Shown: positions 1 through 64,000 of the stretch, piece by piece | Position numbering within the stretch: the stretch's first letter is position 1 | Layout of the letters: every line of letters begins with the position of its first letter | Source of the DNA: Ruficoccus amylovorans | GTDB lineage: Bacteria; Verrucomicrobiota; Verrucomicrobiia; Opitutales; Cerasicoccaceae | Assembly: GCF_014230085.1 (NCBI RefSeq) | Contig: NZ_JACHVB010000034.1 | Location: 124,001-188,000, forward strand | DNA: 64,000 bases | Direction of reading: 5' to 3' | The notes under the pieces: generated by a model | What the model was told of the DNA's origin: nothing | The model's input: only the letters and a program-made list of their open reading frames with translations | The model's database searches: none | Program-made: the position numbers and the translations under genes

Positions 1-290
1 ACCACGCCGATTGGGCGGCCTTCCGCGCCAGCGAACACGCGCCGAAGCGGCTCTGGCTGTTTACGACCAAGGCCACGCGGCTGCACTGGGATGCGGAGTT
101 CCGCGACGGCGACGGGCTGGTCTTCGGCAACGAGGGGCACGGCAGCCCGGAGTGGCTTCACGCGGACGTCGGTGAGGAGCAGCGCGTGACCATCCCGCAG
201 TACGATCCGGCCCTGCGCTCGCTCAACCTGTCCACCTCGGTCGGCATCGCCGCCTACGAGGCCCTGCGCCAGACCGGCCTTCGGCCCTGA
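1..290 (+). CDS. trmL: tRNA (cytidine(34)-2'-O)-methyltransferase, 3' part (TrmL-like)
   Basis: This is the C-terminal 95 residues of a SPOUT-family RNA 2'-O-methyltransferase, read from codon position 3; the start lies outside the window. The knotted AdoMet-binding site is recognisable: LVFGNEGHGSPEW, then RVTIPQY, then RSLNLSTSVGIAAYEALRQ, the usual motif 2 and 3 order of TrmL/TrmH proteins. TrmL methylates the wobble base of tRNA-Leu isoacceptors. The FGNEGHGSP motif and short C-terminus favour TrmL over the longer TrmH/RlmB proteins, but the missing N-terminus prevents a firm choice. Confidence 0.8.
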   Translation, partial: HADWAAFRASEHAPKRLWLFTTKATRLHWDAEFRDGDGLVFGNEGHGSPEWLHADVGEEQRVTIPQYDPALRSLNLSTSVGIAAYEALRQTGLRP

Positions 291-412
291 GCGGAGCGGG
301 TGGTCTGCGCGGTGGTTAGTGGATAAACCTCGCCATTGGCGGGGAGGCGGTTTTTCTCGAAGGGGAGCGTGCGGGAGTTTTTTCCGGCGTGCCGGTTTGA
401 TAGAATTTTCCC

Positions 413-1159
413 ATGCACACCAACGTCGGTTCCTATCCGTTTCATATCGCCTCGTACATGTGCGACTTTCAGGGGCGCGCGCCGTTGCCGCTGCTCGGTT
501 CGCTGATCCTGCACGCGGCCAGCCGCCATGCGCACGAGCGGGGTTTCGGCTATGACCACATCTCGCGCGACAAGATCGCCTGGGTGCTTTCGCGGTTGGC
601 GATCGAGTGGACGGACTACCCCGGTCGCGACGAGGCCCTGACCATCGAGACCTGGGTCGGGGAGGTGGCGCGTTTTTACACGCAGCGCTGCTTCCGCTTT
701 GTCAACGCTGAGGGGCGTGCCATCGGGCATGCCCGCAGCGTCTGGGCCGCGCTCGACATGTGCAGTCGCCGCCCGGTCAATATCTCCGAATGGCGGCCCG
801 ACCTAGCCGCATACGCCTGCGGGGAAATCGAGTGCCCGGTCGCCCGGCCCGCGAGAATCCCCGCCGCCGAGGCGGGCGATGTGTCCCGCGAATACACGGT
901 CGGCTACAGCGACATCGACATCAACGGCCACCTCAACAGCGTCAAATACATCGAGCACACACTGGATGTGTTCGACCTGGCGGTGTTCCGCGAGAATGTC
1001 ATCCGGCGCTTCGAGATCACCTATCTGGCCGAAGGGCATTTCGGCGAAGCGCTGGCCCTTCGTCGTCAGCCTGTATCCGAAAACGAATACATCGTGGAAA
1101 CCCTTCGCGGCGAGGAATCGCTCTGCCGCAGTCGGATTTCGTGGGAGCGTGTCCGGTAA
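413..1159 (+). CDS. Acyl-ACP thioesterase family protein
   Basis: A 248-residue double-hotdog protein of the bacterial acyl-ACP thioesterase family (PF01643), which releases fatty acids from acyl carrier protein in the cytoplasm. The first hotdog contains IEWTDYPGRDE and a following IETW strand, as in plant FatA/FatB. The second carries the active-site segment GYSDIDINGHLNSVKYIEH, with N171, H173 and E181 in the places of the catalytic Asn, His and acidic/Cys residue. It starts at the ATG 123 bp after the upstream methyltransferase and appears monocistronic. Chain-length preference cannot be read from the sequence. Confidence 0.85.
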   Translation: MHTNVGSYPFHIASYMCDFQGRAPLPLLGSLILHAASRHAHERGFGYDHISRDKIAWVLSRLAIEWTDYPGRDEALTIETWVGEVARFYTQRCFRFVNAEGRAIGHARSVWAALDMCSRRPVNISEWRPDLAAYACGEIECPVARPARIPAAEAGDVSREYTVGYSDIDINGHLNSVKYIEHTLDVFDLAVFRENVIRRFEITYLAEGHFGEALALRRQPVSENEYIVETLRGEESLCRSRISWERVR

Positions 1160-1173
1160 GCCTGCCGGAGGTG

Positions 1174-1207
1174 GATGCTCACACGGAGGCACAGAGGCAC
1201 AGAGGTT
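1174..1207 (+). repeat. Short tandem 8-mer array (GCACAGAG type)
   Basis: Just after the thioesterase stop, CACGGAGGCACAGAGGCACAGAGG reads as three imperfect 8-bp units (CACGGAGG, CACAGAGG, CACAGAGG). It lies in non-coding DNA and is one of several 7-8 bp tandem families in gaps of this window. Confidence 0.6.
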
Positions 1208-1246
1208 TTAGAGCAGTTTGAATAAAGCCGTAGCCACCACTGGAAG

Positions 1247-1348
1247 GCCGAATGGCTAAATGGTTAATTGTTGTTTCCTGCGTTTTGCATCCAACAATTA
1301 ACAATTGGCCATTTAGCCATTCAATTATCGTGGCTACAGTATTTTTTG
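1247..1348 (-). repeat. Dispersed hairpin repeat, copy A (about 102 bp)
   Basis: Read on the minus strand this begins CAAAAAATACTGTAGCCAC, continues TGAATGGCTAAATGG, AATTGTTAATTGTTGGATGC, and after a short spacer ends ACAACAATTAACCATTTAGC then CATTCGG. The two halves are inverted repeats made of 7-8 bp units (AATGGCTA, ATTGTTA). A near-identical copy in opposite orientation is at 61321-61429, and a degenerate relative is at 7927-8017. Copy A lies between the convergent thioesterase and oppC 3' ends. Confidence 0.8.
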
Positions 1349-1439
1349 CAACGCCCTACGGGGGAATGTCTTGGTGAGCGGGGTGGGCTTTTTTGTGGCC
1401 GCAGGGTTGTGCGCAAAGGGCTGCTTGTTGTTGCTGATT

Positions 1440-2312
1440 TTACGACTTGGGGTCGAGGGCGTCGCGCAGGCCGTCGCCGAGGAAATTCAGGGAAAAGAGG
1501 GTGGCGGAAAAAAACAGGCTCGGGAAGATGAGCAGCCAGGGGTACTCCTCCATGCTCTCGGCTCCGGCGCGGATGAGGTCGCCCCAACTGGTTTGCGGGG
1601 GCTGCACGCCCAGTCCGAGGAAGCTGATGAACGCCTCCAGCAGCATGACGCCGGGCACGGTCAGGGTGGCATAGACGGTGATGACGCCGAGCAGGTTTGG
1701 CAGGAGGTGCTTGCGCATGATGCTGATGTGGTCCTGCCCGAGGCTGCGGGCGGCCTGAATGAATGCCTGCTCCTTGAGCCCGAGCACCTGCCCGCGTACG
1801 ATCCGGGCCATGGTCAGCCACTCGACCGCACCGATGGCGACGAAGATCAGCCACAGGTGCCGCCCGAAGACGACCATCAGGATGATGACAAAGACCGTGA
1901 ACGGCATGGAATAAATGATCTCGACGAAGCGCATCATGAGCCGGTCGGTGCGGCCCCCGGCGTAGCCGGAGACGATCCCGTAGCTCACGCCGATGACGAG
2001 CGCCACCGTGGTGGCGACGGCCCCGACCAGCAGCGAGACCCGCCCGCCGCTGAGGATGCGGGCCAGCAGGTCGCGGCCCAGCGTGTCCGTGCCCAGCCAG
2101 TGCTCCGCGCCCGGTCCGCTGGCTCCGAGGGCGAGGTTTTGCGTGTCGGGAGCGTGCGGCAGCAGCCACGGGCCGATGATACAGGCCAGCGTGACCAGTA
2201 CCGTGAAGGCGAGCCCGGCCATGGCCATGCGGTTGGCGCGCAGGCGTTCCCAGGCGTCCTGCCCGAGCGAGCGGCCCGAGACGGGGGCGGCTTTTTCTCC
2301 GAAGGGCTTCAC
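1440..2312 (-). CDS. oppC: Oligopeptide ABC transporter permease OppC
   Basis: A 290-residue inner-membrane permease of the OppC/DppC family. It has an N-terminal membrane segment, then NWL-type LGTDTLGRDLLARILSG, the membrane core, and the EAA loop ARSLGQDHISIMRKHLLPNL that contacts an ATPase. It ends GDGLRDALDPKS, typical of OppC. I place the start at a GTG at 2312: the GTGA overlaps the oppB stop by 4 bp and GGAGGAA precedes it. It is the last gene of oppA-oppB-oppC, which has no ATPase gene of its own. Confidence 0.92.
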   Translation of the reverse strand: MKPFGEKAAPVSGRSLGQDAWERLRANRMAMAGLAFTVLVTLACIIGPWLLPHAPDTQNLALGASGPGAEHWLGTDTLGRDLLARILSGGRVSLLVGAVATTVALVIGVSYGIVSGYAGGRTDRLMMRFVEIIYSMPFTVFVIILMVVFGRHLWLIFVAIGAVEWLTMARIVRGQVLGLKEQAFIQAARSLGQDHISIMRKHLLPNLLGVITVYATLTVPGVMLLEAFISFLGLGVQPPQTSWGDLIRAGAESMEEYPWLLIFPSLFFSATLFSLNFLGDGLRDALDPKS

Positions 2313-3226
2313 GCGAGTTTCCTCCGGGGGTTGAGCCAGACCAGCAGGATGTCCGAGATGAGATTGAAGAGAATAATCAACGCGGCGTAAAAGAGCACGC
2401 AACCGAGCACCATGAAGTAGTCGTTGTCGAGCGCGGCCTGCACGAAGAAACGGCCCAGGCCGGGGATGTTGAAAATCGTTTCGACGACAAAGGAGCCGCT
2501 GATCAGACCCGCCAGTGCCGGCCCCAGGTAGGAGACGACGGGGGAGAGGCCGTTGCGCAGGCCGTGCAGCAGGTACACGCGGGCCTCGGAGAGGCCCTTG
2601 GCGCGGGCGGTGCGCATGTAGTCCTCGCCACGGATTTCGAGCATGCTGGAGCGGGTTAGCCGTGCGATGTAGGCGGCGTAGAATAGCCCCAGCGTCAGCG
2701 CCGGGAGGATGCGGTCCTGCGGCAGATTCCAGCCCATGACGTTGACCAGGTGCAGTTTTAGGCCGAAGACGAGGATGAGCATCGGCCCGAGCACAAAGGT
2801 AGGCAGGCAAATGCCGAGCATGGCCAGGCTCATCGGGAGGGTGTCGGTGGCGGTGCGGGGTCGCCAGGCTGCCAGCACGCCGGAGCCGATCCCGAGCACC
2901 AGCGCGATACCCATTGCGAGTGCCCCCAGTTCGAAGGAGACGGGCAGCTTGCGGGCTATAATTTCGTTCACCGTCCAGCCCTGATATTTAAAGGTCGTGC
3001 CGAGGTCGCCGCGCAGGAGGTTGCCGAGGTAGCGGGCGTACTGGACGGGCAGGGGCTTGTCCAGGCCGTAGTAGGATTCAAGCTGCTGGCGGGTGACTTC
3101 GGGGAGTTCTTTCTCGCCGTCAAAGGGGCCGCCCGGCACCAGCCGCACCATGAAGAACGTGGCCGTCACGATGAGGAAAAGCACGAGGAGGGCCTCGATA
3201 AAACGCCTGAGGACGAAGGTCAGCAT
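2309..3226 (-). CDS. oppB: Oligopeptide ABC transporter permease OppB
   Basis: A 305-residue permease of the OppB/DppB family. It opens with the typical first membrane helix (FVLRRFIEALLVLFLIVT), a periplasmic region ending in YGLDKPLPVQYARYLGNLL, and the EAA loop RTARAKGLSEARVYLLHGL. It ends ILLVWLNPRRKLA. It forms the channel with OppC. The gene follows oppA after a 50-bp gap that carries a GTTTGAAA tandem array, and overlaps oppC by 4 bp, so the two permeases are probably translationally coupled. Confidence 0.93.
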   Translation of the reverse strand: MLTFVLRRFIEALLVLFLIVTATFFMVRLVPGGPFDGEKELPEVTRQQLESYYGLDKPLPVQYARYLGNLLRGDLGTTFKYQGWTVNEIIARKLPVSFELGALAMGIALVLGIGSGVLAAWRPRTATDTLPMSLAMLGICLPTFVLGPMLILVFGLKLHLVNVMGWNLPQDRILPALTLGLFYAAYIARLTRSSMLEIRGEDYMRTARAKGLSEARVYLLHGLRNGLSPVVSYLGPALAGLISGSFVVETIFNIPGLGRFFVQAALDNDYFMVLGCVLFYAALIILFNLISDILLVWLNPRRKLA

Positions 3227-3240
3227 CTAGGCGTGGAGGA

Positions 3241-3273
3241 GTTTGAGAGTTTGAAAGTTTGAAAGTTTGAAAG
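3241..3273. repeat. GTTTGAAA tandem 8-mer array
   Basis: Four consecutive 8-bp units, GTTTGAGA followed by three perfect GTTTGAAA, fill the gap between oppA and oppB. The same unit recurs at 12368-12395 between oppD and oppF of the second transporter operon. The unit is far too short for a CRISPR array. Confidence 0.85.
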
Positions 3274-3276
3274 TGT

Positions 3277-4899
3277 TCATTGGGGGGAAAGGGAGGGGTC
3301 GAGCCAGACGTATTTGAAGGGATGCAGGTCGAGCAGGTTTGGGTACCAGCCCTGGACTTCGGGGCGCTTGAGGTAGATACGGTTGTAGAAATAAAGCGGC
3401 AGGAAAGGCATCTCGCGCATGAAGACGGCTTCGGCCTCACGGAGAACCTCCAACCGCTCGGTGGCGTCGGCGGTCATCTCGGACCGCTTGATGAGCGCGT
3501 CAAACTCCGGGCTGGACCAGCCGGAGTGGTTGAGCCCGGAGTCGCTGGTCCACATGGTCAGAAAGGTGCTGGCGTCGAAAAAGTCCCCGAACCAGCCGGC
3601 GCGGGCCATGTCGTAGTCGCCCTTTTTGCGCCGGTCGAGATAGACGGGCCAGGACTGGTTGACCAGCTCGACTTCGACGCCGAGGTTTTTCTGCCACATC
3701 TTTTGCAGGGCCTCGGCGATGGGGCGGTGCAGCTCGGAGGTGTTGTAAAGCAACTCCACGGCGGGGAAGCCCTTACCGTCCGGGTAACCGGCCTCGGCCA
3801 GCAGGGCGCGGGCGCGCTCCACGTCGTAGCGGATCGGGCTGGGGGGCGAGTGGTACGGTTCCATGTTCGGCGGGACGATGCCCAGGGCGATGGTCTCCTG
3901 ACCGCGGGTGACGGTATCGACGAGCGCCTGCCGGTCGATGGCGTCGTTAAAGGCTTCGCGCACGCGGGCGTCGTCGAAGGGCGGGCGGGCGGTGTTGAGC
4001 AGATAATAATAGGTGCCCAGCCAAGGGTCCATGTGCAGGTCGGGCGAGCCGCTGAGCCGGTAGGCGTCGCGCTTGCTCAGCGGGACCGAGTCGGTCACAT
4101 GGATCTGGCCCGAGCGGAAGGCCCGCTCCTCGGTGTTCTGGTTGGTGATGGGCAGGAAGGCGATGCCGTTGAGCCGCACCGTGTCCGCGTCCCAGTAGTG
4201 CGGGTTGCGCTCGACGAGGATGCGCTCGTTCAGGTTCCAGTCCACGAGCTGGAAGGGGCCGTTGGAAACGAGGTTGCCGGGCTTGGTCCAGCGGGTGTGC
4301 CGGTCGGTCATTTTGCCGAACTTCAGGATAGTGGCCGGGTGGACGGGGAAGTAGGCGTTGTGGCTGACAATGATCGGCAGGTGCGGGGTCGGCCCCTCGG
4401 TCTCAAGCTGCAGCGTGTGCGCGTCCAGCGCCTTGACCCCGACCTGGGAAAAATCCGTGATCTCTCCGGCGTTGAAGGCGCGGGCGTTTTTGAGGGGAAA
4501 GAGCAGCATGGCGTACTCGGCGGCGAAGGCCGGGCTGAGGATGCGCTCGTAGGAAAAGACAAAGTCCTCGGCGGTGACAGGGTCGCCGTTGGACCAGCGG
4601 GCCTCGGGGCGGAGCTTGAAGGTGTAGGTGGTGTGGTCGGTGTTATGCGTCCAGCTCTCGGCCACGCCGGGCTCGGGGGCGGAGGTGCGCGGGTTGGGCG
4701 TGGTCAGCCCCTCGAAGAGCGCGGTCTGGATGATGAACTCCGGCAGCCCGGTGGTAATCTGGGGGTCGAGGTCCTTGGGGTCGGCCCCGTTGCCGAGCAG
4801 GAGGATGCCTTCGGCGTTCGCCTTCTCGACCGGGGTGCGGGGACGCCCGCAGCCACCGAGCAGCATGAGAATAACCAGGATGGGAACGAGAAAGCGCAT
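3277..4899 (-). CDS. oppA: Oligopeptide-binding lipoprotein OppA
   Basis: A 540-residue extracytoplasmic solute-binding protein of family 5 (SBP_bac_5). The start is the ATG at 4899, one codon inside an upstream TTG. It gives a short lipoprotein signal peptide (MRFLVPILVILMLLGGC) with the lipidated Cys in LLGGC. The mature protein has the family hallmarks: LDPQITTGLPEF, AESWTHNTDHTTYTFKLR, WSNGDPVTAEDFVFSYERI and an ISNGPFQL-type NGPFQLVDW. It captures peptides for OppBC. Substrate specificity is not readable. It is first in an ATPase-less transporter operon. Confidence 0.93.
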   Translation of the reverse strand: MRFLVPILVILMLLGGCGRPRTPVEKANAEGILLLGNGADPKDLDPQITTGLPEFIIQTALFEGLTTPNPRTSAPEPGVAESWTHNTDHTTYTFKLRPEARWSNGDPVTAEDFVFSYERILSPAFAAEYAMLLFPLKNARAFNAGEITDFSQVGVKALDAHTLQLETEGPTPHLPIIVSHNAYFPVHPATILKFGKMTDRHTRWTKPGNLVSNGPFQLVDWNLNERILVERNPHYWDADTVRLNGIAFLPITNQNTEERAFRSGQIHVTDSVPLSKRDAYRLSGSPDLHMDPWLGTYYYLLNTARPPFDDARVREAFNDAIDRQALVDTVTRGQETIALGIVPPNMEPYHSPPSPIRYDVERARALLAEAGYPDGKGFPAVELLYNTSELHRPIAEALQKMWQKNLGVEVELVNQSWPVYLDRRKKGDYDMARAGWFGDFFDASTFLTMWTSDSGLNHSGWSSPEFDALIKRSEMTADATERLEVLREAEAVFMREMPFLPLYFYNRIYLKRPEVQGWYPNLLDLHPFKYVWLDPSLSPQ

Positions 4900-4936
4900 C
4901 AATGGCCGGAGATCAAAACGTGCAAGAGCGCCGGGG

Positions 4937-7036
4937 TCAATGCGCGTGCCGTCTTAAATCCAGGGTAAAGCGCATTTCCGGAAAGGTACGGGCGGGGGAG
5001 ACGGCGGCGGTCTCATTAGTCACGGGGACCTTGCGCCAGCGCTCGGCGGAGCGGGCGCGGGCCTCGTCGAGGTCGCTGGGGCGTCCGTCGTAAATGGGGG
5101 CATGTGGGTTCCAGTAGTAGTACCAGGCGGAGGCTTTGACCCGGCGGGATTTTTTCTCGATCCACTGGAAAAGCAGCGGGGCCTGGATCGGCACATGCGG
5201 GTGCAGCGCGGGCCAGCCGCTGGCGCACTTGTAGCGCAGGCCGCAGACGGGTTTGCCCCCGACGCTCTGCCAGGGGATTTCCACCCCGTTACACAGCAGG
5301 GTATGGGTCTGGAGCGGGGCCTTGGCGCTGAGAGAAAGCTCCAGCCGGTCGGTCGAATTGTCCACCATGCGCACGGTGGGGCCGCCAAGATTTTCCTCGG
5401 CCATGAGGGGCCAGGCTTCGAGCGCCTGGCGCACGGTCAGAGTTTCGCCGCCGGGCAGGTCCAGTTCGCCGCGCAGCGGGAAGCGGAACTCGGCCAGCGG
5501 GCGTAGCCACTCGCGCTTGAAATCAAAGCCGTGCGCCTTGAGGTCGCGGCAGATTTTACCTAAATCATCCCAGATGACGGCGGGCAGGAAGTACTTGTCG
5601 TGCAGTTCGGGGCCAAAGCGCCGCATCGGCTCGGTGAAGGGCTCCGCCGCCAGCCGGGCAATGACCGTGCGGATAAAAAGCCCGGCCAGACCGAGCATTT
5701 CCGCCGTTGGGAAGACCTCGAAGGCGCGCAGTTCAATGATGCCAGTCTTGCCATTGGGGGCGGCATAGTTGTGGAACTTGTCCACGCAGATTTCGGCGCG
5801 GTGGGTGTTGCCGCTGGAGTCGGTCAGGAGGTTGCGCAGCAGGCGGTCGATCTGCTCCGGGTCGGGTCGGGAATTTTCCAGTGCCTCGCAGGCCAGCTCC
5901 AGCTCGTAGGCGGCGTGGGTGCCGCTCTCGTCGATGCGCGGGGCCTGGCAGCCGGTGCCGACGTACTGGCCGGTAAAGAAGTAGCCCAGCGCGGGGTGGT
6001 GCTGCCAGTAGCGCAGGATGGAGGCCAGCAGCGCCGGGTCGCGGTGGAAGGGGTTGCGGGCCTCGTCGGGGCCGCCGAAGCACAGGTGCGAGCCGCCGCC
6101 AGTGGCCTGGACGGAGCCGTTGAGGTGGAGTTTGATCGCCCGCAGACCGGTAGATTCGGCGGTGGCGTACATTTGGTCGAGGCAGCGCCGGTAGGTGACC
6201 CAGTCGGGGCAGGGCGGGAGGTTGGCTTCCAGCACGCCGGGGTCGGCCGCGAGCGAGAACTTCTCCACCGTGGGGCCACAGTCAAAGGGAGCGTAACCGC
6301 AGAAGACCATTTCCCGCAGGTCGTGCTTCCGGGCCAGGGTGAAGATGAAGGCGACCAGTTCGCGGAAATGTGTCCACTCCAGCGGCGGGATGAAGACCTC
6401 CAGCGCGCCGTGGCGGACTTCGACGGTGAGCGCGCGCTTGAGTCGGTCGTCGTCCAACTGGTAAAGGGGCAGGCGCAGGCCGGCGGGGCTGTCGCCGGGG
6501 AACAGGCGCAGGGGCTGGCGGGCAGAGAAGGGCCACGGGTCGGAAATCCACTTGCCTTCCGCGTAATCGAGCGGGAGCACCCAGGCGGCGGTTTTGCGCT
6601 CGCCCTGCTCGACCGCGGGGAAGTCGCAGCCATCGAGGTCGAGATCAGCGGTCAGGCTTTTAATGAGTTTGCGGGCGCAGTCGGGGTCGTTGTGGCCGGG
6701 CTTGTCGTCGAGCATGAGACGCTCGGGCTCGGGCCAGAGCGCGGCCCCGGTGCTGGGGTGGAGGGTGAGCATGTTCCAGCGTGGGAGCGGCTCACCGGGG
6801 TAGTGCTTGCCAAAGACCTGCATGGCGAGCCCGCCGGGGTAGGCGATCTTCAGCAACTCGCGGGTGAAGCGCCGGGCGTAGCCGAGTTTCTCCTCGCCCA
6901 TGGCGGCGTTGTTCCACTCGGGGGCGTCGGGCCGGAGCGGGACAAAGGTTGGCTCGCCGCCCATCGTCAGGTGGATGTCGCGTTTGGCGAAAAAGGCTTC
7001 GACGGTGGCGGCGAGGGATTCCGGCGTGGATTTCAT
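4937..7036 (-). CDS. DUF2126 family protein (COG4196)
   Basis: A 699-residue cytoplasmic protein matching DUF2126, usually found as the C-terminal half of about 1100-residue transglutaminase-DUF2126 proteins; here it is separate. Recognisable pieces are the N-terminal HLTMGGEPTFVPL, RWNMLTLHPSTG, the central GSVQATGGGSHLCFGGP, and the C-terminal HVPIQAPLLFQWIEKKSRR and ASAWYYYWNPHAP. Comparative genomics of amidoligases placed this family in operons with circularly permuted ATP-grasp, alpha-E and transglutaminase proteins, as here; I recall it being assigned a glutamine-synthetase-like amidoligase fold. No biochemical function is established. It overlaps the upstream transglutaminase gene by 4 bp. 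Confidence 0.9.
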   Translation of the reverse strand: MKSTPESLAATVEAFFAKRDIHLTMGGEPTFVPLRPDAPEWNNAAMGEEKLGYARRFTRELLKIAYPGGLAMQVFGKHYPGEPLPRWNMLTLHPSTGAALWPEPERLMLDDKPGHNDPDCARKLIKSLTADLDLDGCDFPAVEQGERKTAAWVLPLDYAEGKWISDPWPFSARQPLRLFPGDSPAGLRLPLYQLDDDRLKRALTVEVRHGALEVFIPPLEWTHFRELVAFIFTLARKHDLREMVFCGYAPFDCGPTVEKFSLAADPGVLEANLPPCPDWVTYRRCLDQMYATAESTGLRAIKLHLNGSVQATGGGSHLCFGGPDEARNPFHRDPALLASILRYWQHHPALGYFFTGQYVGTGCQAPRIDESGTHAAYELELACEALENSRPDPEQIDRLLRNLLTDSSGNTHRAEICVDKFHNYAAPNGKTGIIELRAFEVFPTAEMLGLAGLFIRTVIARLAAEPFTEPMRRFGPELHDKYFLPAVIWDDLGKICRDLKAHGFDFKREWLRPLAEFRFPLRGELDLPGGETLTVRQALEAWPLMAEENLGGPTVRMVDNSTDRLELSLSAKAPLQTHTLLCNGVEIPWQSVGGKPVCGLRYKCASGWPALHPHVPIQAPLLFQWIEKKSRRVKASAWYYYWNPHAPIYDGRPSDLDEARARSAERWRKVPVTNETAAVSPARTFPEMRFTLDLRRHAH

Positions 7037-7920
7037 GGCAGTTCGCGGATGTTGAGTTCGACCTCCATGTGCGAGCTGACGGGCTCGTCATGGTAGTAGC
7101 GGCCCTGGACGGGGTTGACCCACGCCGGGTCGCTGGAGACGGCGGTGGGGATGAAAAAGTGGTTGGTGAGGATGCCGTTGGTCGGGTCGAAGCCCTTCCA
7201 GCCCGCGCCGGGGAGGTACACCTCCACCCAGGCGTGCATGGAGCCGTGGGCGCGGTTAAAGCTGTGCTCTCCGCCCTGGGCGGGCGGATCGTAGAGGTAG
7301 CCGCTGACGAAGCGCGCGGCCAGCCCGAGCTGGCGGCAGAGCGCTATCATGAGCACGGCCATGTCGCGGCAGGAGCCGGAGCGTTTTTCCAGCGTTTCGT
7401 CGGGGGTCTGGATGCCCATCTCGTCTCGCCGCTGATAGGTGATGTCGTTAAAGATGGCGGCGTTGATCTCGGAGAGGAAGGAGACGATGTTGTCGGAGCG
7501 CAGGGGGTTTTTGACCGCGTGATAGAACCAGTCCAGCACGCGGTTCGCGCCGGGGCTGACGCCTTCGCTCAGGTACGCGCCGAGGGCTTTTTCCTCGTGC
7601 GGGTGGTAGCGCATCGGGTAGGCCATGGCATGCGGATCGAGGATGAAATCGAAAGGGTTCTCCACTCGCAGACGCACCTGGATCAGCGCCGTGAACTCCA
7701 GCCGCTCGGAGATGCTGATCCCGAAGTCCGTCCGCAGCACGACGTTTTCAAAGCAGTCCCGCACCCAGCGGGTGGTGGATGCCGGGTAGGTTTCCAGCGA
7801 AAAATCCTGCGCGCGCACGACCTGGTTCTCCCGCGGGTAAAGAAAGAGCTGGTGGGCGCTGAAGCTCACCGGCCGGTCGTAGCGGTAGCGGGTGGTGTGG
7901 GCGATTTCGACCTGGATCAT
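7033..7920 (-). CDS. Transglutaminase-like protein (COG1305), first copy
   Basis: A 295-residue protein with the bacterial transglutaminase N-terminal beta domain (HTTRYRYDRPVSFSAHQLFLYPRE, split here by family variation) and a transglutaminase/protease-like core. The papain-type triad is complete: C184 in SGSCRDMAVLM, H229 in SMHAWVEVYLPG and D245 in WKGFDPTNG. No signal peptide is seen, so it is probably cytoplasmic. It is the third gene of the ATP-grasp/transglutaminase cassette and overlaps the DUF2126 gene by ATGA. It shares architecture but only moderate sequence with the second transglutaminase. Whether it cleaves or joins amide bonds is unknown. Confidence 0.9.
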   Translation of the reverse strand: MIQVEIAHTTRYRYDRPVSFSAHQLFLYPRENQVVRAQDFSLETYPASTTRWVRDCFENVVLRTDFGISISERLEFTALIQVRLRVENPFDFILDPHAMAYPMRYHPHEEKALGAYLSEGVSPGANRVLDWFYHAVKNPLRSDNIVSFLSEINAAIFNDITYQRRDEMGIQTPDETLEKRSGSCRDMAVLMIALCRQLGLAARFVSGYLYDPPAQGGEHSFNRAHGSMHAWVEVYLPGAGWKGFDPTNGILTNHFFIPTAVSSDPAWVNPVQGRYYHDEPVSSHMEVELNIRELP

Positions 7921-7926
7921 GAGAAG

Positions 7927-8017
7927 GGGAAATGGTTAAATGGCTAATTGTTAATTGTTGGTCTTGAGAAGCAGGACAATGGATGTTTTCTGAACAATGA
8001 GTCGTTTAACCATTCTC
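7927..8017. repeat. Degenerate copy of the dispersed hairpin repeat
   Basis: The gap between the two transglutaminase genes contains AATGGTTAAATGGCTAATTG followed by TTAATTGTTGG, the same 7-8 bp units as copies A and B. After about 40 bp a partly complementary arm follows, ACAATGAGTCGTTTAACCAT. The outer GTAGCCAC sequence of the other copies is absent, so this is a diverged or shortened member. Confidence 0.6.
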
Positions 8018-8024
8018 TCGCCTC

Positions 8025-8915
8025 TCAGCCCTTGGCTTCGGCCAGTTTCTTCGGGCGTCGCCGCTTCAGGGTGACAATGACCTGGAGCCGCTGGTCCTGC
8101 GCGCCCTTGTAAGCGCCGCGCATGGGGGCCACGTCGTTGTAGTCGCGCCCGCAGGCCACGCGCACGTGGCGCAGACCGGCGGCCTGATTGTTGGTCGGGT
8201 CCAGCCCGTACCAGTGTCCGCCGGGGAGGTAAACCTCGACCCAGGCGTGGCTGGCGGCGGCTCCGGTCATCTCCGCGCCGGGCTGGGTCGGGTCGTAGGG
8301 CTCGATGTAGCCGCTGACGTAGCGGGCCGGGATGCCCTGCATGCGCAGGATGGCCAGCATGAGATGCGCGAAGTCCTGGCAAACGCCCTGCCGGGTCTCC
8401 AGCACGGTGGGCAGCGGGGTGCCGATGTCGGTGCTGCCGGGCGAGTAGGCGAAGTTCTCGTAAATCCAGGTGTTGAGCCCGTGGACGGCCTCGCCGATGC
8501 TCTCGGCATCGCGGAAGTTCGGGCGGTCCACCTTGTCCTTGATTCGGTAAAAGGACACCAGCTCGGTGTTCTGGATAAAGTCGAAAATCCCGATGGGCTG
8601 GCTGGCCAGGATCTGGCGGGCGTCGCCGATAGGAGTCTCCAGCACGCGGGAAAGGTCCGGGCCCTCGCGGGTCTCGACTTCGCCCACGGCATTGACGGAC
8701 AGTTCGTTGTGGCGGAAGGGGATGGAGAAATATTCGACCTTGTTGCCGAAGTAGTCCGTGTAGTGATCGACCGGCACGTTCGGGGTAATCTCCAGCTTGT
8801 GGCTGAGGATTTTCTGGGTCGGCCCGTTCTGGGGCCACACGCGCAGCTCGGCGTAAGACTCCGAGGCCGGAGTCTTGTAGCGGTAGCGGGTGGTGTGGGT
8901 GACTTTGAATCTCAT
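8025..8915 (-). CDS. Transglutaminase-like protein (COG1305), second copy
   Basis: A 296-residue protein with the bacterial transglutaminase N-terminal domain (HTTRYRYKTPASESYAELRV) and catalytic core. The triad is C179 in RQGVCQDFAHLML, H223 in ASHAWVEVYLPGG and D239 in WYGLDPTNN. The C-terminal CGRDYNDVAPMRGAYKG is characteristic of COG1305 proteins encoded beside COG2307/COG2308. It overlaps the upstream ATP-grasp/alpha-E gene by 4 bp (ATGA) and is separated from the next gene by 104 bp holding a hairpin repeat. The family is thought to act on peptide amide bonds made by its operon partners, but this is untested. Confidence 0.92.
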   Translation of the reverse strand: MRFKVTHTTRYRYKTPASESYAELRVWPQNGPTQKILSHKLEITPNVPVDHYTDYFGNKVEYFSIPFRHNELSVNAVGEVETREGPDLSRVLETPIGDARQILASQPIGIFDFIQNTELVSFYRIKDKVDRPNFRDAESIGEAVHGLNTWIYENFAYSPGSTDIGTPLPTVLETRQGVCQDFAHLMLAILRMQGIPARYVSGYIEPYDPTQPGAEMTGAAASHAWVEVYLPGGHWYGLDPTNNQAAGLRHVRVACGRDYNDVAPMRGAYKGAQDQRLQVIVTLKRRRPKKLAEAKG

Positions 8916-11485
8916 TCGTCTTCGGCGGGCCAGCTGAGCGGCAGTTGGCGCTCGGGATAAAACTCGGTCTGGTGGCTGAAAAAAGTGTCTTCGAACTGCT
9001 CGTGTAGCAATTCCAGTTCCCGTGTGAGCGATTCGAGAATAAATTTCATCTCCGGGCGCGGGGCAGCGGTTTCTTCCGGGCTGCCGTGGTCCAGCTCGTT
9101 GACCGAGGAGGGCATGAGCCGGTTAAGCGGCAGGTTTTCGACCTTGGCAATAATCTTGTCCACCGATTCGTCGAGCGTGCGGGGGGCGTTGCCGGGGCCG
9201 GAGATGGAGAGCGTGCTGATGGCGTAACGCAGTTGGCGCAGGCAATGGCTGACGGAACTCGGGTTGCAGGCGTTTTGCAGCAACAGGTTGACCACACGCT
9301 CCAGGTAGGCGCGGGAGCGGAACTCGCGCCGGTAGGCGTCGAGGGAGGTGAGCAGGCGCAGCAGGGAGGTGAGGTCGGCCTCGTCGGCGTTGCCCTCCTC
9401 GCGATTGGACTGGACCCAGGCCAGGACTTCGCGCAGGACGGTCGCCGTGCCCTGTGCCCGCTCGACGAATGAGCCGATACGGAAAAACTGCCACGAGTCG
9501 TCGTGGAGCATGGTGCGGTCGGCGGTCCCGGCGAGCCGGGCCGCGTCGTCCACGATGCGCTGGCAAATCTCGCGCAGACGGGTGCGGGAGGGGTTGGGCT
9601 TTTGGGCGGCCTCTTGCAGGAACCAGTAAAATTCGCTCAAGACCTGCCAGACTTCCGGGCTGATAGAGTCGCGGATGTGCTGCGCACCGAGGTAGGCGGC
9701 GGTGGCGCTGGAAAGGATGGACGAGGGCTCGTCGGCCTTGAGCACGAGTGCCCGGGTCAGGGCGAGGGTATCCTTGGGGGGCGACTTGCGGCGCGACCAC
9801 TGGCTCTGGCCGTTGGCGGCGGCCACGGCTTTCCACAGTGGCCAGTAGCTGCGCTGCGCGCCGCGCCCGAGCTGGTCCCAGCGGAGGGTTTCGAGGATGT
9901 TGATCTGGCGGGCGGTGTTCTGCATCCGCTCCAGGTAGCGGCCCGTCCAGTAAAGGCCCTCGGCCAGGCGGGAGCTGATGGAGTACTCGTCGGGATTGAG
10001 CGTGACCGTGCCGGGAGTGGACGCGTACTCGAAGGGCTGGGCCGGAACCCAGGTGTCCTTCATGCCCTCGGACATGATGGTGAGCGGGTTGTCGCGGTGG
10101 AGGCCCCAGCTCTGGCGGGTCAGCCCGCCGGGCAGGACGGCTGGTCTTTCGCCGAGCTGGAAAAACACCCGCAGGTACACGCTGTGCGACTTGAAGCCCT
10201 CGTTTTCGTAACAGGGAAGCTGCGAGGGATGCAGGTAGGGCTGGGCGACGAAGAGGTGCGGCCAGCGGCGGGCCAGGCGCAACAGGTGGTTACGTTTTTC
10301 AGGAAGCTTTCTCCCTCCCAGATAACGGTATAGGGTATAGCTGTCCTGAATCGGCTTGAGGACCATTTCGTCCTTGTTCGAGACGATGTAGTCGAACTGG
10401 TCCCGGTCGGCGCAGTTGTAGGTGGGGACGGATTCGAGGATGGCGTGCTCTTGCAGGTAAAAGCCGATCAGTTGCCGCGAATACCGCAGCAGGGCGCGGT
10501 TGTCGGCCACGCCGCAACCCAGGGCGTTGACGAAGCGCACGGTGCCGTTGCGCACGCAGTTGACGATCCCCGGGATGCCCGGCAGGCCGCTTTCGGCGAA
10601 GGCGATGGGGTCGATGGCGGCGCTGGCCAGCCGCCGGTAAATCACGTCCACCTGCTCCAGCCCGCGAATGGTCTTCAGGAAAACCCGGCCCTCGCGGATA
10701 AGCAGGTCCGCCGGGCGCACCATGGCGATCCCGAGTTGGCGGGCCAGGAAGCTCTCGTCAAAGTACGCCTGGTTGGTTTCGCCGCGGGTGAGCAGGACGA
10801 TGTGCGGGTTGGACTGGCCGGAGGCGGCACGGAGGTTTTCGGAAAACTGCGTGATGAACGGCGCGACCGGGCTGATGTCCATCGACTGGAACAACTCTGG
10901 AAAGGCCTGCGCGAGCATGCGCCGATTCTGCATGACGAAGGACAGTCCGAAAGCTGTCGCCATATGGTTCTCCAGCACGCGCCAGTAGCCGTCCTCGCCT
11001 CGGACGAGGTCGAAGGCCCCGATATGGCAATACTGCCCGCCGGGTACATCGACCGTGGTCAGCGGGCGCTGAAAGGCCGGGTCGCCCAGCGCGATGCCGT
11101 ACGGGAGGATGCGCTGGCGCAGGATTTCCTGCCCGTTGTGCATGTCCCGGATAAACGCGTTGAAGGCGCGGGCGCGTTGGAGGATGCCCTCGCGCAGCAG
11201 TTCCCACTCGTCGCGGGGGATGATCCGCGGGAGCACATCTAGCCTCCAGTCGGCTTCGCGGGGCTTGCCCTCCTCGACCACACCGAAGTGGATGCCCACG
11301 TCGCGAGCCGAACGCTCCAGCCGCTCCTGGCGCTCACGCACATCGGCGGGGCTGAGGGACTCGAAGACCTCCATCACGGGCGCGTAGTGCGAAGCCTCGC
11401 CATGCGCGGGATGGGTGAGTTCATCGCGTGTGCTGTTGGCGGCCTTGAAGTGTGCGTACTTGCGTTGCTTGCGGGCGGCGGTCAT
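8912..11485 (-). CDS. Circularly permuted ATP-grasp / alpha-E fusion protein (COG2308-COG2307)
   Basis: An 857-residue fusion of two proteins that are often separate. Residues from about 40 to 510 form a circularly permuted ATP-grasp (COG2308): PRIIPRDEWELLREGILQRA, GVDV-type TTVDVPGGQYCHIGAFDLVR, VLENHMATAFGLSFVMQNRR, LLTRGETNQAYFDESFLARQ and the ATP-binding DEMVLKPIQDSYTLY. Residues from about 520 onward form the helical alpha-E domain (COG2307): SISSRLAEGLYWTGRYLERM, ADRTMLHDDSWQFFRIGSFVE and ERVVNLLLQNACNPSSVSHC. ATP-grasp enzymes ligate a carboxylate to an amine, so the likely role is peptide-type ligation; the substrate is unknown. It heads the four-gene cassette. Confidence 0.93.
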   Translation of the reverse strand: MTAARKQRKYAHFKAANSTRDELTHPAHGEASHYAPVMEVFESLSPADVRERQERLERSARDVGIHFGVVEEGKPREADWRLDVLPRIIPRDEWELLREGILQRARAFNAFIRDMHNGQEILRQRILPYGIALGDPAFQRPLTTVDVPGGQYCHIGAFDLVRGEDGYWRVLENHMATAFGLSFVMQNRRMLAQAFPELFQSMDISPVAPFITQFSENLRAASGQSNPHIVLLTRGETNQAYFDESFLARQLGIAMVRPADLLIREGRVFLKTIRGLEQVDVIYRRLASAAIDPIAFAESGLPGIPGIVNCVRNGTVRFVNALGCGVADNRALLRYSRQLIGFYLQEHAILESVPTYNCADRDQFDYIVSNKDEMVLKPIQDSYTLYRYLGGRKLPEKRNHLLRLARRWPHLFVAQPYLHPSQLPCYENEGFKSHSVYLRVFFQLGERPAVLPGGLTRQSWGLHRDNPLTIMSEGMKDTWVPAQPFEYASTPGTVTLNPDEYSISSRLAEGLYWTGRYLERMQNTARQINILETLRWDQLGRGAQRSYWPLWKAVAAANGQSQWSRRKSPPKDTLALTRALVLKADEPSSILSSATAAYLGAQHIRDSISPEVWQVLSEFYWFLQEAAQKPNPSRTRLREICQRIVDDAARLAGTADRTMLHDDSWQFFRIGSFVERAQGTATVLREVLAWVQSNREEGNADEADLTSLLRLLTSLDAYRREFRSRAYLERVVNLLLQNACNPSSVSHCLRQLRYAISTLSISGPGNAPRTLDESVDKIIAKVENLPLNRLMPSSVNELDHGSPEETAAPRPEMKFILESLTRELELLHEQFEDTFFSHQTEFYPERQLPLSWPAEDE

Positions 11486-11567
11486 ACGTCCGGACAGGAG
11501 AATGAGCGCTCTATTCTCCGCTGCCGGGTGGCTTATTCAACCAAGAACTCTACTTTTTTCAGCGTCT

Positions 11568-12359
11568 CTAGAATCGCGGGACGGCGGCGAGGAGTTTTTT
11601 CGTGTAGTCGGACTGCGGGTTGGCGTAAATCTCGTCCGCCGGGGCCTGTTCGACGATTTTGCCGCCGGTCATGACGAGCACGTCGTCGCTGATGTGCTCA
11701 ACCACGGCCAGGTCGTGCGCGATGAAAAGGTAGGTTAACCCCAGCTCTTCCTGAAGGTCCTGGAGCAGGTTGATGATCTGGGCCTGGATAGACACGTCGA
11801 GCGCGCTGACCGGCTCGTCGCAGATGATGAACTCCGGCTCCACGGCGAGGGCACGGGCGATGCCGATGCGCTGGCGCTGCCCGCCGGAAAACTCGTGCGG
11901 GTAGCGGTCCATCTGCTCGGCGGTCAGCCCGACGCGCTCCAGCAGTTGGGCCACACGGGCGCGGCGGTCGTTCTTCGTCATGCGCGGGAAGTGGATTTCC
12001 AGCGGCTCGGCCACGATCTGGAAAATCGTCATGCGCGGGTTGAGCGAGTTAAACGGGTCTTGAAAGACCATCTGCATGCGCTTGCGCACGGGAAAAAACT
12101 CGCTCTCGGACAGCCCGGTCAACTCGGTCCCGTCAAAGCGGATCGATCCCGCCGTGACCGGCGCAAGCCGGATGAGCGAGCGCCCGATAGTGGTCTTGCC
12201 GCTGCCGGATTCGCCGACCAGCCCGGTGGTCTTGCCCCGGCGGCAGGTGAACGACACCCCGTCCACCGCCCGCACATGGTCGGTTACGCGGCGCATCAAC
12301 CCGCTGTACACCGGGTAGTGGACTTTGAGGTCGGTCACTTCTAACAAAGGAGCTGTCAC
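11568..12359 (-). CDS. oppF: Oligopeptide ABC transporter ATPase OppF
   Basis: A 263-residue ABC ATPase of the OppF/DppF type. Walker A is [11 protein letters not shown], the Q-loop is [16 protein letters not shown], the signature is [15 protein letters not shown], Walker B is [13 protein letters not shown] and the switch histidine is in [11 protein letters not shown]. The OppF insertion between strand 1 and Walker A ([20 protein letters not shown]) distinguishes it from OppD. The start is GTG. It lacks most of the C-terminal oligopeptide-transporter Fe-S extension of longer homologues. It is last in the second opp operon and may also energise the ATPase-less set downstream. Confidence 0.93.
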
Positions 12360-12367
12360 GGGGGGAA

Positions 12368-12470
12368 GTTTGAGAGTTTGAAGGTTTGAGAGTTAGGTGG
12401 GGAGCGTCTGCGTTGAGTATGAATGAGCTTCGTGCTCTTCGTGTCTTCTTCGTGTCCTTCGTGACCCATT
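12368..12470. repeat. Two short tandem arrays between oppD and oppF
   Basis: Positions 12368-12395 hold GTTTGAGA, GTTTGAAG, GTTTGAGA and GTTA, the same unit as at 3241-3273. Positions 12427-12463 hold a second family in which CTTCGTG recurs four times with 2-4 bp variations (CTTCGTG, CTCTTCGTG, TCTTCTTCGTG, TCCTTCGTG). Neither is coding; both sit within a transporter operon. Confidence 0.75.
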
Positions 12471-12478
12471 TAAAAAAA

Positions 12479-13312
12479 CTAACTCCCCAGTGTGGCGTAG
12501 TCGATGGTGGTGAGGCGCTTCTCGTGGGCACCGAGGCGGGGGATGCAGGCGATGAGGGCCTTGGTGTAGGGGTGTTGCGGATTGCGCAAAACCTCTTCGG
12601 TCGGCCCGGCCTCGACAATCTCGCCCCGGAACATGACCACGACCCGGTCGGCGAAGCCGGAGACGATCCCGAAGTTGTGCGTGATGAGGATGATCGACAT
12701 GGTGCGGCGCTGGCGCAGGTCGGCCAGCAGGTCCATGATCTGTTTCTGGATGGTCACGTCGAGCGCGGTGGTGGGCTCGTCGGCCACGAGGATGCGCGGC
12801 TCGCAGGCCAGCGCCATCGCGATCATGACGCGCTGCTGCATGCCGCCGGAAAGCTCGTGCGGGTAGGCGCGGTGGCGCTTCTCGGGATCGCGGATGCCGA
12901 CCGAGCGCAGCGCTTCGATCACGCGCCCGGTCACGTCTTTCTCTTGCGGGAAGTGCAGCCGGATCGCCTCGGCGATCTGGTTGCCGATGGTAAAAACCGG
13001 GTTGAGCGAAGTCGAGGCGTCCTGAAAAATGTACGCGATGTCCCGGCCCCGGATGCCGCGCAGTTCGCGCGGGCTCATCGCCATCACGTCGCGGCCGTCG
13101 TAGAGGATTTTTCCCGACACCCGGCAGCCCGGCGGCGGCGGCAAGAGCCGGGTCAGCGAGAGCGCGGTGACGGATTTGCCACTGCCGGACTCCCCGACCA
13201 CGGCCAGCGTCTCACCCTCCTGAAGCGCGAACCCGATCCCCTTGACCGCCTCCAGCGTGCGCTCGCGGTTGTGGAAGGAGATCTTCAGGTCTTCGATTTT
13301 CAGGAGGTCCAT
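12479..13312 (-). CDS. oppD: Oligopeptide ABC transporter ATPase OppD
   Basis: A 277-residue ABC ATPase of the OppD/DppD type. Walker A is GESGSGKSVTALS, the Q-loop is YIFQDASTSLNPVFTIG, the signature is LSGGMQQRVMIAMAL, Walker B is ILVADEPTTALD and the switch histidine is in LITHNFGIVSG. The C-terminal GPTEEVLRNPQHPYTKALIA is the OppD/OppF tail. The ATG at 13312 follows the fused permease gene by a 155-bp gap filled with an inverted tandem-repeat element. It pairs with OppF to power the permeases. Confidence 0.94.
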   Translation of the reverse strand: MDLLKIEDLKISFHNRERTLEAVKGIGFALQEGETLAVVGESGSGKSVTALSLTRLLPPPPGCRVSGKILYDGRDVMAMSPRELRGIRGRDIAYIFQDASTSLNPVFTIGNQIAEAIRLHFPQEKDVTGRVIEALRSVGIRDPEKRHRAYPHELSGGMQQRVMIAMALACEPRILVADEPTTALDVTIQKQIMDLLADLRQRRTMSIILITHNFGIVSGFADRVVVMFRGEIVEAGPTEEVLRNPQHPYTKALIACIPRLGAHEKRLTTIDYATLGS

Positions 13313-13321
13313 AAGGCTTTT

Positions 13322-13463
13322 TTTAAATTCGTAGATTTAGGGATTCGTAAATTCGTAGATTAAAATGGTGGAGGGATGAAAAGAGGAGCGGGGCAGAATT
13401 CGGCCATGCTGTTACTGCCTTTTTTAATTTATGAATCTATGAATTTATAAATTTACGAATCCC
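13322..13463. repeat. Inverted pair of ATTCGTAA-type 8-mer arrays
   Basis: The left arm (about 13325-13362) contains AAATTCGTAGATTTAGGG and ATTCGTAAATTCGTAGATTA. The right arm (about 13423-13460) contains TTATGAATCTATGAATTTAT then AAATTTACGAATC. The arms are roughly complementary and both show a period near 8 bp. The array lies between the fused permease gene and oppD and is AT-rich against its surroundings. Confidence 0.75.
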
Positions 13464-13467
13464 CCAG

Positions 13468-15999
13468 CTACTGCTGGGACCGCGTGCGCGGATCAACAAT
13501 ATCCCGCAGGGTATCGCCGATGAGGTTGAAGGCAATCACGGTTATGAAGATAGCTGCGCCCGGCGTGAGCAGCCACCAGAAGTTGAGGAAGAAGACTTTC
13601 ATGTCCTGCTGGGACTGCTGGAGCATCAGCCCCCACGAGGCGGAGGGCTCCTGAATGCCCAGCCCGAGAAAGCTCAAGGCGGCCTCGCCCAGAATGTAGC
13701 CGGGGATGGAGAGTGTGGCGGCGACCAGCAGGTAGCTGGCGAGGTTGGGCAGAAGGTGTTTTAAGAGGATTTTCCCGGTTCCCTGGCCCATGCTCTCGGC
13801 GGCGAGGATGAATTGCCGCGAGCGGATGGACAGGCTCATCCCGCGCAGGACACGGGCGGTCCCGGCCCAGCCCACGAGCGAGAGGATGATAATGATGACC
13901 ACAAACATCTGCCCGGACTCGAAGTGCGGGGCCAGCGCCGAACGCAGCGCCAGCAGCAGGTAGAGGCCGGGGATGGCCATGAGAAACTCCACCAGCCGCA
14001 TGGCCAGAAAGTCGAAGCGCCCGCCAAAGTACCCGGCCAGTCCGCCCACGAGGAAGCCGACTGTCATGGTAATCCCGATACCGATCAGGCCGATGGTGAG
14101 CGAAATTTGCGAGCCGAAGAGCAAGCGCGAATAAATGTCGCGGCCGGTCGAGTCGCTGCCCAGCAGAAAGACCGGGTACGCCGCCGGGTCGATCTCGTGG
14201 CCGAGCTTTTGCTCCAGTGCCGCGTAGTCGGGCAGCAGCAGGTGGCGGTTGGTTTTGATGAACCCGAACAACTCGTACTCGAAGCCCTTGCCGAAGATTT
14301 TCAGGGGGATGCTTTCCCCCGCGACCGGTTCGTACTTGGCGGCGGTGGGGTCGATGTTCTCGTAAATCCTGATCGCCGGGCCGCCGTCCCAGGTCAGGGC
14401 GGTGGGCGGGTGAAAGGTCTGGCCGAGGTTGAGGTCGGACACGCGGTGCGTGGCCAGAAACGGCGCGAAGGCCGCCCCGAAGTACAACGCGCCCAGCACG
14501 CAGGCGGCGGCCAGCCCGACCGGGCGGCGCACCAGTTGCCGGGCGATGGTGACGAAGGTCGGCCAGGCTACTTTTATAATAAAGGCGGCGACCAGCAACA
14601 GGACGGTCAGTCCGGCCCACTTGACCCACGCGATGAGCGCCTGCATGGCCCCGGTGTCACCCCAGGGGATGTAGGAAATCCCGGCCAGGATGGCCACAAC
14701 CACGGCGACGAGGGCGGCGGCGGGCTTCCACTGGCCCTTGCGGGCGATGCCGCCGGTGCCGGACTCCAGCCGGATGCGCGGGTCGCTCCAGGCCAGCAGC
14801 AGGTCGGCCACGAGGTTGCCCAGCATGAGCATGGTGCAGCCCATCATGACCGCCGCCAGCACCACGGCGTGGTCCTTGCGGGTAAAGGCTTCAAACACCA
14901 GCAGCCCCAGGCCGGGGTAGTTCATGACCTTTTCCACCAGCACCGCGCCGCTGAGCAGACCCGCCAGCGCGAAGCCGAGCGAGGTCAGCAGCGGGTTGAT
15001 GGCGTTGCGCAGGACGTGCCGGAACATGATAGCCCGCTCGGACACGCCCTTGGCCCGCGCCGTCGTGACAAAGTCCGACTGCATGTAGTCGAGGAAGTTG
15101 GCGCGCATGATGCGCATCATCCCGGCGATGCTTCCGACCCCGAGCACGAAGGTCGGCAGGATCAGGTGGTGGGCGTAGTCGGCCCAGCGGGCGGGCAGCG
15201 GCATGAAGCTGCTGGCCAGTGAGGACAGCCCCCCGGTCGGGAAAAGCCCGGACTTGGCCGCGAAGAAGACCATCAGGATGGCGAGGAAAAACTCGGGGAT
15301 CGACAGCGCCGCGTAGGCGAAGATCGAGCTGAGCCGGTCAAAGAGCCGGTTGCGCCGGATCGCCGCCAGCACGCCCATTGGCACGGCCACCACCCAGGCG
15401 AAAGCCAGCGCGCAGAGCGAGAGCGCGAAGGTGGCGGGCAGGCGTTGGGCGATGAGGTCCGCCACCGGGATGTTGTAGGCCCAGGACTGGCCGAGGCTCG
15501 GCTTGCCCCAGCGCAGGTCAAGGATGGTGTAGGTCCGCGTGACCACTCGCTCCTGCCAACGGTAGGCGACGAGCCGCTGCGGGCCGTTGTCGCCCGTGCG
15601 GTGGAGCAGGGTGGGCAGGGGGGCGCTCTCGAAGGGCGAGCGCAGCGCCTCCGCCGTGCGTGTGAGCCGTTTCGCCAGCGGGGTGATCTTTTCCGGCGGC
15701 ACCGGGGCGAAGACCGTTTCCCGCACGGTCTTGCTCTCGTGGCCGAGGAATTTCAGGGGCGAGAGGTTATTTAACCAAAACGCGTACTGCACGTACCAGG
15801 CGGTCGGCTCGCCTTTGGCATCGACCAGCCCGTAGTCGCGCTCCATCTGGGCGATCAGTTCGGCGGAAATATCGGGCCGGGCACGGGCTTCGCTGAGGAA
15901 GTCGCCGGGGGCGAGGCTCATCAGGTAAAAGACCAGCGCGCTGACCCCGAAGAGCACCGGGATGACGGACAGGAGGCGGCGGATGATGAAGCTGATCAT
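13468..15999 (-). CDS. Fused oligopeptide permease OppB-OppC (single chain)
   Basis: An 843-residue protein carrying two complete permeases. Residues 1 to about 390 are OppB-like: ISFIIRRLLSVIPVLFGVSA, PVADLIAQRLPATFALSLCA, the EAA loop TARAKGVSERAIMFRHVLR and LLLAWSDPRIRL. A linker of about 110 residues with extra membrane segments follows. The rest is OppC-like: FLLGSDSTGRDIYSRLLFGS, the EAA loop AESMGQGTGKILLKHLLPNL and GDTLRDIVDPRTRSQQ. I see no stop or frame change between the halves, so both ABC half-channels are one chain. The start is the ATG at 15999, overlapping the oppA stop by 4 bp. Confidence 0.93.
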   Translation of the reverse strand: MISFIIRRLLSVIPVLFGVSALVFYLMSLAPGDFLSEARARPDISAELIAQMERDYGLVDAKGEPTAWYVQYAFWLNNLSPLKFLGHESKTVRETVFAPVPPEKITPLAKRLTRTAEALRSPFESAPLPTLLHRTGDNGPQRLVAYRWQERVVTRTYTILDLRWGKPSLGQSWAYNIPVADLIAQRLPATFALSLCALAFAWVVAVPMGVLAAIRRNRLFDRLSSIFAYAALSIPEFFLAILMVFFAAKSGLFPTGGLSSLASSFMPLPARWADYAHHLILPTFVLGVGSIAGMMRIMRANFLDYMQSDFVTTARAKGVSERAIMFRHVLRNAINPLLTSLGFALAGLLSGAVLVEKVMNYPGLGLLVFEAFTRKDHAVVLAAVMMGCTMLMLGNLVADLLLAWSDPRIRLESGTGGIARKGQWKPAAALVAVVVAILAGISYIPWGDTGAMQALIAWVKWAGLTVLLLVAAFIIKVAWPTFVTIARQLVRRPVGLAAACVLGALYFGAAFAPFLATHRVSDLNLGQTFHPPTALTWDGGPAIRIYENIDPTAAKYEPVAGESIPLKIFGKGFEYELFGFIKTNRHLLLPDYAALEQKLGHEIDPAAYPVFLLGSDSTGRDIYSRLLFGSQISLTIGLIGIGITMTVGFLVGGLAGYFGGRFDFLAMRLVEFLMAIPGLYLLLALRSALAPHFESGQMFVVIIIILSLVGWAGTARVLRGMSLSIRSRQFILAAESMGQGTGKILLKHLLPNLASYLLVAATLSIPGYILGEAALSFLGLGIQEPSASWGLMLQQSQQDMKVFFLNFWWLLTPGAAIFITVIAFNLIGDTLRDIVDPRTRSQQ

Positions 16000-17816
16000 T
16001 CGTCGATGGCCTCCTCGGTCCACAGTTCGTCGAGGTTCCAGACCAGGCTGCCGGAGGGCGGCACGACGACGTTGTTCCACTTGTTCTTGATCCCGCTGTA
16101 GCTGTACGGCGTGACCAGGTAGAGCAGCGGGACTTCTTCGGCCAGGATGGCCTGGATTTCCCCGAAAATCTTCACCCGCTCGGCTTCGTCAAAGGTCCGC
16201 TCCTGCGCGGTGACCAACTCGTCAATGCGGGCCTCCCAGTCGGTAGCCGGGGTTTCCTGCTCGGCGTTCCAGATGTGGTAAATGCCGTCGCTGGCGAAGA
16301 GGGCCTTGCTGCCCGAGGGGTCGGAGGCCCCGGCGCTGGAGCCCCAGCCGATGGCGCTCATCTCGTAGTCGTAGGTGTTGTCGATCTTCTGGATAACCAC
16401 GGCGAAGTCCACGTAGTTGATGCGCAGGGCGATGCCGATGCCGGCGAGGTTTTCCTTCAGGGTGGTGGCCATTTCCGACATGCGGGGGCTGCTGTCGTAG
16501 AGCAGCAGCTCGATCTCGACCCGGTGTCCGCCGGGGCCGAAAAGCTCGCCCGCTTCGTTCCAATCAAAACCCGCCTCGCGCAGGAGTTCGCGGGCCTTGT
16601 CCGGGTTGTAACGGTACTTGGGGACATCGGGGTTGTGCCACTTGGGGTTGCCCTGCGAGATGATCGAGTCCAGCGGCGCGGCTCGCCCGAAGTACACGCC
16701 CCTGGCGATGCCTTCGCGGTTGTAGGCGTACATGATGGCCTGCCGGAAGCGTTTGTCCTGAAACCACGCCATCTTGTACGGGGGGACGTAGGGCACGCCG
16801 TTTTTGTCCGTGCCGGGTTTCAAGTTGAACCAGAAAAAGCTGACTTGCGGCGTGGGGCCGCGCTCGTAGAGCGTGAAGTCGTGGGCCTGCTCGCCCTTGC
16901 GGACCCAGGCCTCGTCGGAGGCGGAAATCGCGGCGGCGTCAATCTGCCCGGTGGCGAAGAGCACGACGTCGGCGTTCTGGTCCTTCATGTACTTGACCAC
17001 GAGAAAGTCGATGTAGGGCAGACGCTGGCCCTCGCGGTCGGCCCGCCAGTAGTGCGGGTTGGGCTCGTAGACGATGCGCTCGCCGGGGTGGTAGGAGAAG
17101 ACCTTGAACGGCCCCAGCCCGACCAGTTCCTCCGGGTGCTCGATGGCGGTCTGGGTGGACCACTGCTCCAGCAGGGTGCCGTCCTTGAAGGCGGCGTAGA
17201 GCTTGTGCTTGGGGATGATGGGGGCGAAGCCGATGTCGTTGAGAAAGGGCGAATACAACTGCGGGGTGTAGAATTCGACCGTGTACTGGTCGATCTTGCG
17301 GTAGCGGATGCGCTCGCCGCCGATGGTGTATTGGCCGATGTAGCGGTTGGGGAAGCGGGGGCGCATCTGGCCGGTCTGCGGGTCGCGCTCCTCGGCGAAG
17401 ATGCAGTCGAAGGTGAAAATAACGTCGTCGGCGCTGAAAGGCTCCCCATCGCTCCACGAGATGCCCCGGCGCAGGTGAAAGGTGTAGGTCTTCTTGTCCT
17501 CGCCGATTTCCCACGACTCGGCCAGAGCGGGGATATTCTCGGTCTTGACCGGGTCCCAGCCGACCAGCCCGACGAGGAACTTCCCCATGGCCGAGGACGA
17601 GGCCGCGTCGCTGGGGACGAGGAAGTTAAACGTCTTCGGCTCGGTCACCTCGGTCAGAATGAAAACCCCGCCGTACTGGCCCGGCTCACACTGGGCGGTT
17701 TCCACGCCCTCGGGCAGCGGATACTGGCCGCGCTCGACCTTCGGGGGTTCGCCACAGGAAGCGAGTAACAAGGCGGCGACAAGGCCGATGCTCCCGGCCA
17801 GCGTGGAGCGAAACAC
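15996..17816 (-). CDS. oppA: Oligopeptide-binding lipoprotein OppA (second)
   Basis: An SBP_bac_5 family peptide-binding lipoprotein of about 606 residues. Family blocks are ALAESWEIGEDKKTYTFHLR, WSDGEPFSADDVIFTFDCI, LGPFKVFSYHPGERIVYEPN and a C-terminal PLLYLVTPYSYSGIKNKW. I chose a GTG at 17816 because it gives a normal lipoprotein signal (FRSTLAGSIGLVAALLLASC). A TTG at 17966 would put about 50 arginine-rich residues ahead of that signal. It heads the second transporter operon and overlaps the fused permease gene by ATGA. It is only distantly similar to the first OppA, so the two probably bind different ligands. Confidence 0.9.
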   Translation of the reverse strand: MFRSTLAGSIGLVAALLLASCGEPPKVERGQYPLPEGVETAQCEPGQYGGVFILTEVTEPKTFNFLVPSDAASSSAMGKFLVGLVGWDPVKTENIPALAESWEIGEDKKTYTFHLRRGISWSDGEPFSADDVIFTFDCIFAEERDPQTGQMRPRFPNRYIGQYTIGGERIRYRKIDQYTVEFYTPQLYSPFLNDIGFAPIIPKHKLYAAFKDGTLLEQWSTQTAIEHPEELVGLGPFKVFSYHPGERIVYEPNPHYWRADREGQRLPYIDFLVVKYMKDQNADVVLFATGQIDAAAISASDEAWVRKGEQAHDFTLYERGPTPQVSFFWFNLKPGTDKNGVPYVPPYKMAWFQDKRFRQAIMYAYNREGIARGVYFGRAAPLDSIISQGNPKWHNPDVPKYRYNPDKARELLREAGFDWNEAGELFGPGGHRVEIELLLYDSSPRMSEMATTLKENLAGIGIALRINYVDFAVVIQKIDNTYDYEMSAIGWGSSAGASDPSGSKALFASDGIYHIWNAEQETPATDWEARIDELVTAQERTFDEAERVKIFGEIQAILAEEVPLLYLVTPYSYSGIKNKWNNVVVPPSGSLVWNLDELWTEEAIDE

Positions 17817-18443
17817 GGATGTCCGCCGCAGAAGAGACCGGACCCGGCGTGCACGGGACTGGCCGGAGCAATGGCCCGGCCTGCGGCGAGAGGACGTTGT
17901 TTGTGCGGAGAGATTCAAGAGGCAATCAACGGAAGCGCGTGGTGTGTCTGCCCAGTATTGAGCCAAAGAGACGCCGTTTGACCAGACTATAAACGCTTCG
18001 GTTCCGTGCGCGCGCCGGTTCTTGCGGATGCGGGGGCCCTTCAGAAGGGGCTTCTCGGCTTTTGTCCCCTCTCCGCTGGCCGAAAAAAAGAGCGGGCCTT
18101 GGCCGTCACGTTTTTTGGGCGTGGCGGCCAGGGCCCAATCGGGGATTCGTGCGCGGGTTATTTTTTACCTGCCCGCAATCCGAGGTGAGAATACCTGTAA
18201 GATGGCGGCAAAAGGCTTCGCTATCAATCGTTAGCGAGCCTCGCGGGGCGGATATTACCGATGATTAACTCAGAAGTCTCTGGTATTACAGGACGTGCGG
18301 CGACATCGAAAGCGCAGGGGTCTGGCTGGACCAGGAATGGAGGAGGAGTCTTTCTGGCTCCCTAGGGGCAGAGCCCTCCATGTTCTGTGCGGCCACGCAA
18401 TGCGGGGTTTGGGGGCGCACAGCCCCGAATATTGGTACAGGCC
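17817..18443. other. Intergenic region between oppA and comM
   Basis: About 630 bp with no gene I can support; short open frames here have no recognisable family and poor start context. It includes the upstream region of the second oppA and, at 18345-18382, one copy of a two-hairpin repeat. No terminator with a clear T-run was seen for the comM gene, which ends at 18444. Confidence 0.5.
18345..18382. repeat. Two-hairpin repeat, copy 1
   Basis: GGAGTCTTTCTGGCTCC is followed by CTAG and then GGGGCAGAGCCCTCCATG: a weak GGAG/CTCC hairpin next to a GGGC-AGA-GCCC hairpin. A very similar module is at 55459-55496, where the first stem is perfect. Confidence 0.55.
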
Positions 18444-19985
18444 CTAATAAAACAGATTCCGGTCGAGGCTGCGGTACTGGATGGCTTCGAGGAGGTGGGG
18501 CGTCTCGATCTTGTCCGAACCGGCGAGGTCGGCGATGGTGCGCGAGACTTTCAAGATGCGGTCGTAGGCGCGGGCCGAGAGCTGAAGCTCCTCCATGGCC
18601 CGCTGGAGGAGATCGCCCTGTGCAGGGGAAAGCGAACAGTGGGTACGGATTTGCCGGTGGCTCATGCGGGCGTTGCTGGTGGTGGCGGGGCTGTCGGCGT
18701 AGCGGTGACGCTGGCGGTCGCGAGCCTCGACGATGCGTTCGCGGATGGCGGCCGAGCTTTCGCCGGGTTCGCTCTTGCGCATCTCGGTGATGGAGACCGC
18801 CGGGGCCTCGACGTGCAGGTCGATCCGGTCCAGCAGTGGACCGGAAATCCGGCTGCGGTAACGCTGGATCTGCGTGGGCGAGCAGCGGCACTCCCGACGC
18901 GGATCGGAGAGGTAGCCGCAGGGGCAGGGGTTCATCGCGGCCACCAGCATGAACGAGCACGGCAGGGTGACTTTACCCGCGCTGCGCGAGATCGTGACCA
19001 CGCCGTCTTCGAGCGGCTGGCGCAGGACTTCGAGGGCCGAGCGTTTGAACTCCGGCAACTCGTCCAGAAAGAGCAGCCCGTGGTGGGCGAGCGAAATCTC
19101 CCCCGGCCCGGGGTGGGTGCCCCCGCCGAGCAGGCCCACGTCGCTGATCGTGTGGTGAGGCGAGCGGAAGGGCCGCTGGAAATATCTCCCTTCGCCGTAG
19201 AGGCTGATTCCGGCGGCGGACTGGATGCCGAGAATTTCCAGAAACTCGTCCAGGGTCGGCTCGGGCATGATGGTGGGAATGCGCTTGGCGATCATGCTTT
19301 TCCCCGAACCGGGCGGACCGATCATCATGAGCGCGTGAAATCCGGCCACGGCGATTTCGACCGCCCGGCGGACCTGGTGCTGGCCTTTGATTTCGGAAAA
19401 ATCGACCGCGTGCGCGCTGTCCGGACGGCGGTAAAAGGAACTGGCCTCCGGCGTCATCGGGGCGATGGCGTGCTCGCCTTCGAGGAAGCGCACTGCCTCG
19501 TCCAGCGAGTTGACCGGGTACACGTTGACGCCCTCGGCCAGCACGGCTTCCTCGGCGGACTCGGGCGGCAGCAGCACGCCCTTGAGCTTTTGTTTACGGG
19601 CCAGCAGGCCGAACGCCAACCCGCCCCGCACCGGACGCAACGCGCCCGACAGGCTCATTTCGCCCGCGATCAAATACCCCTCCAGCGTCTCGGGACGAAG
19701 CTGGTTCGTCGCCGCCAGCAGCCCGAGTGCGATGGGGAGGTCGTAGCACGGTCCTTCCTTGCGCAGGTGGCCGGGGGCGAGGTTGATCGTGGTGCGGGTC
19801 GGCGGCATGCGGAACCCGCTGTTGGCCAGCGCCGAGGACACGCGGTCCTTGGACTCTTTTACAGCGGCATCGGGCAGCCCGACGAGATACACGCCCGCTT
19901 CACCGAACTCCCCCGCATTGACCTCCACCTGCACCGGTTGGGCCTCCACACCCACAAGAGCTCCAGAAGTAACGACCGCTAGCAT
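18444..19985 (-). CDS. comM: YifB/ComM family Mg chelatase-like AAA+ ATPase
   Basis: A 513-residue protein of the YifB family. It has an N-terminal Lon-protease-like domain ([51 protein letters not shown]), the AAA+ core with Walker [14 protein letters not shown], Walker [12 protein letters not shown] and [17 protein letters not shown], and the C-terminal Mg_chelatase_C helices. In naturally competent bacteria ComM is a hexameric helicase that aids branch migration during transformation. The start is the ATG at 19985; a TTG five codons upstream is less likely. The gene stands alone on the minus strand. Confidence 0.93.
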
Positions 19986-20515
19986 ATCACATGGTAGCAA
20001 GACACCCGCTGCTCACCCTGGCAATGAAAAGTGAGTGAAGCGCTCTCAGTACATAATTTTACGAAGAAGAAAAGCCTCACCCTTGTGCCGGACGCAGATA
20101 TAGTACTCGATATCGTAGTTTTTCGGGTCGGTAAACATCACGACTCAGGCGAACTGCTGATCAATCGCTATACCGATCGATAGGACCGTCTTGTCGTTTT
20201 TGTAGATAACGTACTTGGCCATCATCGGCTCAAGTCGGGAAAGCCGAGCTTCCTGCTTATGTTGTTTTCAGGGCGAGGCAGGCGAGCAGGCAGATAAAGG
20301 CTTTCACGGGGATGACGGGTGTAATGGGTTGTAGTGTAAACCGTTTTTACCCGGTGGTCGAATGTTTATTGGCCGGGGTGTAATTCAGGGTGGCGCAGGC
20401 GGGCCTTGTGATGGTATAGAGGTGTTGCTCTCGCTGAAAAGCCGCCTGGCCACGATCGAACCTGATTCGCCGGGGCGACTCTTTTTAAAAATATAAACCC
20501 TGATTATTCCCACGC
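19986..20515. other. Intergenic region upstream of gadB
   Basis: About 530 bp between comM and glutamate decarboxylase. It contains the broken small ORF at 20046-20225 and otherwise no supported gene. The last 60 bp, just before gadB, are AT-rich (CTTTTTAAAAATATAAACCC) and probably hold its promoter. Confidence 0.5.
20046..20225 (-). pseudogene. Small ORF interrupted by one in-frame TGA
   Basis: On the minus strand, ATG ATG GCC begins MMAKYVIYKNDKTVLSIGIA and IDQQFA, then a TGA at 20145-20147, after which the same frame continues VVMFTDPKNYDIEYYICV and RHKGEAFLLRKIMY to a TGA at 20046. The composition on both sides looks protein-like and the frame is unbroken apart from the single TGA. The simplest reading is a small gene inactivated by one substitution, or a TGG-to-TGA sequencing error. 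Stop-codon readthrough or selenocysteine is possible but unsupported. I do not recognise the family. Confidence 0.45.
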
Positions 20516-21913
20516 ATGTCATTACACGCCAAGCACTCGATCTCCTCTGAAATCAACGACGAAGTTTTCGCCTCGGCGGGGCTGTCCGGTTCGCTGCCGA
20601 AGTTCCGCTTCCCCAAGGCCGAGACCGCCGCGCGGGACGCCTACCAACTCGTTCACGACGAGCTCCTGCTCGACGGTAACGCCCGGCAGAACCTCGCCAC
20701 CTTTTGCCAGACCTGGGAGGAGCCTGAAGTCCACAAGCTGATGGACGAGTGCATTGACAAGAACATGATCGACAAGGACGAGTACCCGCAGACTGCCGCC
20801 CTCGAAGGCCGCTGCGTCCACATGCTCGCCGACCTTTGGAACTCCCCCCACGCCGCCAACACCGTGGGCTGCTCGACCACCGGCTCAAGCGAGGCCGCCA
20901 TGCTCGGCGGTATGGCGATGAAGTGGCGTTGGCGGGCCAAGCGCCGTGCCGAGGGCAAGAGCACGGACAAGCCCAACATGATTTGCGGGCCGGTGCAGGT
21001 GTGCTGGCACAAGTTTGCCCGCTACTGGGACATCGAACTGCGCGAAATCCCGATGGAGGGCGACCGCCTCATCATGACGCCGGAGGAGGTTATCAAGCGC
21101 TGCGACGAGAACACGATCGGTGTGGTGCCGACGCTCGGCGTGACCTTTACCGGGCAGTTTGAGCCGGTCAAGGATGTCTGCGAAGCCCTCGACAAGCTCC
21201 AGGCCGAGACGGGGCTGGACATCCCGGTTCACGTGGACGGGGCCAGCGGCGGCTTTCTCGCTCCTTTCTGCGCCCCGGAGCTGCCGTGGGACTTTCGTCT
21301 GGAGCGTGTGAAGTCGATCAACGCCTCGGGCCACAAATTCGGGCTGGCGCCGCTGGGCGCGGGCTGGATCATCTGGCGGGAAAAATCCGACCTGCCCGAA
21401 GACCTTGTATTCAATGTCAACTACCTGGGGGGCAATATGCCGACCTTCGCGCTGAACTTCTCCCGCCCCGGCGGGCAGATCGTGGCGCAGTATTACAACT
21501 TCGTCCGCCTCGGTCGCGAGGGCTACGCCAAGATCCACCATGCCTGCTACGGCTCGGCCCAGCACTTCGCCCGCGAGATCGAGAAACTCGGGCCGTTCGA
21601 GGTCATCTACGACGGAGAGCCGGGCAAGGGCATTCCCTGCGTGAGCTGGAAGATCAAGGACGGGGAAAAGCCCCCGTTCTCGCTCTACGACCTCGCCGAC
21701 CGCCTGCGGGTGCGCGGCTGGCAGGTCCCGGCGTACTCCATGCCGCCCAACCGCGAAGACCTCGTCATCCAGCGCGTGCTCGTGCGCCACGGCGTCAGCC
21801 GGGACTTTATCAACCTGCTGCTGGAGGATTTCAAGCAGTGCCTGCAATACTTCAAGAAGCACCCGGTCAGCTCGCCCGTCTCCGCCGAAGAGGCAACCGG
21901 CTATCACCACTAG
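20516..21913 (+). CDS. gadB: Glutamate decarboxylase
   Basis: A 465-residue PLP-dependent group II decarboxylase that converts glutamate to 4-aminobutyrate and CO2, consuming a proton. It matches GadA/GadB along its whole length: [56 protein letters not shown], and the PLP lysine K274 in [10 protein letters not shown]. It ends in a His-containing tail (GYHH), as in E. coli GadB where C-terminal residues close the active site at neutral pH. No GABA antiporter (GadC) lies beside it, so a role in acid resistance would need a transporter elsewhere. It overlaps the convergent downstream gene by 4 bp. Confidence 0.96.
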
Positions 21914-22410
21914 TGTGGTGCTAGCCGGCCGAAGCTGTTGTTACGGGAGTAGGTCTGCTTACAGTTCTTGCAGCGCCAGATGGGGACTTCAGCGTTAACT
22001 TTGGCCAGGAGGGCGTAGAGGCAGACCGGAAGACCGATAAAAACGCCAAAGGGCCAGGCCAGAAAGCAGAGGAAAACCCCGCCCCCGAAGAAGAACCACT
22101 TGGCGGTGTCCATTTTACGTACGCGAACGATCTCGTAACCGGGACTGAGCGGAACCTTGCATTGCGGGCAAGTTGCCGGGAGCCGGGTTCGCGCATTGCT
22201 TTCTCCTTGCTCCTTGAGGCTTACCCAGGGCGGATTTGCTCCCTGCTGGCTGATATGGTGGATGCGGATACTCTCCGAATGCCCAGCGGCCAACTCTTCG
22301 ACCGTATCCAGTGTGACCGGACCCAGTGGCTCACCCTGGTCGATCTGGTAAAACCATTGGTCGGGCAGGGAATGGACAAATTGCCATTCTCGCAATTGGG
22401 AGGCGGTCAT
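21910..22410 (-). CDS. GYF_2 / zinc-ribbon membrane protein, hypothetical
   Basis: A 166-residue protein of unknown function. Residues about 17-66 resemble a GYF_2 domain ([20 protein letters not shown] with a following VEELAAG). Next comes a zinc-ribbon-like CPQC, a hydrophobic stretch of about 30 residues ([20 protein letters not shown] and on) forming one or two membrane spans, and a second CKNC. The two Cys pairs flanking the membrane segment could bind one zinc if the segment is a hairpin. GYF_2 domains usually bind proline-rich peptides. It is convergent with gadB, overlapping by 4 bp. Confidence 0.7.
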
Positions 22411-22494
22411 GATGGCGGGGAGTTTTTTTGATGAATAAATCGTGGTGGTGGGACGGGCAAGCCCGTTCTCGAAAAGGAAATACGTGGACGCAAA

Positions 22495-22526
22495 AAAAGC
22501 CTGTCCGGGGATGCGGACAGGCTTTT
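22495..22526 (-). terminator. Rho-independent terminator
   Basis: A perfect 13-bp stem (AAAAGCCTGTCCG / CGGACAGGCTTTT) with a GGGATG loop, ending in T-runs on both strands. It lies 52 bp past the stop of the acidic-tail protein gene and would end that transcript before the GYF/zinc-ribbon gene. Confidence 0.85.
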
Positions 22527-22577
22527 GAAAAGCGTTGAGGTCTCTTTTTGAGGCCCGGTTGAGGGACGCGGTTGCCT

Positions 22578-23357
22578 TTAGCGACGGCGGCGCGAGCGGG
22601 GGCGCTCGTCCTCGTCTTCTTCCTCCTCGTCGTCGAGATCGTCGAGGTCGTCTTCGTCACGGTCCTCGCTATCTTCGTCCTCGTCTTCTTCGTCCTCGTC
22701 GTCGTCCTCGTCCCACTTCATGGTTTCGTCTTCTTCGATCTTTTCATCGTCGTCGACGTCCGGGAAGTCCTCTTCGATTTCGTCCTCGGGGTTCTTTTCC
22801 TCTTCCTCGTCGGCTTCGATCTCGTAGCCGGCGGGGACGTATTCGAGGATGGCGTTCAGCTCGGTGAAGACATGGATGGCGCGGCCTTCCATGAAGTCGG
22901 CGTTCTGCTCCTCGCGGATTTCCTCCTCCAGCTCCTCGACGGTGAGCTTCTGCTCGAAGTCAATGGTATCGTTGAGCAGCTTGACGCGCAGGCGCGTGAT
23001 GTGGTCGAGGAAGTCGGCGTAGGGGCCCTTTTCCTCGTCGATCACGTCGGCCAGGGCGAAGAGCATGTCGTCGGACTCCAGCAGGGAGTCGTTGACGCGG
23101 ACCAGGCGCAGGCGGTTGTCGTCGAGCTTGCGGTCGATCTTGAACTTGTAAAAGGCCGACTCGAAGAGCTCGGGCTGGAAGTCATAGTCGCGCAAGGGCT
23201 CGATCTGGTCCACGATATGGGCGACCTGACGGGGGTCGATAATGCTCAGCCCGTCCACGTCCCAATGGACGTCGTCGCTGATTTCTTCCACCCACCAGTT
23301 GATGTCCTCACCGAGACGGACGATGCACCAGTCCAATACCGAAGATGTTTTTGCCAT
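22578..23357 (-). CDS. Conserved-type hypothetical protein with long acidic tail
   Basis: A 259-residue protein in two parts. Residues 1 to about 175 look folded and mixed alpha/beta (SSVLDWCIVRLGEDINWWVE, YDFQPELFESAFYKFKIDRK). About 70 residues of nearly uninterrupted Asp/Glu follow, ending in a basic RPRSRRRR cap. I do not recognise the N-terminal domain. Such tails occur in proteins that handle nucleic-acid-binding partners, but no function follows from this alone. There is no signal peptide. The gene is single, transcribed away from pyrD, with a strong terminator downstream. Confidence 0.75.
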   Translation of the reverse strand: MAKTSSVLDWCIVRLGEDINWWVEEISDDVHWDVDGLSIIDPRQVAHIVDQIEPLRDYDFQPELFESAFYKFKIDRKLDDNRLRLVRVNDSLLESDDMLFALADVIDEEKGPYADFLDHITRLRVKLLNDTIDFEQKLTVEELEEEIREEQNADFMEGRAIHVFTELNAILEYVPAGYEIEADEEEEKNPEDEIEEDFPDVDDDEKIEEDETMKWDEDDDEDEEDEDEDSEDRDEDDLDDLDDEEEEDEDERPRSRRRR

Positions 23358-23542
23358 AGATGCGTTTAACGAAGCGTTCTAAAATAAAGGTTTGTCAAGC
23401 CGGGCCAAAAGGTGTCTGGATTTTGGCCCTCAGTTTGAAAAGTCACCTGCTTTGAAAGTTTTTTAAGCACTATTCCAAGGGAAAAATGTATTTTTTTTAT
23501 CATACGGCTAACGAACGCGGTGACTGACTGAGTTTTTAAATT

Positions 23543-24607
23543 ATGGGAGACCTGTACGAACACGTCGTCCGCCCCGTCCTTTTCAAGACAGATGCGGAAA
23601 GCGCCCACGAGCGTTCTATCGGCTGGCTGAAGCTGCTGATGCGCGTTCGGCCCTTGGCGAACCTGATGGCCGCCTACAACAGCCCCGGCAAAAACCGTCC
23701 GGTGAAGTGCTTCGGGCTGACCTTCCCGAACCCGGTCGGCCTGGCCGCTGGTTACGACAAAAATGCCGTGGTCTGGCCGGTTATGCCGGCGCTGGGCTTC
23801 GGTTTCGTGGAGATCGGCACCGTCACCTGGCACGAGCAGCCGGGTAACCAGCGGCCCCGGATTTTCCGCCTGATCAAGGACGAGGCTGTCATCAACCGGA
23901 TGGGCTTCAACAACGACGGGGCTCAAGCCGTGGCCAACCGCCTGGCCCGCTCCGGCGAGTTCAAGCGCCGCAAGATCCCGCTGGGGATCAACATCGGCAA
24001 GAGCAAGATCACCAGCCTGGAGCAGGCCCCCGAGGACTACCTGAACTCCTACCACGCGCTGGCCGACTTCGCCGACTACTTTACCGTCAACGTCAGCAGC
24101 CCGAACACACCCCAATTGCGTGAACTTCAGGCCAAGGCCCGGCTGCGTGACCTGCTCTCGACTCTCCTGCAGGCCGACGCCGAGCGCTCCCGCAAGCTCG
24201 GGGTACCGCGCCTGCCGTTCCTGCTCAAGATCGCGCCCGATTTGACCTACCGGCAGGTGGACGACGTGCTGGAAACCGTGCAGGATCTCGGTGTGGCCGG
24301 GGTGGTTGCCACCAACACGATGGTGGCCCGGCCGGACGGCATCGACGATGGCGGCGAGACTGGCGGCCTCAGTGGGCGGCCGATTCACACCCGCTCGGTC
24401 CAGATGGTGAACTACATTTACCGCTCCACCGGGGGCAAGCTGCCCATCGTGGGCGTGGGCGGGATCATGGACGCCAAGAGCGCCGGGCAGATGTTCGACG
24501 CCGGGGCCAGTCTGGTCCAGCTTTACACCGGGATGGTCTATCGCGGGCCGTTTTTCCCGCGGGACATCGTACGCTCGCTCCAGTGGCATAATGCCGAGTG
24601 GGTCTAA
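23543..24607 (+). CDS. pyrD: Dihydroorotate dehydrogenase (quinone), class 2
   Basis: A 354-residue membrane-associated flavoenzyme that oxidises dihydroorotate to orotate with quinone, the fourth step of UMP synthesis. The N-terminal amphipathic helices (VVRPVLFKTDAESAHERSIG) are the class 2 membrane tunnel. NPVGLAAGYDKNA, INRMGFNNDG, the catalytic-serine segment NVSSPNTPQLRELQ, KIAPDLT and IVGVGGIMDAKSA follow in order. It is 5.1 kb or more from the pyrR-pyrB-pyrC operon on the opposite strand, so its regulation is separate. A hairpin with a T-run follows. Confidence 0.97.
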   Translation: MGDLYEHVVRPVLFKTDAESAHERSIGWLKLLMRVRPLANLMAAYNSPGKNRPVKCFGLTFPNPVGLAAGYDKNAVVWPVMPALGFGFVEIGTVTWHEQPGNQRPRIFRLIKDEAVINRMGFNNDGAQAVANRLARSGEFKRRKIPLGINIGKSKITSLEQAPEDYLNSYHALADFADYFTVNVSSPNTPQLRELQAKARLRDLLSTLLQADAERSRKLGVPRLPFLLKIAPDLTYRQVDDVLETVQDLGVAGVVATNTMVARPDGIDDGGETGGLSGRPIHTRSVQMVNYIYRSTGGKLPIVGVGGIMDAKSAGQMFDAGASLVQLYTGMVYRGPFFPRDIVRSLQWHNAEWV

Positions 24608-24637
24608 CCGACGGCCAGTTTAACTGATTTTAACCGA

Positions 24638-24702
24638 AGACCGGAAAAGGCGTGAAGACTGCGATGGCAGCCCCTTTACGTCTTTTCTGGTTTTTTAGTT
24701 TT
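24638..24702 (+). terminator. Probable terminator of pyrD
   Basis: The stem ACCGGAAAAGGCGTGAAG pairs with CTTTACGTCTTTTCTGGT across a short loop, followed by TTTTTTAG. The three DNA mismatches all become G-U pairs in the plus-strand RNA, so the stem is complete in the pyrD transcript. Confidence 0.7.
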
Positions 24703-24731
24703 CCGGGGCGAAATCATTTTCATTTGGGCAC

Positions 24732-24762
24732 AAAAAAGCCCGCGATTGCGGGCTTTAAAAAA
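24732..24762. terminator. Terminator between pyrD and tRNA-Leu
   Basis: AAAGCCCGC-GATT-GCGGGCTTT with A- and T-runs outside. It lies directly downstream of the minus-strand tRNA-Leu and can act on both strands. Confidence 0.8.
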
Positions 24763-24847
24763 TGGTGCTCAGGATGGGACTCGAACCCATACACCTTGCG
24801 GCACCGCCCCCTCAAGACGGCGTGTCTACCAATTCCACCACCTGAGC
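24763..24847 (-). tRNA. tRNA-Leu (anticodon GAG)
   Basis: An 85-nt type II tRNA on the minus strand with encoded CCA. The acceptor arm GCTCAGG pairs with CCTGAGC. The D arm has the leucine pattern GGTGGAATTGGTAGACACG. The anticodon stem CCGTC/GGCGG (one G-U pair) closes the loop TTGAGGG, giving anticodon GAG. A variable arm (GTGCCGCAAGGTGT) and the T arm GGGTTCGAGTCCC follow. Confidence 0.96.
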
Positions 24848-25138
24848 AATATTGGAGTGAAATGAAGGGGAAAGAGAAAACGCCTCTCGCGCCCACGTGC
24901 AACAAAAAACTTCACCCCGGTGTTTAATTTCACGGTGAGATGATTTCGGGACTGGTACGGAAAACGCTCCAGAAGGCCTGAAATTGCCTTATGCGAGGTT
25001 ATTATCTTCCCTAGAAAGCTTATTGCCATTGGGGCATTTTTCCTCCTAGTCTCCCGTTTTCGCTTGGTAATCCCAATTTTTAGCCTGAACAGGTAACGCT
25101 ACAAACCTCCTCCCTTTTTCACTCTCTGCTGCGGTAAC

Positions 25139-26992
25139 ATGGCTGGCACATCACAATCCGGTAAGGATGCGGGCGACCCTCCCGCTGTCGATTTAAGCGC
25201 ACTGCAGGACCTTAGTTTTGGTCCTGACTGGACGAGCGGTAAGCCCATTACCACGCATACGCGCGATTCGCGTGAGCGTGGCAAGCGCGGCGACCGTGGC
25301 TCCGGCCCGCGCAGTGGCCCGCCCGCCCGCCGGGATCGCCGCCCTTCGCGCCCGCCACGCGAGAAGGATGCCCAGGAGGGCAGAGAGTCACGTGGTGGCC
25401 CCCGCCGACGTGACCGGCGCGAGGAAGCTCCGCAGGAGGAGTACCAGCCCGTGGTCGAGGTACTCTTTTATCCGGAGGATATTCCGTTCAAGGCCCTGTG
25501 CCACGCGATCAAGACCTCCTGCCGCACCTATGAGCTTTTCGAACTGGCGCGCCTGATCCTGAGCAAGCCCGACCGCTTCGTTATCGTGATGAAGCCGCTG
25601 GACGGAGTGCCGGGACTGGAGCGTTTTGTGGTGTCGGTCCCCGACGGCTTGCCCTTTGAGAGCGAAGAGGCGGCCCTGGCCCACGTCATCAAGCATCACC
25701 TTGACCGTTTCTTTACCACCGAGGAGGTGGAGATCGACCCTCCCAAGGGCTCCTTCCTCATGGTCAACCGTTGCGGCGTGACCGGCGAACTGCTCGGACC
25801 ACCCAACTACCACCGCTACCAGGCGCTCGTGGCCGAGCACCACGCCCGTCGCGTGCCTAACATGGCCTTCGAGCGCTTCCAGCAGAAAATCGAGGCGGTG
25901 AAGGACCAGGAAGTGATCGACGCGTGGCTGAAGAAGATGTCGCACGTGGTCCGCTACAAGGTGGTCTCTCCCCGCGAGGGCGAGCCCGAGTACCTGGACG
26001 GAGCCGAAGCGGCCAAGCACTTCCTGTTGGCCAAGCGGCGCAGCGAGGTTATCCGCGAGTCCGAGCAGGTGCGCCTCTCGGGCAAGAGCGTGGATCTGCT
26101 TCCGGACGGACCGATTGCGCGTTCGATCAAGGCGGTGCTCGATCGCCAACTGCGTTTCCCGCTCGACACGGCGAACAACCTGCGCGGTCGCCTGCGCCGG
26201 ATGAACTTCACCATCTACAAGCGCGGTTCCAAGGGCGTTTCCTACGTCTGCGCGGTCAAGCGCTCCTTCCGCGACAGTAACACGCGCTTCTCCGAGTCCT
26301 TGCAGGAACTGATCGATTTCATTGAGAACCACCAGAACATCAACGTTTCCACCCTGCCGGAAACTTTTCTGGGGATTACGTTGGAAAAGGGCGGCGAGCA
26401 GCCGCTGCCGCCGGAAAAGGCTCCAGCCATCGACAAGGTATCGGAGGAGGAAGCTGCCCGGATCGTCGAGGCCCACGAGAAAAACCGACTGGCCGAGCAG
26501 GAGGAATCCGGTGAGGCTGAGCAGGAGGAATCCGGTGAGGCTGAGCAGGAATCTGGCGACACCGCAGACAAAGCGTCAGAACCCGCCCCTGTCGTGCGGA
26601 AGCAAAGTCTCAGCGCCGAGGAAAAGCAGGTGCACCAGCTTTTTGCGGATTTGCGCTGGCTGGTGAGCGAGGGGTATGTGACCGAGTTTGGTGATGGAAA
26701 GCTTTTCGCCAATCCGCCGGTGGCCGTGGCTCCCAAGCCGTCTGCCTCGGAGGCTGCCGAGGCCGTCACTGCCGCAGCAGAAGATAGCGGTTCGCCCAAA
26801 GAGGGGTCCTCGACGTCCGAGAATCCTGACGCTTCAAAGACGGAGGAAGCTGCGCAGGCTGCCTCATCTGAGCCGGAAGCCGCCTCGGATGCCGGGCCTG
26901 CGGCTGAGGAAGTTCCTGCTGTGGCGGAAGCTACCGCCGAGGCTGCCCCTGAGGTGGTGGAACCGGAAGCATCGGAAAAGCCGAAGGAGTAA
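25139..26992 (+). CDS. Large hypothetical protein with Arg-rich N-terminus and acidic C-terminus
   Basis: A 617-residue soluble protein that I do not recognise. Residues about 40-100 are disordered and rich in Arg/Gly/Pro (RERGKRGDRGSGPRSGPP). Residues about 105-425 look like a folded conserved core (QPVVEVLFYPEDIPFKALCH, MVNRCGVTGELLGPPNYHRY, VSYVCAVKRSFRDSNTRFSE). A near-exact repeat of AEQEESGE then starts an acidic linker, followed by a small helical block (EEKQVHQLFADLRWLVSEGY) and a long Ala/Glu/Pro tail. The basic disordered start suggests binding to nucleic acid or ribosomes; this is inference. No obvious operon partner. Confidence 0.8.
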   Translation: MAGTSQSGKDAGDPPAVDLSALQDLSFGPDWTSGKPITTHTRDSRERGKRGDRGSGPRSGPPARRDRRPSRPPREKDAQEGRESRGGPRRRDRREEAPQEEYQPVVEVLFYPEDIPFKALCHAIKTSCRTYELFELARLILSKPDRFVIVMKPLDGVPGLERFVVSVPDGLPFESEEAALAHVIKHHLDRFFTTEEVEIDPPKGSFLMVNRCGVTGELLGPPNYHRYQALVAEHHARRVPNMAFERFQQKIEAVKDQEVIDAWLKKMSHVVRYKVVSPREGEPEYLDGAEAAKHFLLAKRRSEVIRESEQVRLSGKSVDLLPDGPIARSIKAVLDRQLRFPLDTANNLRGRLRRMNFTIYKRGSKGVSYVCAVKRSFRDSNTRFSESLQELIDFIENHQNINVSTLPETFLGITLEKGGEQPLPPEKAPAIDKVSEEEAARIVEAHEKNRLAEQEESGEAEQEESGEAEQESGDTADKASEPAPVVRKQSLSAEEKQVHQLFADLRWLVSEGYVTEFGDGKLFANPPVAVAPKPSASEAAEAVTAAAEDSGSPKEGSSTSENPDASKTEEAAQAASSEPEAASDAGPAAEEVPAVAEATAEAAPEVVEPEASEKPKE

Positions 26993-27028
26993 CATCGCTT
27001 TCAAACGGTCTTGATAAAGCCAGGGCTC

Positions 27029-27110
27029 GAACAGGCAGGCCGGAAAGTGCGGCAAGTCTGTCCGGAGGCGTGGCCTTCCGCACTCCCTGTCCTTCCGGTT
27101 AAAAAAGTAA
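27029..27110. repeat. Imperfect hairpin repeat related to the one at 62619-62698
   Basis: AACAGGCAGGCCGGAAAGTG, then AAGTCTGTCCGGAGGCGTGG, then CCTTCCGCACTCCCTGTCCT and TCCGGTTAAA. The order of blocks matches the element at 62619-62698 (an AACAGG start, AAGGTCTGT and GGCG in the middle, TTCC and a TTAAA end). The arms pair imperfectly. Confidence 0.45.
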
Positions 27111-27177
27111 TCGAATTTGACGGTTCCCGTTCTTGCGAAGAAACGAAGTTTCGTCTCAAAAGTTTTTGGGGAAGAGC

Positions 27178-27213
27178 GCGAGAGGGTGTTCTTTTTCAAA
27201 AACACCCTCTCGC
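27178..27213. terminator. Strong inverted repeat between convergent genes
   Basis: Perfect 13-bp arms (GCGAGAGGGTGTT / AACACCCTCTCGC) around a CTTTTTCAAA loop, lying between the 3' ends of the convergent 617-residue protein gene and tsaE. The T-run is in the loop rather than after the stem, so a terminator role is likely but not textbook. Confidence 0.55.
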
Positions 27214-27226
27214 ATAATCCTCAAAG

Positions 27227-27682
27227 CTACCTGGAATCGCTTTCGAGTCGGATCAGGCGCTCGTTTTCGCCTTCGAAACTGAAGTGTAGCCGCCAGGCCC
27301 GGCGCAGCCATTCGGGTGAAAAGCGTTCCGGCCACTCGACGGCGAGCAGCCAGGGGGATTCCAGCAAGTCCTCCAGCATGAGGCCTTCGGCTTCGTCGGC
27401 CTGCTCCAGCCGGTAGGCGTCGAGGTGGACGAGCTGTCGCCGGCCCCGATAGAGGTTGTAAATGTTGTAGGTCGGGCTGGTGACGGGGCGGGTGATGCCT
27501 AGTCCGGTCGCCAGGCCGCTGATAAAGGTGGTTTTGCCGGTGCCGAGGTTGCCGTGCAGGGCGAGAACGGTGTCATCGGGCAGGCAATCGGCCAGTTCCT
27601 GACCAAGCTGGCGGGTCGCGTCGCTGCCGGAGGTGAGCACCCCCATGCGCAGCCGGTGGAGAAATGCCGCTTGCCCGCTCAT
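27227..27682 (-). CDS. tsaE: tRNA threonylcarbamoyladenosine biosynthesis ATPase TsaE
   Basis: A 151-residue P-loop ATPase of the TsaE (YjeE) family. With TsaB, TsaC and TsaD it makes the t6A modification at position 37 of ANN-decoding tRNAs. The P-loop is HGNLGTGKTTFISGLA; TSPTYNIYNLY and LVHLDAYRLEQADEAEGL, then LLAVEWPERF, are the remaining signature blocks. The ATG at 27682 overlaps the thiL stop by ATGA. An ATG 12 codons further on would also leave an intact fold. Confidence 0.94.
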   Translation of the reverse strand: MSGQAAFLHRLRMGVLTSGSDATRQLGQELADCLPDDTVLALHGNLGTGKTTFISGLATGLGITRPVTSPTYNIYNLYRGRRQLVHLDAYRLEQADEAEGLMLEDLLESPWLLAVEWPERFSPEWLRRAWRLHFSFEGENERLIRLESDSR

Positions 27683-28656
27683 TGTCCGCTCAAGTGCTGA
27701 TAACCACCGCGGGGGAAGAGGATATTTCCGTTGGCGGCGTCGGTGAGATGGCCGTCGGTTTCGGGGCTGGCGTCGGCGAACTTGCCGATCAGGGTTAGAG
27801 GCAGGTCAAAATCGCGGCTCCAGGCTTCAAGGAGGGGGGAAAGGTCGGCCTGGCCGTCGAGGATGACGAGCAGTTCGTAGTCCTCGCCGTCGCAGCAGGC
27901 GTGGTAAAGCGGGCTTTGCCCGGAGCGTTCGGCCATGCGACCGGCGGCTTCGTCGAGCGGGACCGATGCGGTGTCGAGACGGGCGCAGGCCTGAGGCGGA
28001 AGCATAGCCGGGAGATCCTTGGCCAGGCCGTCCGTCAGGTCCATCATGGCCTTGACTTCGGGGCGGGCGGCCAGCCATTGGCCCTCGGTCAGGCGGGGGA
28101 TGAAGGCGGCGTGCTTACCCAGCAGGCTACCGCCGAGATGCCCTGTGACCGCGACCCGGTCGCCGGGCTGCCCGCCGAGGCGCTGCACCGGGCGGGAAGC
28201 CTCGCCGTAGAGGGTGAGCGTGGCCGCGAAGGTGCGTCCTTCGGCTGAGCAGATATCGCCGCCCACGATGTGCGTTTTATAGGTCAGACTGGAGACTTTC
28301 AGGCCCTCGAAAAAGCGCTCCAGCCAGGTCATGGAGAGGTTGGCGGAGAGCATGAGGCCGAGCACGGCGGCGTGCGGACGCCCGCCCATGGCGGCAATGT
28401 CGGAGAGGTTGCGCTTGAGCAGCTTGGCGGCGACCTGCTCGGGCGGGAGGGAGTCGTCGAAGTGTTTGCCATAGACCACCGGGTCGATGGTCAGCAGTGG
28501 AGAGCCCTGCACGGCGGGAAGCACGGCGCAATCGTCGCCTATGCCCGCCGGCGGCGGGGGAGTGGCCCGCCCGAGCCAGTTGTGGATGCAACTGATGAGG
28601 GTGGTTTCGTTCAGGCTGCCGACACTTTGGGCCAGACTATGAGAGAAAGGAGTCAT
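27679..28656 (-). CDS. thiL: Thiamine-monophosphate kinase
   Basis: A 325-residue PurM-like kinase that phosphorylates thiamine phosphate to the cofactor thiamine diphosphate. It has GIGDDCAVLP, LLTIDPVVYGKHF, LLKRNLSDIAAMGGRP, VGGDICSAEG, VAVTGHLGGSLLG, KAMMDLTDGLAKDLP and CDGEDYELLVIL, the Asp-rich Mg/ATP sites of ThiL in the right order. It is the middle gene of a three-gene operon with 4-bp ATGA overlaps at both ends. No thiamine riboswitch is visible upstream. Confidence 0.95.
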   Translation of the reverse strand: MTPFSHSLAQSVGSLNETTLISCIHNWLGRATPPPPAGIGDDCAVLPAVQGSPLLTIDPVVYGKHFDDSLPPEQVAAKLLKRNLSDIAAMGGRPHAAVLGLMLSANLSMTWLERFFEGLKVSSLTYKTHIVGGDICSAEGRTFAATLTLYGEASRPVQRLGGQPGDRVAVTGHLGGSLLGKHAAFIPRLTEGQWLAARPEVKAMMDLTDGLAKDLPAMLPPQACARLDTASVPLDEAAGRMAERSGQSPLYHACCDGEDYELLVILDGQADLSPLLEAWSRDFDLPLTLIGKFADASPETDGHLTDAANGNILFPRGGYQHLSGQ

Positions 28657-29504
28657 GCCGGAGAGGTTTGTACGATTTGGGGAGCGATCGAGATGAGCAG
28701 AAGCGTGTTCAGGTTAAAACAGGCGTGGAAGCAAATGGGGACCAGGATAGAGCCGGTGCGTTCGTAGGCGCGGCCCAGCAGCATGGCCAGTAGAAACAAC
28801 GGCACAAACTGGAGCAGGTTAAGATGCATCAAGGCAAAGAAGAACGAGCTGCCTGTCAATGCCAGCAACGGGTGAAGCCGGCCTTTGAGGAAGCGGTACA
28901 GCGCCCCGCGGAAGACCAGTTCCTCGACCACGGGGGCAACGATCCCGGCCATGAGCACGACCAGCGCCCATTCTTCCCAGCCTTTGAGCGCGGTCAACTG
29001 CTCGACCAGCGGCTGGTGGGGCGTCTCGATGCCCCAGCCCTGTTTGCGCAGCCAGCCGAGCAGGGATTGCCATCCCAGGCTGGTGAACGTCATCAGCGGC
29101 AGTGCAGCCAGGAAAAAGAACGCTCCAGCCTTCAACCCGGCCAGCGGGGAGAGCTTGGCGGGGTTGAGCGAAAGCCCCTGGGCGGCATAGGTGCGCAGGA
29201 CGAAGGCGTAGAGGACCAGCACGCCGAGTTGCGCACCCATGAACTGGGCCACGGTGCGATAGGGCCAGTGGGCGGCGTCGGGGGAGACAGCTTCGATGAT
29301 CAGTTGAGCTACACTCTGGCCGACCATCTGAAGCGCGAACATGCCGACGAAAAACGCTGCAAAATCGAACAGACGGGCCTTCCACGGCTCTAGCGCGAAG
29401 TCCTTATAGCGGCGCTGCTGCTGGATATCCTGCACCAGACACACGCATCCGGCCAGCAGCAGGAGCAGGGTGTAGGTGCTGGCTATGAGCTCGGGCGTCA
29501 GCAT
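28653..29504 (-). CDS. CPBP family intramembrane metalloprotease
   Basis: A 283-residue multi-pass membrane protein of the CPBP/Abi family (CAAX protease and bacteriocin-processing), related to eukaryotic Rce1. The catalytic motifs are VVEELVFRGALYRFL (EExxxR), then FFFALMHLNLL (FxxxH), then FHACFNLN (HxxxN/D). There are about seven to eight hydrophobic segments. It heads the CPBP-thiL-tsaE operon and overlaps thiL by ATGA. The substrate is unknown; family members include immunity proteins and peptide-processing enzymes. Confidence 0.9.
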   Translation of the reverse strand: MLTPELIASTYTLLLLLAGCVCLVQDIQQQRRYKDFALEPWKARLFDFAAFFVGMFALQMVGQSVAQLIIEAVSPDAAHWPYRTVAQFMGAQLGVLVLYAFVLRTYAAQGLSLNPAKLSPLAGLKAGAFFFLAALPLMTFTSLGWQSLLGWLRKQGWGIETPHQPLVEQLTALKGWEEWALVVLMAGIVAPVVEELVFRGALYRFLKGRLHPLLALTGSSFFFALMHLNLLQFVPLFLLAMLLGRAYERTGSILVPICFHACFNLNTLLLISIAPQIVQTSPA

Positions 29505-29668
29505 GTCTGGAAAGCGTAAGTCTGGGTAATCCCGTCAAGCAATGGCAATACTAACCGGAGGACGCGCTAAATGGCAAAGCCGGGCTGTGTAAAAACAACC
29601 GCTGTGTTCGCCGCATTCGCTCCGTGTGGCTTTCGTTTGCCGGGGAATGAATTGATAACCAATTCCCG

Positions 29669-30949
29669 TTACCGGCCCAGGACGTTGCGACCGTTGACGA
29701 AGGTGGCCGTGACCTTTCCGCGCAGGGTCTGACCCAGCCAGGGCGAGTTGTGCGAAAGGCTTTGCAGGGCTTCCGGGGTGACGGTCCACTCCGCTCCCGG
29801 GTCAAACACCGTGATGTCCGCATCGGCCCCTTCCGAGAGGGTGCCCTTGGGCAGGCCGATGACGGCGGCGGGCTTGTGCGTGAGGCAGGCGATGAGCGTG
29901 GAAAGATCGCAGCGGCCGGTTTCAACCAGCGTTTGCAGGCAGATGGAGAGGGCGGTTTCGAGGCCGTTCATGCCGAAAGGCGCGTAGTCAAACTCGCGGT
30001 CCTTTTCCATCTCGGTGTGCGGAGCGTGCGCGGTGGCGATGCAGTCGATGGTGCCGTCGCAGAGGGCTTCAATCAGCGTCTGACGGTCGGATTCGGCGCG
30101 CAAGGGCGGGACAGTCTTGCAGTGCGTGTCGTAGTTTTTTAGGGCCTCGTCGGTCAGGGCAAGGTGTTGCGGGGTGACTTCGGCGGTCACGGGAACGCCG
30201 CGCTCCTTGGCCCGGCGAATGACATCCACGCTGTAGGCGGAAGAAAGCTGCTGGATGTGGATGCGTGCCCCGGAGTGGGCCGAGAGAATAACGTCGCGCG
30301 TGACCATGATGTCCTCGGCGGAGCGGGACATGCCGCGCAGGCCCAGCCGCAGGGACCACTCGCCCTCGTGCATGGCGCATTTGTCCGTCATGGCGGCGTC
30401 TTCGCAATGGTCGAGGACGACGAGCCCGAACATCGCCGCGTACTCCAGCGCCCGGCGCATGATCTCGTTGTTCTGCACGCAGTGGCCGCCGTCGGTCACG
30501 GCGACAATGCCCGCTTCCTTGAGGGAACCGGTGGGGGCGAGCTTCTTGCCCTCGCGCCCGACGGTCAGGCAGCCGGTGGGGAAGACGTTGACGACGGCGT
30601 CGCGCTCGATGCGCTCCTTGATAAACTGGATCGTCCCGGCGTTGTCGGCGGGGGGCTTGGTGTTGGGCATGCACACGATGCTGGTGTATCCCCCGGCAGC
30701 GGCGGCGCGGGTGCCCGAGGCGATGGTCTCCTTGTGGCTGTCGCCGGGCTCGCGCAGGTGGGTGTGCAGGTCCACGAAGCCGGGGCAAACGACCAGCCCG
30801 GTGGCGTCAAAGACGGTGGCGGCGTCACGCTCGGCCTCGGTCAGGGAGGAGACGATCTTGCCGTCGCGGGCGTAGAGGTCGCCGGTTTCGTCGCGGTGGT
30901 TGGCGGGGTCGATGACGCGTCCGCCGGTGATGCAAAGAATCTCACTCAT
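29669..30949 (-). CDS. pyrC: Dihydroorotase
   Basis: A 426-residue cyclic amidohydrolase that closes carbamoyl-aspartate to dihydroorotate. It has GRVIDPANHRDETGDLYARD, the zinc motif VDLHTHLREPG, ITDGGH-type AVTDGGHCVQNNEIM, LDHCEDAAM, HIQQLSSAYS, and the late CIATAHAPHTEMEKDREF. The start is the ATG at 30949, which overlaps the pyrB stop by ATGA; an in-frame codon 11 residues upstream would run into pyrB. This is the long type II dihydroorotase usually encoded with pyrB. It is the last gene of pyrR-pyrB-pyrC. Confidence 0.96.
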   Translation of the reverse strand: MSEILCITGGRVIDPANHRDETGDLYARDGKIVSSLTEAERDAATVFDATGLVVCPGFVDLHTHLREPGDSHKETIASGTRAAAAGGYTSIVCMPNTKPPADNAGTIQFIKERIERDAVVNVFPTGCLTVGREGKKLAPTGSLKEAGIVAVTDGGHCVQNNEIMRRALEYAAMFGLVVLDHCEDAAMTDKCAMHEGEWSLRLGLRGMSRSAEDIMVTRDVILSAHSGARIHIQQLSSAYSVDVIRRAKERGVPVTAEVTPQHLALTDEALKNYDTHCKTVPPLRAESDRQTLIEALCDGTIDCIATAHAPHTEMEKDREFDYAPFGMNGLETALSICLQTLVETGRCDLSTLIACLTHKPAAVIGLPKGTLSEGADADITVFDPGAEWTVTPEALQSLSHNSPWLGQTLRGKVTATFVNGRNVLGR

Positions 30950-31899
30950 TGGGCCGTGGAAAGAGACTTGGTGGAGGCGCACAGGTAAAGGACGGCCATG
31001 CGTACGGCGATGCCGTTGGTGACCTGGTCGAGGATGACCGAGCGGCTGGAGTCGGCGAGGTCGGAGTCCAGCTCCACGCCGCGGTTGATCGGGCCGGGGT
31101 GCATGATGATCGCGTTCGGCTTGAGCCAGGCGGCGCGGCGCTTGTTCAGGCCGAACATGCTGGTGTACTCCCCGAGGGAGGGAAAGTGGGTGGATGTCTG
31201 GCGCTCGTGCTGGATGCGCAGGAGCATGACCGCGTCGGCGTCGGCCAGCGCTTGTTTCAAGTCGTGGCAGACGCGCACCCCGAGGTTTTCAAATTCACGG
31301 GGAACGAGGGTGGAGGGGCCGGCCAGGGTGACGTGCGCGCCGAGCTTTTTGAGGCACCAGATGTTAGAGCGGGCCACGCGGCTGAAGAGGATGTCCCCGA
31401 GGATGGTGACGTGCTTGCCGGTGAGGTCGGGGCCGAATTTCTCACGCAGGGTGTAGGCGTCGAGCAGGGCCTGCGTGGGGTGGGCGTGGGCACCGTCCCC
31501 GGCGTTGATCACGGGCATGTCGGTGATCTCGCTCAGGTACTTGGCCGCGCCGGCGGCGGAGTGGCGCATGATAATCATGTCCGCCGAGAGGGCCTGGATG
31601 TTCAGGGCCGTGTCGCGCAGGGTCTCGCCCTTGACGAGGCTGCTGGCGTCGCCCATGACCGAGATCACATCCGCGGACAGGCGCGTGGCGGCGATCTCGA
31701 AGGCCAGACGCGTGCGCGTGCTCGGCTCCATGAACAGGTTAACGACCGTTACTCCGCGCAGGGAGGGCAGTTTTTTCACCGAGCGGCCGAGGGTGGATTT
31801 AAAGCTCTCGGCGGTGGCGAAAATAATGTCGAGTTCCTCGCGGGAAAGATCCTCGATCGCGATCAGGTCTTTACGGGTCCAGGCGGGCGAAGGCGTCAT
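30946..31899 (-). CDS. pyrB: Aspartate carbamoyltransferase, catalytic chain
   Basis: A 317-residue enzyme joining carbamoyl phosphate and aspartate, the committed step of pyrimidine synthesis. The carbamoyl-phosphate site MEPSTRTRLAFEIAA, MRHSAAGAAKYL, INAGDGAHAHPTQALLDAYT and IMHPGPINRGVELDS are all present. No regulatory chain (pyrI) is adjacent, which fits the pyrR-pyrB-pyrC arrangement in which control is at the RNA or transcription level. It overlaps pyrR and pyrC by 4 bp each. Confidence 0.97.
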   Translation of the reverse strand: MTPSPAWTRKDLIAIEDLSREELDIIFATAESFKSTLGRSVKKLPSLRGVTVVNLFMEPSTRTRLAFEIAATRLSADVISVMGDASSLVKGETLRDTALNIQALSADMIIMRHSAAGAAKYLSEITDMPVINAGDGAHAHPTQALLDAYTLREKFGPDLTGKHVTILGDILFSRVARSNIWCLKKLGAHVTLAGPSTLVPREFENLGVRVCHDLKQALADADAVMLLRIQHERQTSTHFPSLGEYTSMFGLNKRRAAWLKPNAIIMHPGPINRGVELDSDLADSSRSVILDQVTNGIAVRMAVLYLCASTKSLSTAQ

Positions 31900-32444
31900 G
31901 CTTGCAGAATTTCTACAGTGTCGAGCGACGGGTTTTCGGTGTCCAGATTAACTTTTACTTTTTGCGAAGGGTCGGTGTCCAGGACGAGCCCGACAAAGTC
32001 CGGCTGTACGGGCAGGCGGCGTCCGCCCCGGTCGCAAAGGACGGCCAGATAAACGCGTTTGGGGCGGCCCAGATCGAATATCTCGTTAAGGGCGGCGCGG
32101 ACGGTGCGGCCGGAGTGGATCACATCGTCGGCCAGGATGAGGGTCGCGCCTTCGATCTCAAAGGGGAGGTCGGTACGGGATTTGGCGGCGGGGATGGGGT
32201 TGGCCATCACGTCGTCGCGGTGAAAGGTCATGTCCACGCTGCCGACGGGCAGCTCGCACCCGAGCTTTTTACGGAGGGAGGTGGCCAGCTTTTGGCAAAA
32301 GGGCAGGCCGCCGTTGGCGATGCCGATAAGGGCCAGTTTTTCTCCGGAGCCGTCGGCCTGCGCGAGAGCTTCGGCAATGTCCGCGCTCAGGCGTTCGAGG
32401 GCCTGCGTAATGCGCCCGGCCTCAATCGTGGTCTGGGTATTCAT
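31896..32444 (-). CDS. pyrR: Bifunctional pyrimidine regulator PyrR / uracil phosphoribosyltransferase
   Basis: A 182-residue PRTase-fold protein. The PRPP loop is LILADDVIHSGRT (residues 102-114), with VDMTFHRDDV before it and GRPKRVYLAVLCDRGGRRLP after, as in PyrR. In Gram-positive bacteria PyrR binds the pyr mRNA and promotes attenuation when UMP is high. The 42 bp ahead of this gene contain a short GC-rich inverted sequence but no clear anti-terminator/terminator pair, so RNA-level control is not demonstrated here. First gene of pyrR-pyrB-pyrC. Confidence 0.93.
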   Translation of the reverse strand: MNTQTTIEAGRITQALERLSADIAEALAQADGSGEKLALIGIANGGLPFCQKLATSLRKKLGCELPVGSVDMTFHRDDVMANPIPAAKSRTDLPFEIEGATLILADDVIHSGRTVRAALNEIFDLGRPKRVYLAVLCDRGGRRLPVQPDFVGLVLDTDPSQKVKVNLDTENPSLDTVEILQA

Positions 32445-32486
32445 GCAATCGTCCGATCTTACGCCTCGCCCGCGCGGGGGCGCAAA

Positions 32487-33425
32487 TCATTTGTGTGGCG
32501 GATTGTGCGTAGAGGCCCGTTTGGGCGCGGGGAGGAAGTTGCGGCCGATGACCCCGGCGATGATGGCCGCGCCTCCGGCCAGGTGGTACCACTCCAGCTT
32601 TTCGCCCAGCACGAGCACCCCGGCCACGATGGTGATGAGGGTCGCGAGGTTGGCGAACATGCTGTTTTTCGAGGCTTCGAGGCGGGCCAGAGTGTAGTTG
32701 GAGAGGTAGGAGGTGACGAGCGAGGAGAGCACGCCCAGGTAGAGCACCGCCGCGACGAAGTGCCAGTCGGACAGCGGAGCGAAGTACACAGGCAAGCTGC
32801 CGGAGAGCGTGTGCCTGCCCAGTGCGACGGCGTTGAAGGCGATGAAGCCGACCCCAATCATGACGCAGGTCACGCTGAGCACGTCCATGCGCTGGCAGGC
32901 GCGGCGCGCGCCGACGCTGTACAGCGCGAAGGAGAGGGCCGAGAGCAGGATAAAAACGCCCCCCAGCAGGGCGTCGCCGCTGAGTTCGAGCCCTTTCATG
33001 GCAAAAATGAAAATCACCCCGGCCACGGACAGGAGCGAAGCGGCCAGTTGCCAGCCCCCGGTGCGTTCTCCGAGGAAAATCGCGGCCAGGATCATGGTCA
33101 GGATCGGGATGGTGGCCTGGATGATGCCCGCCTCGGAGGTGGAGGTGTGGACCAGCCCGAAGACCTGGAAGGCGAAAAACAGCACCGGGTAAAACAGCGC
33201 CAGCGGCAGGAGCGCGGGCAGGTCGCGCCGCCAGTCGATGCGCAGGCGCAGGTGCCCACTGAGCAGCGGGATCAGCACGGCCAGAAAGCTGAAGGTGAAG
33301 CGGTGCGCGAGGATGTCGAGCGGCTCAGCGCTGCGCAGGGCGATTTTGACGAACAAAAACGACAACCCGATAATCAGTGTGTAGCCCAGGGCGGCCAGGT
33401 AAGCTTTTTTCAGCTCGGCATTCAT
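32487..33425 (-). CDS. EamA/DMT family transporter
   Basis: A 312-residue membrane protein with ten hydrophobic segments arranged as two EamA repeats of five. The first repeat begins ALGYTLIIGLSFLFVKIALR; the second ends SSLVTSYLSNYTLARLEASK, TIVAGVLVLGEKLEWYHLAG and GGAAIIAGVIG, the typical end of DMT exporters. It is 42 bp upstream of pyrR on the same strand and may share its transcript, but that does not prove a pyrimidine substrate. The transported compound is unknown. Confidence 0.88.
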   Translation of the reverse strand: MNAELKKAYLAALGYTLIIGLSFLFVKIALRSAEPLDILAHRFTFSFLAVLIPLLSGHLRLRIDWRRDLPALLPLALFYPVLFFAFQVFGLVHTSTSEAGIIQATIPILTMILAAIFLGERTGGWQLAASLLSVAGVIFIFAMKGLELSGDALLGGVFILLSALSFALYSVGARRACQRMDVLSVTCVMIGVGFIAFNAVALGRHTLSGSLPVYFAPLSDWHFVAAVLYLGVLSSLVTSYLSNYTLARLEASKNSMFANLATLITIVAGVLVLGEKLEWYHLAGGAAIIAGVIGRNFLPAPKRASTHNPPHK

Positions 33426-33503
33426 CCCCGGACGTAAACGCCGGAAGGCCCGTGGCGCAACCGCGTTTGCGGGTTGGCTGGAAAAGTTCTCCTTTTCAGT
33501 AAC

Positions 33504-34505
33504 TCAGAGTTGGGGCGGAAGGATCGGCGGTTTGTCCGTCTCGCGGACATAATCGCGACAGGCGGGGCTGCGTCGGACCTGGCGGCGGGTGTGGGCGACA
33601 CTCAGGGCGCGGTCAAAGTAGGCCGTGCGCACGACGCCGATGAAGCTGTCCCCGGCGTAAACGGGGTAAATCCGGTCCTTCTGCGCCCGGAAAAGCGGCG
33701 CGTAAAACTCCAGCGGCCAGCCTGCCTGGAGGATTGGTGTTTGGCTGGTGAGCGGGAAAATTTCCTCCGGGCGGGCGGGCAGGGTGACATCCGAGATGGT
33801 CAGCCCGGCGTAGGATTCGGTGTTGCGGAGTTGGCGGAACTCGACCTCGCCCCCGATCAGGATAAAAGCGAAGAGGGCGACCGTGAGCGGGCTTTGCAGG
33901 TAAAAGGCCGCCGCCGCGATGGCGATCACGCCGAGGACCTTGCCTGTGTGTACGGCCAGGCGCGTGGCCGTCAGGTAGTCGAACTTCAGGACCAGCAGCG
34001 CGCGCAGGATGCGCCCGCCGTCCATGGGGAAAATCGGGAGCAGGTTAAAAATCCCCATAGCGAGGTTCCAGATCATGAGCATGGTCAGGAATTCGCGTGG
34101 GTGCAGGCTGAAGGGGTTATAAAAGAGATAGCCGCCGGAAGACCCCAACACCGCGAAGAGCACCCCGGCGATGAGGAAGTTCATCAGCGGCCCGGCCAGG
34201 GTGATGACCAGTTCGCGCCCCGGCTCGCGCGGGATGTGGCTGAACTGCGCCATCCCGCCGATGGGCAGGAGCAGGATGCGGGGGATTTTTACCCCGTAGC
34301 GCCGGGCGGCAAAGCAGTGCCCGTACTCATGCAGGAGCACGGAGGCGAAAATAAAGAGCGTGTAAACCATGCCCCCGGCCACACCCGGCCAGCCCGCCGC
34401 GTCGTAGCCCCACATGCCGACCAGTATCAGCAGCAGCAGGAAGCTGGCGTGGACCTCCACCCGGATGCCGAAGAGGCGAAACAACTTGATTGACCACTTG
34501 CGCAT
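33504..34505 (-). CDS. Site-2 protease family (M50) membrane metalloprotease
   Basis: A 333-residue intramembrane zinc protease. H59, E60 and H63 are in the active-site motif LLHEYGHCFAARR, and the third ligand is the Asp of NLLPIFPMDGGR. GGMAQFSHIPREPGRELVIT and AGPLMNFL are typical of the SpoIVFB-like group III. The last 100 residues are soluble and could be a degenerate CBS-like region (SQTPILQAGWPLEFYAPLFR, YPVYAGDSFIGVVR). Such enzymes cleave membrane-bound regulators. It is divergent from the sigma-54 regulator with a 61-bp gap. Confidence 0.92.
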   Translation of the reverse strand: MRKWSIKLFRLFGIRVEVHASFLLLLILVGMWGYDAAGWPGVAGGMVYTLFIFASVLLHEYGHCFAARRYGVKIPRILLLPIGGMAQFSHIPREPGRELVITLAGPLMNFLIAGVLFAVLGSSGGYLFYNPFSLHPREFLTMLMIWNLAMGIFNLLPIFPMDGGRILRALLVLKFDYLTATRLAVHTGKVLGVIAIAAAAFYLQSPLTVALFAFILIGGEVEFRQLRNTESYAGLTISDVTLPARPEEIFPLTSQTPILQAGWPLEFYAPLFRAQKDRIYPVYAGDSFIGVVRTAYFDRALSVAHTRRQVRRSPACRDYVRETDKPPILPPQL

Positions 34506-34566
34506 GTCCGCTAGAGCATGAATGTCCTTCCCTCGGCATTACCGGGGTGCTATTAACTAATATTTC

Positions 34567-36222
34567 ATGAGCACGAAAAGTCCAGTCGTTCTGGTTATTG
34601 ATGACGACTCCGAGATCCGCTACACGCTGGAGCGGATTCTCTCGGCGCGCCAGTACCAGGTCGTCACCGCCGACAGTGGGGAGGAGGGCCTGAAGGTCGC
34701 CAAGGAGGCGAACCCGGTCGTCATCCTGCTGGATAACCGCATGGGCGGCATGACCGGGATCGAGACCCTCCAGCACCTGCGCCACGCCTGCCCGAAGGCC
34801 ATGGTCATCCTCATGACCGCCTTCGGCACAGCACAGACCGCCATCGAGGCGATGAAGTTCGGGGCCTTCGACTACATCATCAAGCCCTTCGATGTGAAAA
34901 AAATCCTCGGGTTGATCGAGAAAGCCGTCTCCGCCTACGAGGACTCCAATCAGGAAAAGGGCGGCGTCGCCCCCATCCTCAACAGCGAGGACTACAAGGA
35001 AGGTATCGTCGGCAGTTCGGAGCCGATGCAGGAGGTTTTGAAAATCATCGGCCAGGTCGCCGCCAGCGACGCCACGGTGATGATCACCGGCGAGAGCGGC
35101 ACGGGTAAGGAGCTCGTGGCCCGCTGTATTTACCAGCACAGCCACCGCAACGGCAAAGCCTTCATCGCCGTCAACTGTGCGGCTATCCCCGAGAACCTGA
35201 TCGAGAGCGAGCTTTTCGGGCACGAGAAGGGGTCTTTCACCGGGGCCACCGGTCAGCGCAAGGGCAAGTTCGAGTTGTGTGACGGGGGGACGATCTTTCT
35301 CGACGAGATCGGGGACATGTCACCCCCGACCCAGACAAAGATTCTCCGCGCCTTGCAGGAGGGGGAAATCCAGCGCGTGGGCGGGACCGAGACGATCAAG
35401 GTTGATGTCCGCCTCATCGCCGCCACCAACAAGAACCTGGAAAGCATGGTGGCCGAGAACACTTTCCGCGAAGACCTCTACTACCGCCTGAACGTCTTCC
35501 GCATTCGCCTGCCCAGCCTGCGGGAGCGCCTGGAGGACATCCCGATGCTGGTCGAGTACATGCTTCAGAAGCTGGTCAAAAACCGCAAGACCCGCGTCAG
35601 CCGTGTCTCGACAGACGCGCTGGCCATTCTTCAGGCCTACAATTGGCCGGGTAACGTCCGCGAGCTGGAGAATGTCATGTTCCGCAGCGCCGTGCTGGCC
35701 CAGGGCGACACCATCCTGCGCAAGGACCTGCCCGCCGAGATCGTCACCGCTGTCGGTGGCAAGGTGAAGACTTCACACACCCCGCCGCCCATACCGGTGG
35801 CCGATCCTTCCGCCTCAACTGCCCAGGCGGGCGAGCCGGAAGCTGTCGCTGCCTCCGACGTGGAAACGTCTGAGACGCCAGAGGCTGAGACCGGCTCCGG
35901 AGTGCCGGGATCAGCCGTCGAGGACGTCCCGCTCTTGGGCGGAGCTGCGGCTGATGCCTCTGGCGTGCCCGTTGGTTTGCCGGAAGATCGCTCGCTGGAG
36001 GTCGTTACCGCGCCCCGGATGACGCCGGACGAGGCTTTCGACCTGGCCTTTGCCACCGCGCTTGAGCGCGGCGAGACGAATGTGCTCGTCGAGGTGGAAA
36101 AGGAAATTATCCGCCGTGCGCTCGCCCATACCGGCGGTAACCAGGCCAAGGCGGCGACCATTCTCGGCATCACCCGCGCTACGCTCAAGAAACGTATGGA
36201 CATGTACGACATCACCGCGTGA
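34567..36222 (+). CDS. Sigma-54-dependent response regulator (NtrC family)
   Basis: A 551-residue transcription activator. The receiver domain (1-120) has acidic D12-D13, phospho-acceptor D56 in [10 protein letters not shown] and the conserved K in IIKPFDVKK. The AAA+ domain (about 145-385) has Walker [13 protein letters not shown], the sigma-54 contact loop [12 protein letters not shown] and Walker [13 protein letters not shown] long low-complexity Ala/Pro/Glu/Ser linker (about 400-490) follows, then a Fis-type HTH ([20 protein letters not shown]). The linker is unusual in length. No kinase gene is adjacent; the nearest, at 37.6 kb, is on the other strand beyond prfB. Confidence 0.94.
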
Positions 36223-36320
36223 CCTCACCTTGGGCCTTGCCCTCCCGTGTCCCGGATATTCTTCCTTTTCCGGCCATCCAGCCATTGAACCCATTAACCA
36301 TTTTTTAGAAAGCTCATCCC

Positions 36321-37467
36321 ATGACCATTGAACCCGAATTGCGTTCCCACATCGACGAAATCTCCAAGAGAGCCGGATACCTCTGGAGGTATCTTTGACG
36401 TCGCGGGCAAGCAGAAACGCATAGCCGAGCTGGAGGAGCAGATGGGCTCCCCCTCGTTCTGGGACAGCCAGGAAAATGCCCAGAAGGTCATCTCGGAGTC
36501 AAACCAGCTCAAGGGCACGATCAGTGGCATTGTTGACTACAAGGTCAAGGTCGATGACATGAAAGCCCTGGCCGAACTGGTCGAGGAAGCTGACGCCGAA
36601 GAGGGCGAGGAGTTTCAGGGTGAACTGGCCAGTAGCGTCGAGACGCTGCTGGAGGAGTTGGACGAGATCGAGATCCAGTCCTTCCTCTCCGGACCGATGG
36701 ACAAGAACAACGCCATCCTCAGCATCCATGCCGGGGCCGGTGGCACCGAGTCATGCGACTGGGCGGACATGCTTTTGCGCCAGTACACGCGCTGGGCCGA
36801 GCGCCGGGGCTTCACTGTCGAAGTGCTCGATATCGGGCCGGGTGAAGAGGCCGGGATCAACAGCGCCTCCCTGCGTATCATTGGCCCCTACGCCTATGGC
36901 TATTGCAAGGCCGAGCGCGGCGTCCACCGCCTGGTGCGGATTAGCCCCTTCGACTCGAACAAACGCCGTCACACCTCGTTCAGCTCGGTGGACGTGATCG
37001 CCGAAATCGAGGACGACATCGACATCGAAGTCCGCGACGAGGATCTGCGCATCGACACCTACCGCGCCAGCGGCAAGGGCGGCCAGCACGTCAACAAGAC
37101 GGACTCGGCCGTGCGCATCACGCACTTGCCGACGAACATCGTCGTGCAGTGCCAGAACGAGCGTTCGCAGCACAAAAATAAGGCCAGCGCGATGAAGCAG
37201 CTCAAGTCCCGCCTCTATGAATATGAGCAGGACAAAAAGCGCTCCGAACTGGAGAAGTTTTACGGCGAGAAGGGCGAAATCGGCTGGGGCAATCAGATCC
37301 GCAGCTACGTCTTCCAGCCCTACCAGATGGTCAAGGACCTGCGCACCGGCGTCGAAACCGGTAACATCCAGGCCGTGCAGGACGGCGACCTCGACAACTT
37401 CATCCACGCCTGGCTGCGCGCCGGTTGCCCCACCTCCCGCAACAAGGAAATCAAGATCGAGGATTAA
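36321..37467 (+). CDS. prfB: Peptide chain release factor 2, with programmed +1 frameshift
   Basis: RF2 recognises UGA and UAA and triggers peptide release. The zero frame starts at the ATG at 36321 ([19 protein letters not shown]) and reaches an in-frame TGA at 36396-36398. A +1 slip on CTT gives the downstream frame [17 protein letters not shown] from 36397, so the coding parts are 36321-36395 and 36397-37467, 381 residues in all. The slip site is the classical one: GGAGG three bases before CTT TGA C. SPF is in [17 protein letters not shown] and GGQ in [16 protein letters not shown] start at 36328 in the downstream frame would give a nonsense N-terminus. Confidence 0.97.
36384..36399 (+). 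promoter_or_regulatory. RF2 autoregulatory frameshift site
   Basis: TGGAGGTATCTTTGAC: an internal Shine-Dalgarno (GGAGG, 36385-36389), TAT, the slippery CTT (36393-36395), the in-frame stop TGA and the following C. Low RF2 slows termination at this TGA and favours the +1 shift, so RF2 controls its own level. Confidence 0.95.
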
Positions 37468-37610
37468 GTCACGCGGACAGCGTGAGATGATGAGAAAATA
37501 AGACTGAAAAACTTCGCTCTGTCTCTCCCGTTTCGAATCGGAGGGGAGCTGGTTGTCCCCATCCTCCGGAGGCATGGGCCTGCACTTGAGGTTTCGATGG
37601 TAGGGGCGAG

Positions 37611-38705
37611 TTATCCCCCTGCTACTTCCTGCGCCGCAAAGTGCAGAGTGAACGTCGTGCCCACATTGACCTGGCTGCTGACCTCGATGTGACCGCCGAG
37701 CTCGCGCAGATGGCAAGCGATCAGATAGAGGCCGATTCCTTTGCCATCCTTGTTGTTATGGAATTTCTCATGTAGCCTGAAGATGCGATCCTTTTGGGAT
37801 TCGCTGTCGAAGCCGATTCCATTGTCCGTGTAGCGAATTTGCTTTTCTCCATCCACTAGCCGGGTCTCGATGGTGATTTGCGGGGCGCGGTCCGGATGGG
37901 CGTACTTGATCGAGTTCGTGATCAGGTTGAGGAAGATCCCCTCCAGATATGATTGCTTGAAAACCAAGGTGTCGAACGCTTTCAAGTCCAGCGTGATCCG
38001 GGCATGAGCGCCAGCGATCAGGTAGGAGAGGGGCTTTTGGACTTTTTCGACCGTTTTTTCAATCGAGAGGGTTTCGAGCTGCACGTCTGCGGCGTGGCCT
38101 TGCTCGATTTGATCGAGGTAGCGGTTCAGCATCTGCTCCAGCTCCTCTGCGGCCCCGCTGAGCATGTGGATGAATTCCTGCGTCTGCGGGTCGGTGATTT
38201 TGCTGTGGTCAAGAAGGCTGAAGATCGAGATCAGGTTTGCCACCGGTGTGCGTAAATCATGCGAGGTGGCGTAGTTCATCTGCTTCAGGCGTTCGTTTGT
38301 GCGGGTCATTTCAGCCAGCATGGAGTTACGAGCTTCCTCGTGCTCTTTGTACAAGGTGATGTTTTTAGCGATCGCATAGACCAGGTTTTTCTCCTTTTGG
38401 GGGATGGAGTTCCAACACAGCCAGACGGTTTCACCATCCTTGGTCAGGTAGCGGTTTTCATAGTTGATAAGGGGCTTGCCGGCGTACAGGTTGCGCCGAT
38501 GGGTTTCGGTCAGGGTTTGGTCCTCGGGGTGGACGAAGGTGTTGATCGGCCGGGCGAAAAGCTCGGCTTCGGTATACTTCAGTAGCCGGCAAAGGGCTGG
38601 GCTGATTTTCTTAAAATACCCGTCAAAACCGGCAATACACAGCAGCTCAGGCAACGATTCAAAAAAGGGCTCAAGTGAATACTCGGAAGTATTTTGTATG
38701 CTCAT
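37611..38705 (-). CDS. PAS-domain sensor histidine kinase
   Basis: A 364-residue cytoplasmic kinase with no membrane segment. A PAS domain (about 12-120: LPELLCIAGFDGYFKKISPA, NRYLTKDGETVWLCW) precedes a short coiled coil and the HisKA helix with H149 in YATSHDLRTPVANL. The ATPase domain has the N box NLITNSIKYA, DNGIGFD and GKGIGLYLIACHLRELGG. No response-regulator gene is next to it; the sigma-54 regulator 1.4 kb away is in the opposite orientation and may or may not be its partner. The sensed signal is presumably intracellular. Confidence 0.93.
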   Translation of the reverse strand: MSIQNTSEYSLEPFFESLPELLCIAGFDGYFKKISPALCRLLKYTEAELFARPINTFVHPEDQTLTETHRRNLYAGKPLINYENRYLTKDGETVWLCWNSIPQKEKNLVYAIAKNITLYKEHEEARNSMLAEMTRTNERLKQMNYATSHDLRTPVANLISIFSLLDHSKITDPQTQEFIHMLSGAAEELEQMLNRYLDQIEQGHAADVQLETLSIEKTVEKVQKPLSYLIAGAHARITLDLKAFDTLVFKQSYLEGIFLNLITNSIKYAHPDRAPQITIETRLVDGEKQIRYTDNGIGFDSESQKDRIFRLHEKFHNNKDGKGIGLYLIACHLRELGGHIEVSSQVNVGTTFTLHFAAQEVAGG

Positions 38706-38927
38706 CGGTTTGATTCCTTCATGATTAATCGGGCATAGCCTACAAGAATGCCATTCCGGGCAAAGATCAAGCGATCATGCGCTGGCCGCTTTGGGGAGGC
38801 AGCGGTAGGGCTGGGCGACTCATCGCCCGCGGAGGCTGCCAGGAAAAACGCATCCCCGGCTTGCCGTGGGGCGGAAAAGGTTTCCCCTTAGTCGTTTTAC
38901 CACCTAAGGATGTAAGCCTTACTTGCC

Positions 38928-40337
38928 ATGCCCTCGCTCGACTATCAGACCATCAAGGCCTCGCTGGAGGCCCAGCCGCTATTTGAAGACAAGACCTGGC
39001 GCCTCTCGCCCGAGGCGTGGCCGCTCACGCCCGCGCAGGTGCGCGAGATCGAGCTGATCGGGGAGGCTTGCCGGGACTTTTACCTCGCGCTCGATACGCT
39101 CTACCGCCGCTCGTGGCAGGGTAAGAACCTCTTGCGCAACAAGGAACTCATCGCCCCGTGGGTGGCCGACTACCTCGACCGTGGCAAGCCCATGCGCGTG
39201 ATCGAGCACGCCCGGCATGAGCAGTTCAAGGGGCTGATGCCGCAGGTGCTCCGGCCCGACTTGCTCCTGACCGATGACGGCTTTGCCCTGACCGAGATGG
39301 ACTCGGTGCCGGGCGGTATCGGACTAACCGATTTCTTGAACGAACTCTACGCGCAGGGGGACGACTCGGCTGTGATTGGCGGAGCCGCCGGGATGCGTCA
39401 CGCTTTTTACAAAGCCCTGGCCGCGACCAAGCCCGAGGTCTCCAACCCGTTGATCGCGGTCGTGGTCAGCGACGAGGCCGACACCTACCGGCCCGAGTTC
39501 GAGTACCTCGCGGCACGGCTGCGTGAGGAGGGTAAGCGCGTTTACGTCTATCACCCGACGGACATTATGCCGCTGGGCCGGACGCTCTGCGTCAACGTGG
39601 AGGGAAACCCAGAGCCCATCGACATCATTTACCGTTTCTTCGAGCTGTTTGATTTGGGGAATGTATCCACAGCCCAATACATCCTGGAAGCCGCCGAGAG
39701 CGGCGACGTCGTGGTGACGCCACCCATGAAGGCCTACCAGGAGGAAAAGCTCAACCTCGCCCTGCTGCACCACCATGTGCTGGATGATTTCTGGCGCGAG
39801 AACCTGCCCAAGCGTTCCTACAAAGTGCTGAAAAAGATCGTCCCGCACTCGTGGATCATGGACCCGGTCGAGCTTCCCCCCAACGCCGTGCTCGACGCCC
39901 CGCACGCGCAGGGTAAGCCCATCCGCCGCTGGGAGGAACTGGGCGAGGCCACGCAAAAAGAGCGCAACCTCATTATCAAGGCGAGCGGTTTCCACGAGCT
40001 GGCCTGGGGCGCGCGCAGTGTCGTGCTCGGCTCCGACGTGTCCAAGAGTGACTGGCAGGAGGGTATCGCCGAGGCCGTGGCTATGGCTGACTCCACCCTG
40101 CATGTGTTGCAGGATTACCACAAGCCCTGCCGTACACCGCATCCGGTTTACAACGAGGAGGGCAAGGCCACGCCCATGCAGGGGCGCCTTCGCCTGTGTC
40201 CGTTTTATATGATCGAGGATGAGAAAGCGTCGCTGAACGGGATACTCGCTACTTTCTGTCCGGCAGATAAAAAAATCATCCACGGGATGCGTGACGCGGC
40301 CATGTTGCCCTGCAAGGTGGCAGAAACGGCTTCGTAA
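38928..40337 (+). CDS. Putative ATP-grasp-fold protein, uncharacterised
   Basis: A 469-residue soluble protein. I recognise no exact family, but the layout resembles pre-ATP-grasp and ATP-grasp ligases such as glutathionylspermidine synthase and COG2308: LMPQVLRPDLLLTDDGFALT, EMDSVPGGIGLTDFLNELY (compare the E-N/D-T-P block of that group), VVVSDEADTYRPEFEYLAAR, IDIIYRFFELFD, and a late NLIIKASGFHELAWGARSVV that could be the ATP-binding lysine strand. If correct it would be a carboxylate-amine ligase. The gene stands alone, with a clear terminator after it. It is 28 kb from the other ATP-grasp gene. Confidence 0.6.
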   Translation: MPSLDYQTIKASLEAQPLFEDKTWRLSPEAWPLTPAQVREIELIGEACRDFYLALDTLYRRSWQGKNLLRNKELIAPWVADYLDRGKPMRVIEHARHEQFKGLMPQVLRPDLLLTDDGFALTEMDSVPGGIGLTDFLNELYAQGDDSAVIGGAAGMRHAFYKALAATKPEVSNPLIAVVVSDEADTYRPEFEYLAARLREEGKRVYVYHPTDIMPLGRTLCVNVEGNPEPIDIIYRFFELFDLGNVSTAQYILEAAESGDVVVTPPMKAYQEEKLNLALLHHHVLDDFWRENLPKRSYKVLKKIVPHSWIMDPVELPPNAVLDAPHAQGKPIRRWEELGEATQKERNLIIKASGFHELAWGARSVVLGSDVSKSDWQEGIAEAVAMADSTLHVLQDYHKPCRTPHPVYNEEGKATPMQGRLRLCPFYMIEDEKASLNGILATFCPADKKIIHGMRDAAMLPCKVAETAS

Positions 40338-40373
40338 AGCTGGTCGATTGCAACGGATTTGTAACAGCACTGT

Positions 40374-40409
40374 AAAGGCGCTCGGGCATTGGCCCCGGGC
40401 GCTTTTTTT
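40374..40409 (+). terminator. Rho-independent terminator
   Basis: Stem GCGCTCGGG / CCCGGGCGC (one G-U pair) with a CATTGGC loop followed by seven T residues, 40 bp after the ATP-grasp-like gene. It separates that gene from the TonB cluster. Confidence 0.9.
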
Positions 40410-40522
40410 ATGCCCGCTTTTGTTACGAAAACGGCCGCTCGTTACCGAACTTTAACATTAGAATCCTAGTCAGCGCGGGGATTTTTTGCTGATTAGGCAG
40501 CTTTCCTGAACCTTTTGTGTCT

Positions 40523-41287
40523 ATGAAGCTGAAGCCTTTGTTAATCACCACGCTCTGCCTGGCAGCGGCCCCGCTGTTCGCCCAGGACGAATCCCCTGTG
40601 AAGCAGGCGAAGAGCAAACTCGATAAGTGGGTCGAGACCCAGCAACTCATCTCCGAGGAGAAAAATGAGTGGGCGGTCGAGAAGGGAATCCTGGAGGACA
40701 CGCGCAAGCTGCTGCAGGACGAACTCGAAATGCTTGATACTAAGATCGAGCAGCTTGAGTCCGACTCGACTGAGGGTGACAAGGAGCGCGACGGCCTCTT
40801 GCTGGAACGTGTCGAGTACATGCGTGCGCAGAACTTTCTGGAGGAGTCGGTTCGCGGCCTGGAGCAGAAGCTGCTCACGCTTACGCCGGAGTTTCCGGTG
40901 CCGCTGCGCAAGAGCCTAGACACCTTTGTCGTGCGTATCCCGACGGACCCGAAGAAGGCGAACGTCTCGCTCTCCGACCGTGTGCTGAACGTGGTCGGTA
41001 TCCTCAGCCAGACCGAGCGCTTTAACCGCGACGTGCATCTCTATGGCGAGACCGAGAAGATGGGCGAAGGCGAGCCGCGCCAGGTCTGGCGGGTGTACTG
41101 GGGCCTGGCGGGCGCCTACTACGTGGACGACCAGGGCAAGCTCGCCGGTATCGGCGCAGTCGGCGACGAGGGGTGGACCTTTACCCCCGCCAACGAGCTT
41201 GCGCCCCAGCTTGCGCTCCTGCGTGGGATCAAGGAAGGGACCGTGGACGCGATTACCTTCATCCCGCTTCCGGCCAGCATTCAGTAA
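40523..41287 (+). CDS. DUF3450 family exported coiled-coil protein
   Basis: A 254-residue protein with a signal peptide (MKLKPLLITTLCLAAAPLFA, cut before QDESP) and a long helical coiled coil (about 25-125) followed by a globular end (ERFNRDVHLYGETEKMG, WRVYWGLAGAYYVDDQGKLA). It matches DUF3450, regularly the first gene of TtpC-type TonB clusters in marine bacteria. The protein is periplasmic and its exact role is unknown. I use the ATG at 40523; a GTG two codons earlier is also open. The gene begins the TonB operon. Confidence 0.85.
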   Translation: MKLKPLLITTLCLAAAPLFAQDESPVKQAKSKLDKWVETQQLISEEKNEWAVEKGILEDTRKLLQDELEMLDTKIEQLESDSTEGDKERDGLLLERVEYMRAQNFLEESVRGLEQKLLTLTPEFPVPLRKSLDTFVVRIPTDPKKANVSLSDRVLNVVGILSQTERFNRDVHLYGETEKMGEGEPRQVWRVYWGLAGAYYVDDQGKLAGIGAVGDEGWTFTPANELAPQLALLRGIKEGTVDAITFIPLPASIQ

Positions 41288-41316
41288 ACATTTTCGCTTT
41301 AAACTTTCTTCCTGAT

Positions 41317-42711
41317 ATGAACCCGTTCAAGTCATTTACCGCCGGTCTGCTTGGTCTGCTGGTTGTCACTTCCGGTCTGTGCGCGCAGCAGGACTTCAAT
41401 GCGGTCGGCGCGGGCGTCGATGCGGACCTCAAGGCCGCTCAGCAGCAGCTCGCCGACCTGCGCGAGCAGATCGCGCAGGAGAAGATCCCCCTCGCCCGCG
41501 AGATCAACGAACTGGAAAAGCAGGTGCTGCAAAAGACCCGCGAGGCCGAGCGCCTGCTCAAAGTCAGCGACAGCCGCACCATCGCCTTGGGTGATTTGCG
41601 TAAGCAGGTTAATTCGCTGCGCGACACCAACAAGTATATTTCCGACCGGCTGACGGAATTCGTCAACAGCCTCAACTCGCAGATGTCAGTCAGCGAGCGC
41701 CAGCACTACGGCGCGGTCCTCGACGCGGCCAAGAACGCTCCGGTCGATGTCAACCTGAGCGAAGAGGACAAGCTGGGCAAGCAGCTTGATGTCGTGGACA
41801 TGGCATTGGACCGACTGGACGACCAGATCGGCGGCTTTGTCTTTGAGGGCTCGGCGCTCTCGCCTGAAGGCGTGCTCAAAGAGGGCAAGTTCGCCATCTT
41901 TGGCCCGTCACTGTTCTTTTCCTCCAACGACGGCAGCGTCGTCGGTCTGATCGAAGACCGCTCCAACGTGGCCGACCCGGTCGTGGTGGACGTGCCGGTC
42001 AACTTCAACGCGGGCCTGACTGACCTCATCACCACCGGACAGGGCGTGGTCGCCGCCGACCCTTCTGGCGGCAAGGCGATCAAGGTTGAGAAACAGCGCG
42101 AGACATATTTCCAGCACATCCAGAAAGGGCAGATCGTTGGTTACGTGATTATCGGTTTGGGCCTGCTCGCGCTTATGTTGGGGCTGTTCAAGGTTGCCGA
42201 GATCGGCAGCTTCGCCACGACTAAAAAGAGCGACGTGCAGGAGACGCTCGATCTCCTCGCCACCGACAACCAGGCCGAGGCTCTCAAGCGCGCCGAGCGC
42301 ATCAAGGGCGAGGCCGGAGAAATGCTGGTCGAGGGCGTTGCCCACTTTAAGGAAAAGCGCGGCGTGATCGAAGAGCTCATGTTCGAGAAGATCCTCAAGG
42401 TGCGACCGCGTCTGGAGCGTTTCCTTCCCTTCCTGGCCATCACTGCTGCGGCTGCTCCGCTGCTCGGGCTGCTGGGGACGGTCATCGGGATGATCAAGAC
42501 CTTTAACCTGATTACCATTTTCGGCACGGGCGATGCCCGTTCGCTCTCGACGGGGATTTCCGAGGCGCTCGTCACGACCGAGCTGGGCCTGACTGTGGCC
42601 ATCCCGATCCTCATTCTGCACGGGCTGCTCTCGCGCTATGCCAAGCGCAAACTCGCCTCGATGGAGGAGAGCGCCGTCTCCTTCGTCAACGGCATCAGCA
42701 CGATGAAGTAA
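41317..42711 (+). CDS. MotA/TolQ/ExbB proton-channel protein with periplasmic coiled coil (TtpC-like)
   Basis: A 464-residue inner-membrane protein. A signal peptide (MNPFKSFTAGLLGLLVVTSG) leads to a periplasmic coiled coil (about 30-115) and a beta-rich domain. The ExbB-type part follows: a first membrane helix (GYVIIGLGLLALMLGLF), and the two conserved late helices with AAAAPLLGLLGTVIGMIKTF and EALVTTELGLTVAIPILILH. This long architecture is that of TtpC in the Vibrio TonB2 system, which assists a separate short ExbB. The start is the ATG at 41317, 29 bp after the DUF3450 gene. Confidence 0.92.
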   Translation: MNPFKSFTAGLLGLLVVTSGLCAQQDFNAVGAGVDADLKAAQQQLADLREQIAQEKIPLAREINELEKQVLQKTREAERLLKVSDSRTIALGDLRKQVNSLRDTNKYISDRLTEFVNSLNSQMSVSERQHYGAVLDAAKNAPVDVNLSEEDKLGKQLDVVDMALDRLDDQIGGFVFEGSALSPEGVLKEGKFAIFGPSLFFSSNDGSVVGLIEDRSNVADPVVVDVPVNFNAGLTDLITTGQGVVAADPSGGKAIKVEKQRETYFQHIQKGQIVGYVIIGLGLLALMLGLFKVAEIGSFATTKKSDVQETLDLLATDNQAEALKRAERIKGEAGEMLVEGVAHFKEKRGVIEELMFEKILKVRPRLERFLPFLAITAAAAPLLGLLGTVIGMIKTFNLITIFGTGDARSLSTGISEALVTTELGLTVAIPILILHGLLSRYAKRKLASMEESAVSFVNGISTMK

Positions 42712-42731
42712 ATCCTCCGCTGTAGCGAAAT

Positions 42732-43331
42732 ATGGATACAAACGAAACCATCCGGCAGATACTGACCATCTGGGCCAACGGCGGCTGGGTCATGTACCCG
42801 CTGGCGCTGCTCTCGGTGTTGCTGTACGCCACGGCGTTTCAGACCCTGCTCTACCTGCGCGGGACCAACCTGGGGCGCTTCGATGCGGACAAGTGGAACG
42901 CCTGGGTGCGCGAGCCCGAGTCCGGCGAAGGCCGGGTGGGGGAAATCCTTCGCTATGTGCTGGGCGGAAAGATGACGCAGAAGAGTATCCGCAACCGCTT
43001 CGACGAGGTGCGTATCTCCATGATCGGTATGATCGAGCGGCGCACGGTTTTCGTCTCTTCGCTGGTGGCGACAGCTCCGCTCATGGGACTGCTGGGCACG
43101 GTCATCGGCATGTTGCTGACCTTTGCCGCGCTCTCGCAGGGCGGAGGCAGCGACACAGCCGGAATGGTGGCCGACGGTATCCGCAAGGCGCTCATCACGA
43201 CGCAGACTGGGCTGACCATCGCGTTGCCGGGAGTGTTTTTTGTCATGGTGATCCGCCGTAAACGCCACTCCATCGAGGCCCACATCGCCCGGCTGGAGAG
43301 CATGACCCTTTCCCAACTCAAAGTCGAATAA
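42732..43331 (+). CDS. exbB: ExbB proton-channel subunit
   Basis: A 199-residue membrane protein of the ExbB/TolQ family with three membrane helices: GGWVMYPLALLSVLLYATAF, then ATAPLMGLLGTVIGMLLTFA and ALITTQTGLTIALPGVFFVM. With the ExbD proteins it forms the proton-driven motor that powers TonB. It lacks the periplasmic extension of the preceding channel gene, and both are needed in TtpC-type systems. The spacing is 20 bp from the gene before and 4 bp to the first exbD. Confidence 0.94.
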   Translation: MDTNETIRQILTIWANGGWVMYPLALLSVLLYATAFQTLLYLRGTNLGRFDADKWNAWVREPESGEGRVGEILRYVLGGKMTQKSIRNRFDEVRISMIGMIERRTVFVSSLVATAPLMGLLGTVIGMLLTFAALSQGGGSDTAGMVADGIRKALITTQTGLTIALPGVFFVMVIRRKRHSIEAHIARLESMTLSQLKVE

Positions 43332-43335
43332 CGTC

Positions 43336-43743
43336 ATGGCTATCCGCAGCAGATTTCAGCAAGACGAGGGGACACCGGAGATCAACCTGTCTCCGATGAT
43401 CGACTGTATCTTTATCCTGTTGATCTTTTTCATCGTGACCACGGTTTTCGTCGAAGAGGTCGGTCTCAATGTGAACAAGCCGCAGGCCTCGTCCTCCATG
43501 TCGATGGAGGATAAGGAGAGCGTCTCCATCGAGATCACCAAGGGTGACGAGATCCTGCTCGACGGGGCGGAGATCCAGCTTGCCTCGCTCGGGGCGCGTA
43601 TCCACAGCGCCATTACACGCGACGAGGAAATCCCTGTCACGATCACGGCCAACAAGAACTCCAGCCAGGGTATTTTCGCCCAGGTGTGGTCCGTCGCTCA
43701 CCAGTCCGGGGCGAAAAACCTTTCCTTCACCACCACGAATTAA
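43336..43743 (+). CDS. exbD: ExbD biopolymer transport protein (first copy)
   Basis: A 135-residue protein with one N-terminal membrane helix and a periplasmic domain, typical of ExbD/TolR. The helix INLSPMIDCIFILLIFFIVT carries the proton-handling Asp. The periplasmic part ends AHQSGAKNLSFTTTN. The helix and the residues around it are identical to those of the next gene, while the periplasmic domains differ, pointing to a tandem duplication followed by divergence. Confidence 0.94.
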   Translation: MAIRSRFQQDEGTPEINLSPMIDCIFILLIFFIVTTVFVEEVGLNVNKPQASSSMSMEDKESVSIEITKGDEILLDGAEIQLASLGARIHSAITRDEEIPVTITANKNSSQGIFAQVWSVAHQSGAKNLSFTTTN

Positions 43744-43749
43744 GCAGCC

Positions 43750-44154
43750 ATGCCGCGCCCTACGATATCCGCCGAGCCGGAAGAGGAGATGGAGATCAAT
43801 CTGTCTCCGATGATCGACTGTATCTTTATTTTGCTGATCTTCTTCATCGTGACCACGGTCTTTGTTGAAGAGACCGGGGTGGAGGTGGTCAAGCCCCGCG
43901 TCGTCGCCTATGACAAGCTGGACAAGAACAGCCTGCAGTTCGCCATCACCTCGGAGAACAAGGTTATCTACGGAGGCCAGGAAATCGGCGTCGGCGGGGT
44001 GGCTGTGCGAGTCAAACAGGCCATGTCTAAGGGGGATGTGCCCATTGATATTCAAGCGGACGAACGCGCCGACGTCGGCCTTTTTGACAAGGTCGTGACT
44101 GAGGCAAAGCTGGCTGGTGCCACACGCATCGCCTTCTCCAGCGCCCAGAACTGA
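43750..44154 (+). CDS. exbD: ExbD biopolymer transport protein (second copy)
   Basis: A 134-residue ExbD with the same membrane helix as the preceding gene, including the key Asp in SPMIDCIFIL, and a diverged periplasmic domain (EVVKPRVVAYDKLDKNSLQF, IQADERADVGLFDKVVTEAK). It starts 6 bp after the first exbD. Two different ExbD subunits could form a heteromer in one motor or serve two motors with the two ExbB-like channels. Confidence 0.94.
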   Translation: MPRPTISAEPEEEMEINLSPMIDCIFILLIFFIVTTVFVEETGVEVVKPRVVAYDKLDKNSLQFAITSENKVIYGGQEIGVGGVAVRVKQAMSKGDVPIDIQADERADVGLFDKVVTEAKLAGATRIAFSSAQN

Positions 44155-44167
44155 GGAATGCTCCGCC

Positions 44168-44827
44168 ATGCCTAAGATTTACCAGTCGCCCTCCGCGCGC
44201 AAGAACGCGCTCCTGAGCTTGTTTCTTGGGGCTGCCTTCAGCTTCTTTGTCTTCCTGCTCGTCCCGGTCACGCAGTTCATCGCGGACGTGGCCAAGGTAG
44301 AGAATGCCTACGAGGTCCAGCAGGCTTCGCTGCCACCGCCGGAAGAGTTCCAGTTCGAGGAAGAGGAGATCAAGGAGGAGGAAGCACCCGAGGAGGAGAT
44401 TGAGCTGGAGCAGGAGCCGCCGAAGCTCACGCTCGACCAGCTCGAGCTGGCGCTCAACCCCGGTATGGGCGGCGACCTCGCCGGTGACTTCGCACTGCCG
44501 GGTTTTTCCGCCAGCAAGGGTGATCTCGACCTCAATGCCATCTACGAACTCGACGACTTGGACCAGAAGCCCCGCCCTGTTAAGCAGGTACGGCCGAAGT
44601 ACCCGAGGCAGTTGGCCAGCCGAAAGGTTGAGGGTGTGGTGAAGCTCACCTTCGTCATCGATCAGAATGGCGATGTTATAGACATCAAGGTGGTTGATGC
44701 CACCTTTCCCGAATTCGGTGAGGCAGCGATGGCCGCCCTGCGTGAATGGAAATTTGAACCCGGTATGAAGAACGCCCAGGTGGTGAAGGCCCGGGGGAAA
44801 TTGAGTATACCTTTTAGCATTAAATAA
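44168..44827 (+). CDS. tonB: TonB energy-transducing protein
   Basis: A 219-residue TonB. One N-terminal anchor helix (ALLSLFLGAAFSFFVFLLVP) precedes a periplasmic Glu/Pro segment (EEEEIKEEEAPEEEIELEQE) and the C-terminal domain with KQVRPKYPRQLASRKVEGVV, GDVIDIKVVDATFPEFGEAA and REWKFEPGMKN. It links the ExbBD motor to outer-membrane receptors. The spacer is acidic and short compared with E. coli TonB. The start is the ATG at 44168; reading further upstream would overlap exbD. Confidence 0.95.
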   Translation: MPKIYQSPSARKNALLSLFLGAAFSFFVFLLVPVTQFIADVAKVENAYEVQQASLPPPEEFQFEEEEIKEEEAPEEEIELEQEPPKLTLDQLELALNPGMGGDLAGDFALPGFSASKGDLDLNAIYELDDLDQKPRPVKQVRPKYPRQLASRKVEGVVKLTFVIDQNGDVIDIKVVDATFPEFGEAAMAALREWKFEPGMKNAQVVKARGKLSIPFSIK

Positions 44828-44837
44828 CAGGAAACCT

Positions 44838-46220
44838 ATGCGTCAGATAACGAAATACCTTGCCGTAGCGGCTTTTGCCGCGACTGCGCAGCAGGCGGTT
44901 TTTGCCCAGTTTCCCAGCGCGGAGTTTGAGCAGCAGTGGCAGCAGAAATGGACCGATGAGGCGTTTGTCTCGGCGTTCATTGACAGTTACGAGCCGCTGA
45001 AGGAGGTCGAGCCGCAGTTCGATAACAAGGACGAGATCAAGCAGGTGCAGGAAATGCGCGACCTCTTCCAGAGCAATCCTCAGGCCGCGGCTGACCGCCT
45101 GAAGGAGGATCTCGATGAGGACGCCAGCGCGCCCTACCTGTTCCTCATTGGCACGCTGTACCTGACCGCGCAGCAGAACGATCAGGCCAAGGAGTTCTAC
45201 AACCGGGCGCTGGAGAAGTACCCGAACTACCGCCGCGCGCACAAGAACCTCGCCCTTGTTTATCTGCAGGATCAGGAGCTGGACAAGGCGCTAAAACACT
45301 TGAGCCGCACGATTGAGCTGGGTGAGAAAGACGGGCGTCAGTATGGGCTGCTCGGTTACATTTACCTGAGCATGGGGGACCCTTTTGCAGCCGAGGCGGC
45401 TTACCGCCAGGCGATTCTGGCTGAGCCCGACGTGATGGACTGGAAGCTGGGTCTGGTGCAGGCGCTGCTGGGGATGGAGAAGTATGACGACGCCAACGCG
45501 CTCATCGAAACGCTGATCGAGAAGAATCCCGGGAACGATACGTTCTGGCTGCTTCAGGTTAACGCCTACCTCGGCTCCGGCCAACCGGAGAGGGCGATTG
45601 CGAATCTGGAAATGCTGCGCCGGATGGGTAAGCTCAAGCCCGCCAGCCTCAAGCTGCTAGCCGACATCTATATGAACCAGCAAATGCGCGAGCAGGCGCT
45701 GGAGCGCTACACGGAGTTGATGCAGGCCGACGCCTCGGGGCAGTTTCTGCCGACCATGCTGAACATCGGCGAACTACTTGTTTATTCGCAGGACTTTGAC
45801 CGCGCCATCGGCATGCTCGACACGATCGAGTCTCACTACGCTTCCAGTACGCCCGAGGACAAGATCAAGATTCTGAACCTGAAGGCCAAGGTGGCCCGTG
45901 CCACGGGTGACTCCGAACTGGCGCAGGAGACATTGACCGAGATTATCGCGCAAGATCCGCTCAACGGTGACGCTCTGCTGGAAATGGCCGCTATCCACCA
46001 GGAGAAGGGCAAAAAGGAAGAAGCAGTTTTTCTCTACGAACGTGCGGCCAAGGTTGATGGCTACGAGTTTAAGGCGCTGGTGCAGTACGCCCAGATGATG
46101 GTGAAGGAAAAGCGTTATGCCGATGCGGTTCCGCTGCTCAAGCGCGCGCTCACGATTAACGACGATCCGCGCATCGCCCGCTTTCTCGAAGATGTCGAGC
46201 GTGCGGCCCGCAATACATGA
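44838..46220 (+). CDS. Exported TPR protein of the TonB cluster
   Basis: A 460-residue protein with a signal peptide (ITKYLAVAAFAATAQQAVFA) and about ten tetratricopeptide repeats, for example PYLFLIGTLYLTAQQNDQAK, YPNYRRAHKNLALVYLQDQE and AALIHQEKGKKEEAV-type units. A TPR protein is the usual last gene of TtpC/DUF3450 TonB clusters, where it is thought to aid the complex in the periplasm. Its stop overlaps the next gene by ATGA, which ties the following unknown gene to the operon. Confidence 0.9.
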   Translation: MRQITKYLAVAAFAATAQQAVFAQFPSAEFEQQWQQKWTDEAFVSAFIDSYEPLKEVEPQFDNKDEIKQVQEMRDLFQSNPQAAADRLKEDLDEDASAPYLFLIGTLYLTAQQNDQAKEFYNRALEKYPNYRRAHKNLALVYLQDQELDKALKHLSRTIELGEKDGRQYGLLGYIYLSMGDPFAAEAAYRQAILAEPDVMDWKLGLVQALLGMEKYDDANALIETLIEKNPGNDTFWLLQVNAYLGSGQPERAIANLEMLRRMGKLKPASLKLLADIYMNQQMREQALERYTELMQADASGQFLPTMLNIGELLVYSQDFDRAIGMLDTIESHYASSTPEDKIKILNLKAKVARATGDSELAQETLTEIIAQDPLNGDALLEMAAIHQEKGKKEEAVFLYERAAKVDGYEFKALVQYAQMMVKEKRYADAVPLLKRALTINDDPRIARFLEDVERAARNT

Positions 46221-46996
46221 TGACATCCGGCACAGCGTTAGCTCTATGTTCCGTGGGCATGATGCTGGCATGCGCATGCGCGCAGGCCGCTTATCCGGCG
46301 AGTCATGCCTTGCTGGAAGATTCTCCTTTTCTTCCTCCCGCCCGCAAGACCGGGATTTTGGCTCAGCCAGTGGCTGCATCAATGACACCGGCGATGATCG
46401 AGCCGGAGATTTCTTTTCATGGGGTCATGCTCAGCGGTGGAGAATACCTGGTGAGCCTGCACAATAGCAAGACCGGCGAAAAACTCTGGCGCAGTCCCGG
46501 GCAGGACGTTTTCGGATACACACTGTCCGGATACGAACCAGCGGAGCATCGGCTGACGCTGAGTAAAGCAGGCCGTAACTATACACTGTGCCTGAGTAAC
46601 ATCGGCGAGATAAACCGCACGCTCGCACTCACCGGTCAGAGCCCACGCGAACATGAGGGGAAGGGCAGGGGGCTGGTCCGTTTTGAAAGCCTCAGTCCGC
46701 AGGAGCAGAAAAAGTATTACGACCCGTCCTATGTTTCCTTGCTCGAAGAGCGCGGGATCGAAGTGCCTGCGGCTTTGCGGTCGGGCAGCGGCGGGAGCGC
46801 TTCGCATGGCAAGGGCTCATCTCAGAATGCCGGGAGTGTCGTGAGTATGGCGGATGCGCAGATGCGTACCTCACGGGCGGTAGAGGGGAAGCGCGAGCCG
46901 CGGTCCTATCAACGGTTTCCTACGCCTCGGGTAAATACCAGCCACACCAGCGCAGAACGCGCCGAAATGGCCAAGGCCGCCCGCGGCAGTTCATAA
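46217..46996 (+). CDS. Exported hypothetical protein in the TonB operon
   Basis: A 259-residue protein with a signal peptide (about residues 1-25, ending CAQAAYP). The middle (about 65-135) reads as a small beta domain: PEISFHGVMLSGGEYLVSLH, GEKLWRSPGQDVFGYTLSGY and RLTLSKAGRNYTLCLS. The alternation is reminiscent of the PulC/GspC homology region, but the match is weak. The C-terminus is Ser/Gly/Arg-rich and probably disordered. It is coupled to the TPR gene by ATGA. I cannot name a function. Confidence 0.65.
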   Translation: MMTSGTALALCSVGMMLACACAQAAYPASHALLEDSPFLPPARKTGILAQPVAASMTPAMIEPEISFHGVMLSGGEYLVSLHNSKTGEKLWRSPGQDVFGYTLSGYEPAEHRLTLSKAGRNYTLCLSNIGEINRTLALTGQSPREHEGKGRGLVRFESLSPQEQKKYYDPSYVSLLEERGIEVPAALRSGSGGSASHGKGSSQNAGSVVSMADAQMRTSRAVEGKREPRSYQRFPTPRVNTSHTSAERAEMAKAARGSS

Positions 46997-47014
46997 ATTT
47001 GGAAGGCATCTATT

Positions 47015-47827
47015 ATGAAGACGCGACTATTGACTTTTGTTTTATCGCTGAGCGCGGTCGGGATGAGCTTGTCCGCGGACGCGGAGACTGTTTCTGCCGA
47101 TCCCTTGTACCAGGAGATCGCGGTACGCTCGGAGTGGTGGCCGGAGCGGGTCAAGCTGACTGAGGATGTGGCACTCTCAACTGAAAAGGGGACGACGACT
47201 TTGAAAAAAGGCCGTCCGGCGATTTTTGTAGCTCCGGTCGAAGATGGCGCGTGGATCGACTTCGGCAACTACGGCGTGATCAAAGTGCCGTATGCCTCCA
47301 CGGATATTGCCGAGAGCGTCGCGCGAAACAAGCACGATCGCGACTGGCAGAGCGCGGGTAACCTCAGCGTGCAGTTGAGCAACAAATTCTTTTGGCCTGA
47401 GAGCCTGCAACAGATTTCCCCCTGGACGTTCAAGGATGCCGACTACCTGCTGATCAGTTATCTGGACCTGGGCTCGGAAGTGGCTGCCTCGGCGCAGAGA
47501 GCCCTCGTCGCTTCCCACAGTGAGTTGGAGGAGCGATGCCCGCGGCTATTTTTTGTCACGATCGCGCTCGACCCTGCCAAAGACGAAATGATGAAGGATC
47601 TGGCCGCCTCGGGCATTAGCTGGCCGGTCATGTTCTTCCACATGAGCGCAGGTTACGTGAACGCTCTTCATCACCAGCCACTCAATCCGACCGCTGTGCT
47701 GGTGGACAAGAACGGCCGCGTGCTGGCCCGGTGGGGAGCCGATGAAATAGAGGCTGGTTCATTTTCTGCCAATGTCGAGCGTGCTGTGGAGGGCGACCTT
47801 TCATTGCGTGAATCACTGAAAAACTGA
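47015..47827 (+). CDS. Exported hypothetical protein, possibly thioredoxin-like fold
   Basis: A 270-residue protein with a signal peptide (TRLLTFVLSLSAVGMSLSAD). The second half suggests an AhpC/thioredoxin-like fold: DYLLISYLDLGSEVAASAQR, PRLFFVTIALDPAKDEMMKD, MFFHMSAGYVNALHHQPLNP and TAVLVDKNGRVLARWGADEI. No CxxC pair is present, so a redox role is doubtful. The N-terminal half contains an SH3-like stretch (STEKGTTTLKKGRPAIFVAP). GGAAGG-like GGAAGG precedes the ATG. It lies between the TonB genes and the receptor. Confidence 0.6.
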   Translation: MKTRLLTFVLSLSAVGMSLSADAETVSADPLYQEIAVRSEWWPERVKLTEDVALSTEKGTTTLKKGRPAIFVAPVEDGAWIDFGNYGVIKVPYASTDIAESVARNKHDRDWQSAGNLSVQLSNKFFWPESLQQISPWTFKDADYLLISYLDLGSEVAASAQRALVASHSELEERCPRLFFVTIALDPAKDEMMKDLAASGISWPVMFFHMSAGYVNALHHQPLNPTAVLVDKNGRVLARWGADEIEAGSFSANVERAVEGDLSLRESLKN

Positions 47828-47894
47828 CCTAAGTTTTGACCGTATAAAGCCCCGGCGGAAGCCTCTCTTGCCGGTTTAAAAAGATTTTTATTAT

Positions 47895-50800
47895 ATGAAA
47901 TTACGCCGTAACTATGGGTTTGAAAACCTGAAGTATCGCAAGGTTGCCGCCATGCTATCGGGCTTGCTGATGCTTGCCGCCGGGTGTTCGGTGACGGTGG
48001 CGCAGGATGAGGATAAGTCGTCTGTGCAGGCGGATGATAACTGGGGTGACTTTACTCTAGAGGACGCTGGTCCGGAAAAGCGTCCGGCCTCTACTGTGCC
48101 TGCGGAGGAAATTCCCGAAGGCATCGGCAGTATCGGCGGCCAGGTTTTCGATACTGAGACGGCAGGAGTGGTCGAAGGTGTTACGGTGACGCTCACATGG
48201 CCGGAGCAGGAGGGGATCGAGCAGGGGACGGAAGTCGCCCGCCAGCAGACCGTGGCCACGGATGAGCGCGGCGTTTACGGCATCAAAGATGTTCCCTCGG
48301 GCGTCTATTCGCTGTCCTTTTTCAAAAGCGGTTACAAGATCAAGGAAGTCATCGACGTAAAGGTTTATCCCGACGAGGTGACGCGTGCGGACGCGGCGCT
48401 GGAGGTCAAGCCGGTCGGTTTCAGTGATGACATTTTTGACTTCGGGGAGTTCGCGGTCGAGTTCCAGTCGCTCGACAGCACGCGTGACATGCTGGAGGAT
48501 CTCAAGCGCCAGTCGCCCGGTACGATCGACTTTTTGACCTCGGAAGATTTTGCGAAGTTCGGCGGTTCCGATCTGGCGAGCGTCATCCAGCGCATGCCCG
48601 GCGTTACGGTGGTCGAAGGGCAGTTCGCCGTCGTTCGCGGCCTGGGTGACCGCTACAACAGCACCTTGCTCAATGGTCTCCCTGTGCCCAGTCCCGACCC
48701 GGTGCGTCAGGGGATGCAACTCGACCTGTTCCCCACCTCAATGATCGAGAGCGTGGTCACACAGAAACAGTTCCTGCCAAACCTGCCGAGTAACTCTTCG
48801 GGCGCGGCCTTCGACCTGCAGACCAAGGCCTACGCGGAGGAAACCACCGTCTTCTTCAAGGGTGGTTTTCGCTTTAACACGAACGCCACCGGCACTTACC
48901 TGAAAAGCCCGAGCGCCACCTTCAACGACAACCTCGCCGATGGTGCCAACTCGCGCCCGCAGGCTCCGGCGAGCAGCACTTCTACTGTGATCGTGAACAG
49001 CGCCTCAAAGCAAGTGGTGCCGATTGAAACGACTGCGCCCATCGGCCTGACGTTTTCAGCCGGGGCCAGTGGGACCTTTGAGGTGAACAACCGCAAAATG
49101 GGACTGATTTTCTCCAGTGCTTACAACAGCGACTACGGTACGGCGGAGGGCTACCAGCAGAAACGCTATGCCTCCAACTCCTCCTTTATTCGCATCCCTT
49201 TTCCGCCCCCCGGACGCCTGGTAGGCGCTCCCGGGTCCCTCTATAATTACGAACTCGGCGCGAGCGACCTGCGCTATGACTTGACCGAGTCTGACGCCGA
49301 AGTCCTGATTGGCATTCTCGCCGGTGTCGGCTATGAACTCGATCCCGAGGGTGACAACCGGGTGGACTTCACTTTCCTGATGAGTCAGAGCGGCAACGAC
49401 TTTGTCCAGTCTCTGAAAAATGGTTACCTCCCCGCCGGGTTCGCCGGCAGTTCCAACACGGACCGTGGCTTTGGCACGCCGGGGGCCGGTACCGGGGTTG
49501 ACAATATCATCGGGCGCGGGGGCGCGGACACAAACACGGTCTTCACCGACGTCATTTCCTACGAGCAGCGCGAGCTCTACACCTATCAGTTGGGCGGACG
49601 GCACGTGCTCGACGAGCTGGACGACCTCAAGCTCAACTGGGGGGGCACGGTCAGCTCGACCACGAGCAACACCCCGCATGAGACCGTGGCCAACTACCTT
49701 TACGATAATTCCACGGACCAGTATTTCTATACGGATTCGAACTTCATCGGCGACGCCATTCCGTTTATTCAGGAAACCTGGCGCGATATTTCCGAAGATC
49801 AATACGGGGCACGCATGGACCTCGAATACGACTGGAAAGACAAAAGTTCGGATTGGCTCAGCGGTAAGTTTTCCGTGGGTGGTTTCTGGGCTCAGGCCAG
49901 CCGCAGCGTTGATCAGGTTGATACGGACATCGATTTGAAAACAACCGTATCCGGAAATACAAAGCAGGATGTGGTGGACAAGGTGTTGAATGCATCGACT
50001 GCCAATGGTGCCGCCCGTTATTCCTGGGCGGAAACCAGCCGTGATATCGGTGCGGGCTACCTGATGGCGCAGTTCAATCTCACGGAGAATGTGCAGATCA
50101 CGGGGGGCGCCCGCTTTGGGAATCTCCGCCTGAACAGTAACGGCTACTCCGAGCTGAATGCGCTGACGACGTTGACGACACTGCTGGCCCAGTCCCTGAA
50201 GACCAACCCGAACATCTATAATGGCGATCTGCTAGGCTTTGATACGACACCGACGGGAGGCCTCACCCGTGATCAGGTGATCGCGCAGCAGTTGGCCGAG
50301 GGCGGACGGATCAACCAGAACTTTGCCCTCCCGGCTGCCACCGTAAATGTGGACGTCACCGAGCAGGTTTCCTTCATGGCTGGGTATTCGCAGACATTGG
50401 CGCAGCCGTCGTTCCGTGAGTTGTCGCCGTATTTTTCGCGTGAGTTGGGGACGGGGGACATCGTCGTGGGCAACCCGCTTCTGCAAACCTCGGAGGTGGA
50501 GAGTTTCGACCTCGGGGTGGAGTACCGCCCCTGGGAGGGAGCCATTATCGGCGTGGGTGCTTTCTATAAGACGGTCGAGAACCCGATCGAGCAAATCGCC
50601 ATCTACGATAAAAATACCAACACGACCGTGATGACCTACTTTAACAACCCGAACACGGCTCGCCTCAAAGGAATCGAGTTCCAGTTTGGGACAGACTTCG
50701 CATTCGTTGCGGACGAGTTGGAGTATTTTTCCTTCGGCATGAACTTTGCCTACATCGATGCCAAAGTAGCCTTCCCGGATGAGGTTCGGATGACCTACAT

Positions 50801-51230
50801 CAACACGATCAACGGCAACAGCCCGAACGCTGGGACCACCGACGGGCAGACCATCACCTTGCGTAATATGCCCAACGACCGCCGGCTGTTCGACCAGCCC
50901 GAGTACATCGTCAACGCCAACGTCACCTATAATAATCCGGACTGGGGGACGGCTGTCACGCTTTCGATCTTCGCGCAGAGCGATGTGCTCACGACGGTGG
51001 GCTCGGGGGCGGACCTGAGCATCGACCAGTATTCGGCACCTTTCTACACACTGGATCTGACTATCAGCCAGAATATCACGGATAATCTTCAGTTCCAGTT
51101 CAGCGTCAGCAACCTGACCGATACTTCCCGCAGCATCATTTATTCGCAGGAGATGACGAACGAGACCATCTACGGCGAATCCGTCAAGATCGGGCAGACT
51201 TTCAAGTTCGCGCTGGAGTACACCTTTTAA
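47895..51230 (+). CDS. TonB-dependent outer-membrane receptor with regulatory-like N-domain
   Basis: A 1111-residue TonB-dependent receptor. After the signal peptide comes a carboxypeptidase-regulatory-like domain (about 75-175: IGGQVFDTETAGVVEGVTVT, GVYGIKDVPSGVYSLSFFKS), then the plug (DFGGSDLASV-type FAKFGGSDLASVIQRMPGVT, VVRGLGDRYNSTLLNGLPVP) and a 22-strand type barrel ending GQTFKFALEYTF, with a terminal Phe. The signal peptide contains LAAGC, a possible lipobox, though a normal cleavage at TVAQ is also possible. It follows the TonB operon by 67 bp. The ligand is unknown. Confidence 0.93.
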   Translation: MKLRRNYGFENLKYRKVAAMLSGLLMLAAGCSVTVAQDEDKSSVQADDNWGDFTLEDAGPEKRPASTVPAEEIPEGIGSIGGQVFDTETAGVVEGVTVTLTWPEQEGIEQGTEVARQQTVATDERGVYGIKDVPSGVYSLSFFKSGYKIKEVIDVKVYPDEVTRADAALEVKPVGFSDDIFDFGEFAVEFQSLDSTRDMLEDLKRQSPGTIDFLTSEDFAKFGGSDLASVIQRMPGVTVVEGQFAVVRGLGDRYNSTLLNGLPVPSPDPVRQGMQLDLFPTSMIESVVTQKQFLPNLPSNSSGAAFDLQTKAYAEETTVFFKGGFRFNTNATGTYLKSPSATFNDNLADGANSRPQAPASSTSTVIVNSASKQVVPIETTAPIGLTFSAGASGTFEVNNRKMGLIFSSAYNSDYGTAEGYQQKRYASNSSFIRIPFPPPGRLVGAPGSLYNYELGASDLRYDLTESDAEVLIGILAGVGYELDPEGDNRVDFTFLMSQSGNDFVQSLKNGYLPAGFAGSSNTDRGFGTPGAGTGVDNIIGRGGADTNTVFTDVISYEQRELYTYQLGGRHVLDELDDLKLNWGGTVSSTTSNTPHETVANYLYDNSTDQYFYTDSNFIGDAIPFIQETWRDISEDQYGARMDLEYDWKDKSSDWLSGKFSVGGFWAQASRSVDQVDTDIDLKTTVSGNTKQDVVDKVLNASTANGAARYSWAETSRDIGAGYLMAQFNLTENVQITGGARFGNLRLNSNGYSELNALTTLTTLLAQSLKTNPNIYNGDLLGFDTTPTGGLTRDQVIAQQLAEGGRINQNFALPAATVNVDVTEQVSFMAGYSQTLAQPSFRELSPYFSRELGTGDIVVGNPLLQTSEVESFDLGVEYRPWEGAIIGVGAFYKTVENPIEQIAIYDKNTNTTVMTYFNNPNTARLKGIEFQFGTDFAFVADELEYFSFGMNFAYIDAKVAFPDEVRMTYINTINGNSPNAGTTDGQTITLRNMPNDRRLFDQPEYIVNANVTYNNPDWGTAVTLSIFAQSDVLTTVGSGADLSIDQYSAPFYTLDLTISQNITDNLQFQFSVSNLTDTSRSIIYSQEMTNETIYGESVKIGQTFKFALEYTF

Positions 51231-51289
51231 CTGCGGCGGGCAATTTGATCTGGAGCCGGGGCCGGGATTACGCAGCTCAGACTTGAAAA

Positions 51290-51302
51290 ATTGATTATCA
51301 AT
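51290..51302. promoter_or_regulatory. Candidate operator palindrome ATTGATTATCAAT
   Basis: A perfect 6-1-6 inverted repeat (ATTGAT T ATCAAT) in the 166-bp gap before the beta-helix-type protein gene. It is A/T-rich and loosely recalls Fur-type operators without matching the 7-1-7 consensus. A regulatory role is inference. Confidence 0.3.
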
Positions 51303-51396
51303 GTAACGCAAATGTGACCGTGTGGCCATCGGTTTGCCATGCAAGCCCGTCATAATGCGGCCTGTTTTTCAACCCTGACAAACTCTGAACACTACT

Positions 51397-53091
51397 ATGA
51401 CCAAACAACTCACACTAGGCGCTACCGCCGTTGTCATGTCAGTCGCTTCGGCCTTTGCTGCGCCGATCGTGCTCGACCAAACGTACTCGGGCATTTCCTA
51501 TGACAGCGGACGGAAGATGTATCTTCTGACCGCGGACGTCAACCTCCCCGCCAACGGAAACGATGGCTACATCATCGAAGGAAATCTCGTCGTGCCCGCG
51601 GGCATGACCCTGACCCTGCAGCCGGGCGTCATCATGCGCGGCCAGCCGGAGTTTGATCCTAATACCGACATCCCCGGTGCTCTGGTTGTTGCCCGTGACG
51701 GTACGCTGATCGCCGAAGGCACCGCCAGCAACCCGATCATCTTCACGACCGCTGCTGATACCAACCGCCAGCGCTGGCAGTCCGGTGACACTTTCCTGGA
51801 CGCCGACCCGAAGAATAACCCGCTGCCTCCCGTCACCGTTGTTGACGCCGAGACCTCGTACGCCAACACCTCGCTGTGGGGAGCTGTTACGCTGCTCGGT
51901 AATGCGCCGACCAATCTCGGTATCAATGCTTCTGACGTGGGCTATGCTCCGTACACGACGCAGCCCGGACTCGGCATCATCGAAGGTTTTGGCATCAATG
52001 AGCCCGAGTTCGTATATGGTGGCAGCCAGCCCAATGACAGCTCTGGTTCCCTGCGTTACGTTTCGATCCGCCACACCGGTTCGACTTTCGGTAACGCCAG
52101 TGAGCAGCAGGGGCTGACCCTTGGCGCTGTTGGCTACGGCACTCAGCTCGAGTACATCGACATCTACTGCTCCTCGGACGACGGTATCGAGATCTTCGGC
52201 GGCACCGCAGCTTTGAAGTACCTCATGATCAGCTACGCCAAGGACGACTCCCTCGACCTTGACCAGGGCTACACCGGCTTTGTCCAGTTTGCCTTCATTC
52301 TCGGTAACGGCTTGGCTGGTGATACCGCCGCGCTGCTCGGACCGGCCAGCCTGGCTGAATGGGACGGCGACGACGTGGGCGAGCCCGGCAATAACCTGAA
52401 CACGGTTAACGGCGCTCCCTTCTCCAGCCCGACCCTGTACAACATCACCTTCTTCGGTGGCAACAGCCGGACCTTCAGCGACGGTGCGATCCTGCGCCTG
52501 CGCCACAACTTCGGCGGCAACCTCTACAACTCCATCGTTGCCTTCGCCGAAAACGGCCAGAACGGCCTGGTCAAGGTCCTCGGCTCCGACAACTACAATG
52601 TTGATGGCTCCAACACACCGCACGCCGCCATCCTCTATGGCTACCCGAACCCGAGTGCCACGGAACAGGCTGCTGCCGGTACCCTCAACATTGCCGGTAC
52701 GCTCTTCTGGAAGGTCGGTGACAGTGTCGCTGCCAATGTAGCTGCCAACGACACCACGCTGGAAATCCTCACCAATAATGCCACCTCCGGCGTGACCGGT
52801 ATCACCTGCCCTGGTGCCTTCGGTAACGTGGTCGCCAACTCCGGCGCCTCCAATCCGTTCTTCGGCCAGACCGGCAACGCTGCCGACGCCAACGACCAGA
52901 CCACCGCCAATGGTGTCAATCCGGTTCCGCTCTCGGCTACCGCGGTTGCGGCCACTGTCGGATACACAGGTACCTTCTTCGACGAAGTGACCTACAGCGG
53001 TGCCTTCGCGCCGAGCTTCTACACCCCGCTCTACACCAACGGATGGACCGCCATGAATGCTCGCGGCATCCTCGTCAATTCGGGCCTTTAA
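51397..53091 (+). CDS. Exported beta-helix-type protein next to the TonB receptor
   Basis: A 564-residue protein with a signal peptide (TLGATAVVMSVASAFAAPIV). The mature part is rich in Gly, Asn, Thr and short hydrophobic runs at regular spacing (YIIEGNLVVPAGMTLTLQPG, ALVVARDGTLIAEGTASNPI, LRYVSIRHTGSTFGNASEQQ, LEYIDIYCSSDDGIEIFGGT), the pattern of a right-handed parallel beta-helix. It has no lipobox. Proteins of this type are often encoded beside TonB-dependent receptors and may be surface partners or cargo of the receptor; that is inference. Codon use matches its neighbours. Confidence 0.75.
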   Translation: MTKQLTLGATAVVMSVASAFAAPIVLDQTYSGISYDSGRKMYLLTADVNLPANGNDGYIIEGNLVVPAGMTLTLQPGVIMRGQPEFDPNTDIPGALVVARDGTLIAEGTASNPIIFTTAADTNRQRWQSGDTFLDADPKNNPLPPVTVVDAETSYANTSLWGAVTLLGNAPTNLGINASDVGYAPYTTQPGLGIIEGFGINEPEFVYGGSQPNDSSGSLRYVSIRHTGSTFGNASEQQGLTLGAVGYGTQLEYIDIYCSSDDGIEIFGGTAALKYLMISYAKDDSLDLDQGYTGFVQFAFILGNGLAGDTAALLGPASLAEWDGDDVGEPGNNLNTVNGAPFSSPTLYNITFFGGNSRTFSDGAILRLRHNFGGNLYNSIVAFAENGQNGLVKVLGSDNYNVDGSNTPHAAILYGYPNPSATEQAAAGTLNIAGTLFWKVGDSVAANVAANDTTLEILTNNATSGVTGITCPGAFGNVVANSGASNPFFGQTGNAADANDQTTANGVNPVPLSATAVAATVGYTGTFFDEVTYSGAFAPSFYTPLYTNGWTAMNARGILVNSGL

Positions 53092-53131
53092 TCCTGGTCG
53101 AATTACAATTGTTAATAAACAAATCCTGATG

Positions 53132-53158
53132 CGCAGGGGAGGTTATCCCTCCCCTGCG
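53132..53158 (+). terminator. Perfect hairpin after the beta-helix gene
   Basis: CGCAGGGGAGG-TTATC-CCTCCCCTGCG, perfect 11-bp arms, 40 bp after the stop and 15 bp before the next ATG. No T-run follows, so it may be an attenuator or mRNA-stabilising hairpin rather than a full terminator. Confidence 0.5.
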
Positions 53159-53173
53159 ACAACATAAAAATCT

Positions 53174-53968
53174 ATGAAAAAAATCCTTCTCGCGACAGCC
53201 ATCTTTGGCGCCGCTTCTCTGCTGAACGCGGATATCCTGGTTGGCTTTTCCTTCAACGGTATGAGCAATGGCGGAAACAGCAGCTTTGCTGTGGGCGACA
53301 TTTCTGATATCACCGGTGACACCGATGCCGCTGATACTGGCGGCTTTCAGGGTACCTCCAACGGTAGCCTTTATTATGGAGGCACGAATGGTTCGAGTAA
53401 TTTCAATATGACGGGCGGTTTCCCTCCCGGCACTGCAGGTTACGAAGCATTCAATCTCCCGCAGAACAATATCCTGTCCGACCGTGTTGGTGCGCCGAAT
53501 CTGAACCAGTACACGACTCCGTCTTCACTGTTGTTCTACAATACGCCGTTCGGTGACGCCAGCGGGAGCACGTTTGTCATTGAGATCAATGGCCTGAGTG
53601 AAGGTGTTTACTCGGACATCGTTCTGAGCTATGCCGCCGCTAATCAAACTGGTACAGGCAGCTCCACTATCCTCTGGGAAGTGAGCTACACCAGCTTTGA
53701 CAGTGGCTTCTCCTCGATCAGTGAAGACACCGTCACCAGCACGATTGCCGATGGTGGTACGGGCCAGGCCTTCTCCCATAACGTTTCCGGCAGCGGTTCT
53801 TCCGTCTGGATTCGCGGGACGGTTGACAACATCGTCCTGGGTAACCCTCTGATGCTGGACAACATCCTCATCTCGGGTAACGTCGTGCCGGAGCCCTCCA
53901 CCTACGCGGCTATCGCTGGTGGTCTCGCACTCGCCTTCGTGGCCCTGCGCCGCCGTCTGCGCAAGTAG
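53174..53968 (+). CDS. PEP-CTERM sorting-domain protein
   Basis: A 264-residue exported protein with an N-terminal signal peptide (KKILLATAIFGAASLLNADI) and a C-terminal PEP-CTERM tripartite signal: VPEPSTYAAIAGG, a hydrophobic span and the basic end RRRLRK. The Gly/Asn/Ser/Thr-rich mature part is typical of surface or matrix proteins. PEP-CTERM signals are recognised by exosortase, whose gene is not in this window. A strong terminator follows. The proximity to the receptor and beta-helix protein suggests a common cell-surface programme. Confidence 0.92.
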   Translation: MKKILLATAIFGAASLLNADILVGFSFNGMSNGGNSSFAVGDISDITGDTDAADTGGFQGTSNGSLYYGGTNGSSNFNMTGGFPPGTAGYEAFNLPQNNILSDRVGAPNLNQYTTPSSLLFYNTPFGDASGSTFVIEINGLSEGVYSDIVLSYAAANQTGTGSSTILWEVSYTSFDSGFSSISEDTVTSTIADGGTGQAFSHNVSGSGSSVWIRGTVDNIVLGNPLMLDNILISGNVVPEPSTYAAIAGGLALAFVALRRRLRK

Positions 53969-54008
53969 TAGAGGACAAGGTTTTAAGAATACTGCACTGC
54001 TTTCATGC

Positions 54009-54040
54009 AAAAGCGCCTCCCGGTCGGGAGGCGCTTTTTT
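54009..54040 (+). terminator. Rho-independent terminator
   Basis: Stem GCGCCTCCC / GGGAGGCGC with a GGTC loop, flanked by AAAA and TTTTTT, about 40 bp after the PEP-CTERM gene and before convergent surE. Confidence 0.93.
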
Positions 54041-54092
54041 GTGACCGGGTAAGACCGGTGACGTGTATTCAAAAAGTATGACGTTAATTTGC

Positions 54093-54875
54093 TCAGACGG
54101 GAACGGGAGCGGCGATGGAGGCCAGGTCGAGCACGGTGTGGCTGACTTTGCCCGCGTTGAGTGCCTCCATGTCGTCGAGTTGGCCGTCGGGGGCGGGTTC
54201 GCGTTCGACCTTGTTGAAGCGGAAGGAGCTGTCTCCGGCTTTTGCGAAAAGCGAGTGCATCGGCATAGGGGAGGGGATCGTGCGCACAACTTCGCTGTCG
54301 GCGAAGGTGCGCCGGGGGAAGTTGATGTTGTGCACGGTGGGGGAGGCGGGCTTTTGCCCGACGAGAGAGAGGGCGATCTTCGTGCTCAAGGCGGCGGCGC
54401 AGCGGACGGAGTCGGCCATTTCGCCTTCGGCGCGGCCGTGCTTTTCGCGGATGGCTTCGAAGTCCACCTGCGGGATGACATGGGAAAAGGCGACGGCGGG
54501 CAGCCCCCAGAAGGCCCCCTCCATTGCCCCGGCCACGGTGCCGGAGGAGAGGATGAGCGGCAGGCAGGCGTTGTAGCCCAGGTTGATGCCGGAGCAGACC
54601 ACGTCGGGCTTACGTTCGCCCATGAGGTGTCCGAGGGCGATGTTTACGCAGTCGCTGGGCGTGCCGTCGAGTGCGTAGGCAGTGCAGCCGAGAGTTTCGT
54701 TTTCGGCGATGTGGACTTCGCGGCGCCGGCTCATGGCGCGGCCGATCCAGCTCTGCTCACCCATCGGGGCGGCCACGACCACCTCAAAATCGTTCTGCAT
54801 CGCCTCGACCAGCACCCGCAGGAACCAGGAGTCGATGCCATCGTCGTTCGTAATCAGTGCAAGCGGTTTGGACAT
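54093..54875 (-). CDS. surE: 5'/3'-nucleotidase SurE
   Basis: A 260-residue metal-dependent nucleoside monophosphatase of the SurE family. The N-terminal metal site is LITNDDGIDS (N10, D11, D12). AAPMGEQSWIGRAMS, the YALDGTPSDCVNIAL block, VVCSGINLGYNACLPLILSS and GTVAGAMEGAFWGLPAVAFS follow as in E. coli SurE. It dephosphorylates nucleotides and short polyphosphates, with a role in stationary-phase survival. It lies 7 bp downstream of the AT-rich membrane protein gene on the same strand. Confidence 0.96.
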   Translation of the reverse strand: MSKPLALITNDDGIDSWFLRVLVEAMQNDFEVVVAAPMGEQSWIGRAMSRRREVHIAENETLGCTAYALDGTPSDCVNIALGHLMGERKPDVVCSGINLGYNACLPLILSSGTVAGAMEGAFWGLPAVAFSHVIPQVDFEAIREKHGRAEGEMADSVRCAAALSTKIALSLVGQKPASPTVHNINFPRRTFADSEVVRTIPSPMPMHSLFAKAGDSSFRFNKVEREPAPDGQLDDMEALNAGKVSHTVLDLASIAAPVPV

Positions 54876-54882
54876 TGGGTTA

Positions 54883-55344
54883 TTAATTCAAAAAAAGGCA
54901 GATTAGTCCAGCAACACCGCCCAGAATAAAGCAGGCAAATCCAATGAGTCCCAAACGTTTTTCTGTTTTGCCCGAAGAGACTAGAGATTGATCGTTTGAT
55001 TGGAGTTCTTCGTGACTGATGTTACCCTGAAAGAATTCCGAGACGTCATTCTGCCAATTCTTGAACAGTTTGGCGCATGAAAAATATGCGTATGCAACCA
55101 GGCATCCACTTAGAATGATGCCGATAAAGAACAATAATAGAGATGTAATGATCAGCCAACTGTAGAAAATGTTGTTCGCAGCGCCAATGAAGCTCAACGT
55201 AGTAATCGCTCCACCAGAATTCGTTACCATTAGGTATTTAATCGATTCTTTACCCCATTCTTTCTCCAACTCATAGAGTTGTTCCCATCTTGTCTCTATT
55301 TGGATTTTTCTTTTTTCCCACTCGATGTGTTTTTCTGCTGTCAT
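54883..55344 (-). CDS. Small two-to-four-span membrane protein, AT-rich
   Basis: A 153-residue protein of unknown function. A charged N-terminal helix (KHIEWEKRKIQIETRWEQLY) precedes a hydrophobic stretch around 52-75, a second (YSWLIITSLLLFFIGIILSG) and a C-terminal span (LGLIGFACFILGGVAGLICL). By eye its GC content is near 40 percent, well below the genes on both sides, and it uses many A/T-ending codons, which suggests recent acquisition. It is flanked by surE downstream and by a terminator and repeat upstream. Confidence 0.7.
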   Translation of the reverse strand: MTAEKHIEWEKRKIQIETRWEQLYELEKEWGKESIKYLMVTNSGGAITTLSFIGAANNIFYSWLIITSLLLFFIGIILSGCLVAYAYFSCAKLFKNWQNDVSEFFQGNISHEELQSNDQSLVSSGKTEKRLGLIGFACFILGGVAGLICLFLN

Positions 55345-55382
55345 ACATAATGGCTTTTATAAATATCCTTTATTGGCAAAAG

Positions 55383-55413
55383 AAAAATCCCGGTTCCTTG
55401 CGGAACCGGGATT
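55383..55413. terminator. Terminator downstream of pnp
   Basis: AAATCCCGGTTCC-TTGC-GGAACCGGGATTT, a perfect 13-bp stem with A/T-runs that can act on both strands. It lies about 100 bp past the pnp stop and just ahead of the AT-rich membrane protein gene. Confidence 0.85.
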
Positions 55414-55458
55414 TGCTAAAGAATGTTGCCTGTGGATGGCAGTGTCCCTCGCGGGATA

Positions 55459-55496
55459 GGAGCCTTTTGGCTCCGTAAGGGCAGAGCCCTTCAATG
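55459..55496. repeat. Two-hairpin repeat, copy 2
   Basis: GGAGCC-TTTT-GGCTCC, then GTAA, then GGGC-AGA-GCCC and TTCAATG. It is closely similar to 18345-18382. Here both stems are perfect. It lies 15 bp after the pnp stop, between the gene and its terminator. Confidence 0.6.
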
Positions 55497-55510
55497 CCAC
55501 TAGGTGCAAC

Positions 55511-57766
55511 CTAGTCGCGGCGGCGGCGGTCGCCACGGTCGCCACCACGGCCTCCGCGATCACCACCACGGCCACGTCCGCCACGGTCGCCGCGATCACC
55601 ACGGTCACCGCTGCGCTCGGGCTTGGGCTTGGGCTCGTAGGGGATGCCCTGGGCTTCGGCGAGGGCGGCGCGGCGGCTCAGGCGAACCTTGCCACGGTCG
55701 TCACGACCGATGCACTTGACCACGATTTCGTCGCCAACCTTGCAGACGTCCTCGACCTTTTCGACGCGGAAGTCGGCCAGCTCGGAGACGTGGACGAGGC
55801 CTTCCTGGCCGGGGAGGCATTCGACGAAAGCGCCGAACTCCTTGGTCGAGCGGACGATGCCCTTGTAGGTCTTACCGTCTTCGATTTCGGCGGTGACCAT
55901 TTCGACTTCCTTGACGGCGCGGGCCATGCTCTCGCCATCGGTGGCGAAGACGTTGACGCGGCCGCTGTTGTCTTCGGCGATGTCGATCTGCGCGCCGGTG
56001 ATTTCGGTGATGCGCTTGATGTTCTTGCCGCCGGGGCCGATCAGCATGCCGATCTTTTCCGGGTCGATCTGGAGGGTTTCGATGCGCGGGGCATGTTCCT
56101 TCAGCTCGGAGTTCGGGCTGGCGATGGCGGCGGTCATGACGCTCAGGATCTTGTCGCGGGCGATCTTGTTGCGCTTGATCGCTTCCTTGGCGATTTCGAA
56201 GGGCAGACCGTGGATCTTGAGGTCGAGCTGGAAGCCGGTGATGCCTTCGCTCGTGCCGCAGATCTTGAAGTCCATGTCACCGAAGTGGTCTTCGGCACCG
56301 ATGATGTCCGTCAGGATGACGTGCTGGTTGATCTTGCCGTTCTCGTCGGTCTTGGTGACGAGGCCGCAGGAGATCCCGGCGACGGGCGCGGTGATCGGCA
56401 CGCCGGCGTCCATCAGGGCGAGGGTGCCGCCGCAGACGGAGGCCATGGAGGTCGAGCCGTTGGACTCCATGATGTCGGAGACCACGCGGATGGCGTAGGG
56501 GAACTCGTCCTCGGGCGGGAGCACGGGCAGGAGCGAACGCTCGGCCAGCGCGCCGTGACCGATCTCGCGGCGACCGGGGCCGGTGAAGCGGCCGGTTTCG
56601 CCGACGGAAAAGGGCGGGAAGTTGTAGTGCAGGATGAAGGACTTCGAGCGGGGACCGCCGGTGAGGCCGTCAAGCTCCTGGGTGTCGCGGGTGGTGCCGA
56701 GCGTGACATTGACGACGCTCTGGGTCTCACCGCGTTGGAAGAGGGCGGAGCCGTGGACGCGCGGGAGCACGTCGGTCTCGCAGGAGATGGCGCGCAGGTC
56801 CTCGGGGCCGCGGCCGTCAACGCGCTTGCCGGAGTCGAGGATGTTCTGGCGGTAAACTTCTTCCTGAAGAACTTCGAAGGCCATCGCGATCTGGTTCTCG
56901 TCGAAGTTTTCTTCGCCGACCTTTGCCTTCACAAACTCGGCGGTGCTTTCCTTGAGGGCGTCCACAGCGGCCTCGCGGTCCTGCTTCTTGTCCTGGAAAA
57001 CGGCTTCGGCGAGTTTGCCGGCTGTCTGTTCGCGGCACATGTCGAGGATTTCGGGCTTGGCGTTGTGCAGCTCGAATTCCTTCTTGGCCTTGGCCACCTG
57101 GGCGGCGAGGTCCTTCTGCGCGGCGATGATGGGCTGGATGGCCTTGTGGGCGAACTCCAGGGCCTCGACGAAGCGCTCGTCGGTCATCTGGTCGGCCGAG
57201 CCTTCGATCATCATCATTTCGTTTTCGTTGCCGACGTAGATGAGGTCGAGGGTGGATTCAAACATCTGCTCGTTGGTCGGGTTGACCACGAACTCGCCGT
57301 CGATTTCGCCGAGGCGGATGCAGCCGATGGGGCCGTTCCACGGCACGTCGGAGCACATGAGGGCGGCGGAAGCGCCGTTGACCATGAGGATGTCCGGTTC
57401 GTTGACCAGGTCGGTGGTCATGAGCATGCCGATGACCTGGACTTCATTGAGGAAGCCCTTGGGGAAGAGCGGACGCAGGGGACGGTCGCAGAGGCGGGAA
57501 GTAAGGATTTCCTTTTCCGAGGGGCGACCTTCGCGCTTGAAGTACCCGCCCGGGAAACGCCCGGCGGCGGAGAACTTTTCGCGGTAGTCAACCGTCAGGG
57601 GGAAGAAGTCCTGGCCGGGCCGCATGGAGTTGGCGGCGGTGGCGCTGACGAAAACTTCCGTTTCCCCCAGAGAGATGGTGACGGCACCGCTGGCCTGCTT
57701 GGCGATGGTGCCCGTCGAGATCGTGATTCCGAGGTCACTGGCTGTGACCGAGTATTTTTGCTTCAT
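55511..57766 (-). CDS. pnp: Polyribonucleotide nucleotidyltransferase (PNPase)
   Basis: A 751-residue 3'-5' phosphorolytic exoribonuclease. Two RNase PH domains (about 10-215 and 310-545) flank a helical linker; [34 protein letters not shown] and [20 protein letters not shown] mark them. A KH domain ([20 protein letters not shown]) and an S1 domain ([20 protein letters not shown]) follow. The C-terminus has an added tail of about 40 residues rich in Arg-Gly-Asp ([20 protein letters not shown]), absent from E. coli PNPase and likely to add RNA binding. It follows rpsO, the common order, with a terminator between. Confidence 0.97.
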
Positions 57767-57891
57767 AGGATTGTATCTTATTCTTGGATATGCCGGGGAC
57801 GGGTCGGACGTCGTAGCGCCGGCATGACGCTTAGGGTTTGTTCAGGGCCGGGTCCGCAGGCTCGGAAGCGCACGGGCCTGCCCCAAAAGTG

Positions 57892-57930
57892 ATAAAAAAG
57901 CCGCCCGAACATGCGTTGGGCGGCCTTTGC
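57892..57930 (-). terminator. Terminator between rpsO and pnp
   Basis: On the minus strand GGCCGCCCAAC pairs with GTTCGGGCGGC around GCAT and is followed by TTTTTTATCA. It lies directly after the rpsO stop. Confidence 0.8.
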
Positions 57931-57935
57931 TGGGA

Positions 57936-58202
57936 CTAGCGGCGCAGACCGAGGCGGGCGATGAGCTCGTTGTACTTGTCGAGCTGGGTCCGCTTCAGGT
58001 AGTTGAGGAGCTTTCTGCGGCGCGAGGTCATGGCGATCAGCCCGCGGCGCGAGTGGAAGTCTTTCCGGTGCGTGCGCAGGTGGTCCGTGAGGTGGGCGAT
58101 ACGGGCCGTCAGAAGCGCAACCTGCACTTCGCACGAGCCGGTGTCCTTTTCGTGGACCTTGTATTCTCCGATAACCTTGTTTTTGTCTACAGCTTCAGCC
58201 AT
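57936..58202 (-). CDS. rpsO: 30S ribosomal protein S15
   Basis: An 88-residue protein of the standard S15 length, binding the central domain of 16S rRNA. Key helices are present: [40 protein letters not shown] and [20 protein letters not shown]. The start is the ATG at 58202; the open frame continues upstream but those residues do not belong to S15. In many bacteria S15 represses its own mRNA through a leader structure. A hairpin (CAGCGCCC/GGGCGCTG) lies about 80 bp upstream, which is only suggestive. Confidence 0.97.
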
Positions 58203-58510
58203 TTGATGTTTTTCTATTGCACGACGCCTGGACCGCTCGAAGGAGGGTCGTACTTCCAGCCACTCGCCGGGAGTACCGTTAACAGCGCCCGTGGGCGCTG
58301 GGCCGCGGAAGCGGGCGAACGAGCCGCCGACTTCTAACGCAAAGGCAAGGAGCATGTGGTTTTACCGGCGGCTTTCAAGGACTTTTTTCGCGCCCCTTGC
58401 GCCCAGGAAGTGGCTGGATTGGAGCGTTACGGAGAGTCGCCGCAGTCCAATTGGCCTGACCCGAAAGCTTTTCCGCGCCCAGGATTCCGGCGGGGCTTTC
58501 GGAACCCTGA

Positions 58511-58541
58511 GCGCGGACCGCATGCGTGCCTGCGGCCCGCT
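58511..58541. repeat. REP-like hairpin, copy 1
   Basis: GCGGACCGCA-TGCGTGCC-TGCGGCCCGCT: arms with one mismatch around an 8-nt loop. The same loop and right arm occur at 61018-61047. The two copies bracket the MarR-GSMT-SDMT genes. Confidence 0.75.
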
Positions 58542-58663
58542 GACCAGCCCGAGGTTTCCTGTTCGGTACTACGGACCGGCTTATCATAGGAGAAGGATAA
58601 CCGTATAATATTCCGCTTGGAGTATATATCTGTGGGATGCGCAATAAGGTTCTTGACCAAATG

Positions 58664-58677
58664 ATTCGTGTGCGAAT
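58664..58677. promoter_or_regulatory. Candidate MarR operator
   Basis: ATTCG-TGTG-CGAAT, a perfect inverted repeat 15 bp upstream of the MarR start codon. A second TGCGAA block follows at 58683-58688. MarR proteins usually bind such 5-bp-arm palindromes overlapping their own promoters, so autorepression is plausible but untested. Confidence 0.4.
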
Positions 58678-58691
58678 AATGGTGCGAACAT

Positions 58692-59264
58692 ATGCCGATT
58701 CCTGATTCAAAGGGCTTGCCGGAGGTTGAAATGCCGTCGGACGCAGGCCTGGAAACGCTGCCGCTGGTTCCCAGGGGGCGCTACGACCTGCGCATCCTGA
58801 AGTCGCTGCGGCGGATTATCCGCTCGGTGGACGTTTATTCGCGGCGGTTGGCGCACGAGCACGGCGTGACTGTGCCGCAACTGGTCTGCTTGCTTAAGCT
58901 CGACGAGTTGGGCGCGCTGACGCTGAAGGAGCTTTCGGAAGAGGTTTTTTTAAGTCCGAGCACGTTGGTGGGAATCATTGACCGGCTGGAGGCGCATGGG
59001 CTGATCGCCCGCCGCCGCTCGGTACGCGACCGACGCAAGGTCCGGCTCGACCTGACCGAAAAGGGGAGCGCCCTGGTAGCGGCTTCGCCTTCGCCGTTGC
59101 AGGACGGGTTGGCCCAGGGATTGGAGGGGTTGCCTGAGCTTGAGCGGGCCACCATCGCCCTGTCGTTGGAGAAAATTTTGGACCTGATGGAGGGCATGCC
59201 CGCAGTGGAGACGCACGCGGAGGCCGCCCCCATTTTGGAGACTCGCCCCGACCTCAAGGCCTGA
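58692..59264 (+). CDS. MarR family transcriptional regulator
   Basis: A 190-residue winged-helix protein. The MarR core is clear: VYSRRLAHEHGVTVPQLVCL, the recognition part LTLKELSEEVFLSPSTLVGI, IDRLEAHGLIARRRSVRDRR and the wing KVRLDLTEKGSALV. The N-terminal 30 and C-terminal 25 residues are extra. It is 43 bp upstream of the glycine methyltransferase gene on the same strand, so it probably controls betaine synthesis in response to osmotic or related stress. The exact signal cannot be read. Confidence 0.93.
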   Translation: MPIPDSKGLPEVEMPSDAGLETLPLVPRGRYDLRILKSLRRIIRSVDVYSRRLAHEHGVTVPQLVCLLKLDELGALTLKELSEEVFLSPSTLVGIIDRLEAHGLIARRRSVRDRRKVRLDLTEKGSALVAASPSPLQDGLAQGLEGLPELERATIALSLEKILDLMEGMPAVETHAEAAPILETRPDLKA

Positions 59265-59307
59265 GTGGCCGCGCCGGGCACGGGGACCGGCATATTTTTT
59301 GGGATTT

Positions 59308-60128
<821 letters not shown>

Positions 60129-60132
<4 letters not shown>

Positions 60133-60959
60133 GCGAAGTTGTTGCCAAAACCGAGCAGTACTACGACAGCCGCGACGCGGATGAATTCTACTACCAGGTC
60201 TGGGGCGGGGAGGACATCCACATCGGGATGTACCATCGGCGCGAAGAGTCGATCTTCGAGGCCAGCCGCCGCACGGTCGAACGCATGTCTGCCCGGCTGG
60301 AGGACTACGTCGCCGGGAGCACGGTGGTGGACATCGGTTCGGGGTACGGTGGTGCTGCCCGCTACCTGGCCCGCGAAAAGGGGTACCGCGTCCATTGCCT
60401 GAACCTCAGTCGCGTGCAGAATACCCGCAACCGCCAGATGAACGACGAGCAGACCCTTTCGGTCCTGATCGATGTGGTGGACGGTAATTTCGAGGACATG
60501 CCTTTCAACGACGGGCTGGCGGATATTGTCTGGTCACAGGATGCTATCCTGCACAGTGGGGACCGTTTCCAGGTCTTCCGTGAGGTGGACCGCATCCTCA
60601 AGCCTGGCGGTCGCTTCGTTTTTACAGACCCAATGCAGAAAGGCGGAGTGGGCCGCGATGCCCTGCAACCCGTTCTGGACCGCATCCATCTGGACACGAT
60701 GGGTTCCGTGGAGGACTACGACAGCTACGCCGAAAAACTGGGCTGGGAGAAGACCGGATTTGATGACCACAGTGACCAGCTTCCGATCCATTATCAGGCC
60801 GTGCTAAGCAATCTGGAGCAGCGTGAGCAGGAACTTGCCGACATGATTAACGCGGAGTACATTACGTCCATGAAACGCGGCCTGCGCCACTGGATTGACG
60901 CCGGGAATGCAGGTCTGCTGACGTGGGGAATCCTGGCCTACCAGAAGGGCAGAGGCTAA
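60129..60959 (+). CDS. Sarcosine/dimethylglycine N-methyltransferase
   Basis: A 276-residue SAM-dependent enzyme that completes methylation of sarcosine and dimethylglycine to glycine betaine. It matches the halophile SDMT family: QYYDSRDADEFYYQVWGGED, HIGMYHRREESIFEASRRTV, the SAM motif VVDIGSGYGGAARYLAREKG, NLSRVQNTRNRQ, and DIVWSQDAILHSGDRFQVFR. GSMT and SDMT are expected to be co-translated given the 4-bp overlap. A REP-like hairpin follows 59 bp downstream. Confidence 0.95.
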
Positions 60960-61017
60960 GATCGGTGGAGTCTGCACCGGGCGAAGCTGCCTTTCTTGAA
61001 AAAACCGGTAGCTCAGG

Positions 61018-61047
61018 AGCGGGCCGCATGCGTGCCTGCGGCCCGCT
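61018..61047. repeat. REP-like hairpin, copy 2
   Basis: AGCGGGCCGCA-TGCGTGCC-TGCGGCCCGCT: perfect 11-bp arms around the same 8-nt loop as copy 1 at 58511-58541. It lies just downstream of the SDMT gene. Confidence 0.8.
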
Positions 61048-61320
61048 TGCCAGTACGATTAGCCATGGATGGTTGTTTTGTACTGGCGAGATTCCCTGAG
61101 GAACCTATTTTGTATGCTGTCTATCACGGGATTTTCCGAGGGTGGAAAGTCAAGTGGATGGGGACTTCCAGAAGGGGAACGAGTGCTTTTCGGGGTAATG
61201 ATTATCTATCGGCCAGTTTAAGTATAATTTAAGAGCCCATTAGATAATTTGATGTAATGCAAAGTGCTTGCAGAACGCGCAGGCGCAAAGCCCCATACGG
61301 CCTGTCCATTTATAGCGTTT

Positions 61321-61429
61321 CAAAAAATACTGTAGCCACAGCCTTTGAATGGCTAAATGGCTAATTGTTAATTGTTGGATGCTGAACGTAGATAACAACA
61401 ATTAGCCATTTAACTATTTAGCCATTCGG
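61321..61429 (+). repeat. Dispersed hairpin repeat, copy B (about 109 bp)
   Basis: CAAAAAATACTGTAGCCAC, a variable 6 bp, GAATGGCTAAATGGCTAATT, GTTAATTGTTGGATGC, a variable spacer, then ACAACAATTAGCCATTTAAC and TATTTAGCCATTCGG. It matches the minus strand of 1247-1348 almost throughout, with one extra 8-bp unit in the right arm. It lies just before the stop codon of the DUF721 gene. Confidence 0.85.
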
Positions 61430-61436
61430 TTTTTGA

Positions 61437-61805
61437 TCAACCGTTGAGGATGACGATTTCGTTGATTGTGTGGCAGCCGGGCAGCGCCTGAATCTTGCGG
61501 AGGATGCGGTTTTGATTGAACTGAAGCTCCTGCCGGATGACGGGGCTGCCCGCGAGGATAATCAGCTTGCGGCCCTGGACGAGCCGCTGCGGGCGGCAAC
61601 GGTGGGCGGTGCGCTCGCCGACAACGTCTTTCCAGTTGGCCATGATGACATCTTCAATGTTGTCCTTCCCGATCTGGTAGCGTTCGAAAATCACCTCGAC
61701 CAGGTTGTCCAGGGTGGTGGCGCTGCGCATCTTGGCCCGGCTGCGCCTGGCGGGGATGCCGCGCAGGCTGGCGATAAGGTCTTCGATGTCGGGCCGGAAG
61801 TGCAC
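61437..61805 (-). CDS. DUF721 family protein (DciA-like)
   Basis: A 122-residue protein with the DUF721 core: LVEVIFERYQIGKDNIEDVI, MANWKDVVGERTAHRCRPQR, LVQGRKLIILAGSPVIRQEL and QFNQNRILRKIQALPGCHTI. DUF721 includes DciA, the loader of DnaB helicase in bacteria lacking DnaC/DnaI. The start is a GTG. No replication gene is next to it, so the DciA role is a family-level inference. It ends inside the edge of the dispersed repeat and follows the HAD hydrolase by 18 bp. Confidence 0.8.
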   Translation of the reverse strand: MHFRPDIEDLIASLRGIPARRSRAKMRSATTLDNLVEVIFERYQIGKDNIEDVIMANWKDVVGERTAHRCRPQRLVQGRKLIILAGSPVIRQELQFNQNRILRKIQALPGCHTINEIVILNG

Positions 61806-61823
61806 GCGTATACAGAAGCGGGT

Positions 61824-62534
61824 TTAGGGCTGGGGCGCAAGTCTGGCCATCAGTTCGGGCAAACCTTCCAGGTGCAGTACGCCGGGGGTGGGATCGCCGC
61901 GCTCGTCGGTGAAGGCCCGTTGACGCCCGACCTGGACCGCCCGCCAGCCCGAGGCCAGCGCCCCGGCAATGTCCTCGTGCGGGGTGTCCCCGATGTGGAG
62001 CAGGTGGGCCGGTTCGGCCTGGAGGGCCTCCTCGGCGGCAGCAAACATTTTTCGGTGCGGCTTGCCAGCGCCGACGACGGAGGACAGCACCACGGCGTCG
62101 AAAAAGCCGTCCAGCTCCAGTTCGCGCAGGAGTCGCAGGAGGCGTTCGTCGTTGTTGGAGAGGATGCCGAGCCGGTAGCCGCGTCCGCGCAGCCGGGAAA
62201 GGATCTCGCGCACCCCGGGAAGCATCCGCCAACTGGAGGGGCGGGCGTAGCCCTCCCAGAGATAGTCAAAAAGCGCGGGCAACTTTTCCGGTGGGCACAG
62301 ACCCGCGAAGGTAAGTGCTACGATTTCTTGCCAGCCTTCGCGGTTGAGAATACCCCCGCGCGGCCCGGCGTTGACCTGCTTGAAGGCCGCCGCGAAGCGA
62401 GCCTGAAGCTCTTCCGCCCGGGCCTCGCCGCCGAACTTCTCCAGTGCCGCCGCGTAGGATTCGCCCACCGAGGGGTGGGGCGAGAGCAGCGTCCCGGCAA
62501 CGTCGAAGGTAATGGCGCGAATGTCGCTAAACAT
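61824..62534 (-). CDS. HAD family hydrolase
   Basis: A 236-residue haloacid dehalogenase-like hydrolase with a helical cap. Motif I is ITFDVAGTLLSPHPSVGESY, with FDVAGT in place of DxDGT. This is seen in the HDHD3/REG-2 group and removes the usual acid/base Asp. Motif II is LSNNDERLL, the lysine is in VGAGKPHRKMFAAAEEAL and motif IV is HIGDTPHEDIAGALASGW. It is probably a phosphatase of unknown substrate. The start is the ATG at 62534; ten upstream residues are possible but weak. Confidence 0.88.
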   Translation of the reverse strand: MFSDIRAITFDVAGTLLSPHPSVGESYAAALEKFGGEARAEELQARFAAAFKQVNAGPRGGILNREGWQEIVALTFAGLCPPEKLPALFDYLWEGYARPSSWRMLPGVREILSRLRGRGYRLGILSNNDERLLRLLRELELDGFFDAVVLSSVVGAGKPHRKMFAAAEEALQAEPAHLLHIGDTPHEDIAGALASGWRAVQVGRQRAFTDERGDPTPGVLHLEGLPELMARLAPQP

Positions 62535-62618
62535 GGCGGCCAAGGGTAACGCCGCTTCCGGCACTTGACGAAGCTAAATCGTGGCCGGGGTCTTATCCGC
62601 GTCCCAGAATGTGAATGA

Positions 62619-62698
62619 TTTTAACAGGAAGGTCGGGAAGAACAGAAAGAAAAGGTCTGTGGCGCACATTCCCGTTCTTCCCGGTCTTCCTGTTAAAT
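62619..62698. repeat. Long hairpin repeat with 23-nt arms
   Basis: Left arm TTAACAGGAAGGTCGGGAAG then AAC (62621-62643); right arm GTTCTTCCCGGTCTTCCTGT then TAA (62674-62696). The two DNA mismatches are G-U pairs in the plus-strand RNA. The spacer contains AAGGTCTGTGGCGCACATTC. A weaker relative is at 27029-27110. Confidence 0.75.
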
Positions 62699-62726
62699 AT
62701 CCTTACGGTGGAGAAATGAATGTGTG

Positions 62727-63515
62727 CTACCGGTGTGCGTCCACCCCGTGCTCGCAGCGGATGCGGCCCGAGTCGAGGGTTTGCTGCAGGCGGGCCTTGT
62801 TGGCGGCGTAGTCGTCGCGGGGGAGGAAGGGATGGTTCAAGTGCAGCAGGACGGCCCGCCCGTGCACGAGCAGCCGGTCGCGGCCGAGGTGGTAGAGCCG
62901 GGCGGCCAGGTCGGAGTCTTCCGCGCCCCAGCCCTCGAAGGATTCATCGTAGCCGTTGACGGCGAGCAGGTCCTCGCGCCAGAGGCCGAGGTTGCAGCCG
63001 AGCACGCCGTGCAGTTCGCGGTTGCGTTTGATCTTCGGGACGGGCAGGCGGATGGCCTTGAAGCGACCCGAGATTTTCCCCGTCCAGAACAGCTTCCGTG
63101 CGCTGGCGCGGCCGTCGAGGAAGGCGGGGACGGATTTCTCGTCCAGAAAGGTGCGTCGGCCCTGTACGAAACAGCCTTCGCGGGCCAGCCCCTTGTGGTC
63201 GGCCACGAAGCGTTTGCCGGGGATGCAGTCCCCATCGATGAAGACGAGGTAATCGCTGGTGGCGCGGGCGATGGCAAGGTTGAGAATGCGCGAGCGGCGG
63301 TAGCCCTTGTCTGCCTGCGAGCAGTGGACGAGCGGGCAGCCGAGGCGGTCGCGCCAATCGGCGGCGACGGCGGCAGTGGCGGCGTCCTCGTCGTCTTCGG
63401 CCAGGATGACTTCGTGTGGCAGCTCCGTTCCCCCGTGGATGGCGGCCAGGACCTTGTCCAGCGCCCGGGGGTTGCGGTAGGTGTTAACAATCAGGCCGAG
63501 GCTGAAATTTTTCAC
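62727..63515 (-). CDS. Glycosyltransferase family 2
   Basis: A 262-residue GT-A glycosyltransferase. It begins SLGLIVNTYRNPRALDKVLA, the first Rossmann strand of GT2, followed by ADKGYRRSRILNLAIARATS, the metal-binding IDGDCIPG and the late GWGAEDSDLAARLYHLGRDR found in the C-terminal galactosyltransferase-like region. I choose the GTG at 63515, which overlaps the upstream glycosyltransferase by 32 bp in another frame. It probably acts in lipopolysaccharide or surface polysaccharide synthesis with its neighbour. Confidence 0.88.
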   Translation of the reverse strand: MKNFSLGLIVNTYRNPRALDKVLAAIHGGTELPHEVILAEDDEDAATAAVAADWRDRLGCPLVHCSQADKGYRRSRILNLAIARATSDYLVFIDGDCIPGKRFVADHKGLAREGCFVQGRRTFLDEKSVPAFLDGRASARKLFWTGKISGRFKAIRLPVPKIKRNRELHGVLGCNLGLWREDLLAVNGYDESFEGWGAEDSDLAARLYHLGRDRLLVHGRAVLLHLNHPFLPRDDYAANKARLQQTLDSGRIRCEHGVDAHR

Positions 63516-64000
63516 GGACTTCGGGCGTGGTGTTGTACTCGTAGAGGCGGCTGTGCCGCACGAGCGTGGCAAAGGAGGTCAGGCTGGCGATGTAGAGGCC
63601 GGGGAAGCCGTCGAGGAAGCCCCGGCGCAAGAAATAGGCCCGGAAGAACCGCCAGAAGGGGCGGAAAAGCGCGTGCGTGAGCGACCACTTTTTACCGTCG
63701 TCGAGCTGGCGGCGCAGGTAGATGTCCGAGTAGTAGTTGATTTTTTCGATCTGGCTGTTGAGCGTCGGGTTGGAGTAGTGCAGCAGGTCGCCGGCAAGCA
63801 ACTGGCTGCGGCCTTCCAGCTCGATTTTCGTGTGCTCGGGGCTGCCGCCCCAGCGCCCCTTGCCCAGCCGGATGAGGCGCAGGCAGTGGTCCGGGTACCA
63901 GTCGCCGTGCTTGATCCAGCGCCCGAGGAACCAGACCTTGCGCGGGAAGTGCGCACCAGCGAAGGCCGGGTCGTCGGCTTCGATAAAGGCCCGCAGGGAG
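63484..64000 (-). CDS. Glycosyltransferase family 2 (WaaE/KdtX-like), C-terminal part
   Basis: The C-terminal 171 residues of a glycosyltransferase; the N-terminus lies beyond the window edge. Recognisable are HFPRKVWFLGRWIKHGDWYP, LRLIRLGKGRWGGSPEHTKI, LLAGDLLHYSNPTLNSQIEK and the C-terminal FRPFWRFFRAYFLRRGFLDG, FPGLYIASLTSFATLVRHSR. These are the hallmarks of the WaaE/KdtX-type family that adds a glucose to the inner lipopolysaccharide core. It overlaps the next glycosyltransferase and is probably in the same operon. Confidence 0.88.
   Translation of the reverse strand, partial: SLRAFIEADDPAFAGAHFPRKVWFLGRWIKHGDWYPDHCLRLIRLGKGRWGGSPEHTKIELEGRSQLLAGDLLHYSNPTLNSQIEKINYYSDIYLRRQLDDGKKWSLTHALFRPFWRFFRAYFLRRGFLDGFPGLYIASLTSFATLVRHSRLYEYNTTPEVREKFQPRPDC

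Follow-up and report, generated by a model that had tools for sequence, protein, structure and literature searches.

A cassette of ATP-grasp/Alpha-E, transglutaminase-like and DUF2126 genes flanked by oligopeptide transporter genes in Ruficoccus amylovorans

Gene content of the eleven-gene run

The window analysed here is a stretch of 64,000 nucleotides from the genome of Ruficoccus amylovorans (G000, contig C34). On its minus strand, eleven genes follow one another in the order OppA-OppBC-OppD-OppF, ATP-grasp/Alpha-E, TG2, TG1, DUF2126 and OppA-OppB-OppC. The run begins with an upstream OppA (15996..17816), which matches Pfam SBP_bac_5 (2.4e-81) and has a lipoprotein-like start; a GTG start is presumed for this gene within an open reading frame that extends to 17966, and its top NCBIfam match is Opp4A, under the cut-off of that model. 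Its stop codon is overlapped by the gene for a permease of 843 aa (13468..15999) in which OppB and OppC are fused, two BPD_transp_1 stretches being contained in a single open reading frame and the two halves resembling Opp4B and Opp4C (NCBIfam, below cut-off). Upstream-type OppBC was also encountered as a single open reading frame in G001, G004 to G009, G077, G114 and, cut by a contig end, G026, and as two genes in G002, G003 and G089. The ATPase genes follow as OppD (12479..13312), with ABC_tran and oligo_HPY matches in Pfam, and OppF (11568..12359), with an ABC_tran match, the end of OppF lying 82 bp from the cassette.

The first cassette gene (8912..11485) encodes a protein of 857 aa in which Alpha-E is joined to a circularly permuted ATP-grasp (Pfam CP_ATPgrasp_1/2 and Alpha-E). 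Next come two transglutaminase-like genes, both recognised by Pfam and both with Cys, His and Asp motifs: TG2 (8025..8915), which is of the stand-alone type and matches 3isr (E 5.2e-16), and TG1 (7033..7920), which the tree described below suggests to be the counterpart of the N-terminal transglutaminase in TG-DUF2126 fusions. The cassette ends with a short form of DUF2126 (4937..7036; 699 aa; Pfam 1.5e-177) that contains, according to a structure model, a glutamine-synthetase (GS) fold domain. Pfam matches were far over the cut-off for all four genes. The four-gene order and the limits 4937-11485 given in the initial annotation proved exact when compared with open reading frames and Pfam matches, the strand being the minus strand; the overlaps it had reported at two of the three junctions are likewise present, amounting to 4 bases each (8912-8915 and 7033-7036), and TG2 and TG1 are separated by a gap of 104 bases.

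Downstream of the cassette, an OppA gene (3277..4899; Pfam 1.1e-103; lipoprotein-like start) begins 37 bp past DUF2126 and is followed by OppB (2309..3226; Pfam BPD_transp_1; top NCBIfam match OppB PRK09471, below cut-off) and by OppC (1440..2312; BPD_transp_1 and OppC_N), whose GTG start overlaps the OppB stop and which ends the run. When compared to solved OppA proteins, the downstream OppA gave a best E of 3.9e-105 (2z23), and in the alignment with 1b05 it keeps the positions of D419, W416, R413, R404, W397 and H371 of Salmonella-type OppA, which we take to be main-chain peptide contacts. Two flanking Opp operons on the same strand had been claimed and both are present, but the downstream one lacks OppD and OppF, and is therefore an incomplete transporter by itself, and the permease of the upstream one is a single fused gene. 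Gaps of 82 and 37 bp correspond to operon-like spacing and to nothing beyond that. No terminator-like site was found in the OppF/ATP-grasp gap or in the DUF2126/OppA gap, and there is no exporter gene within the eleven-gene run.

The oligo_HPY domain is the C-terminal mark of OppD and OppF. In the whole genome of G000, two oligo_HPY matches were obtained, both in the OppD and OppF of this locus, in a search that a diverged pair could escape, the OppF match having reached 29.8 bits where 27.1 is required (and having remained below the cut-off in the window search) in a genome that is 97.8% complete. Similarly, the OppF protein as query gave one match in G000 at E <= 1e-60 (six of 43 candidates scored). 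A single oligo_HPY pair is also present in G008, G006, G001, G003 and, across a contig break, G009, and four oligo_HPY matches each were found in G007, G002, G004 and G005. As the only OppDF-type pair detected is the upstream one and the downstream OppABC has none of its own, the latter may borrow the upstream pair; if no other OppDF pair exists in G000, it must do so, co-transcribed or not. In G007 and G008, the downstream OppA-OppB-OppC stays with the cassette while upstream-type OppDF is located elsewhere, so that sharing of the ATPases would need no linkage; a second OppDF pair is present in G007. Two permeases on one ATPase pair, together with several OppA proteins, are described for the Opp system of Borrelia burgdorferi in the abstract of PMC5736914, which, unlike the situation found here, does not mention a ligase/peptidase cassette.

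Cassette proteins and their relation to the TG-DUF2126 fusion

The ATP-grasp domain aligns to 3n6x over residues 47-480 (E 1e-84) and is thus similar to glutathionylspermidine-synthase-like ATP-grasp proteins, the molecule name of 3n6x (glutathionylspermidine synthase) being itself 'putative'. Folding of the Alpha-E domain (8915-10024) alone led to an all-helical model with a pLDDT of 83.8, for which Foldseek gave no match at E <= 0.001. The top VIA match, a membrane helix bundle with a Z of 10.5, falls within the noise that the tool states for helical bundles, and the model is not taken to point to a particular fold.

For DUF2126, no solved relative was found by sequence at E <= 0.1. Its structure model (pLDDT 88.9) gave as its best 50 structure matches only glutamine synthetases and GS-like ligases, with a top Z of 12.3 (rmsd 4.0, 255 aligned residues), and Foldseek returned one chain at E <= 0.001; the model thus predicts the fold of the GS catalytic domain. 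Residues E28, H317, R367, D369, E370, E435 and R437 are invariant in all 28 sequences aligned and may be equivalents of the metal- and ATP-binding residues of GS.

In order to place the two transglutaminases, a tree was calculated from 32 sequences: random draws of 12 from the 70 fusion N-termini and of 11 from the 46 stand-alone transglutaminases, and in addition those of the window and its relatives. TG1 was placed among the fusion N-termini and TG2 among the stand-alone transglutaminases, with values of 100/100 on both sides. Median scores of TG1 were 157 bits versus the 70 fusion N-termini and 81 bits versus the 46 stand-alone transglutaminases, and those of TG2 were 70 and 164 bits, respectively; two of the ten best matches of TG1, including the top one, are stand-alone transglutaminases. 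The tree placement indicates that the cassette corresponds to the usual set, except that its TG-DUF2126 fusion is split: judged by sequence, TG1 and DUF2126 represent the two parts of the common fusion, and TG2 is the usual stand-alone transglutaminase. The possibility that the four genes constitute a new set was rejected on the basis of family matches, the tree and 80 named loci (L043-L122), among which the combination of the fusion with ATP-grasp/Alpha-E and a transglutaminase is common; the cassette is a split version of a widespread set. The fused cassette of Pseudomonas, Bradyrhizobium, Methylobacterium and others has the same five domains, TG1 and TG2 group with their counterparts there, and DUF2126 aligns. 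In the fused cassette, however, TG-DUF2126 is one protein of typically 1,100-1,200 aa, whereas in the window TG1 and the 699-aa DUF2126 are encoded by separate genes with a 4-bp overlap, and the gene order and the flanking Opp genes of the window also set it apart.

DUF2126 was present in 67 of the 372 Opitutales genomes searched, at 46 places in the short and at 25 in the long form, four genomes having both, and neighbourhoods were retrieved for all 46 short-form loci and for 20 of the 25 long-form ones. A separate transglutaminase gene directly precedes the short DUF2126 in 38 of the 46 loci; none was seen in G030, G048, G076, G287, G230, G294, G205 and G358, some of which are cut by contig ends. 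Judged by gene sizes, ATP-grasp, Alpha-E, transglutaminase, TG1 and DUF2126 all appear as separate genes arranged in a row in G231, G318, G306, G187 and G332 (L123, L126, L127, L136, L137), an all-split version of the module; the Alpha-E label, stemming from a model built on full-length fused proteins, does not separate both domains. In G006 (L177, L193), ATP-grasp/Alpha-E is located beside OppDF, a TG2-TG1 pair is found elsewhere and no DUF2126 match was obtained, which may mean that DUF2126 can be lost from the module. G000 itself contains a second set (C13:181439-187741) with separate ATP-grasp and Alpha-E genes and, a few kb off, a 761-aa frame with a transglutaminase match.

Recurrence of the transporter junctions in related genomes

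OppA is located directly 3' of DUF2126, on the same strand, in five of the nine DUF2126-bearing genomes of family f1, namely in the genus, where all four genomes show it, and in a member of another genus, with gaps of 37 bp in G000, G007 and G009, 81 bp in G008 and 82 bp in G005. OppB and OppC after a downstream-type OppA were seen only in the genus; with a model made from few sequences, no permease was recognised beside downstream-type OppA in G001, G002, G004, G005 and G006. Orthologs of the downstream OppA (50-85% identity) occur in all ten family genomes, including G006, which is without DUF2126. Outside family f1, OppA adjoins DUF2126 in none of 37 short-DUF2126 loci of Opitutales. The retrieved flanks contained an SBP5-type gene in six of the 46 short loci, the sixth being G105 at a distance of 4.95 kb; these flanks reach at least 5 kb on both sides in 34 loci and at least 2 kb downstream in 42, with less in G061, G328, G368 and G301. 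An SBP5-type gene was found in one of the 20 long-DUF2126 loci (G003, 5.5 kb away and on the opposite strand) and an SBP5-type match in none of the 80 named loci, whose flanks vary, some contigs being short and L063 giving no match of any kind.

At the other end of the cassette, an upstream-type OppF was found beside ATP-grasp/Alpha-E in four of 28 loci with ATP-grasp/Alpha-E of the window type; the four belong to three genera and two families. The gap between OppF and ATP-grasp/Alpha-E is 82 bp in G000, 36 bp in G006 and 3 bp in G026, a member of family f18 in which OppD is cut by a contig end and OppA-OppBC lies at the end of another contig; in G009, an ApbA/PanE-like gene on the opposite strand is located between the two. 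No such OppF was seen in the other 24 loci, of which G063 has no upstream sequence and G301, G089 and G001 have 0.4, 1.4 and 3.8 kb, respectively. OppD-like matches adjoining the ATP-grasp/Alpha-E gene of G108 or close to that of G120 were discarded as not belonging to Opp, since they scored 40-82 bits with specific OppD/F models compared to 390-590 bits for true ones; the starts of these sequences read like ABC-F proteins.

In a class sample of 384 genomes, ATP-grasp/Alpha-E was detected at E <= 1e-120 in 46, and, among the matches listed for these, OppF was present in 26, on the same contig in five and within 3 kb in two (G000 and G006). An OppF-like match at E <= 1e-60, a threshold that also admits other OppF-like ATPases and hence not always the same transporter, was obtained in 339 of the 384. 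Of the 132 genomes of the order, 40 gave a strong match to the upstream OppA (>480 bits), and 22 of these 40 are not among the 28 cassette-type genomes examined. Together with the ortholog of the downstream OppA in the family genome that lacks DUF2126, this means that the Opp transporters also occur without the cassette. In G001 to G004, four of the nine DUF2126-bearing family genomes, both transporters are on other contigs than the cassette.

Such a distribution is compatible with an incidental neighbourhood, in which cassette and Opp genes were joined in an ancestor and their adjacency was inherited or lost by lineage with no joint work of the products: the downstream OppA is kept throughout the family whatever the cassette does, upstream OppA and OppF-like proteins are frequent in order and class, and neither an OppA next to short DUF2126 outside the family nor an SBP5-type match in the named loci was encountered. 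We regard this explanation as quite possible. It is countered by the fact that two different junctions, with gaps below 100 bp, are kept across genera, one of them also in another family, and by a rough random-position model, in which 0.006-0.015 OppF junctions are expected and one origin has a probability of about 1% and three independent origins of less than 1e-6, the junctions of G026 and G009 coming from the order sample and not from the class sample. The trees differ in the placement of G006, which groups with G005 in the ATP-grasp/Alpha-E tree (100/100) and with the genus in the tree of the upstream OppA (87/97), and they do not decide between one and several origins.

The initial annotation had named cassette and opp genes at unrelated loci in relatives as a sign of chance proximity, and the relatives are divided on this point, the genes being apart in G001 to G004 while junctions recur in other genera. 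The link between cassette and peptide import that it had drawn is partly supported: it is kept in the genus for the downstream OppA, and either junction recurs across genera in a few relatives, but it is local and was not seen in most loci examined. Flanking Opp genes as a general trait of the cassette were rejected, given their absence from most loci in the order, class and named-locus surveys. The Opp flanking looks non-random but local.

Readings of the locus and nitrogen-linked relatives

The module of ATP-grasp/Alpha-E, transglutaminase and DUF2126 occurs in many bacteria. Among 5.39 million open papers, none contained the word DUF2126, no report on a substrate of the module was found, and what was read under related terms consists of proposals and expression data. 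According to excerpts of PMC5491218, the genes I35_5080-83 of Burkholderia cenocepacia H111 (DUF404/407, DUF403, transglutaminase and large transglutaminase) are NtrC/sigma54-dependent, as is a dipeptidase with its dipeptide transporter. These genes are clustered as in the window, and the large transglutaminase presumably carries DUF2126; nitrogen control was measured there, and the same excerpts name the four genes without a transporter among them. For Pseudomonas putida, parts of PMC8050072 report PP_2685 (Anbu) and PP_2688 (circularly permuted ATP-grasp) to be higher on nitrate than on ammonium, and, for marine metagenomes, the text available from PMC3597751 gives a correlation of DUF403, DUF404, DUF407 and the transglutaminase N-domain with domains of urea metabolism.

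Our preferred explanation, which we hold tentatively, is that a ligase/peptidase module works within a peptide-uptake locus, where one OppDF serves two importers and imported peptides are processed for nitrogen recovery or storage. It starts from the observed gene content and order, their recurrence in relatives, the predicted fold and the detection of no other OppDF-type gene. The module would combine an ATP-grasp resembling glutathionylspermidine synthase, to which helical Alpha-E is fused, with a putative GS-fold ligase (DUF2126) and two transglutaminase-like enzymes. The eleven genes probably form one or two transcription units, and one OppDF pair probably powers both OppA1-OppBC1 and OppA2-OppB2-OppC2. 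Oligopeptides would be imported into the cytosol, where the module would cut amide bonds and join them anew, either in such a peptide or in a product made out of it, and this turnover may serve to recover or store nitrogen; a role in nitrogen recovery that is supplied by peptide uptake is suggested by the nitrogen-linked literature on related genes, as far as excerpted (PMC3597751, PMC5491218, PMC8050072, PMC6376114). Against the preferred explanation stand the absence of the linkage from most relatives examined, the occurrence of the transporters without the cassette and the lack of a sigma54-type site at the locus.

That the run is a composite operon, in which one OppDF drives two receptors and permeases and the enzymes encoded in between use the peptides taken up to make an amide-linked nitrogen store or signal for later release by the two transglutaminases, seems unlikely to us; if true, this would be the first case of an orphan DUF2126/Alpha-E module with a dedicated substrate supply. 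The model of the initial annotation, by which a peptide-like product of the cassette is trimmed, released and taken back up via the flanking Opp systems, could draw on the location of importers next to genes for two ligase families and two transglutaminase-like proteins, but with no exporter gene in the run and with importers occurring in genomes without the cassette we consider it improbable, and an import of precursors or of peptides rich in nitrogen would suit the locus no less than the re-import of a product.

Excerpts of PMC6376114 and PMC5666114 describe an Anbu operon with ATP-grasp, Alpha-E and transglutaminase families like those found here, and summarise the work of Iyer et al. (2009), in which a tagging/de-tagging system was proposed for this operon family. 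Unlike in that operon as excerpted, there is no Anbu in the window, DUF2126 and a second transglutaminase are present, and ATP-grasp and Alpha-E are fused. In the Yersinia Anbu operon, according to parts of PMC6376114, the ATP-grasp protein releases phosphate from ATP, and no peptidase activity was observed for Anbu. The absence of the proteasome-like (Anbu) partner, as already noted in the initial annotation, was confirmed, no proteasome-type (Anbu/HslV) gene being found in the ten genomes of family f1 with PF00227 at E <= 0.001, a search that was positive in 10 of 14 controls. A tagging or de-tagging of proteins or peptides unrelated to import, although proposed for these same families (PMC6376114 and PMC5666114, in the portions available), is very doubtful here in view of the lack of Anbu or HslV matches in G000 and its family and of the linkage to Opp.

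Taken together, the linkage to OppA and OppDF and the nitrogen control that the excerpts describe for relatives of these genes from Burkholderia and Pseudomonas narrow the candidate substrates down to imported oligopeptides, with growth on peptides as the only source of nitrogen as a testable condition. What is new here is that the TG-DUF2126 fusion is split, that both junctions recur and that one OppDF pair may be shared. No sigma54-type site was detected at the locus; the window contains one match with one mismatch, compared to 1.94 expected, on the other strand and inside the downstream OppA. A sigma54-dependent NtrC-type response regulator is encoded at 34567-36222, 23 kb from the cassette.
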